33,706 bases of DNA from assembly GCA_017430965.1 (NCBI GenBank), contig JAFRLX010000111.1, forward strand, positions 1 through 33,706. Direction: 5' to 3'. Numbering within the stretch: position 1 is the first letter of the stretch; each line of letters starts with the position of its first letter. Below are positions 1-33,706 of this stretch, piece after piece. The notes under the pieces were generated by a model. It saw only the letters and a list, made by a program, of their open reading frames with translations. It was not told the DNA's origin and searched no databases. The position numbers and the translations under genes were made by a program. The stretch is from Clostridia bacterium. GTDB taxonomy: Bacteria; Bacillota; Clostridia; Oscillospirales; Acutalibacteraceae.

Positions 1-690
1 AATGGTAATGTTTGTTAACCCGCTGCAACTGTCAAATGCAGAATAGCCAATGCTTGTGACAGTATTTGGAATGACCGTGTTTTGGCACCCGGCAATTAAT
101 GTGTTTGTTTCGGTTTCAATAATGGCATTGCAATTATTCTTGCTATTGTAAACGGTATTATTAGCATCCACTTGAATGCTTGTGAGCCCGCTGCAAGCAT
201 CAAACACATTACCGCTGTAAAATCTTGTAACTGAAGCAGGAATTGTGATGCTTGTTAACCCTTTACAACTCCGAAAGGCAAAATCATGGATACTTGTAAC
301 GGAATCGGGGATGGTGATGCTTGTGAGCCCGCTACAACCCAAAAATGCACTATTGCCAATGTCAGTGATGGATTTCCCAATAGTAATGTTTATTAATCCG
401 GAACAGCCAAAAAATACTTCATTGCCAATACTTGTGACACCGGATTGGATTTCAATCGATTTGATGGCGGTTTGCTCATAAAACGGACTTGTAGAGGAAT
501 AATTATAGTTACTCATCGCCCCGCTGCCGCTGATGGTCAGCTTGCCGGTAGAGGAATCGAAGGTATAATAGACATTGTCCCCGCACTGCCCGCTGCTTGG
601 CAAATCGGCGGCATGTGCGCCAAAGCCCAACCCCGCAAAGATGCTGAGAATGATGGATACAACCAAAATACCACTAAGAATTCTTTTCAT
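1..690 (-). CDS. BspA-like leucine-rich-repeat secreted protein (C-terminus beyond window)
   Basis: Reading from ATG at 690, the frame stays open for 230 codons to base 1, so the 3' end lies outside the window. The product starts with a signal peptide (MKRILSGILVVSIILSIFAG..., likely cut after GAHA). A short beta-rich segment with the motif GKLTISGSGAM follows. Then come LRR_5/BspA-type repeats of about 23 residues: VTSIGNEVFFGCSGL, ITDIGNSAFLGCSGL, VTSIHDFAFRSCKGL, VTSIGYSAFDSCSGL. This family is found on surface and secreted proteins of gut and oral bacteria, often linked to adhesion. The exact partner here is unknown. A GAGGCG ribosome site precedes the start by about 5 bases, and a good promoter and an upstream terminator separate it from the next gene. 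It is probably a monocistronic cargo-type surface protein and need not belong to the signalling cluster. Confidence 0.9.
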   Translation of the reverse strand, partial: MKRILSGILVVSIILSIFAGLGFGAHAADLPSSGQCGDNVYYTFDSSTGKLTISGSGAMSNYNYSSTSPFYEQTAIKSIEIQSGVTSIGNEVFFGCSGLINITIGKSITDIGNSAFLGCSGLTSITIPDSVTSIHDFAFRSCKGLTSITIPASVTRFYSGNVFDACSGLTSIQVDANNTVYNSKNNCNAIIETETNTLIAGCQNTVIPNTVTSIGYSAFDSCSGLTNITI

Positions 691-737
691 GTTTCGCCTC
701 AAAAACTTTAAAATGTTCATTTAAACTATATATAGTA

Positions 738-766
738 ATCATAACATAGATAAAACACAAATACAA
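738..766 (-). promoter_or_regulatory. Sigma-A-type promoter for the truncated LRR gene
   Basis: On the minus strand, TTGTAT (766-761) and TATGAT (743-738) are separated by exactly 17 bases and lie about 50 bases upstream of the ATG at 690. Both hexamers are near consensus and the surroundings are AT-rich. Confidence 0.6.
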
Positions 767-769
767 CAT

Positions 770-801
770 AAGAAAAAAGGATTTGGCACACCAAATCCTT
801 T
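770..801 (-). terminator. Intrinsic terminator after the 440-residue LRR gene
   Basis: A perfect 11-bp stem (776-786 with 791-801) has a 4-base loop and is followed on the minus strand by a run of T (778-773). It lies 66 bases past the stop of the gene at 867-2189, so it ends that transcript before the next LRR gene starts. Confidence 0.85.
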
Positions 802-866
802 CATGCAAAAGAAATGCAGCGATTCAATTCATCAATCAAAGCGCCGCATTTCACAGTTGAGAAAAT

Positions 867-2189
867 TTACTTTGTCTTTACTCTTGCCGCAGCACTCCAA
901 GCCGAAGCATACACCTTGCCGCCAACAACTTTGTAGGTTCTGATGCGCGCATAGTACAGCCTTCCGGCAGCGAGGTTTTTGACAAGCGCCGCATTTTTGG
1001 TTGCCCCTTTAACCGTAAGCACCTTGGCACCGCTAAACTTAGCATTGGTCGCATACTGAATTTGATAGCCATGGGTTTGCACGGCTTGCTTAGCCCACTT
1101 AGCGGCAAAGCACCTTCTGCCGGCAGTTAACCCGGCAAGCTTAGTCGGTCTGGGTAAAATGTTGAAATACAGTGTTTTTGCACCGCTGTAAGCGCCTTTA
1201 AATTTCACCACTGCTTTGGCTGTGCCCACATACCTGTTGGCAGCATAAGCAACGGTGTAGTAAGCGCTTGAAATGACAGCACCGTTGGTATCGGCTGCCA
1301 CCACTACCGGCTTTTTGAACGTACCGTCATAGTGAAAAGCGGTTGTTTTGAGCTTCACCGCCTTGACAACGGGGTGCAGATACCGAAACACATAATAAGT
1401 GGAATTGGTCGCGCAGTAGCTTTGCACACTGCCGCCATCCGCATAAATCACCACTTTCGTATCTCTACGGTTGCGGAAAACAGAGAAATTTTCCAAATAA
1501 CAATTTTTATTAAACACCTTCGCCGTTTTAATATAATCGGAAGAAAACGCGCCCCTGCCGATGCTTGTGACATTTGCCGGAACCGCAACATTTACCAGAT
1601 AGTTTCTGATAAATGCACCTTCACCGATTGTTGTAACACCGGCGCCGATATTTACTGCGCTCAGCGCATTATCACTAAAGGCGAAGGAACCGATAGTTTT
1701 CACACTGTCGGGAATCGTAATGGAAGTGAGAGCACAGTTGGTAAACGCACTTTCACCGATACTTTGAAGATTATAAGGGAAAGTCACGCTCTGCAAGCTT
1801 TCGCAGTAGAAAAAGGCATAATCTCCGATAGATGTCACTGATTGGGGTAACACCAAGTCCTCTATTTTCATTCCCTTGCAGGCATTTTTCCCTATCGTTG
1901 TAAGCGTATCGGGCAATTCCAAAACCTTGGCATTCAAAGCAATCAGGGAATTATCACCGAGCACGCGCACCGGATGTCCCTCAATGTAAGCAGGCACCAC
2001 AACCCTTTCGAGGTTGCAGGTATTTTGAATCGTGCCTGTTATTTTTGCATCGCCATTGTCTAAAACAACGGCATTATAGCTGCCTGTGTCGGAATAATAA
2101 TAGATTTTTTGTTCCGCATGCGCCAATACCGGAACGGCGCAGCTAAGCGCCAAAATCACTGCTAATAATAAACTGATGCTTCTTTTCAT
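867..2189 (-). CDS. BspA-like LRR secreted protein with Fn3-like C-terminus
   Basis: This 440-residue protein starts with a signal peptide (MKRSISLLLAVILALSCAVPVLAHA). A short beta region follows, then BspA/LRR_5 repeats from about residue 75 to 235 (TTIGKNACKG, VTSIGDYAFFYCESL, LQSIGESAFTNCAL, VKTIGSFAFSDNAL, VTTIGEGAF, VTSIGRGAFSSDYI). After these is a bacterial surface repeat module (about 275-345, 'Y.V.Y..N..VGTAKAVVKFKGAYSG' style). The last stretch is a fibronectin-III-like domain (about 346-440, with GYQIQYATNAKFSG and YYARIRTYKVVGGK). There is no LPXTG motif or C-terminal membrane segment, so it is probably released or held non-covalently. The start has GGAGTGAG 8 bases upstream. It follows the caspase-like gene by 88 bases and has its own strong terminator. 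A role in the phospho-signalling system is possible but not shown. Confidence 0.9.
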   Translation of the reverse strand: MKRSISLLLAVILALSCAVPVLAHAEQKIYYYSDTGSYNAVVLDNGDAKITGTIQNTCNLERVVVPAYIEGHPVRVLGDNSLIALNAKVLELPDTLTTIGKNACKGMKIEDLVLPQSVTSIGDYAFFYCESLQSVTFPYNLQSIGESAFTNCALTSITIPDSVKTIGSFAFSDNALSAVNIGAGVTTIGEGAFIRNYLVNVAVPANVTSIGRGAFSSDYIKTAKVFNKNCYLENFSVFRNRRDTKVVIYADGGSVQSYCATNSTYYVFRYLHPVVKAVKLKTTAFHYDGTFKKPVVVAADTNGAVISSAYYTVAYAANRYVGTAKAVVKFKGAYSGAKTLYFNILPRPTKLAGLTAGRRCFAAKWAKQAVQTHGYQIQYATNAKFSGAKVLTVKGATKNAALVKNLAAGRLYYARIRTYKVVGGKVYASAWSAAARVKTK

Positions 2190-2240
2190 TATTTCGTCTC
2201 ACTCCATTTCATTTTTTGTCATAATAAAATAATATCATTA

Positions 2241-2262
2241 GAAAACACACGCTTTGGCATGT
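2241..2262 (-). terminator. Weak terminator-like hairpin after the caspase-like gene
   Basis: A 6-bp stem containing one G-T pair (2247-2252 with 2257-2262) has a 4-base loop and is followed by GTTTTC on the minus strand. The stem is short and the T-run is imperfect, so read-through into the LRR gene at 2189 is likely. Confidence 0.3.
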
Positions 2263-2277
2263 TCTCTTTTTCATTGG

Positions 2278-4542
2278 TTAAATGCCGTCCATCGGGCAGT
2301 CACTATCCACAAGCTTCACCGCTTTAGAGCCGACATCCATAGAGTAAGCGGTAAAGTGCGCGCCGTTTTTCGAAGTTTTACCATAGCAAACATGGTTGCC
2401 GGTAATGTAGTAAATATAACTGGCATCCGCCTTGCAGAAAGTGGTTGCTTTGTAATCGCCGCCGGAAAGGTCGATTTTAAGAATATTGCCGCTTTTGATG
2501 TAGTACAGGCTGCTGCCGTCCAAATAGCAGGTACTTTCCACCTCGGCTATTTCCTTGTAAGTGTCCCCGACCCGGGTGATGATAATATAGCGGTTCTGAT
2601 AATACAGCTCAATGAATTCCTTACCGTGATAGGTGTATACCTGCATCACATTCCCACCGGCAAAGGGAGAAGTCTCCACAGTGAAATCAAAATCGCTGTT
2701 ATACACCTTACCTCCATCCGCACGCCAGGATTCCACCGATTCACCATTGGCAGAGTATACCCGCTCGCCATCGTATTCACACACATACTCGTTGGCATTG
2801 CCGGCAACGCTTGCACCGCTGTGGTCATACACCGTGACCGCATCATATTGCATTTCGCCGGTGTTATAGAGTTTCACGCCGATACCTTCTTCATAGAACT
2901 CCACAATATTCGCCTTGCCGTACGCCGGTTCGGACAGGGAAACAATTTTTTTCGTGCTGCCGCTTGCGGCATTAAATTGGTAAATACCAATCGGCTTATA
3001 ATACTTATCGGCGAAATACACATTGCTGCCGTCGCCGCGCATGGGCATAAAGCCGCCTGCATAATCCGAGGCATAGGTTTTGATGTACTTTTCTATGTTG
3101 TTGTAGTCGACATTGGAAGCGGTTGTCGTTTCGTTTTTCTCGGCTACTAATTTCAAATTATCGTCACCAAACACTATTACCTGAGCATAGTGTTTCTTGC
3201 CTTTTTCAACCACGGGTTCCGGAGACAAATCACCGTGTTTTTTCTGCGCGGTCCGTAATGCATCGAAGGCTGTTTGCCCTTTTGCCAAGGCAAAGCAAAC
3301 ACTCTTCATCATACTAATGTTATAATCTGTGTAAATCGTGTCACTGTTGGCATAAATTGTTTTTGCCCCCTTCGCCAACAATACATCTGTAAATTCATTG
3401 GTATATCCGGAATAGCAGGTAGCTAAATAAATCACAGCGCCATTCAAATCACCTTTTTTGAAATAATCATCAAAAAAACCTGCTTTGAAACCGGAATAAC
3501 CGCCTTCAATCGCAACAATATTATTGTTATTACACCATTTTTTATATCTGATGCTGCTTTTTAAAGTCTTATACTTTAAACCGGTCTTAATGATATATCC
3601 CGTTTTCTTGGTATATTCGCCGTGACCGTGCCAAAGGATTACCTTGGCGCCCTTCATTTTATCAAAGCCATCGAGATCTACTTCCTCATCATCATAATTA
3701 TCCTTAAATGCAAATCCCATTTTCTTTGATATTTCCTTTGCGGATTCATCCGGTTCCGGAAGCGCTTTGCCAAGACTATAGAAAGGCTGGTAGGTAGCAA
3801 TGCGGCTCTCGCTGCCGCCACTGTCAATGTTTTCAAATCGCGGGGAATAGACAAATTCGTCCCCTTCCTTGAGCTTGCAATACACACTGAGAGTTTCTTC
3901 TTCCAAATTTGCTTCGGTCGCCTTGCCGCTTTTGACAAGGCTGTCGGCATACTCATAGGCAGCTTGTATCAATTCATCTGCCTTAGCATGGTCGGCATAT
4001 CCATCCTTTAAATACGGCTTTTCGACCTCTTCAAATCCGCTCACCACATCATCCAGATAAACATAGCTTTCGCAGACACCATCCGGCGTCGGATTAAGTC
4101 CGGTCGGTCTTTTGTAGCTAAAGGCAAATATCAGCGCAATAATGATACCGATTAAGACAACTCCGCCGCCGATGGAAAGCCCTAAAATGAGCCCTAATTT
4201 GCTGTTACCGGAGCTCTGCCCTGCTCCGGCAGTCGCCGGCAGCGGCGCCATGCTCACAGTCGGCACCGGTTGCTGCACCGGAAAATCCGGTTTTGCATAA
4301 GGGTTCTGCCCTGCTTGCGGCTTTGCGGCAGGCTTGGCATAAGGATTCGCAGAAGCACCCGGTTTTTTGTAAGGATTGGCATACGGATTCTTGGGCACCG
4401 ACTTCAGCGTTGCATCGTGCGCTTGCTGTTTTGCCGCCGCAGGCTTTGTTGCCCCTGCGGAAGGGTGTTTAAATGAATTTCCGCAATGCACACAATTCGG
4501 CAAATTGGAAGGTGTCTCTTTTCCGCACTGATTACACTTCAT
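2278..4542 (-). CDS. Zinc-ribbon, membrane-tethered protein with extracytoplasmic caspase-like (CHAT/C14-type) domain
   Basis: Numbering is from ATG at 4542 (754 residues). GTG at 4551 is also in frame, but no ribosome site has workable spacing to it, and family members usually begin MKC. Order of parts: a zinc ribbon (C3, C6, C17, C20); a Pro/Ala/Lys linker with repeated NPYAKP-type units (about 50-85); one membrane segment (about 116-142); then an outer region. About residues 270-460 look like a clan CD caspase fold. A beta strand ends in WHGHG (H305/H307), and a later strand ends in LATCYSG (C376). These are the expected His and Cys of CHAT/caspase/gingipain-type peptidases. The C-terminal part (about 470-754) has recurring short beta units with YY, as in DUF5050/beta-propeller regions. 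The gene lies 24 bases after the ABC permease (15 from the GTG), so it is probably co-expressed with the exporter. Substrate unknown; loss of activity cannot be excluded. Confidence 0.8.
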   Translation of the reverse strand: MKCNQCGKETPSNLPNCVHCGNSFKHPSAGATKPAAAKQQAHDATLKSVPKNPYANPYKKPGASANPYAKPAAKPQAGQNPYAKPDFPVQQPVPTVSMAPLPATAGAGQSSGNSKLGLILGLSIGGGVVLIGIIIALIFAFSYKRPTGLNPTPDGVCESYVYLDDVVSGFEEVEKPYLKDGYADHAKADELIQAAYEYADSLVKSGKATEANLEEETLSVYCKLKEGDEFVYSPRFENIDSGGSESRIATYQPFYSLGKALPEPDESAKEISKKMGFAFKDNYDDEEVDLDGFDKMKGAKVILWHGHGEYTKKTGYIIKTGLKYKTLKSSIRYKKWCNNNNIVAIEGGYSGFKAGFFDDYFKKGDLNGAVIYLATCYSGYTNEFTDVLLAKGAKTIYANSDTIYTDYNISMMKSVCFALAKGQTAFDALRTAQKKHGDLSPEPVVEKGKKHYAQVIVFGDDNLKLVAEKNETTTASNVDYNNIEKYIKTYASDYAGGFMPMRGDGSNVYFADKYYKPIGIYQFNAASGSTKKIVSLSEPAYGKANIVEFYEEGIGVKLYNTGEMQYDAVTVYDHSGASVAGNANEYVCEYDGERVYSANGESVESWRADGGKVYNSDFDFTVETSPFAGGNVMQVYTYHGKEFIELYYQNRYIIITRVGDTYKEIAEVESTCYLDGSSLYYIKSGNILKIDLSGGDYKATTFCKADASYIYYITGNHVCYGKTSKNGAHFTAYSMDVGSKAVKLVDSDCPMDGI

Positions 4543-4566
4543 TCTATTCACACTTTCTATCTTGTT

Positions 4567-6609
4567 TTATCGTTTGTCATTCTTAACTCTGATAAGCAGG
4601 AAACGGCACAATACCGAACACACAAGAATGAACACCAACAGTACTGCCCAAATGAACAGCAGGTTGCCGAGTGTGCTCTCATACAGCGATTTGGCAGTCG
4701 CCATACTCGAACCCAAAGTAAGCTGCATAGAGGGGTTGCTGATTAAGAATTTCGGCTGTGCATCGTTGATACCGGTCGATGCGGCAAGAGCGGCGATGCC
4801 CCACTTGTTCACCATCAGGTTGGATAATACATCCATCACACCCTTCATTTCAAAGAGCACACCGGAGAAAACAATCTGCACAATGAGCACAATCGGAATA
4901 AAGGTGTTGGCGGTGGAAGAATTCTTCACTAAGGAAGAAATGACCAGCGCCATGGTATCTGCCGCAAAGGCGAGCAGGAACAGCGTGATATAATACTCAA
5001 TCCAAATGCTCGTAAACACACCCTTTGAAGGCAAATCCTTATTCATCACAAAGAGAGCAAAAATGCCTACAACCACAATCATTTGCACGGCGCAAACCGC
5101 AGATTGCACCACCAGCTTGGATACCACATAAGAGCCGAGCCTGAGGTTGGTCATATACTCTCTTTTGAGAATATTTCTCTCTTTACAAATCTCTTGAATG
5201 GAGTTACAAATGCCGACAAACACTGCCACGCACGCAAGCATAAACAAGCCGGTTTGCGTGCCGTTGAAAACAGCTAACTGACCATCCTTTTTAAAGCTGT
5301 GGTCATCATCCAAATCTTTATCTTTTTCCGCGCTGTAGTCGGCAGTATCTTCAACGCGCTTTTGCCACTCATCGTCGTGGTAGGCGTTGTTTTGAATATC
5401 GTAAGCCGTGCGGATGCCCTTAAACGGCACCAGGAAAGATGCCTTGCGCATCAAATCCTCTTCCTCCAAGCGGTAAGCGATATTTTTAAAATCTTGGTTT
5501 TGCACGGCAGCGAGATTGTCGCTGTCACCGCAATAGAAGGCATTTTTAAAGTGTTCGCTCTCATCGCCTTCAAAGCTGCCGGCAATCATCCCGGCGCTGT
5601 CTTTCGATTGCGCTTCCACTCCGCCGATAAAATAGGCGGCACTTAAGCGCGCTTCACCCAGCTGCCCTACCAAGCCGCCGACATGGCTGTCGCCGGAAAT
5701 GGTGCAGCCAACGGCATAGTGGTTGTAAATCTCCACATTGCCGCTGTTTGCCGCGCCGACAATGGCACCGACCTGATTATGACCTTCCACAAGGGATTTT
5801 TTCACGGTACAGCCGCTGATGCGCGCACTGTTTCCAACCTCTGCCGCAATGGCAGCCGCATTGTCGCCATCGGCAGATATTTCAGCATCCTGCAAGGCAA
5901 GGTTTTTGACAATGCCGTTGTGGAAGCAGGTCATGTCTTTATCCTCTCCCAGCACATTGATGCTTTCGGTTGTATCGTTGCTCTCTTCACTGCTCACGCT
6001 TGCAAAGAGTGCCACATTTTCATCCCCGTCAATGTTCAGGTTTTTGATGATATGGGCGTTACCGTCAAACGTGCCGGTAAAGGGATTTTCTTTGGTACCG
6101 ATAGGCGCCATACTATGTTGGTCAAAATCCATATCACACTGCAGAATATAGTTGTAGTGCAGGTAATCCTGCAACTCATCATATTCCGCCACCTTGCTCA
6201 GTGCCGCCAGCTGCGAAGGTTCCGTGATGAGCAAAAAGTCCTCATCACCGATTTTTTGGAAAACGGCAGGAAGCTTCTGAGCGATATTGGTCATATCAAT
6301 TTCTTCCCCATCCCACTTTTTCTCTTCGCTGCTTTTGACTTCAATTTCCTTGGTGCCGCCGTTTGCCTTGTCCTTTTCTTCCTGCACCACCTGCTGCCAC
6401 ACCAAAACCGGGTAGCCGTCATTGATTTGATGGTCGTCTTTGGTCTTGACGCTGTACATATCCGGTACCGCTACAAGACACACAATCAGGATAGTTAAAA
6501 GCGGAATAAACAAGGTTAATAAAAGGTTTTGTTTATCGTTAAAAAAGATATGAAAATACCTGTCAATTAATACAAATGCCTGTCTGAAAAAAGAAGGTTT
6601 TTTATTCAT
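4567..6609 (-). CDS. ABC-2 type permease with large GLUG-type extracytoplasmic insertion
   Basis: This 680-residue protein has one membrane segment near the N-terminus (about 28-48). A hydrophilic outer region of about 400 residues follows, and then a C-terminal block of about five membrane segments (about 455-670). The C-terminal block has the ABCG/ABC2_membrane signature region around EICKERNILKREYMTNL. The outer loop contains the element that usually precedes GLUG repeats (GTFDGNAHIIKNLNI) and then GLUG-like units (VGAIVGAANSGN, VGGLVGQLGEA, AGMIAGSF). GLUG repeats are otherwise seen in secreted adhesin-like proteins. The start overlaps the ATPase stop by four bases (ATGA), so the two are translationally coupled and form one exporter. 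Transported substrate unknown. The insertion may bind cell wall or the exported partner. Confidence 0.88.
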   Translation of the reverse strand: MNKKPSFFRQAFVLIDRYFHIFFNDKQNLLLTLFIPLLTILIVCLVAVPDMYSVKTKDDHQINDGYPVLVWQQVVQEEKDKANGGTKEIEVKSSEEKKWDGEEIDMTNIAQKLPAVFQKIGDEDFLLITEPSQLAALSKVAEYDELQDYLHYNYILQCDMDFDQHSMAPIGTKENPFTGTFDGNAHIIKNLNIDGDENVALFASVSSEESNDTTESINVLGEDKDMTCFHNGIVKNLALQDAEISADGDNAAAIAAEVGNSARISGCTVKKSLVEGHNQVGAIVGAANSGNVEIYNHYAVGCTISGDSHVGGLVGQLGEARLSAAYFIGGVEAQSKDSAGMIAGSFEGDESEHFKNAFYCGDSDNLAAVQNQDFKNIAYRLEEEDLMRKASFLVPFKGIRTAYDIQNNAYHDDEWQKRVEDTADYSAEKDKDLDDDHSFKKDGQLAVFNGTQTGLFMLACVAVFVGICNSIQEICKERNILKREYMTNLRLGSYVVSKLVVQSAVCAVQMIVVVGIFALFVMNKDLPSKGVFTSIWIEYYITLFLLAFAADTMALVISSLVKNSSTANTFIPIVLIVQIVFSGVLFEMKGVMDVLSNLMVNKWGIAALAASTGINDAQPKFLISNPSMQLTLGSSMATAKSLYESTLGNLLFIWAVLLVFILVCSVLCRFLLIRVKNDKR

Positions 6610-8219
6610 CGCACAGCCCTCCTGTTCGCTTGATTGTTCAGCGCATTATAGCGATTGACATAACCGTCAATATCCTGCGAAATCTTCTCGTAGGCATCTG
6701 CCAAATTGGTGACATTAAAGAATTTTTTTGCTTGCTCCGGGCTGCCGTAGAAGCACAGCTTACCGCCCGGTGCCAGGAAGATTACCTTGTCAAACAATTG
6801 AATGTTCTGCAGGGTATGGGTGATTACAATAACCGTCTTGCCTTTTTCATCGGAAAGGCGCCTGAGCTGGTGCATCAGGTTTGTTTCCGCTTCGGGGTCC
6901 AAACCGGAGGTCGGTTCATCCAGGAAGAACAGGCTCGGGTCGGAAATCAATTCCACCGCAATGGAAGCACGCTTGCGCTGACCACCGGAAAGCTTCTTAA
7001 TAAAGGTATCCTTCTGCGCAGTCAAATCTACCATATCCATGACATCGGCAACGCGCTCGGCAAGCTCCTGCTTGGTAATATCCTTAGGCAGCCGCAACTT
7101 ACCGGTGTAAGTGAGCATCGCTTCTAAGGTTAAATCATCATGCACAATGTCTTGCTGCGGCACATAGCCGATGGTTGATTTAATCGTACTGTAGTTTTTG
7201 TATAACTCCGTGCCGTTGATATATACCGTGCCTTCGGTAGCGGGTTCAAAACCGTTAATGCAATTCATAAAGGTGGTTTTACCGGCACCGGAGCCGCCCA
7301 AAATCGCCACCAGTTCACCGGGGCGAATGGCTAAGGAAACATGGCTTAAAATGTATTTTTTGTTGCCGCCGTTAATCCCGGTGCCCTGTTTGCAGGGAAC
7401 GATTCTGGAAATGTCATTGACAACCACTTCCACACCGCCGCCGGAATAGTTCTTCTTTTTGAGCTGCTGCTCGGCGCGGCGCACTATCATCTCCTGTTTC
7501 TTAAGCTCCGGTTTAGAATAGGGATTGCCTCTTTCATCCTTTGTCACGGCATTGAGCGTTAAGGTGGTGACATAGCTTTGGCGCTCGCGGTTCGGCACGC
7601 CGAAAATCACAGCTTTACCGATGCGGATAATCCTGGTATTACCGACTCTGATGACATCATTATTCTTAAACTCGTGCGTTCCCTTAATCGGCGCGCCGTT
7701 TAAGTAGGTACCGTTGACACTTCTCAAATCGGTAATGGTCACTGTTCCCTGGCGATTGTTGATCACCGCATGGTTTCTGGAAACAGCGACTGTAGGCACC
7801 TGAATATCGCTCTCGGCACCTCTGCCGATGGTAATTTGCGATTTCTTCTCAAGGTGCAGGAATTTCCACTGCAGGTGAGAGGTCGCGCAAAATGCCAGAT
7901 ATATTTTTCCGGTTTGCCCCAACAAAAAAACATCGCCATCGTTCAATCCGACCGGTGCCGACATTTTCTGCCCCGGGGCAACCGGGACTCTTTTTCCTTT
8001 AAAATAGGTTCCGTTTGTGCTGGCAAGGTCATGGTAAAAATACCTGCCGTTTCGGTACACAATTAAGCCGTGATTGCTTGAAACCGTTGGCGAGTTGAGC
8101 TTCACTGTTGCATTGGAGCCATGCCTGCCGATTGTTGTTTGGTAATCTTCTAAATCATAAGTAGAAACCGGTTGCCCGGTTTCAATGACGACCAATTGTG
8201 CAGGATTTTTAATTGACAT
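6606..8219 (-). CDS. FHA-FHA-ABC transporter ATPase (Rv1747-like, split from its permease)
   Basis: This 537-residue cytoplasmic protein has FHA domain 1 at about 10-105 (GR 31-32, SSNH 47-50, STNG 67-70). FHA domain 2 is at about 115-205 (GRG 132-134, SRNH 147-150, SVNG 167-170). A basic linker leads to an ABCG-type ATPase with Walker A GGSGAGKT (308-315), signature LSGGQ (410-414), Walker B FFLDE (431-435) and the switch His in ITHTL (H468). Both FHA domains keep the Arg, Ser, His and Asn used to read phosphothreonine. In mycobacteria the FHA-FHA-ABC exporter Rv1747 is a single chain with its permease and is phosphorylated by the neighbouring kinase PknF. Here the permease is a separate, overlapping gene, and a kinase and a PP2C sit just upstream. 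AGGAGA lies 8 bases before the ATG. Confidence 0.93.
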   Translation of the reverse strand: MSIKNPAQLVVIETGQPVSTYDLEDYQTTIGRHGSNATVKLNSPTVSSNHGLIVYRNGRYFYHDLASTNGTYFKGKRVPVAPGQKMSAPVGLNDGDVFLLGQTGKIYLAFCATSHLQWKFLHLEKKSQITIGRGAESDIQVPTVAVSRNHAVINNRQGTVTITDLRSVNGTYLNGAPIKGTHEFKNNDVIRVGNTRIIRIGKAVIFGVPNRERQSYVTTLTLNAVTKDERGNPYSKPELKKQEMIVRRAEQQLKKKNYSGGGVEVVVNDISRIVPCKQGTGINGGNKKYILSHVSLAIRPGELVAILGGSGAGKTTFMNCINGFEPATEGTVYINGTELYKNYSTIKSTIGYVPQQDIVHDDLTLEAMLTYTGKLRLPKDITKQELAERVADVMDMVDLTAQKDTFIKKLSGGQRKRASIAVELISDPSLFFLDEPTSGLDPEAETNLMHQLRRLSDEKGKTVIVITHTLQNIQLFDKVIFLAPGGKLCFYGSPEQAKKFFNVTNLADAYEKISQDIDGYVNRYNALNNQANRRAVR

Positions 8220-8250
8220 TTTCTTTCTCCTAATCTAACTGTTTTGCCTA

Positions 8251-9054
8251 CTAATGTATTTGAATGACAATCACTGTAATGTTATCCATTCCTCCGTTGT
8301 CAAGCGCTGCTTGAACAAGTGCATTGGCAGTATCCGGCAATGCTTTATGCTGCGCAAGAACTGCCGCTATTTGCGCATCGCTCACCATGTCATACAGCCC
8401 ATCGCTGCACAGCAGGTAAAGATCCCCTTTTTGTGCTTGGAAGTTCCGAAATTCCGGTTCGATGAGCATTTGCGCCGTATCGATGCCCAAATACTGCGTG
8501 AGTGCATGACTCTCTCTTGCGTGCGCTGCCTGCTGTGCGCTCATCACCCCGGCGCGCACCATCAGCTGCGCCTGTGTATGGTCGGTTGTTAATTGACTGA
8601 GTTTGTTGTCAACATAGCAATATGCCCTGCTGTCGCCCAAATTGGCAATGCTCACCGCTCCGTTCTGAAAGCCGAAAAGCACAATAGTGGAGCCCATTTT
8701 AGCGCGGCGTTTCTCCTGTTCGTCACAAACCCGCCGGTTCGCTTCAAATATCACTTCTTGTGTTTGCGCCGGCGAAAGCTGTGCTCGAAGCAAGTGTTTT
8801 TCCCTGTTGCGAATCGTTTCCACAGCGCGCTTGGAAGCAAGCTCTCCCGCAAAGGCGCCGCCCATCCCGTCGCAAACACAGCAAACAAATTGCGGCGAGG
8901 GTGCAATGCCGTGGGAAAACACGGTTTTCATATTCACAATTTTGGAAGCGAGATAAAAATTGTCTTCATTCTTTTCTCGCAGTTTGCCGACATTGGAAAC
9001 GGCAAATGCAGAAGCTTTTAATGCTTTGCTTGCCACTGCTTTTCTTTGTCTCAA
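8251..9054 (-). CDS. PP2C-family protein Ser/Thr phosphatase
   Basis: This soluble metal-dependent phosphatase has the standard PPM motifs: NEDN near residue 29-32, VCDGMGGAFAGELAS (about 60-74) with the metal-binding Asp and Gly, LGDSRAY, LCSDGLYDMV and the C-terminal GGMDNITVIVI. It is about the normal core length, with only a short basic N-terminus, so it should act in the cytosol. Start choice: TTG at 9063 sits one base after GAGGAG, too close for use. TTG at 9054 lies 10 bases after the same GAGGAG and is preferred; there is no ATG in frame upstream. The gene lies between the kinase (ends 9105) and the FHA-ABC ATPase (starts 8219). Its likely job is to reverse phosphorylation by that kinase, possibly on the exporter. 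Confidence 0.9.
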   Translation of the reverse strand: MRQRKAVASKALKASAFAVSNVGKLREKNEDNFYLASKIVNMKTVFSHGIAPSPQFVCCVCDGMGGAFAGELASKRAVETIRNREKHLLRAQLSPAQTQEVIFEANRRVCDEQEKRRAKMGSTIVLFGFQNGAVSIANLGDSRAYCYVDNKLSQLTTDHTQAQLMVRAGVMSAQQAAHARESHALTQYLGIDTAQMLIEPEFRNFQAQKGDLYLLCSDGLYDMVSDAQIAAVLAQHKALPDTANALVQAALDNGGMDNITVIVIQIH

Positions 9055-9104
9055 TTTTCTCAAACTCCTCGTTGCAATACCTGTTTCGGTTCTACCCCAC
9101 TCTC

Positions 9105-10574
9105 TTAGAATTCCTCATCCCAGTCGGAACCCGGCGATGGAGCCTGTGTGGTTTGAGGGGGTGTATAGGATGTGGTTTGCGGCGGTGTATATTCGGTTTC
9201 CGGAGGAGTATAGGATGTGGTTTGCGGCGTATAATCCTCGGTGGTTGTCGTCTTCTTTGTGGTCTGCTTTTTGGTGGTTTTCTTTGTGGTTTGTTTTTTG
9301 GTGGTTTTCTTTGTAGTTGCCTTTTTGGTGGTCGGCTTTTTGGTCGTGGTAACAGTGGTTGTCGGTTTCGTGGTGAGTTGCCGCTTTTTGGATTGAGAAA
9401 CGCTGATAAAGCCGACAATCAAGCCAATGACCACCACTGCCGCAGCACAGGCGGCAATAATGATGTAGAGCCGCTTTTTCTCTTCAGCAATCGGCTTTTT
9501 TGCCGGTGCCGGTTTCACCGCACCGGAAGAAGCCGTGCGCACGGCTGCCCTATCCGACTTCGCTGCCGCTGCAGCAGTCGGGCTGTTGCTTAAATGTACC
9601 GTTTTCCCCCGGTTTTCTGCCGCGAAAGTCATATTGCCTTTTGAGGCGTGGTAGCTGATAATTCTGTCGGCATTAATCAGGGCGCTTTTAAACTCCCTGG
9701 CATTTTTGTAGCGCCTTTTCGGGTCAAATTCACAGGCTCTGCACACCACGGCATTGAGTTCGGGCTCAACCCCTTTGATATAGGGGATATTTTCACCGCT
9801 CATTCGCTTTTGAAAAGCAACTTCACTGTCGGTATACTTAATCTGCTCCGGATACAGCGGTAAAAACGGCACACGGTTGCAGTTGAGCAAGCGGTAAATC
9901 ACCATGCCCAGTGAATAAATATCGACCGCGCCGTCATAGTTATCCCCGCGGTATACCTCCGGCGCCATATAATCCAAGGTACCCTTTCTGGAAAGTCCGG
10001 ATTGGGTTTTGTCGAGCTTTCTGGCAATGCCGAAATCTCCCAATTTGTAATCCCCGTTGGAAGAAACAAAGATGTTGCCGGGCTTGATATCGCGGTGGAT
10101 AATATTCTTGCGCTCACAAACTTCCAGCGCATTGCACATGTCAATTCCCAACTTAATGACAGCTTTTTTTGACATAAAGCGCGCCTTGTTATCAAAGCTC
10201 AGATATGTATCGAGCGGTGTGAGGTATTCCATGCGAATGTAAATGGTATACCCCATCCCGTCGGCATTCGGCTCAATCAGGTGGTCATTGTAACCGACAA
10301 TATTGGTGTTACCCTGCAGGCTTGCCATTACCTCGATTTCTTTAACAAAATCGCGCGCAAGCTGAGAATAGTACTCTGTAATGCTTTCGGTTGTCATCCC
10401 CTCGCTGTACAGGCGCTTTTTTTCCGCGCTGTCTTGCGGAATGTGAATCACCTTCATCGCACTGTAATACGCAGAGCCGAATTCTTCTTTTTTTATTTTA
10501 TAAACATCACCGAAAGAACCGCTTCCGAGATGTTCAACAATTTTCCAATTGCCAAAGTATGTTCTGTTTTCCAT
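9105..10574 (-). CDS. Transmembrane Ser/Thr protein kinase with Thr/Lys-rich outer tail
   Basis: Numbering is from ATG at 10574, which has GGAG 5 bases upstream; GTG at 10580 overlaps that ribosome site and is rejected. The Hanks-type kinase domain (about 8-305) has glycine loop GSGSFGDVY, catalytic Lys K41, HRDIKPGN (160-167), DFG (180-182) and APE (204-206). An Ala-rich linker with RGKTVHL near 322-328 leads to one membrane segment (about 369-393). Outside the cell is a low-complexity tail of TTKK/KKTTKKQ-type repeats, then TPPQTTSY repeats and an acidic end. There are no PASTA domains. The repeats give the tail a wall-spanning, strongly basic and possibly glycosylated character. It is first gene of the exporter operon, after a 430-base spacer. 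It is the natural partner of the PP2C and FHA-ABC genes that follow. Confidence 0.92.
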   Translation of the reverse strand: MENRTYFGNWKIVEHLGSGSFGDVYKIKKEEFGSAYYSAMKVIHIPQDSAEKKRLYSEGMTTESITEYYSQLARDFVKEIEVMASLQGNTNIVGYNDHLIEPNADGMGYTIYIRMEYLTPLDTYLSFDNKARFMSKKAVIKLGIDMCNALEVCERKNIIHRDIKPGNIFVSSNGDYKLGDFGIARKLDKTQSGLSRKGTLDYMAPEVYRGDNYDGAVDIYSLGMVIYRLLNCNRVPFLPLYPEQIKYTDSEVAFQKRMSGENIPYIKGVEPELNAVVCRACEFDPKRRYKNAREFKSALINADRIISYHASKGNMTFAAENRGKTVHLSNSPTAAAAAKSDRAAVRTASSGAVKPAPAKKPIAEEKKRLYIIIAACAAAVVVIGLIVGFISVSQSKKRQLTTKPTTTVTTTKKPTTKKATTKKTTKKQTTKKTTKKQTTKKTTTTEDYTPQTTSYTPPETEYTPPQTTSYTPPQTTQAPSPGSDWDEEF

Positions 10575-11004
10575 TTTCACTCCGAATCAAAAGGCCACCG
10601 TTGGCGGTGGAGCCAAGTTTGAAAGGTTTTTATGTGATGTATAAAACGGGAAGAAGTACAAAAGCGCTGAAAAAGGTTGAATTATTGCTGTCATTCTGAG
10701 GTTCTTCGGAACCGAAGAATCTCGTGGTTTTTCACTGCAGTGATTATCGACGAGATCCTTCGTCGCTACGCTCCTCAGGATGACAGAAAAGAATGCAAGA
10801 TGACAATGATTCTTTCTGGCACTTTTTCAGTGGTTTAGGAAGTATCTCCCTCCCGATTGTTTTCTGTTTTAAATCTATGGTTAAAACGCGAAAGGCTGTA
10901 ACAATCGCCTTTGCGCCTTACCGCGCGCTTCCCGGCAGCCTCGGCTGCGGCACGCTGTTCTCCCGTGAGCTTTTTCGGCTCACAATAAAAGCGAAGCGGA
11001 TAAA
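10575..11004. other. Non-coding spacer with several stem-loops
   Basis: This 430-base gap separates the two FHA operons. I see no convincing gene in it. It holds a CCACCG/CGGTGG hairpin (10595-10610) just upstream of the kinase, the REP/MITE-like inverted repeat at 10688-10786, a GCAGC-CTCG-GCTGC hairpin near 10937-10950, and a GTGAGC/GCTCAC hairpin near 10964-10982. None is followed by a clear T-run on the minus strand, so a classical terminator for the gene ending at 11005 is not evident. A promoter for the kinase operon should lie here, but I could not pick one confidently. Confidence 0.6.
10688..10786. repeat. REP/MITE-like imperfect inverted repeat
   Basis: Arms of about 35 bases face each other. 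The left arm begins CTGTCATTCTGAGG and ends GAAGAATCTCG (to 10724). The right arm is the reverse complement of GTCATCCTGAGG...GAAGGATCTCG (10751-10786). The centre contains the palindrome CACTGCAGTG (10733-10742). Small intergenic palindromes with this GTCATYCTGAGG...GAAGRATCTCG core are familiar in many bacterial genomes and are thought to be non-autonomous repeats. That identification is from memory, not a search. Confidence 0.75.
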
Positions 11005-12066
11005 TTACTCATTTGAACTGACAAAAAACTTATTATTCGTTTTTGCAAGACCAATCGCTTGCTTTTCTTTAAGCTCCACAAAGTGATGATCACAATGCAA
11101 GCGATTCCCCGCACTGTTGTACAAACCGTTTTTGGAAAAATCCGCAATCATAAAACAGCGCTGATTCAACTGGATAGCACAGTGTTTGCGGGAAATAGAA
11201 GTATAGCTTTTATCAAACACAACAGCACAGCGGCTGCCATCCTTCCCCATCGTGACAACCTGCCCTTCCGTAATCGGTATGCTTGTGCCTTTGTACTGCC
11301 CGCTTAAAAACACAATTTTTCCCTGCTTTTTTTGCCCGCCGGCTCGAACAGCGGCAAGGGCTGTCGCGCCTGCTGCCGCAACAGGGTTCGCAGTCGGCAA
11401 GTCGGAAAGCGGTATGGCTTGCAGTTCGTGAGCGTAAGCATCATCAAGCAACTCTCGTTTGCCGATATCCTCTTGCAGAGTGGGTTGTTCCCAAGCGGGT
11501 GCGGCTGTAAGCACTGCGTCCGCTTGCAGCTGCCTGTTTTCTTTAAGATGCACTGCAATTAAACCGGCGGCTTTTTCCACTTGAAAGCTCACGGCAACCA
11601 AGTGCAGGCATAAGGCAATGTAAGCGCCAAAACTTAACCCGCCGATACCGTTTTTGGCAAAGCTTGCATGAGAGGATGAATAAAACAAAAAAGTGATGAT
11701 AAAAGCGCTTGCAAAATTAGCAAAAATCAAGATGGAAATAACGCTTAAACTAACCTCTGTTTTGTAGGATTCCTTCTTTAAAGAAACCAAAAAAAGCACA
11801 AAAAATATAACAGTAAAAAAAATGCTGACAAGCAGCGCAATGATAATGGCTGTCATCATTCCCGCTGTCATAAAGTCGATATACTCGGCAACGCCGGAAG
11901 CATCCGCCTTTAAGCCAATCGACCACATTTTCATACTGTCAATGACAATGTTCCCATTTGCGGGATCCTTTAATTGAAAGAATCCCGCAAAATAGAAAAC
12001 AATTGATGCAAATGCACACACAAATGATATTAAATTTTTATAATTTTTCTTTAACATCATTTTCAT
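11005..12066 (-). CDS. Four-TM membrane protein with C-terminal cytoplasmic FHA domain
   Basis: This 353-residue protein has four predicted membrane segments (about 10-30, 65-96, 104-128, 145-162), a linker rich in Ala and acidic residues, and a C-terminal FHA domain (about 250-345). The FHA motifs are GK at 274-275 in place of the usual GR, SRKH (292-295) and KNG (312-314), so phosphothreonine reading is plausible despite the Arg-to-Lys change. The FHA resembles that of the gene at 12782-13537 (both end with a K-T-x-N segment), so the two are likely paralogous modules. It is the last gene of its operon, starting 10 bases after the stop of the previous gene. No strong ribosome site is seen, which suggests coupled translation. 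The membrane part matches no family I recognise. Confidence 0.85.
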   Translation of the reverse strand: MKMMLKKNYKNLISFVCAFASIVFYFAGFFQLKDPANGNIVIDSMKMWSIGLKADASGVAEYIDFMTAGMMTAIIIALLVSIFFTVIFFVLFLVSLKKESYKTEVSLSVISILIFANFASAFIITFLFYSSSHASFAKNGIGGLSFGAYIALCLHLVAVSFQVEKAAGLIAVHLKENRQLQADAVLTAAPAWEQPTLQEDIGKRELLDDAYAHELQAIPLSDLPTANPVAAAGATALAAVRAGGQKKQGKIVFLSGQYKGTSIPITEGQVVTMGKDGSRCAVVFDKSYTSISRKHCAIQLNQRCFMIADFSKNGLYNSAGNRLHCDHHFVELKEKQAIGLAKTNNKFFVSSNE

Positions 12067-12076
12067 TCAATGTGAT

Positions 12077-12625
12077 TTAGAAGAATAATCTAATCACAAA
12101 ATCATAAATATCGGAAGCACCAAGGCTTTCTAACGCACTGAAACCGACAATGGTCATAATGGTAGAAGCGATAATATCAATACCGATTGCAACACAACTG
12201 GTAACAATACCTGCGGTAGCCATACCGCTCTTTACGCCGGCTTTCTTTGCCTTGGAAAAACCAATAGCGGAAAGCACAACGCCGACTATTGCGGGAATCA
12301 AAGAACCCCAAGTAGTGCAAATAAACACCAAGGATACAATACCGCACACCATGCCGGCAATGCTTAAACCTTTACCGGGAACAGAGGGCTGGGCAGCACC
12401 GGGCTGCTGCGGGGGCTGGTATTGCGGCTGCTGCGGCTGCTGGTACTGCGGTTGCTGGTACTGCGGCTGCTGCGGCTGCGGCTGGTACTGCGGCTGCTGC
12501 GGTTGCTGCTGATACTGCGACTGCTGCGGCTGCTGCGGTCTGGGAGCCTGCTGGAACTGTAATCCGCAATTTATACACCTCGGATTATTGTCAGGTGTCT
12601 GTCTTCCGCATCTCGGACAAATCAT
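12077..12625 (-). CDS. Zinc-ribbon, Gln/Pro-rich, DUF4190-like membrane protein
   Basis: This 182-residue protein has an N-terminal zinc ribbon (C3, C6, C17, C20 in MICPRCGRQTPDNNPRCINC). A Gln/Pro/Tyr low-complexity stretch (about 25-75) follows, encoded by imperfect CAG/CCG/TAC repeats at about 12400-12545. The C-terminus is a DUF4190-like pair of membrane helices (about 86-165; GKGLSIAGMVCGIVSLVF, then AIVGVVLSAIGFSKAKKAG). The membrane part is clearly paralogous to the C-terminus of the FHA protein just upstream at 12782-13537; only the soluble N-terminal module differs. AGGAGG lies 6 bases before the ATG. Preceding it is a 156-base spacer with a three-stem structure. Function is unknown; a membrane scaffold or partner of the FHA paralog is likely. 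Confidence 0.85.
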   Translation of the reverse strand: MICPRCGRQTPDNNPRCINCGLQFQQAPRPQQPQQSQYQQQPQQPQYQPQPQQPQYQQPQYQQPQQPQYQPPQQPGAAQPSVPGKGLSIAGMVCGIVSLVFICTTWGSLIPAIVGVVLSAIGFSKAKKAGVKSGMATAGIVTSCVAIGIDIIASTIMTIVGFSALESLGASDIYDFVIRLFF

Positions 12626-12647
12626 AATGTTTCCTCCTCATAGTAAA

Positions 12648-12731
12648 ATGCTGTTGCAATGAGCATTACACCGTTATGCTCACCTGCTTTTGTCACTGTG
12701 CCGACTGTGCGGCACAGTGACAAAACAGCAT
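12648..12731 (-). promoter_or_regulatory. Candidate three-way-junction RNA in the spacer before the zinc-ribbon/DUF4190 gene
   Basis: Three perfect stems nest as a three-way junction. An outer 8-bp stem pairs 12648-12655 with 12724-12731. One inner 7-bp stem pairs 12660-12666 with 12676-12682. A second inner stem of 13 bp pairs 12691-12703 with 12710-12722 and could extend to 16 bp by trading the end of the outer stem. There is no T-run after it on the minus strand, so it is not an intrinsic terminator. It ends about 10 bases before AGGAGG of the next gene. It could be a translation or processing element, or a mobile palindromic repeat. Confidence 0.5.
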
Positions 12732-12781
12732 CAAATTCAATCTTTTGCAAATGATTTCTTATTTGCCAATACTGACTCTGC

Positions 12782-13537
12782 TTAGAATGCTGCAAGTCCG
12801 GTTGTTACAACACCTGTCAATAAAATAATCCAAAGGATGCTGAAACCCAAGGTTACACAGCTGCAAACGATACCGGCAATTGCCATACCGATTTTGATAC
12901 CGGCTTTCTTACCCTTAGAGTAAGCAACTGCGGAAAGAACAATACCGACTATAGCGGTTACAAGACCTACATAAGGAATCACCAAAGAAACAATACCGAG
13001 AACCATACCGGCAATTGCCATGCCTTTGCCCGGATACTTGCCATCGGGATACAACACATTCGGAGCTACCAAGCCGCCGCTCTGAGGCATCGGCTCTTCC
13101 ATCGGCATCGGGTCGCCATAATATGCATCCTGTGCCGGCTCTTGTGCATACGGGTCATATGTACCGCCATCAAAGGGAACGGTATCACTCACACCTGCAG
13201 CCTGCACGCCATCATCTCTGGTTTCAAGTCTGAAGGTGTTTTCGGTCTTGCCGAGGTTCACGGACTGACCGTCATTCAAATAGCTCTCTTCATTTCTGGC
13301 AAGCTGAGAACCGCCGACAACAAAAGTGCCGTTGGTGGAGTAGTCAACAACCACGTACATATCGTACTCGGGAGAATACTTCACGCCCACATGCTTACGA
13401 GAAACGGTTTTGTACTGCTTATCGATGACTACCGAGCACAATGCCGGGTCTTTACCGATAAACACTTCCTGATTGTCTTGAAGCGGAACTTCAAAGCCTG
13501 CACAGCTACCGCTTGTAAATACTAAAAAATGTCCCAT
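12782..13537 (-). CDS. FHA domain protein with DUF4190-like membrane C-terminus
   Basis: This 251-residue protein has an N-terminal FHA domain (about 1-105) with IGKD at 27-30 (Lys in place of the usual Arg), SRKH (46-49) and STNG (67-70). An acidic, Met/Pro-rich linker (about 106-165) contains the short segment SDTVPFDGG. Two DUF4190-like membrane helices follow (about 168-245; GKGMAIAGMVLGIVSLV, then AIVGIVLSAVAYSKGKKAG). The FHA domain should sit in the cytoplasm, tethered to the membrane. AAGGAG lies 8 bases before the ATG. It is flanked by two spacers (180 and 156 bases) that both contain stem-loops, unlike the overlapping genes upstream. Its expression may therefore be tuned separately. 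Confidence 0.9.
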   Translation of the reverse strand: MGHFLVFTSGSCAGFEVPLQDNQEVFIGKDPALCSVVIDKQYKTVSRKHVGVKYSPEYDMYVVVDYSTNGTFVVGGSQLARNEESYLNDGQSVNLGKTENTFRLETRDDGVQAAGVSDTVPFDGGTYDPYAQEPAQDAYYGDPMPMEEPMPQSGGLVAPNVLYPDGKYPGKGMAIAGMVLGIVSLVIPYVGLVTAIVGIVLSAVAYSKGKKAGIKIGMAIAGIVCSCVTLGFSILWIILLTGVVTTGLAAF

Positions 13538-13560
13538 AATTTTTCTCCTTATTCAAAACT

Positions 13561-13588
13561 ATTATCAATCAAATTTGGTAAAAAACAA
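13561..13588 (-). promoter_or_regulatory. Possible internal promoter before the FHA/DUF4190 gene
   Basis: On the minus strand, TTGTTT (13588-13583) and GATAAT (13566-13561) are 16 bases apart, and the -10 lies 24 bases upstream of the ATG at 13537. The -10 is good; the -35 matches only in its first half. Confidence 0.35.
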
Positions 13589-13654
13589 AGATGGTTGGAT
13601 TTCGGATTCGCCGAACTCACACTAACTGAAGCTATGTATGGAGCTTTGCCAATC

Positions 13655-13677
13655 CTGCCGCTTGCGCAATGCGGCAG
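13655..13677 (-). other. Stem-loop in the spacer between two FHA genes
   Basis: A 7-bp stem CTGCCGC/GCGGCAG encloses a 9-base loop containing the TTGCGCAA palindrome. A smaller hairpin TTCGG/CCGAA lies at 13601-13615. There is no T-run after either on the minus strand. It may be an RNA processing or stability element. Confidence 0.45.
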
Positions 13678-13717
13678 AACAAAAAATAGTTAGCCGCCGA
13701 CTCAATGCAGACATCCG

Positions 13718-14347
13718 TTAATCTTTCTTTTCTTCCAATTTTTCCCAAGTAAACTTATCGGAACAGCAAGGAATGAACATCAATTTCGTTGCACCAACGG
13801 TAATAATGTCATTGACCTTAATTTGCTTGGACTCCAGCACAACTTCATCATTGAGATAAGAAAGCTCTTTAGAATCGCCGGACTGAATCAAATAAATATT
13901 GCTCTTCGGCTCATACACGATGACCGCATGCTTCTCACGGGAAACGGAAGAGTCACCGCTAAGCTTGATATCCATAGAAGCGCTTCTGCCGATAAAGTTC
14001 CTGCCGGTAACGAGCTTGAAGTCCTCACCGAAATGGTTGCCTTCAATGCAAACCAACCAACCGACTACAGGATTGGTGCCAATGGCATCCTCATAGTAAC
14101 CGACTGTTTTCTGCTCATCGCTCTCCACATTACCTGCTGTTGTAGCGAAGGTGCTGTTTTCCACTACAGTTCCGGTGAAGCCGGCATTACCGGTATCCAA
14201 AACTGTGGTGCTGAAAACATCATTCACATCTGTGTCGAGTGTTGTGGTAAACTCTTGATCACCATTTGCTTGTGCGCAATGCGGGCAATACGGATACTCA
14301 TCAGCATCATAATAATGACCGTTATTGCACTGAATTAAGTTTTTCAT
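13718..14347 (-). CDS. Zinc-ribbon FHA protein (CxxGH-type ribbon)
   Basis: This 209-residue soluble protein has an N-terminal ribbon of the CxxGH...CxxC type (C7, H11, C21, C24). A Thr-rich linker of about 60 residues follows, with repeated TTTLDT and STTVLDT segments and then KTVGYYED. The C-terminal FHA domain (about 95-195) has GRNFIGRS, SREKH and an atypical last loop where the usual Asn-Gly is not obvious. It is paralogous to the gene at 18637-19209; both have ribbon, KT(V/I)G motif and GWL before the FHA. The start overlaps the PP2C stop by four bases (ATGA), with AGGAGG 10 bases upstream. The Thr-rich linker is a plausible target for the operon kinases and a ligand for other FHA domains. 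Confidence 0.9.
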   Translation of the reverse strand: MKNLIQCNNGHYYDADEYPYCPHCAQANGDQEFTTTLDTDVNDVFSTTVLDTGNAGFTGTVVENSTFATTAGNVESDEQKTVGYYEDAIGTNPVVGWLVCIEGNHFGEDFKLVTGRNFIGRSASMDIKLSGDSSVSREKHAVIVYEPKSNIYLIQSGDSKELSYLNDEVVLESKQIKVNDIITVGATKLMFIPCCSDKFTWEKLEEKKD

Positions 14348-15483
14348 AATTCATTTTCCTCCTTATTATTTGTGTGAATTATTTTTATAACAACCACAGA
14401 GGTGTTATCCTGACCTCTGTAATTTTTATTGTTTGCCGCTTGTGTTAAGCGGTACGCCGCCATCGACATATCATTTTCGGCGGATTCGATAATTTCCAGG
14501 ATTTCCTGCTCATTCAACAAGCGATACAGCCCATCCGAACAAAGCACAATAATATCCTCATCCATTAATTCAATCGGCTTCACATTGGTTTCCACAAGCT
14601 TGAGCTCATCAATTCCGCAGAAGCTGATTAAAGCTTCCTTTTTCGGGTGAGAAAGCGCTTCCTGCTCGGTAATCTCACCGGCTGCCACCATTCCCATTAA
14701 GCGGGAAAGGTAGTTTTGGTCATGGGTGAGCTGGAAGGATTTCCCGCCTCTGAAAAAGTAAATTCTGGAGTCGCCGACATTGACAAAGTTAAACTCATCA
14801 CCATTGACTTCCACGGCAATCAATGTGGCGCCGGTTTTGGCATGGTTGCCTGCGGCATCGCTAATATCCAAAATCGCTTCATTGATTTCATTTGCCTTTT
14901 CCACAAAATAGGCGCGGTCTACTTTTTTGTCGCTGTTCCACATTTCACTGTAATAAGCAGCGCTTAAAGAGGCAACCGCGGTTTTGCTGGCGACATCACC
15001 GGAAGCCAAACCGCCCATGCCGTCGCTGACAATGCACAAAAAGCGGGGTTTCCCCTCTCGCATGGTTTTGGAAACATCCGGCACAAACACACTGTCCTGC
15101 TGTGACTTTCTTTTACCGATAACGGAAGAAACACCAATGCTAAACGGCAGATTTTCCGCAATGACATTTTCGGTATTAACCTCCAGAAGCTCGGGGCCTG
15201 CACTCACTTCATTGATGACACTCTGCGCCACAGGTTCTTCATCGGTATCTTCATCAATCAGCAGCGTTCTTTCATAAGAAATGTCATAAGGTGAGCGGAA
15301 AACCTGCTCTTCGGGTTGCACCTGTTCTGCCGGCGCCACCTGCTCTACAGGCGGTGCAGCGACAACAGTCTCCTCCTCACCAACGGGCTGTACCTGTGCG
15401 GCGGCAGCCTCCGGCGCGGTGTCCATATACTCACTGTATGCACTGCGTTCTTTCTTCTTTGCTTTTTTCTCTTTTTTACTCAT
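14344..15483 (-). CDS. PP2C-family phosphatase with long disordered N-terminal extension
   Basis: This 379-residue protein has a very basic start (MSKKEKKAKKKERS) and then an Ala/Pro/Gln/Glu-rich tail to about residue 115. The tail contains EEETVVAA and ERTLLIDEDTDEE. The PP2C catalytic domain (about 118-375) has SQQD, SDGMGGLASGDVAS, VGDSRIY, LCSDGLYRLL and GQDNTSVVVI, all expected metal and structural motifs. There is no membrane segment. The ERTLLIDED segment is the same type of Thr-hydrophobic-acidic motif seen in the proteins at 33058-33706 and 30198-30608. The tail may therefore be phosphorylated and bound by an FHA partner. It overlaps both neighbours by four bases (ATGA), so kinase, phosphatase and FHA protein are translated as a coupled block. 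Confidence 0.92.
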   Translation of the reverse strand: MSKKEKKAKKKERSAYSEYMDTAPEAAAAQVQPVGEEETVVAAPPVEQVAPAEQVQPEEQVFRSPYDISYERTLLIDEDTDEEPVAQSVINEVSAGPELLEVNTENVIAENLPFSIGVSSVIGKRKSQQDSVFVPDVSKTMREGKPRFLCIVSDGMGGLASGDVASKTAVASLSAAYYSEMWNSDKKVDRAYFVEKANEINEAILDISDAAGNHAKTGATLIAVEVNGDEFNFVNVGDSRIYFFRGGKSFQLTHDQNYLSRLMGMVAAGEITEQEALSHPKKEALISFCGIDELKLVETNVKPIELMDEDIIVLCSDGLYRLLNEQEILEIIESAENDMSMAAYRLTQAANNKNYRGQDNTSVVVIKIIHTNNKEENEL

Positions 15484-16901
15484 TGTCTATACACCATCAA
15501 AGTTATAATATTGTTGTATTGCGCCAGGAAGAAGGACTCTCCCGGTCTGAATACTTCTTTTTGATTTTTTACCAACTGCTGACCGCTCATGCGAAATGTT
15601 CCGTTGGAGGAAACATCTGTCACATAAAACAAGTTGGTATCCATATTGTATGTAATGTAACAATGCCGCCTGCTGATATGCGTATCGTTATACGGCACAA
15701 AATTACAATCATTGGAGAACCTGCCAATCACAATCGTGTTACCCGGTTGGAAGGTGATAGACTGATTGATTTGCGAATTTTTCGCCACCACGTTGCACAC
15801 CAAGTTCGATTGATACGGAGGTCTTGCGGGAGTGACAGAAGGTTTCGGCGGAGTCGGGGGTGACAACGGTTTTGTTGTCGGCTTCGATACCGGCGGCTTC
15901 TTCACTCTCGGGTCGCCGCCAATCATGGTCCAGCCCGCTCGATCCAAATCATTCAAAAACTCGGTACAGTTTTGGGTTCTGTACTTGTAGTCCAGCTGCA
16001 TTGCCTTTTCAACGGCTTTGGACATGTTGATGGAAACATTGCCCACCACTTCGCACAGCGGTTTGACCATATCGTTTTCCATCCTCTTTTTTGCATCCTG
16101 CACCGAAATGCCGGAAACGATATAGTAGAGCGTTGCTGCCAAGGCATACACATCTGTCCAAGGTCCCTGATTGCCCTTGCTGCTGTACTGCTCGGGCGGT
16201 GCGAAACCGGGTTTTAAGAATACCGAATTGTCCTTTTCCGCTGTTTCCACATAGCTTTTAGCGGCGCCGAAATCAATTAATTTAACTTCTTCAACATTCT
16301 TTTTGTTGACAATGAAAATGTTTTCCGGGCTGATATCTCTGTGCAGAATACCTTCCTTATGCACCTTTTCCAAAATCTTGGCGATGTCATAAATAATATC
16401 CCGCGCTTTGGCAATATCAATTCTGCCGCCCTTTTGGCTCATGGCAGCTTTCAGATTGTGACCATCCAAAAACTCCATAATCAGGTATACGGTGTTGTTT
16501 TCCGTAAAATGCTGAATAATCTCAACGATATTGCGCTCATCTCTGAACTTATATAAGGTTTTGATTTCGGCAATATAATTGGTCTTGCCGTTTTCAAAAA
16601 TGCGCTTTGCTCTGGTCGGCTCCTCGTTGGGAACAATGCTCAGTTTTTCTCTGTGCGCATATTCACTGGGCATATACTCTTTGACAGCAACGATTCTGTC
16701 ATTAAAAGTGTCATACGCTTTATATGTAATTCCGAAACCGCCTTGCCCGATAGAGCAACCGATGACAAACTGGTCATTCAGCATTGTGCCGAAAGGCAAG
16801 CGCCCTTCTTTTTGCTTCTGTGAAGTATCATACCCGCATTTGGGACAAATATTGATACCGGGACTTGTTTTTTCAAAACAATTGGGACAAAAATCTAACA
16901 T
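15480..16901 (-). CDS. Zinc-ribbon Ser/Thr kinase with C-terminal FHA domain
   Basis: This 473-residue protein has no membrane segment. A zinc ribbon (C5, C8, C19, C22) is followed by a kinase domain (about 42-325) with glycine loop GQGGFGITY, catalytic Lys K74, HRDISPEN (187-194), DFG (210-212) and PPE (235-237). The Lys usual in HRDxKPxN is Ser at 191; this variant occurs in other bacterial kinases and does not by itself mean inactivity. A Pro-rich linker (330-362) leads to an FHA domain (about 368-470; GR 393-394, SRRH 410-413, SSNG 431-434). Kinase and FHA in one chain suggest binding to an already phosphorylated partner. It starts 14 bases after the VWA-FHA gene and ends by overlapping the PP2C gene. 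Confidence 0.93.
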   Translation of the reverse strand: MLDFCPNCFEKTSPGINICPKCGYDTSQKQKEGRLPFGTMLNDQFVIGCSIGQGGFGITYKAYDTFNDRIVAVKEYMPSEYAHREKLSIVPNEEPTRAKRIFENGKTNYIAEIKTLYKFRDERNIVEIIQHFTENNTVYLIMEFLDGHNLKAAMSQKGGRIDIAKARDIIYDIAKILEKVHKEGILHRDISPENIFIVNKKNVEEVKLIDFGAAKSYVETAEKDNSVFLKPGFAPPEQYSSKGNQGPWTDVYALAATLYYIVSGISVQDAKKRMENDMVKPLCEVVGNVSINMSKAVEKAMQLDYKYRTQNCTEFLNDLDRAGWTMIGGDPRVKKPPVSKPTTKPLSPPTPPKPSVTPARPPYQSNLVCNVVAKNSQINQSITFQPGNTIVIGRFSNDCNFVPYNDTHISRRHCYITYNMDTNLFYVTDVSSNGTFRMSGQQLVKNQKEVFRPGESFFLAQYNNIITLMVYRQ

Positions 16902-16915
16902 TTCCTCGATGACTC

Positions 16916-18643
16916 CTAAAACTCTATCTTAATGGTGGTTAATCCTGCGCGGATAACATCACCCGATTTTAACTTTTGCCTGCCCACAACGCGAATGCCG
17001 TTTAAATAGGTTCCGTTGGTGGTGTTTAAATCCTGTATCATAAAGATACCGTTAATGTTTTCAACCGCAAAATGCTGGCGGGAAAGCTTTCTGTCGTCGG
17101 TGAACACTTCGCAAACGCTGCTCCTGCCGAAGATAAAGGAGCGGTCAACCTTAAGCGAAATCTTGTTGGGAGGATAGTTGCCCGTTTGCATGGTCAAGCG
17201 CACCGGCACACCGGCAGGCGGTGCCTGCACATTCTGCACATGGTGCCGCTCTTCGACGGTTTCCTGCACTTGGGTTTCAAAGATTTCTTTGATGCGCGTG
17301 ACATTCTTTTTCTTTTTCAGATTCAAAAGAATCAGATAGAACGCCAGCAACACCAAACCGACCGCCACAACAATAATGACAATGGGAAGCAGCTTTAAAA
17401 GCGGGCTCTTTAAACCGTCAAGCTTTTGCGCAATCGGTGTCACCGCATTGCCGTTTGCATCTGTAATATTGACAAAGCTGATGGAGTAGTCGCCGCTGTA
17501 AAGGTCATTATCAAAACGCAAAATGTATTCGCGGTTCTTCTTGCTTTCGGTAACGGAATTCGGTGTAATTTCCTTATTCCCGCGCTGCACACTGTAATTG
17601 CCTTGAAGGTTGGCACCTTCGACAGGTCTGTCATAACGCACGGTGATTTGGTTGCGGTCAAAGGTTCTGATGACGGCGGTCACTTCACCGCTCTCGTTCT
17701 TAATATTATCTAAGCGAAAATCAATCGCATCAATTTTACTGCCTTTGCTATCCTTCACGGTTAAGCGCTGAATGCCGCTGGAGCGCGTGTAGGATGTTTC
17801 AAAAGTGATAATGGTGTTGTTTTGCGCCGTATTGTACAAATCGCTCAGCTTATCGCTTTCTTCTGCCGCACTGACAATGCCGGCATACCCGCCGCTCTTG
17901 GCACAAGTGGTGTTGATGTCTTTGATGTTGTCCGAATTGGAAGCTTCGCTTAAAACAATTGCATAGAGCGGAAGCTCGTGATATTGGTAAACATCGTTGA
18001 CACTGCTGCCCGAGGAGCCTGTACTGAAATCACCTGCCTGGTCGGTGACCAGCACCACTCTGATGGCGTTGTACTCCGTGCGCTTTTCAATGAGTGCATC
18101 AAACACATCCAACAGCGCATCATTTAAGGAAGTTCCCTCTTCATCCGCGCCGAGGGCTTTGATTTTGCTGCCGAGCTCTGAAGCGGCATCGGCAGAGTCG
18201 GCAATGCCTAAATCGTTCAAATTGTTTTTGCCGAAGGAATATGCACAAAAGGCGTGGTTGCTGTTTGCTTTATCATAGATTAAGGAAGCCGTTTCGGCTT
18301 TGATAGATTCAAATGCACCTGCGGGTGTGCCGTCGGAAGAATCGACCATTGAGGTTGAATTGTCAATCACAAAGCAGGTAAGAGAAGTCGTTTCATCGAC
18401 CTTTTGCGAGGAGAGGCGCTCTAACGCTTCCTGGTCGCCGCCGATATAAGCACTTATGTCATCCGCTTTCACCGCTGAACTGACTTCCACATTGATTTCC
18501 GGAAGCGCAGCGCTGACGCGCACGATTTTCTCTGTTTCGGGACCGGCAACAGCACCGAAGGCGCCTACACAGCTGAGTGCCGCAAAGAGGAACACAAGCA
18601 CAAGAGCGAGGGATTGTTTTACAAAGGTTTTTCTCTTTACCAT
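16916..18643 (-). CDS. Membrane receptor: extracytoplasmic VWA domain, TM, cytoplasmic FHA
   Basis: This 575-residue protein has a signal peptide (about 1-33) and a von Willebrand A domain (about 86-280). The VWA has a metal-ion site DNSTS (94-98), a Thr in GTSLNDAL (T171) and an Asp in LVTDQ (D201). A beta-sandwich-like segment (about 285-400) with DRNQITVRYDRPVEGANL is typical of Ig/SbsA-like modules. One membrane segment (about 416-441) and a basic stop-transfer lead to a coiled acidic linker. The cytoplasmic FHA domain (about 481-572) has GR 506-507, SRQH 521-524 and TTNG 541-544. The VWA faces outward and the phosphothreonine reader inward. AAGGAG lies 8 bases before the ATG, and the start overlaps the previous stop by 7 bases. 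It probably binds a surface ligand, for example the giant Ig protein, and couples it to kinase status. Confidence 0.93.
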   Translation of the reverse strand: MVKRKTFVKQSLALVLVFLFAALSCVGAFGAVAGPETEKIVRVSAALPEINVEVSSAVKADDISAYIGGDQEALERLSSQKVDETTSLTCFVIDNSTSMVDSSDGTPAGAFESIKAETASLIYDKANSNHAFCAYSFGKNNLNDLGIADSADAASELGSKIKALGADEEGTSLNDALLDVFDALIEKRTEYNAIRVVLVTDQAGDFSTGSSGSSVNDVYQYHELPLYAIVLSEASNSDNIKDINTTCAKSGGYAGIVSAAEESDKLSDLYNTAQNNTIITFETSYTRSSGIQRLTVKDSKGSKIDAIDFRLDNIKNESGEVTAVIRTFDRNQITVRYDRPVEGANLQGNYSVQRGNKEITPNSVTESKKNREYILRFDNDLYSGDYSISFVNITDANGNAVTPIAQKLDGLKSPLLKLLPIVIIVVAVGLVLLAFYLILLNLKKKKNVTRIKEIFETQVQETVEERHHVQNVQAPPAGVPVRLTMQTGNYPPNKISLKVDRSFIFGRSSVCEVFTDDRKLSRQHFAVENINGIFMIQDLNTTNGTYLNGIRVVGRQKLKSGDVIRAGLTTIKIEF

Positions 18644-19209
18644 TTTCTGTCTCCTTTACAATAGGGCACAAACACATAAGTATTGCTGCCGAATTCCAAC
18701 ACATCGTTTTCTTCAAGCGGGGCGGCGTCATTTACCACAACACCGTTCTTGCTCACACTTCCCTCGCCGCTTTTTACAAAAAACGCATTTGACTTTTCAT
18801 CGTAAATGATAGAAAAATGATTTTTTCTGACCACCTTTAAATCGGCACAAACGGCAATATCGGAAAGCTTTTCTCTGCCGACAAAGTTGCGGCTCATGTG
18901 TACCTCAAAGCTCTTTCCGGTTTCATCACCGCTGACGGCGATTAACCAGCCGGTCACCGGGTCGCGGTCATTTTCCGCAAAGTAAATGCCGATGGTTTTA
19001 TCTTCATCCTGAACATTTTCATCGTAAGCCTCTGTTTTTTGTTCAACAAAGAAGCTTTCGCTTTCTTCATAGTATTCTGTTTTATTGTTTTCGGAATAAT
19101 CAGGAGTGCTATCAAAGGTGGCACCGAGATTTCTTTGACAATGCGGACAGGCGTTGCTTTTTTCATCATCATAAAACCTGTTGCAAAAGTTGCATTTGAT
19201 AATTGCCAT
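18637..19209 (-). CDS. Zinc-ribbon FHA protein
   Basis: This 190-residue soluble protein has an N-terminal zinc ribbon (C6, C9, C21, C24) and an acidic, Tyr/Glu-rich linker containing DEDKTIGIYF. The C-terminal FHA domain (about 90-185) has SRNFVGRE and RKNH. The Ser of the usual SRxH is Lys-side shifted (VVRKNH), and the last loop reads SKNGVVV. It is paralogous to 13718-14347; linker motif and GWL lead-in match. It is the first gene of the central operon, with a promoter candidate and two terminators upstream. GAGG lies 8 bases before the ATG. The KTIG segment could be phosphorylated and fold back on its own FHA, as known for GarA-type proteins. That is an analogy only. Confidence 0.9.
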   Translation of the reverse strand: MAIIKCNFCNRFYDDEKSNACPHCQRNLGATFDSTPDYSENNKTEYYEESESFFVEQKTEAYDENVQDEDKTIGIYFAENDRDPVTGWLIAVSGDETGKSFEVHMSRNFVGREKLSDIAVCADLKVVRKNHFSIIYDEKSNAFFVKSGEGSVSKNGVVVNDAAPLEENDVLEFGSNTYVFVPYCKGDRKW

Positions 19210-19291
19210 AAAATAACCTCTTTCCGTGAAAACAAAGCGCTGTTTGCGCGCAAAATATGGCGCACGCTTCTCTACAATAAGTTAGTATAAC

Positions 19292-19320
19292 TGTATCACA
19301 AAACAATAAAAAAATGTTAA
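19292..19320 (-). promoter_or_regulatory. Promoter candidate for the central FHA/VWA/kinase operon
   Basis: On the minus strand, TTAACA (19320-19315) and GATACA (19297-19292) are 17 bases apart, with an extended -10 TGT just before the latter. A second -10-like TATACT lies at 19289-19284. The start codon at 19209 is about 80 bases downstream. The region is very AT-rich, so chance matches are possible. Confidence 0.45.
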
Positions 19321-19501
19321 AAATGTAAAAACTTGTACTTTTTTTGTTAAAAATTGTAAGGAAACCCCCTTGATTTATAATTTTTATATATTTTTAATTA
19401 TTTTTATATATAAAAAGCAGGCAGCCTTTGTGTCCTTTGAGCACTCAGATCGGGAGAATAAAAAACCTCGTTTGCGCGGCACCAAAAACAATCTGAAGCA
19501 T

Positions 19502-19529
19502 AAAAAAACAGCAAGGTTTCAGCTTGCTG
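19502..19529 (-). terminator. Second tandem intrinsic terminator after the LytTR gene
   Basis: A perfect 7-bp stem CAGCAAG/CTTGCTG (19509-19515 with 19523-19529) has a 7-base loop and is followed on the minus strand by seven T (19508-19502). Confidence 0.85.
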
Positions 19530-19560
19530 CCATCACGCAATATGCACCATTTAAAACTCA

Positions 19561-19596
19561 AAAAAACTGCCTTCTTCAAAATAAAAAGGCAGTTTT
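19561..19596 (-). terminator. First intrinsic terminator, overlapping the LytTR stop codon
   Basis: An 11-bp stem (19563-19573 with 19586-19596) has a 12-base loop and a T-run on the minus strand. The upstream arm overlaps the last codon of the LytTR gene. Together with the terminator at 19502 it insulates the next operon. Confidence 0.85.
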
Positions 19597-20290
19597 AAAT
19601 ATTCAATAGCTTTTCCTTAACTTCTTTGCAGCGGTCGCGGCTGACCGGCAACACCAACCCATCATCCATATAGAGGTTGGTATTATCAATCTTTTGCACA
19701 AAAGCGGAATTGACCAAAAAGGATTTGTGAATGCGCAAAAACTTGCTATCCTCAATGGACTGCTCCACATCGTCTAACTTGGCATAAAAATCCCTGTCGG
19801 ATTTTTTCAAGTGAACGGTCACTATTCTGCCGGAAGAAGAAAAGTATTTGATATTATTGAGTTTTATCTTTTCCACACCGGTTCCGCTCTTGAGCACAAA
19901 GCAGTTGTCCTCGGAGAACTTGTAGTAAAAGAACCTTTGGAGCGTATCATCCAAGGTGCTCACGGGAATCGGTTTTATTAAGTAATCAAAAGCATTGTAT
20001 TTGTAGGCGTTGAGCACATAGGAATCATCATCCGTGATAAACACAAGCTGCGCCTCGATGTTCACGTTTCTGAACTTCGCCGCGGTGACCATACCGGTGG
20101 CATCGCTCAGGTGCGGGTTTAAAAACACCAAATCATACCGCCGCATTTTCTCGCTGTTTTCGGTGAAATCATTGGCGCAGGAATAGGTATCAATCACAAA
20201 TTCGCACTCACTGAACAGGCAAGTGATAATTCCCTGCTTAATCGCCGCCAAATGCTTTTGATTGCTTTCGCAAATCGCTATTTGTAACAT
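19595..20290 (-). CDS. LytTR-family DNA-binding regulator with degenerate receiver domain
   Basis: Numbering is from ATG at 20290 (231 residues). The receiver-like domain (about 1-120) begins MLQIAICESN, as the family does. The usual phospho-accepting Asp in the third strand is Asn: the motif reads DLVFLNPHLSD where DLVFLDxxLP is normal. The distal Lys region (YLIKPI) is kept. A LytTR DNA-binding domain follows (about 130-230; KIKLNNIKYFSSSGRIVTVH, FLRIHKSFLVN). It therefore probably does not act by standard phosphorylation. No histidine kinase is nearby, and the gene follows the giant Ig gene by about 70 bases. Start choice: ATG at 20335 would add 15 residues unlike any receiver; neither start has a classical ribosome site, and a strong hairpin lies between them. 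Confidence 0.87.
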   Translation of the reverse strand: MLQIAICESNQKHLAAIKQGIITCLFSECEFVIDTYSCANDFTENSEKMRRYDLVFLNPHLSDATGMVTAAKFRNVNIEAQLVFITDDDSYVLNAYKYNAFDYLIKPIPVSTLDDTLQRFFYYKFSEDNCFVLKSGTGVEKIKLNNIKYFSSSGRIVTVHLKKSDRDFYAKLDDVEQSIEDSKFLRIHKSFLVNSAFVQKIDNTNLYMDDGLVLPVSRDRCKEVKEKLLNI

Positions 20291-20300
20291 ATCATTTTTG

Positions 20301-20328
20301 CTGCGGTCGGTATTGCTACCGACCGCAG
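20301..20328 (-). promoter_or_regulatory. Strong 12-bp hairpin with GCAA loop just before the LytTR start
   Basis: A perfect 12-bp GC-rich stem (20301-20312 with 20317-20328) is closed, on the RNA of the minus strand, by a GCAA (GNRA-type) loop. It sits 10 bases upstream of ATG 20290 and right after a GGAGG sequence. No T-run follows, so it is not an intrinsic terminator. It may limit translation of the regulator or stabilise the upstream mRNA end. Confidence 0.6.
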
Positions 20329-20363
20329 CCTCCATTCATTTGGTTTCTTGTGCGAAGCAGTGG

Positions 20364-23300
20364 TTATTCATCGTCTACTTCATCGGGATCCTCATTGCGC
20401 TTCCTGATAACAGGAATAATGAAGATTGCCGCAATACCTGCGAGAATAACCGCACCGCCGATAATCACAATCGCCGTGTGCTTCTGAACAAAGTTGACAA
20501 TGTTGGACCACAAGCGAACAAAGAAGTTAGATGAAACAAGAAGCTTCAGATTCGTGCTGTCAATCACTTCTTCATCATTTGTTAATTCGTTGGTCTTGTT
20601 GCCCGCTTCATCCTGAGCTCTCAGTCCTGCCTGATAATTATCTGTATTATCATCCAGGATGTAGGTGTAAATCACTCTGCCGGCTTCGATATCAATATCC
20701 GAAGGCTGTAACGGCTTATCGTCACCTAAATGAATATCTGTCAGGTCAGGCAATAAGGCATTGAGTGTTTTATCATTTAATAATACCTCATTATCCTTAT
20801 TAGCGTATTTCTTCGCATAATTCAACCAGGTAATGCTCTCGTCGCTCAATGCGATTTTGAGTTCTTTACTTTGATCGTCCGGCTTAAAGATAGCAGTTGT
20901 GCCGTCTTTTAATGCAGCCATAATTGCCTGTGCATCTTCGCCAATCACTTCGATAATCGGTGTTTCATTATCTAAAGCAAAGTGCAAGGATTCGGCTTTG
21001 GCTAAACGATTCTTTAAGTTGTCGGTAATCTTCTTTTCCGACTTGATATTATCCACTTCAGTGCCGACTACATAGGACTTTTGACCTGAAGCATCTTGAA
21101 CATAAATTCTGTAATTACAGTCAATTAATTTGCCCGATTCAACCTTTTGGTTAAAGAAACTGGCAGGGATGGTCCAAGTGGTAGCATAGACACTGTAGCT
21201 CTCATTCTGGCTATCCTTAGCAGGATCCTTTTTAACCGGATTGACATTCTTGTTCGCATTCACAACATCTTGTGTTAAAGCAATTTCTTTCTTTGTCTTA
21301 GCATCGATAATGTGAAGCGTAGATTTATCCGACAATACAGAATACTCGGTAAATACTAAGTCATGTTTAATTGACTGAACGCACTTATCATGATAGTACT
21401 TAAGGAAGGTAGATTTTTCGCCTTTCATGTTGTTGACCATGAAGAAGGAACCTCTACCGTCTACAGAAGCAAATACGCCGCCGGAGTTTTCTTCCGACTT
21501 ATTGTTTGCTCTGTCATCCGCAGCTAATTTATAGCTGAGTGTGGAATCATATTTACCGCTCTGGTCCGCCTTGATAACCGTATTGAGCAATTCACCTTCT
21601 AAGGTGGAAGCCTTGTTCTCAACGCTGCCTAAGTTCTTCTCTTCTACGGTCAATGCTTTTGCATCCTTGTTGTACCAGGAATCAACACTCAAAGTAAGGT
21701 AGAAGTTCGACAAGTTCAAGTCATATGCCGATACCTTAGGCTGATAGCTCTTCACCTTAGAAGCATCCGCAACAGTAATGCCATCCGGAATGGTAATCTT
21801 GGGCGTTGTGCTGTCGGGGCAAACTTTAACCGGTTTAAATGTGCTTTGAGAAGCAAAGTCATTACTACCGCCGGTATTGAAGGTATAGCTTGCAGGGTTA
21901 CCTGCCCTATCGCTATAGCTCATTGCGAACTCATAGGAGTAATAATCGCTGGATTTCTCACTATATGTTTGTGTGCTCACGCGTGACTGAGAAGCAATCG
22001 CGTTAATCACACCGCTTTCGGGAGCACTGTCAACCGTATAGTTGAAGGCACCCTCGCCGCTGGCATTGAAATAAGTGGAATAGTTTTGGGTCGTTAAACC
22101 GTTTACTGCGCCGCCATCATTCAATGTAATGGTGTAATCCAAGCTCGGGTTTTGGAAGTAATCAATACTCTCCAAATTCTGAATATAATTGTAAGAGCCG
22201 CTCTTAATCATTTCGATGACAGGTGGTGTCAAGTCGATGTAGAAATGCCTTACACAATTCACCGTAGTATTTTCCGGAGTGTATGTTGATTTCTTTTGTG
22301 CGGCATCCACCACTTCGAACAGCTTCAGCCAATACTCACCTTCATCAGAAGCGGTAAAGGTAAAGTAATGCACGGAGTCAACGGAATCATGAACCTTAGA
22401 ACCCTCTAAGCTCCACATATGATTATACTCATGTACCTGTTTATACGGTGAAAAGTTTTTATCGTCATAGCCCTTATGCTGTAAATTATATTCCGCGGTG
22501 CTGCCCCAATGCTTCAGCGCTTCATTGTTGAGCAAATTCGGGTAGAAGTTTGCATCCTGCACAGCAACCTTAATGGTTCTGGTGTACTTATAGAACATGG
22601 TATCACCGGTACCGTTATTGGCTGTACGATCGTTCTTATCAATCACGGTAAGCTTCGGTGCTGTTCTGTCGATACTGAATACATCTTTTGCTGCAGATGT
22701 ATTCATACCCATATCGGTCATGGTTACACCAAAGTTAATGTTGTTGGTTTCTTCCGTGATATATATATCTTTTGCGACTTGGGTAATGAGATTGGTGCTG
22801 CTGTTCGCCGTTTTATCGACTTGAGTAACAACCCAGCCACCGATTTTTGTGCCTACCGCAACATCCACAGGTACTTTATCCTCATAGATATCGAAATGAG
22901 CGCTGTAATTCTCATTGAGTTGGCGTGCGCTGACATCAACAGCAGAACCGAAGAATAACTCGGCATTTCTAATGCCATTCATGGTATCGGTAACTACAAT
23001 CCTAACCTGTACGGCTTGTTTGCCTCTGGAATAGAGGTCGCCGTAATTATTCTCATAATCGCGCTCTTCACGATAAATCATAATATGCTGGTCGCTGCTG
23101 GTACCCTTGCTCACTAAGCCCTCATATTCATCGGGCATCTTTTCATCGAAATTCATGTGATCGGAAATACCTTCGGCAATCAAACCGTAAGCAGAAACAT
23201 AACCGGCATAGTTCGGTTCTTCTGTCATGCGCAATCTCTTTGCGTAATCGGCGCTAATCCAGTTGACAGCACCATTCTTATTGTTGTACTCGTTTCTGTT

Positions 23301-26300
23301 GGCATGTGCCTGTTCGGCAGTGACGGACTCGGAAATATCGGTATCCTCATACTCTTTGCCTTGGTAGCTCAAAGAGTCGGCTAAACCGCCATCATAGGTG
23401 CTGTTATCCACTGCATCCACCGCATAGGCATAGATATAGCACTTTAAGCCTGCGGGAATATCAAAGGTAACCACCGACCAATCGTCAGAATGGTTGAAGT
23501 TTTGCGGTTCAATTTCCTGACCAATGTTATCGGAACCCTTCGCCAGCATATCAACAACTTTGACATACACTTCTTTAATACCGGAAGAAGCTTCACCCAA
23601 CAGTGAATCACTGATATTGAGTGTAACGGTTGTTGCCTTTTGGAAGAAGAAACCGTAATAATTATTCTCATTCTCAATAATTTCAGGCAAATACTCTTCA
23701 CCGCCGTTTAAGCGCGTGTCGATTGCTGTTTCTGCCGGTGTAAAGGAAATATCGGTAACCTGCGGAGCATTCAAGTCTTTCTTAATGTTATAGACCTTGG
23801 TAATCTTGTTGCCGCAGTTATCGAACACAACGATAGTGAAGTTATAATCACTGTCTTTGGGATCGAAAGTTAAATCACTTGTGTTGAAGGAATCACCGGT
23901 TTCTTGCACAAGTGTTGCTATGGAATCCTTACCGTATTTATATTCCTTAACAAGCTTTCCGTCGTTATTGTCATCATAAACGGCAACATTGTAAATACCG
24001 GACTGGTTCTCTTTCTCGGTATCGTTGGTATTAATTGTGATTTCCACATTATCCGGATACCAAACAGAATCCTCAGGTGCATAATCACTGCCGTTAACCT
24101 GAATGTCAAAGCGCGGTGCAGTAGAATCCACACTGAATTCATCGGAAATTGCAGAAGCATTGTAGCTCATATCCTGCATATTTGCATTAAAGCCGATATA
24201 GGTGTATTCTTCTGTCTTTTCAATCGTGAATTCCTTGGAGATTTGAGTCACAAGGTTTTCATCGATGTCGTCAATGGTCCAACCATCCACGACACTGCCA
24301 TCTGCACGCTCTGCTATTGCCGCATTGTCAATCGAGAATGCTGCATCATGACCGTCACAGTTGGTGAACTTCACTTCTGCAGTGCGAATACCGTTGAAGC
24401 GGTCGGTCACAACCACTTTTATTTCAACAGTATCGTTATAGAACAGAGTATCGGGATTGGTGCGAGCGTGATTAAACGGTGCATTCTTGCGATAGAGCGC
24501 AACATGGTTTGCTTCGTCTTGCGCCACAATGGTCCAGCCTTCTTCTGCTGCAGGGATTTCCTGCACATTGGTATCGTGCTGGTCTTGTGTTTCCGTAATC
24601 ACACCGTAGGCAGAAACATAACCTGCATAATCCGGATTTTCGGTTCTGCGCAGCTTTTCGGCATAAGTGCTGCTAATCCAGTTGATGGCATGGTCTGCAG
24701 CGCCTGTTTGGGTTGCTAAATTATTGTAATAATTCCTTGCAAAGTGGTCATTATCGGTATCCACATAAGAAGTACCGGGTTTGCCTTGGTAGCTTAAATC
24801 GGAAGCTAAGCCGTCTTTATAAGTGCTGTTGCCCACCGCATCGACTGCATAAGCATAGATATAGCCCTTGAAGCCTGCTGCAATGTCAAAGGTGACTGCA
24901 TTCAAATTGCTCTTATCCAAGTTCTGAATGTCAATGTTGTTACCGCTCAAATCAAGCACTTTGACAATCACATCCTGAATACCGGAGCAATCCTCGTGAA
25001 GCAAAGAATCGCTCACATTTAAGGTAACGGTAGTTGCCTTTTCGATAAAGAAGCCGTACTCATTGCCTTCATTGCGGATGATTTCCGGAGTATACTCTGC
25101 ACCCTCAATATTCTTATCAATCCCGATGTACGCAAAGTTGATATCGGTAATTTGCGGTGCGTTAATATCCTTCTTGATAATGTAGCTCTTAACGATAGAA
25201 TTACCGGCATTGTCGGTCAAATTAATGCGGAAGTGATAGAGCGAACTTGCTGTATCAAAGGTTAAATCGGAGGTGTTGAAGCTATCGCTTGCTTCTTGTG
25301 TGAGCGTTGCAATAGAATCCTTACCGTATTTATACTCCTTGACAAGAGCTTCGCTATTATTTAAATCATACACTTGAACCGTGTAAAGACCGGACTGGTT
25401 CGCTTTCTCGGTATCGTTTGTATTAATGGTAACCTCTACATTATCCGCATACCATTCAAAGTGGTCTTCCGGTGCGTAATCTGCGCCGTTAACCTGAATG
25501 TCAAAGCGCGGTGCAGTGGAATCCACACTGAACTTGTCGGCAATTGCAGAAGTATTACCGCTCATATCCTGCATATCGGCTGCAAAGTCGATATAGGTGT
25601 ATTCCTCGGTCTTGGCAATGGTGAATTCCTTGGAGATTTGGGTGATGAGGTTTTCATCAACAGCTTCAATCTTCCACTCATCCACTGTGTTGCCTACCGC
25701 ACGGTTTGCCAATGCCGCATCATCAATTGAGAATGCCGCATCATGACCGCTGCAGTTGGTGAAATTCACCGCTGCAGTGCGAATACCGTTGAAGCGGTCG
25801 GTCACAACCACTTTCATTTCAACAGTATCGTTATAGAAAAGAGTATCGGGATCAGTCTTGTCGTGGTCAAACGCAGCATTCTTGCGATAGAGCGCCACAT
25901 GGTTTGCAGCGTCTTGTGCCACGATAGTCCAGCCTTCTGCTGCTGCAGGGATTTCCTGCACATTGGTTTCGTGCTGGTCTTTTGTTTCGGCAATCACACC
26001 GTAAGCAGAAACATAACCTGCATAATTCGGGCTTTCGGTTCTGCGCAGCTTTTCGGCATAAGTGCTGCTAATCCAGTTGATAGCATGGTCTGCAGCGCTT
26101 TCCTTGGTTGCTGTGTCATTATAAGCATTCCTTGCATAATGAGAATCATCGGTACCGGTATAAGAGGTACCCTCTTTGCCCTGGTAGCTTAAATCGGAAG
26201 CTAAGCCTTCTTTATAAGTGCTGTTGCCCACCGCATCGACCGCATAGGCGTAGATATAGCCCTTAAAGCCTGCTGCAATGTCAAAGGTAACTGCATTCAA

Positions 26301-29300
26301 ATTGCTCTTGTCTAAGTTCTGAATGTCAATGTTGTTACCGCTTAAATCAAGCACTTTGACAACAACATCCTGAATACCGGAACGATCCTCACCGAGTAAG
26401 GCATCACTTACCTTCAAAGTAACGGTGGTTGCCTTTTCAATAAAGAAGCCGTAATCATTGCCCTCGTTGCGAATGATTTTCGGGGTGTACTCTTCACCCT
26501 CTAAGTTCTTATCAATACCTGCATAAGTAAACTCGATATCGGTAATTTGCGGTGCATTGATATCTTTCTTGATAATATATGTTTTTTCCGTATAGTTACC
26601 GGCATTGTCGGTTACCTTGATGCGGAAGTGATAGAGGGAGCTTGCTGTATCAAAGGTTAAATCGGCGGTGTTGAAGCTATCGCTTGCTTCTTGTGTGAGC
26701 GTTGCAATAGCATCCTTACCGTATTTATATTCCTTTGCAACAGCTTCACCGTCATTCAAATCAATGACTTCAATCGTATAAAGACCGGACTGGTTCGTTT
26801 TCTCGTTGTCATTTGTATTAATGGTAACCTCTACATTATCCGCATACCATTCAAAATGGTCTTCCGGTGCGTAATCTGCGCCATTAACCTGAATGTCAAA
26901 GCGCGGTGCAGTGGAATCCACACTGAAGTGGTCGGTGGAAATAGCAGAAGTATTACCGCTCATATCCTGCATATTCGCATCAATGGCGATATAGGTGTAT
27001 TCCTCGGTCTTGGCAATGGTGAATTCCTTGGAGATTTGGGTGATGAGGTTTTCATCAACAGCTTCAATCTTCCACTCATCCACTGTGTTGCCTACCGCAC
27101 GGTTTTCTAAAGCTGCATCCTCAATCGAGAACGCTGCATCATGGCCGCCGCAGTTGGTGAAATTCACCGCTGCAGAGCGAATACCGTTGAAGCGGTCGGT
27201 CACAACCACTTTCATTTCAACAGTCTCGTTATAGAAAAGAGTATCGGGATTGGTTTGGTCGTGATTAAACGCAGCATTCTTGCGATAGAGCGCTACATGG
27301 TTTGCAGCGTCTTGCGCCACGATGGTCCAGCCTGTGTCTGCTGCAGGGATTTCCTGCACATTTTGGCTATGTTCATCCGCTGTTTCCGCAATCAAACCGA
27401 AAGCAGAAACATAGCCATCATAAGTCGGGTCTTCCGTTCTCTGCAGTTTGTCGGCATAAGTGCTGCTAATCCAGTTCTTTTTGCCTTCCGAAGCGTTGAG
27501 TTCGTTTCTCTTGGCGTTATCATTATCCGCATCGGCTTGGTAGCTTAAGTCTGCAGCTAAGCCGTCCTTATAGGTGCTGTTGCCCACTGCATCGACTGCA
27601 TAAGCATAGATATAGCCTTTAAAGCCCGCTTCCACAGTGAAGCTGACTTTGCTTAAATCGCTTTTATCTAATGTTGGAACACTGGCATTGCCTTCAAAAT
27701 CAACTAAATTGACAACAACATCCTGAATCCCGGAGCTAGCTTCACCCAACAGAGAATCGCTGACAAACAATGTCACCTTGGTGGCTTCCTTGAAGAAATA
27801 ACCGTAATTCCCTTTTTCATTCTTAATCACTGCAGGCTCATAAGAAAGAGCAGAATCCTGTGCTGCGGCTTCTGTATACTCAATGTTGGTAATTTGCGGC
27901 GCATTGATATCTTTCTTAATGGTATAGGTTTTTTCCTCAGAAAGATTACCGCAGTTATCGGTTACCTGCACGGTGAAATTGTAGGTGCCTGTCGCTGTAT
28001 CAAACTTCAAGTCGGCAGTATTGAGAGTAATGTACTCCTCTTTGGTCTCTACTGCCGTCTCCGCGGCGCCGTAAGCATAGGTGTAAACCTTATCACCATC
28101 GTTTTTATCAATTAATTCAACCTTGTAGATACCGGAATTGGCATCCTGCGCGTGAATTTTGATTTCGGCATTGTCCGCATACCAATTCTGAGTAGCAGTG
28201 TCATATGCCTCGCCATTGACCTGAAGGTCGGACTCGGGCACAATTTGCTCTCTCATAAAGAGGTTCGGAGAAGTCTTTTCCGCGAAATCAAATTGGCTCG
28301 GCAAATCTTCTTTTGTGTTGCCGACATTATCGGTAGCAACTGCTTTGATGTTGAACAAAAACTCTTCCGAAGTAAAGTCAACGCCAAAATCATTGGCTAC
28401 ATCATCACCAATGGTAAAGACAGTGGTAGCATCTGCCGGGTCGGCAAGGTATTCCTTTGTAGTACCGTTTCTGTCAATAACCAGCTTGTATTCCTGAAGA
28501 CCGGAATTTGCATCACTTGCTGCTACTTCCACTTCAATTTCAGGCTTGAAGAAAATACCAAATGTCAAAGTATTGAGAACTTTGGTGATACCATCCGTGT
28601 TTTTCTGTGAAACACTTTTGATTTCTACTTCCGGTTTCACCTTGTCAATCTTGACAGGTGCGGCGGGTGAAGTAGTAGTATTTCCTACTGCATCTTCCAA
28701 CACCAAATAGAAAGTATCATCAAGGTAAGTATCTGTTTCAACTTCAAAGGTATATTGATAAATACTGTCGGTTAATTCTTTTTCATCGACAGTTTCATCT
28801 TTACTATTGTATAAAGTAACTTTTACTGCTCCGGAATCGGCATCGCTGACCGTTGCGGCAAGGTTGACATTCTCTTTTGTCCAGTGATTCTCTGAAAAAT
28901 AAATCGAATCAAACACCGGAGACGCTTTGTCGATCATGATATCGACCGGAGTGGTTGTATAAGTCAGCCCTGCATTATCTGTCACCTGCAAGTAGTAGCT
29001 GCCATTTAATGAACTGCCATCTGCCACATTAAAGGTATAAGTGTAAGAACCATCTTCTTCTGTCATATTTGCGAAAAATTGGTCATTACTATCATAAATC
29101 GCTACAGTTGCCACACCGGAGTATGCATCGCTAACATTGGCGGTAAAAGTGACATCTTCTTTTGTCCACTCGCCGGGTGTATACTCTCCGGAATCGGTTG
29201 TGAAGCTATAAGAATCCACTTCCGGCGCCGTATCATCATATTTGACAGTGTATTCCACCGGATCACTCTTAATAACTTTGTCGCCTTCTGTTTTTTCGCC

Positions 29301-30128
29301 CCAAACAAAGAAGGTGTTCTCCCCTTCTTCGCTTAAAGCAATCGGCACTTCCTGCGCATCATCGCCATAGGCTTCCGTGGCGCTGTAGTAAAGCTTAAAC
29401 TGGTTGTCGGCGCAGGTCACGGCAATGCTGTCGCTATTGGTCCAAGAACCATCCGCAACATCAAAATCCATATTCAGCTCACCCTCGGTAACCTCGGCAA
29501 CAATTTCAATGTCGGCAGTTGCCGCAACCGTGGTCACTTCTTCGTTGGGCTTTACATTGTAGTATAAATCGCCCATCTTGTAATAGAACTGGCTGAAATG
29601 TTGCTTGGTGGCATCTTTAGCGCTTGTTTGAATGGTGAACGCAAAACTGCCGCCCTCACGCACTCTGTTGTCAAAACCTGCCTCAAATTGCACGGTTTCG
29701 GTGTTTTGTGCACTCACGCTGACTGTGTAGAAAACGGCCTGCAAGTGCACCTCAATCGGTGTAGCTACACTAATGGAGGATTGGTCAAGCGAATAGTCCT
29801 CAAAAGTGGGCGCACTGACTGTCCAGGTATATGCAGCATCCAAATAGGATTCCACATCTGCATACGGCACACTGAAAGCGACACCTTCCGCATCCTTTTC
29901 ATACACAGTACTGCTACCATCCTTAATGGTTAAGGTGGCATCGGTTACTGTTTCAATTTCCTGAGAGCCGTCATACCCGGAAACGACAAAATCGAAATTG
30001 CCGTCCTCGGTGGTTTCGGGCTTAAGCGGATCGGCAAATACACTCAAAGGCATAATGCTGAATACCATGACGGCACACAACAATAATGCGATGAGTTTTC
30101 GCGAAACGCTTTTCACATTTGAATACAT
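20364..30128 (-). CDS. Giant (3254-residue) repetitive Ig-like surface protein, C-terminally membrane-anchored
   Basis: A signal peptide (1-32, cut after SVFA) is followed by a chain of bacterial Ig-like modules. These are marked by recurring DNAGN, DSTAP, KKDINAPQI and WYADNVE motifs. Residues about 632-2488 hold four tandem copies of a unit of 444-486 residues. Each copy contains an Ig-like pair and the distinct segments GFKGYIYAYAVDAVGNSTY, NWISSTYAEKLRRTE and EIPAAAEGWTIVAQDAANH. A non-repeated C-terminal region (about 2490-3215) precedes one membrane segment (about 3217-3241) and a short charged tail (RKRNEDPDEVDDE). No LPXTG motif is present, so anchoring is by the membrane helix, not by sortase. 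AAAGGAG lies 9 bases before the ATG. It follows the kinase and small membrane protein by 69 bases. It should reach far through the wall as an adhesin or mechanosensor. Confidence 0.93.
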   Translation of the reverse strand: MYSNVKSVSRKLIALLLCAVMVFSIMPLSVFADPLKPETTEDGNFDFVVSGYDGSQEIETVTDATLTIKDGSSTVYEKDAEGVAFSVPYADVESYLDAAYTWTVSAPTFEDYSLDQSSISVATPIEVHLQAVFYTVSVSAQNTETVQFEAGFDNRVREGGSFAFTIQTSAKDATKQHFSQFYYKMGDLYYNVKPNEEVTTVAATADIEIVAEVTEGELNMDFDVADGSWTNSDSIAVTCADNQFKLYYSATEAYGDDAQEVPIALSEEGENTFFVWGEKTEGDKVIKSDPVEYTVKYDDTAPEVDSYSFTTDSGEYTPGEWTKEDVTFTANVSDAYSGVATVAIYDSNDQFFANMTEEDGSYTYTFNVADGSSLNGSYYLQVTDNAGLTYTTTPVDIMIDKASPVFDSIYFSENHWTKENVNLAATVSDADSGAVKVTLYNSKDETVDEKELTDSIYQYTFEVETDTYLDDTFYLVLEDAVGNTTTSPAAPVKIDKVKPEVEIKSVSQKNTDGITKVLNTLTFGIFFKPEIEVEVAASDANSGLQEYKLVIDRNGTTKEYLADPADATTVFTIGDDVANDFGVDFTSEEFLFNIKAVATDNVGNTKEDLPSQFDFAEKTSPNLFMREQIVPESDLQVNGEAYDTATQNWYADNAEIKIHAQDANSGIYKVELIDKNDGDKVYTYAYGAAETAVETKEEYITLNTADLKFDTATGTYNFTVQVTDNCGNLSEEKTYTIKKDINAPQITNIEYTEAAAQDSALSYEPAVIKNEKGNYGYFFKEATKVTLFVSDSLLGEASSGIQDVVVNLVDFEGNASVPTLDKSDLSKVSFTVEAGFKGYIYAYAVDAVGNSTYKDGLAADLSYQADADNDNAKRNELNASEGKKNWISSTYADKLQRTEDPTYDGYVSAFGLIAETADEHSQNVQEIPAADTGWTIVAQDAANHVALYRKNAAFNHDQTNPDTLFYNETVEMKVVVTDRFNGIRSAAVNFTNCGGHDAAFSIEDAALENRAVGNTVDEWKIEAVDENLITQISKEFTIAKTEEYTYIAIDANMQDMSGNTSAISTDHFSVDSTAPRFDIQVNGADYAPEDHFEWYADNVEVTINTNDNEKTNQSGLYTIEVIDLNDGEAVAKEYKYGKDAIATLTQEASDSFNTADLTFDTASSLYHFRIKVTDNAGNYTEKTYIIKKDINAPQITDIEFTYAGIDKNLEGEEYTPKIIRNEGNDYGFFIEKATTVTLKVSDALLGEDRSGIQDVVVKVLDLSGNNIDIQNLDKSNLNAVTFDIAAGFKGYIYAYAVDAVGNSTYKEGLASDLSYQGKEGTSYTGTDDSHYARNAYNDTATKESAADHAINWISSTYAEKLRRTESPNYAGYVSAYGVIAETKDQHETNVQEIPAAAEGWTIVAQDAANHVALYRKNAAFDHDKTDPDTLFYNDTVEMKVVVTDRFNGIRTAAVNFTNCSGHDAAFSIDDAALANRAVGNTVDEWKIEAVDENLITQISKEFTIAKTEEYTYIDFAADMQDMSGNTSAIADKFSVDSTAPRFDIQVNGADYAPEDHFEWYADNVEVTINTNDTEKANQSGLYTVQVYDLNNSEALVKEYKYGKDSIATLTQEASDSFNTSDLTFDTASSLYHFRINLTDNAGNSIVKSYIIKKDINAPQITDINFAYIGIDKNIEGAEYTPEIIRNEGNEYGFFIEKATTVTLNVSDSLLHEDCSGIQDVIVKVLDLSGNNIDIQNLDKSNLNAVTFDIAAGFKGYIYAYAVDAVGNSTYKDGLASDLSYQGKPGTSYVDTDNDHFARNYYNNLATQTGAADHAINWISSTYAEKLRRTENPDYAGYVSAYGVITETQDQHDTNVQEIPAAEEGWTIVAQDEANHVALYRKNAPFNHARTNPDTLFYNDTVEIKVVVTDRFNGIRTAEVKFTNCDGHDAAFSIDNAAIAERADGSVVDGWTIDDIDENLVTQISKEFTIEKTEEYTYIGFNANMQDMSYNASAISDEFSVDSTAPRFDIQVNGSDYAPEDSVWYPDNVEITINTNDTEKENQSGIYNVAVYDDNNDGKLVKEYKYGKDSIATLVQETGDSFNTSDLTFDPKDSDYNFTIVVFDNCGNKITKVYNIKKDLNAPQVTDISFTPAETAIDTRLNGGEEYLPEIIENENNYYGFFFQKATTVTLNISDSLLGEASSGIKEVYVKVVDMLAKGSDNIGQEIEPQNFNHSDDWSVVTFDIPAGLKCYIYAYAVDAVDNSTYDGGLADSLSYQGKEYEDTDISESVTAEQAHANRNEYNNKNGAVNWISADYAKRLRMTEEPNYAGYVSAYGLIAEGISDHMNFDEKMPDEYEGLVSKGTSSDQHIMIYREERDYENNYGDLYSRGKQAVQVRIVVTDTMNGIRNAELFFGSAVDVSARQLNENYSAHFDIYEDKVPVDVAVGTKIGGWVVTQVDKTANSSTNLITQVAKDIYITEETNNINFGVTMTDMGMNTSAAKDVFSIDRTAPKLTVIDKNDRTANNGTGDTMFYKYTRTIKVAVQDANFYPNLLNNEALKHWGSTAEYNLQHKGYDDKNFSPYKQVHEYNHMWSLEGSKVHDSVDSVHYFTFTASDEGEYWLKLFEVVDAAQKKSTYTPENTTVNCVRHFYIDLTPPVIEMIKSGSYNYIQNLESIDYFQNPSLDYTITLNDGGAVNGLTTQNYSTYFNASGEGAFNYTVDSAPESGVINAIASQSRVSTQTYSEKSSDYYSYEFAMSYSDRAGNPASYTFNTGGSNDFASQSTFKPVKVCPDSTTPKITIPDGITVADASKVKSYQPKVSAYDLNLSNFYLTLSVDSWYNKDAKALTVEEKNLGSVENKASTLEGELLNTVIKADQSGKYDSTLSYKLAADDRANNKSEENSGGVFASVDGRGSFFMVNNMKGEKSTFLKYYHDKCVQSIKHDLVFTEYSVLSDKSTLHIIDAKTKKEIALTQDVVNANKNVNPVKKDPAKDSQNESYSVYATTWTIPASFFNQKVESGKLIDCNYRIYVQDASGQKSYVVGTEVDNIKSEKKITDNLKNRLAKAESLHFALDNETPIIEVIGEDAQAIMAALKDGTTAIFKPDDQSKELKIALSDESITWLNYAKKYANKDNEVLLNDKTLNALLPDLTDIHLGDDKPLQPSDIDIEAGRVIYTYILDDNTDNYQAGLRAQDEAGNKTNELTNDEEVIDSTNLKLLVSSNFFVRLWSNIVNFVQKHTAIVIIGGAVILAGIAAIFIIPVIRKRNEDPDEVDDE
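22663..28235 (-). repeat. Four tandem coding repeats of about 1.4 kb inside the giant gene
   Basis: The same boundary sequence (GTGGAATCCACACTGAA or close variants, plus strand) recurs at 24121, 25516 and 26911, exactly 1395 bases (465 codons) apart. The equivalent point at the low-coordinate end is near 22663 (1458 bases away). A second anchor gives 1332 bases for the copy nearest the N-terminus. The two middle copies are nearly identical over long stretches, while the outer two have diverged. Confidence 0.9.
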
Positions 30129-30149
30129 GTCCTTCTACTCCTTTTAACA

Positions 30150-30167
30150 ATTTATATTAATATAAAT
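30150..30167. promoter_or_regulatory. Perfect 18-bp AT palindrome upstream of the giant gene
   Basis: ATTTATATTAATATAAAT reads the same on both strands and lies just before the ribosome site of the 3254-residue gene, in a 69-base AT-rich gap that could also hold a -10 element. It could be an operator or simply AT-rich sequence. Confidence 0.4.
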
Positions 30168-30197
30168 ACTATATAATATACCATTATATATACTGCG

Positions 30198-30608
30198 CTA
30201 AATGGTTTCGTTGGTATCCACCTGCACAATGTTTTTGACCACTTTAAAGTTCGGGTTAGCGCTTGTGTTAACAGGCGCGTTTTGCAGCGGTGCCGTTGCC
30301 GGTCTCGCCATTTGCTGCGGCGGCACCGGGCGCCCTCCGCCTAGCGGTTCATCGAGCAAAACAGTCCTGCCCTTGTTATCGAGCATGGTGGTCAGCTGCT
30401 GCTCGTGAGCAATGTTTTCAATATTGCCGGTCGCCATTACCGGAGTATCAAAAGCAGCTAAATCGTTTTCTTCCTCTTTGTTGCTCAAACGAATCATCAC
30501 ATCTTTAATATTTAATTTAAAGAATAAGAGTACGGCGCTCAGTGTTAGAATCGCTGCCGCAACATAGAATAAAATCATTAACAGTTTTACTGTATCATAA
30601 GTATTCAT
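30198..30608 (-). CDS. Small single-TM protein with cytoplasmic Thr-motif tail
   Basis: This 136-residue protein has one membrane helix (about 8-31) followed by Lys/Arg residues, so the long C-terminal tail should face the cytoplasm. The tail is polar and disordered, with NKGRTVLLDEPLGG in the middle and a Pro/Ala/Gln-rich stretch after it. No enzyme domain is visible. GGGAGG lies 10 bases before the ATG. It sits 16 bases after the kinase stop and 69 bases before the giant Ig gene. The TVLLDE segment matches the Thr-hydrophobic-acidic motif in other members. My inference is a membrane docking platform, phosphorylated by the neighbouring kinase and read by FHA proteins. I do not recognise a named family. 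Confidence 0.8.
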   Translation of the reverse strand: MNTYDTVKLLMILFYVAAAILTLSAVLLFFKLNIKDVMIRLSNKEEENDLAAFDTPVMATGNIENIAHEQQLTTMLDNKGRTVLLDEPLGGGRPVPPQQMARPATAPLQNAPVNTSANPNFKVVKNIVQVDTNETI

Positions 30609-30624
30609 CTATTCATAACCTCCC

Positions 30625-32238
30625 TTATTCACTTTCTTCCAAGATATCGATTTTCGCATCACATAAAGTAGACAAATAGGTTTTGAGATTCTCATAGTGG
30701 TACTTTGAATACTCTTTGGCGAGAGAATCGGTCTTTGCGTTTAAATATGTTTGATAGTTTTCTAATTCTTTGTAACCATTGGTTACCTCTTTGTGCGAAG
30801 TGTCCTTATATTTGTTTAAGTTATCGTTCTTGTAGTTATCATCAAACTTGTTTAACTCAGTGAAGAACTGTTTGACCTTTTTGTCTTCATCATTCAAATC
30901 ATTTGTATAGGACGCATAGGTCGAAAGCATGGCAGGATCCGGCTCATTGCTTGATTCGGGTGCCTTCAAGCAAGCATATTTCATGATTGCATTATTAATA
31001 TCCTTCGTGCGACCGACATCCTCATAGATGTGCTTAATGATTGCAGTGTAGTCTTTATCCGAAATATCTTTTAGTTTAGCCAGTTCAGCCCACTGATAAT
31101 ACTTTTGCAAGCAAGTTTCAAATATTTCGATATCCTTCGGATTTTCCAATATGTCAACAATATTTGCCGCAGCATCCATTGTTTCCTGGTTACCGAATTT
31201 AATTGTCGGTTTGACAACTTCTTTTCCCTCTTTATTCACATCAACACCCGGCAGAATAACATCAAATGCCTTTTCAATCTCCGAATAGGATGTGCTATCG
31301 GCAATATTCTTTAACGCATTATGCTGAATCACCGGCAACGCTATCGTGCAGCCGACCGCCACCAGCAAAGATACAACAGCGGCAATGGCAAAGCCCAGGA
31401 ATGTGTTGCGCTGCTTTTTCAGTTTTGCTTTGTAGCGGGTGGAAATCTGCTCATAATTCTTAATCGCCTTGCCGAACGCGGCTGCGGTTTGGTAGCGCTT
31501 TGCCGGGTCGGGGTTTGTGGCTTTATTGAGCACTCTGAGCAAACCGTCGCCGTTTTCGCCCTGAATGCGCGAAGCGGAGCGCGGGTCGTTAAATGCCGGC
31601 TCATAGGGAGAAATGCCTAAAAGCAATGCCTTTAATGTGATACCTAAGGAGTAAATATCGCTCCTTTGGTCTGTCATCCCCTGGAACTGCTCTTGCGGCG
31701 CATAGCCCTTTGTGCCCACCTTGTATTTATCGGCAGGGTTTGCGGGGTCTAAGCGTTTTGCGATACCGAAGTCCATTAAGATAACTCTGTCGCCCTCGGC
31801 ATCCAAGCGAACATTCGCCGGTTTCATATCTCTGTAGATAATGTTTCTGGCATGGAGGTAATCAAGTGCATCGCACACCTGCACACCCCAGTGCACCACA
31901 TCTTTTACCGGAGAAGGTCCCGCCTTCATCTTTTCTTCCAAGTCCTGACCGGGCAAGTACTCTTCAACAATGTAGGTGTAGCCGTCCTGCTCGATAATGT
32001 CGGTCACGCTTACGATGTTTTTGTGGTGCAAATCCTTCAAAAAGTTTGCTTCTTCAATAGGCGTTGCTTCAAAAAAGCGCGCAGCGTTGGAATTGGTGTC
32101 GCCCTTCTTTGCTTCCTTAATCGCCCAGTTTTTGCCTAAGCGCTTGCCCATGCCCAGATAGACTGTGGACATACCGCCATGGCCAATCTGCTTTAAGATT
32201 TCATATTGGCCGCCAATAATTGTTCCTACTTTAGCCAC
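30625..32238 (-). CDS. Transmembrane Ser/Thr protein kinase (PknB/PrkC-like, helical ectodomain)
   Basis: This 537-residue protein starts with GTG, which has GGGGAG 6 bases upstream. The kinase domain (about 12-270) has glycine loop GHGGMSTVY, catalytic Lys K41, YRDMKPAN (135-142; Tyr replaces the His of HRD), DFG (156-158) and APQE in place of APE (180-183). One membrane segment follows (about 278-303). An outer domain of about 230 residues is predicted helical, with many Lys, Asp, Tyr and Asn and no PASTA repeats. Similar YRDxKPAN kinases are common in Clostridia, so activity is likely. It sits 42 bases downstream of a PP2C gene, forming a kinase/phosphatase pair. The ectodomain may sense an envelope signal; it matches no family I recognise. 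Confidence 0.92.
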   Translation of the reverse strand: MAKVGTIIGGQYEILKQIGHGGMSTVYLGMGKRLGKNWAIKEAKKGDTNSNAARFFEATPIEEANFLKDLHHKNIVSVTDIIEQDGYTYIVEEYLPGQDLEEKMKAGPSPVKDVVHWGVQVCDALDYLHARNIIYRDMKPANVRLDAEGDRVILMDFGIAKRLDPANPADKYKVGTKGYAPQEQFQGMTDQRSDIYSLGITLKALLLGISPYEPAFNDPRSASRIQGENGDGLLRVLNKATNPDPAKRYQTAAAFGKAIKNYEQISTRYKAKLKKQRNTFLGFAIAAVVSLLVAVGCTIALPVIQHNALKNIADSTSYSEIEKAFDVILPGVDVNKEGKEVVKPTIKFGNQETMDAAANIVDILENPKDIEIFETCLQKYYQWAELAKLKDISDKDYTAIIKHIYEDVGRTKDINNAIMKYACLKAPESSNEPDPAMLSTYASYTNDLNDEDKKVKQFFTELNKFDDNYKNDNLNKYKDTSHKEVTNGYKELENYQTYLNAKTDSLAKEYSKYHYENLKTYLSTLCDAKIDILEESE

Positions 32239-32280
32239 GAATTACTCCCCTTCTCATACGTTATACTCTCAAATACTACT

Positions 32281-33048
32281 TTACACTACTTTAAACGAAA
32301 CTGCCGTAATGTTATCGGCTTCATTTCGCGACATATCAATTTCAATCATTTTTGCAAGCTGCTGTTCCAACTGACTGTCGTTTGTCACGCTTGCCAAGTA
32401 ATTGACAACCTCTTCTTCCTTAATCTCATGCCGGAAGCCATCCGAACACAGCACGAAGGTGTCGCCGCGCGTATACGGCATCACTTTAAACTCCGGTCTG
32501 ATTTCTTTGGAAGCGCCGATGCACTGCAAAAGCACATTCCTTCTCGGGTCTTTTTCTTCATCCTCCGGTCTGAGCCTGCCGGCAGCAATCTCTCTGGCAA
32601 CAAGTGAATGGTCGGTAGTTAAACGCTCTAATTTGCGCGAAACCTTGTAGAGCCTCGAATCGCCGACATTGACAATGTACATATTGGAGCCCACACAAAG
32701 TGCACCCACCAAAGTGGTTCCCAAAGAAAGGTTGTTCATTTTTCCGTAGCCCGCAATTTTATTGCTGACTGTTCCGATAATTTTGACCCATTCATTGCGC
32801 ACGGTTTCCGCATTGACTTTGTCGCTCTCAATGAGCTGCGGCAAGGTTTGCATAAACCAGTCATTAAATGCGCGCACAACGGTTGCGCTGGCTAATTCGC
32901 CTTTGGCAAGGCCGCCCATACCGTCACACACAATAGCCATCAAAACCATTCCCGCTTTGGTAGTCTGCGCTACATTTAAAACAAGCGAGTCTTGGTTGGA
33001 TGTTTTGTAATTTCCTTTATCGGTCTTTGCTGCGCTGATAAAACCCAT
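32281..33048 (-). CDS. PP2C-family protein phosphatase
   Basis: This 255-residue protein is essentially just the catalytic core: KTSNQDS near the N-terminus, VCDGMGGLAKGELAS (metal Asp and Gly), VGDSRLYK, LCSDGFRHEI and EADNITAVSF at the end. There is no membrane segment or extension, so it is cytosolic. GAGGTG lies about 5 bases before the ATG. It starts 9 bases after the FHA protein and is followed by the membrane kinase, the classical bacterial phosphatase-kinase order. It is one of three PP2Cs in the window. The cores differ, so they are probably tied to different kinases or substrates. Confidence 0.93.
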   Translation of the reverse strand: MGFISAAKTDKGNYKTSNQDSLVLNVAQTTKAGMVLMAIVCDGMGGLAKGELASATVVRAFNDWFMQTLPQLIESDKVNAETVRNEWVKIIGTVSNKIAGYGKMNNLSLGTTLVGALCVGSNMYIVNVGDSRLYKVSRKLERLTTDHSLVAREIAAGRLRPEDEEKDPRRNVLLQCIGASKEIRPEFKVMPYTRGDTFVLCSDGFRHEIKEEEVVNYLASVTNDSQLEQQLAKMIEIDMSRNEADNITAVSFKVV

Positions 33049-33057
33049 GTGGCACCT

Positions 33058-33706
33058 CTATTCTATCGTAAAAACTAATGAGACATCTGCTACAAACAAA
33101 CTATCTCCTGAATATAACGGATACTTTTCAAACGGCTGCATCAGTGCACCATTTAAAGTAGAACCGTTGGTTGACTTGTTATCAATGGCATAATACGTAT
33201 TATTTTCATTGAAAATGGTTAAGTGCTCACGGCTGACATGGATGCTTTTGAGCACCAAATCCACATAATCTGCCGAACCGACTTTAAACGGATTCGCAGT
33301 AATCTCCACCGCAGTGTTGGTTGCGGCAAGAATCAGCTTGGCAGGGGCTGCCTGCGGTGCGGCTGCCGGAGCAAAAGCATTTTGCGCGCCGGGCGCACTG
33401 TCAAACATCACAGTGGCTCCCGCTTCTGCTTGATTGTATGCGCCTGCCTGTGCATAGCCTGCTGCGGAATCATCCACAATAATGCTCGTTTCACCAAAAC
33501 TCTGTGCACCTGCTTGCGGTGCATAGGCTGCCGGAGCCGGTTCTTCGTCTTCAATAATGATTTGAGTTTCCCCTAAGGGTTCATCGTCCACCGGCATTTG
33601 CGGTATCGGCTGCTGCGGAACAACAGGGTCCTCCGTGAACATTTCGGTAGCACCCGGCTCGGGTTGCTCAAAACCATTGGCTTGATACGGCTGTTGGTAA
33701 TTGCCT
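33058..33706 (-). CDS. FHA protein with repeated Thr-motif tail (N-terminus beyond window)
   Basis: The frame stays open from the stop at 33058 to the window end. The sequence upstream of the Met at 33642 is itself protein-like (NYQQPYQANGFEQPEPGATE), so the true start is most likely outside. The visible part begins with a disordered Ala/Pro/Gln-rich tail. The tail contains four related segments: GATEMFTED, GETQIIIED, GETSIIVDD and GATVMFDS. The C-terminal FHA domain (about the last 95 residues) has a glycine-rich first loop without a clear GR, SREH and STNG. Such a tail could be phosphorylated several times and bind FHA domains in cis or in trans. It is the first visible gene of the phosphatase/kinase/Ig transcription unit. 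An upstream zinc ribbon, as in its relatives, is likely but not seen. Confidence 0.88.
   Translation of the reverse strand, partial: GNYQQPYQANGFEQPEPGATEMFTEDPVVPQQPIPQMPVDDEPLGETQIIIEDEEPAPAAYAPQAGAQSFGETSIIVDDSAAGYAQAGAYNQAEAGATVMFDSAPGAQNAFAPAAAPQAAPAKLILAATNTAVEITANPFKVGSADYVDLVLKSIHVSREHLTIFNENNTYYAIDNKSTNGSTLNGALMQPFEKYPLYSGDSLFVADVSLVFTIE

Follow-up and report, generated by a model that had tools for sequence, protein, structure and literature searches.

Many of the CHAT and metacaspase proteins described so far act in the cytoplasm, and in mycobacterial type VII systems the place of the protease is held by mycosin. Export is also well represented in clan CD. For instance, clostripain and the gingipains are secreted (PMC3482391, PMC12445089), a 2012 paper reported surface proteins with clan CD domains (PMC3482391), and a survey of the same year assigned, by prediction, 98 of 671 prokaryotic metacaspases to a membrane class and 30 to an extracellular class (PMC3501461). 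The first-pass annotation of the locus described below held that the known bacterial CHAT and metacaspase proteins of defence are cytoplasmic, so that a location outside the cell would be new. This is too strong, for an exported placement is shared with clostripain, the gingipains and many metacaspases, and alone is not a novelty.

Among the machines that resemble the gene neighbourhood of this locus, the FHA-ABC exporter Rv1747 of mycobacteria is run with the Ser/Thr kinase PknF. Additionally, a 2024 survey of type VII variants described kinases, phosphatases and FHA parts; its main text contains the word "caspase" nowhere and "protease" twice (PMC11217815).

The gene considered here lies in a stretch of 33,706 nucleotides from a member of the Clostridia, hereafter the window, and encodes a membrane-anchored caspase-like protein (the window protein). 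With the C25 gingipains (PF01364) its family shares a His-Gly...Cys dyad and export, and C25 is the top Pfam match of two family consensuses and of one member, L030. However, the family appears to be anchored to the membrane, a lipid or the S-layer, its flanking domains are other ones, and His and Cys are 69 residues apart in the window protein. The likeness to CHAT (PF12770) and to the C14 metacaspases (PF00656) lies in the caspase superfamily, with weak matches at the Cys (CHAT) and at the His (C14), but these matches are below cut-off and the window family is predicted to be exported. Clostripain (C11, PF03415) is likewise an exported clan CD peptidase of Clostridia, but gives no profile match. 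As for the neighbourhood, the window combines, like Rv1747/PknF, an FHA-ABC exporter with a Ser/Thr kinase, whereas two genes encode its ATPase and permease, the latter carries an extra insert, and the locus has a PP2C and a caspase-like protein in addition. The control parts are of the same kinds as in the T7SSc-j variants with kinase, PPM phosphatase and FHA (PMC11217815); the window differs from them in having no EssC or WXG100 gene, and the closer likeness is found in three relatives (L128-L130), where a lipoprotein of the family lies behind EssC-like and WXG100 genes.

Exported clan CD proteases (C11, C25) and predicted exported metacaspases are thus already known. The open-access literature searched contained no coupling of the family with type VII or FHA systems, and, as far as that literature shows, the Bacillota family is new, and so are its occurrence in type VII loci and its FHA-TM fusion.

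The gene and its neighbours

The in-frame ATG at 4542 is more likely to be the start of the window protein than the GTG at 4551 (Table 1). It reproduces the coordinates and residue numbering of the first-pass annotation, and the feature reported there is real; residue numbers are given here from the GTG unless "from ATG" is stated. The zinc ribbon is called by motif, because Pfam DZR gives only E 0.33 on the N-terminus, and a low-complexity stretch leads from this motif (6-23) to the sole hydrophobic segment detected by hydropathy (117-149). Further on, WHGHG occupies residues 307-311 and ATCYSG residues 377-382. The conserved His is the second one of WHGHG, and the Cys named in the first pass, C376 from ATG, is the conserved C379. 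The C-terminal module (476-757) is shared with a protein of the same genus that has RCC1 repeats in place of the protease domain, and is also present in a lipoprotein-like protein.

Table 1. Features of the window protein and of its gene neighbourhood
Feature	Position	Strand	Evidence
Membrane-anchored caspase-like protein (757 aa from GTG 4551, 754 aa from ATG 4542)	2278..4551	-	ORF list and start region
Zinc ribbon CxxC-x10-CxxC, N-terminal, residues 6-23	4483..4536	-	motif pattern
Single membrane helix (predicted), residues 117-149	4105..4203	-	hydropathy and flanking charges
Caspase-like domain (probable clan CD, C25/CHAT-like), residues 160-475, ~320 aa	3127..4074	-	family profile, dyad conservation, Pfam C25/CHAT consensus matches
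Catalytic His candidate H310 (H307 from ATG) in WHGHG	3622..3624	-	His in 30/30 rows
Nucleophile candidate C379 (C376 from ATG) in LATCYSG	3415..3417	-	Cys in 30/30 rows
C-terminal module, residues 476-757	2281..3126	-	sequence matches to two other proteins
Ser/Thr kinase (STK1), hydrophobic segment and Thr-rich tail	9105..10580	-	Pfam Pkinase 1.6e-41
PP2C phosphatase	8251..9063	-	Pfam 2.5e-14
FHA-FHA-ABC ATPase, overlapping the permease gene	6606..8219	-	Pfam FHA 1.1e-34, ABC_tran 7e-31
ABC-2 permease with large insert (residues ~122-361)	4567..6609	-	Pfam PF01061 9e-16
BspA-type LRR surface protein, next downstream	867..2189	-	Pfam LRR_5 1.1e-76
Cassette of ZnR-FHA, PP2C and ZnR-STK-FHA	13718..16901	-	ZnR-FHA gene at 13718-14347
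vWA-TM-FHA protein	16916..18643	-	Pfam FHA 9.9e-16; VWA_2 3.6e-5, below its cut-off

All genes tabulated for the window lie on the minus strand. In the order of transcription, the kinase gene is followed by PP2C (41-bp gap), the FHA-FHA-ABC ATPase (31-bp gap), the ABC-2 permease (4-bp overlap) and the window protein, the last gap measuring 15 bp to the GTG or 24 bp to the ATG. The exporter is of the FHA-ABC kind, with FHA fused to the ABC ATPase, ABC-2 permease and kinase genes adjoining, and ATPase and permease as two genes; the insert of the permease resembles parts of large ORFs in other genomes. Downstream, BspA-type LRR proteins follow after gaps of 88 bp and then 146 bp, and farther upstream there are also a LytTR gene, a gene for a protein of 3254 aa and another STK/PP2C/FHA set. 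Neither an EssC/EccC ATPase nor a WXG100 gene was found in the window, which is the whole contig.

Relatives of the window protein

An initial scan of genome contigs with the whole window protein yielded no relative. The whole-protein search gave matches in 7 of 60 genomes, its own included; in two of the six others the match lay in the protease domain, in four it was confined to N- or C-terminal parts, and a protease-domain match was seen in none of six other genomes of the same genus. With the domain alone, matches were obtained in 13 of 394 genomes of the order, and with a 13-row profile in 7 of 398 genomes of the phylum, the own genome being counted in both cases. When named genomes were scanned with a pattern, 16 loci were obtained, four already in the set and 12 new (duplicates: L122 = L024, L123 = L026, L132 = L051, L133 = L028). 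Their titles name Clostridia, Clostridiales, Oscillospiraceae, Ruminococcus, Peptococcaceae and Erysipelotrichaceae, and five of the 16 name a gut site (caecum, rectum, omasum or faeces).

The 32 distinct loci compared comprise the window, 18 of the first family set, L034 and the 12 new ones. L034, a partial match with stops, was left out of the 19-row alignment, although its HGG and SCYSG motifs fit; L055, a truncated near copy of L054, was left out of the larger alignment, the tree and the 30-row count; and L125, whose reading frame is split over two ORFs, is represented by the second ORF alone. Two queries against plasmids gave no match to the family, and phages gave one weak match (27% over 40% of the query, E 1e-5) to an unverified, unannotated faecal record named "Bacteriophage sp.". 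As NCBIfam also has no name for the caspase-like domain, this would be a surface protease family without a name in the Pfam and NCBIfam models used.

The His/Cys dyad and the relation to clan CD

From WHGHG and LATCYSG, the first-pass annotation had read a His/Cys dyad, for which it proposed an alignment of homologs, and the dyad is borne out by that alignment. Across the window protein and 29 relatives (30 rows, mean pairwise identity 0.236), invariance is confined to columns H310, G311 and C379, and the other eight His or Cys within residues 145-475 are variable. To find the two named columns among 3 invariant ones of 331 has a chance of about 5e-5, a figure that ignores the general slowness of His and Cys change, and their position in conserved columns is thus beyond chance. 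In the 19-row alignment, the invariant columns are these three and G395. As the 12 new loci came partly from a pattern containing WHGH, the conservation of His is biased for them; the rows unbiased in this respect are the finds of whole-protein and profile searches, 18 of them independent, and the fragment L034 fits by eye. The Cys was absent from every pattern of that scan.

The same columns bear on the idea that fold and dyad have been kept in a domain that serves mainly for binding or adhesion. Some bacterial systems are rich in caspase-like domains that are inactive (PMC7159879), but in this family exactly the dyad columns are strictly conserved while the remainder drifts, and a pseudo-enzyme seems highly improbable. 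The window protein is, as judged from its sequence, likely to be catalytically active.

The 19-row consensus has as its best two Pfam matches C25 (2.7e-5, 24.0 bits, with a cut-off of 23) and then CHAT (0.0015, 18.5 bits), which supports an assignment to clan CD. The 31-row consensus retains this order with both families under their cut-offs (C25 5.9e-4, 19.6 bits; CHAT 0.019), and in both consensuses the matches to C25 and CHAT are confined to the Cys side and do not cover the His. L030 alone passes the C25 cut-off (2.3e-5, 24.2 bits); when 13 members were scanned with E up to 1, C25 was found in two and CHAT in one. The window protein alone matches no clan CD family over a Pfam cut-off. Its domain yields only CHAT (E 0.26, 11.1 bits, cut-off 24), C25 is matched neither by the protein nor by the domain, and C14 is matched by neither of these nor by the 19-row consensus.

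For the profile-profile comparisons with 19 rows, 7 of 9 C14 loci, 6 of 9 C11 loci and both CHAT loci were used. C14 reached P 4e-4 (hhalign probability 34%), with His on His and the C14 Cys missing C379, and CHAT, represented by two sequences, P 1.3e-3 (hhalign probability 18%), with Cys on Cys; the controls PP2C, STK, VWA and ABC gave 0.43-0.58. With 31 rows, the values were 4e-4 for C14, 6e-3 for CHAT, 0.41 for C11 and 0.22-0.60 for the controls. Membership in C11 was rejected, as the window protein has no Pfam match to that family and the profiles do not match either (P 0.29 with 19 rows, 0.41 with 31). No PDB chain scored better than E 0.26 in sequence searches, and clan CD was represented among the matches listed by a single chain, a CHAT protein at E 0.32. 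C25 passed its own cut-off in none of 119 genomes of the phylum.

We consider it very likely that the caspase-like domain belongs to clan CD; by profile score, its nearest named family is C25, followed by CHAT. The initial designation as "CHAT/C14-type" was right about a clan CD domain, but C25 scores before CHAT, and C14 aligns at the His and not at the Cys.

Predicted placement outside the membrane

The domain had been placed outside because it follows a zinc ribbon and a membrane helix, and this predicted orientation agrees with both the charges and the export signals of the family. Residues 1-118 contain 14 K/R and 3 D/E, and residues 149-178 contain 1 and 7, respectively, which argues for an N-in/C-out orientation, although K147 and R148 at the outer edge of the helix speak against it. 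All eight relatives checked have a higher net charge ahead of the helix than behind it. By hydropathy, a hydrophobic segment precedes the domain in 18 of 19 family proteins, the exception being the truncated ORF L055, and in 8 of 12 further proteins. The four misses among the latter (L128, L129, L130 and L136) carry lipoprotein signals, and L034 a signal peptide, as read by eye, and L052 and L127 have SLH domains over the Pfam cut-off. Because export signals recur across relatives, the placement is backed by the family and not by the window protein alone, and it appears to be family-wide, whether by signal peptides, lipoboxes, S-layer domains, or zinc ribbon and helix. A role in defence like that of the cytoplasmic CHAT and metacaspase proteins was rejected, given the predicted export of the domain and the lack of any match to PADLOC models in the six family proteins scanned.

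The architecture could also be that of a sensor working from the outside in: upon binding of a ligand at the C-terminal module, the outer protease would cut a surface partner or itself, and the cytoplasmic zinc ribbon would signal to the zinc-ribbon kinases of the locus. The N-terminus formed by zinc ribbon and helix does recur in the same genome, with 51% identity over residues 3-144, on another protein (G000:C125) that adjoins a gene reading by eye as a zinc-ribbon kinase, and the outer modules of family members vary (vWA, CarboxypepD_reg, SLH, Big_2). However, among the eight proteins with zinc-ribbon motif and helix (the window protein, L024, L028, L029, L032, L051, L131 and L137) there are members whose stretches show none of the sought neighbours, e.g., L024, L029, L032, L051, L131 and L137, and we regard a sensor as improbable.

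Linkage to FHA and phospho-signalling genes

The first-pass annotation described the protein as tied to an FHA-gated exporter. In the window this holds, as a 15-bp gap places it in one gene string with exporter, PP2C and kinase, but not elsewhere. At E 1e-60, 4 of 118 relatives, the window's own genome among them, carry the FHA-ABC gene, and the permease led to further genomes; the caspase-like protein is missing from all eight other FHA-ABC loci (L082, L083, L084 and L116-L120; neighbourhoods of 14-20 kb), and a conserved coupling to the FHA-ABC exporter was therefore rejected. The ZnR-FHA gene (13718-14347) matches 34 of 394 genomes of the order, its own included. In the 34 stretches around such genes (L189-L222; 5-20 kb; 33 other genomes), ZnR-FHA and PP2C are always present, a kinase is detected by profile in 30, WXG100-like genes occur in L196, L200 and L201, with an EssC piece in L201, and the caspase-like protein occurs in none.

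The interpretation of the first pass is supported in part. A tie to FHA and phospho-signalling in the wider sense recurs, as an FHA, STK, PP2C, EssC or WXG100 neighbour is found in 7 of the 32 family loci (the window, L124, L128, L129, L130, L135 and L028, in the last of which it is one kinase 6 kb off), but the remaining 25 have no such gene in the stretch examined, with several stretches ending at contig ends.

In L124 (JAFUQS010000007.1, roe deer rectum), the genes for a ZnR-FHA protein, two FHA proteins, STK, PP2C and FHA are followed by a chain of 1162 aa with two FHA domains (2.2e-29), a helix, the protease domain and CarboxypepD_reg repeats. Its ZnR-FHA (7e-65), STK (1e-66 to 9105-10580) and PP2C (4e-46 to 8251-9063) match genes of the window, and the best match to the window FHA-ABC in that genome is an ordinary one (2.2e-28, 243-aa frame). 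The order of kinase, phosphatase, FHA part and protease is common to both loci.

A different arrangement is seen in L128, L129 and L130, where an EssC-like protein and two or three WXG100-like proteins precede a lipoprotein of the family. FHA and FtsK/SpoIIIE domains of the EssC-like protein are detected by Pfam in L128 and L130 and by profile in L129. The protease domains of L128 and L130 are 34% identical, so this arrangement has been kept through much sequence divergence. In L135 there are two WXG100-like genes, the closer of them 27 bp upstream, but the stretch lacks EssC; neither is seen in the stretch of L136, which belongs to the same clade as L128-L130. Four of seven WXG100 candidates tested exceed the Pfam cut-off of 27.3 bits (the others reach 20.3, 23.1 and 27.1), and an 84-aa YukD-like candidate ORF in L130 has no Pfam match.

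In the 30-row tree, the window protein groups with L137 (support 97/96), L124 with L026 and L125 (85/90, not starred), and L128-L130 with L135 and L136 (100/100); L137 forms a long, unsure branch, and several deeper forks are weak. L137, the nearest relative, has no FHA, kinase, PP2C, EssC or WXG100 neighbours. As the window protein groups with L137 and not with L124 or L128-L130, the tree suggests three separate meetings with FHA-type machines, not one inherited linkage.

These data also allow for mere chance, namely an ordinary surface peptidase gene that lies downstream of an FHA-ABC operon and is functionally uncoupled from it, which would fit the absence of the gene from the eight FHA-ABC loci and the 34 cassette stretches, and the 25 of 32 family loci lacking such neighbours. 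We hold this to be rather unlikely, as the gene follows at 15 bp on the same strand, FHA is physically fused to the protease domain in L124, and the order of STK1, PP2C1, FHA part and protease is common to L124 and the window, whose domains are not sisters in the tree.

Proposed role

Our favoured reading, held with moderate confidence, is that of an anchored envelope protease made with the FHA-ABC exporter, PP2C and kinase, which would trim proteins on the outer side of the membrane. The window protein would be a single-pass, N-in protein whose outer domain is predicted to be a clan CD cysteine endopeptidase nearest to the C25/CHAT branch, and the operon-like spacing points to co-transcription, and hence co-production, with exporter, PP2C and kinase. 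Most likely, it would trim or mature a protein outside, be it exported material, neighbouring surface proteins or itself, and cleavage might keep step with the running of a phospho-controlled machine.

Exporters of the FHA-ABC type are known for lipids more than for protein cargo, so processing of cargo is no more likely than self-processing or the trimming of surface proteins. Nothing was found in support of exported cargo or the giant Ig protein of the locus as substrate, both of which had been put forward in the first pass, and the giant Ig protein was rejected as a shown substrate.

More tentatively, we propose an extracytoplasmic caspase-like family of Clostridia and relatives, several from animal guts, that may, on at least three occasions, have been taken up by phospho-controlled envelope machines as their maturation protease on the outer side: with an FHA-ABC exporter in the window, as an FHA-TM-protease fusion within a kinase/phosphatase operon in L124, and in the type VII loci L128-L130, where it would take the place of mycosin. 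If true, some FHA- or kinase-controlled export systems of Bacillota would have a dedicated protease on their outer side, and phosphorylation inside and proteolysis outside would be joined by a testable link. In some type VII systems, a maturation protease is suggested by the copies next to WXG100 genes, and the fusion in L124 would set phosphopeptide-binding domains and a caspase-like protease on opposite sides of one membrane helix.

Neighbourhoods of the caspase-like family

At four loci (L128, L129, L130 and L135), lipoprotein members of the caspase-like family are encoded directly behind WXG100-like genes; at L128, L129 and L130 an EssC-like gene (FHA and FtsK/SpoIIIE domains) also precedes the lipoprotein member. 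These lipoproteins may be a protease part of type VII loci.

The ZnR-FHA/PP2C/ZnR-STK cassette perhaps comprises control genes of type VII variants; ZnR-FHA matches were found in 34 of the 394 genomes of the order. WXG100-like genes accompany the cassette in L196, L200 and L201, and a LytTR regulator lies near it in the window and in two of the 34 stretches (L206 and L207).

Features discussed, with their positions
Feature	Position	Remarks
Kinase/phosphatase/FHA operon	L124:356-10295	Last chain FHA-FHA-TM-caspase-like-CarboxypepD_reg
WXG100-like genes, then lipoprotein family member	L128:1655-9272; L129:1717-9275; L130:1244-9233; L135:6782-9206	
ZnR-FHA/PP2C/ZnR-STK cassette	window 13718-16901; L189-L222	
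LytTR regulator near cassette	window 19595-20335; L206:2139-2579; L207:5643-6362	
Protein from the same genus that shares the C-terminal module of the window protein	L037:2460-4688	37% identity
Second ZnR-TM protein of the window's genome	G000:C125 (L039:5387-6562)	
Large protein	window 20364-30128	3254 aa
Large permease insert	gene window 4567-6609	Residues ~122-361
Weak match to caspase-like domain	MT835937.1 (L223:3878-4336)	27%, E 1e-5

Shared modules and other proteins

The same-genus protein carries six RCC1 stretches in place of the protease domain of the window protein, a domain swap. The second ZnR-TM protein has the N-terminus of the window protein in common (51% over residues 3-144) and adjoins a gene read by eye as a ZnR-kinase.

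By eye, the 3254-aa protein has a signal peptide, lengthy repeats and, towards its C-terminus, a hydrophobic segment; a Pfam scan of its final 878 residues (piece 20364-23000) gave no match at 0.01. The permease insert resembles parts of large ORFs that occur in many of the order's genomes. Of the eight FHA-ABC relatives read, five are each one ORF of 772-800 aa. The weakly matching MT835937.1 is an unverified faecal phage record without annotation.
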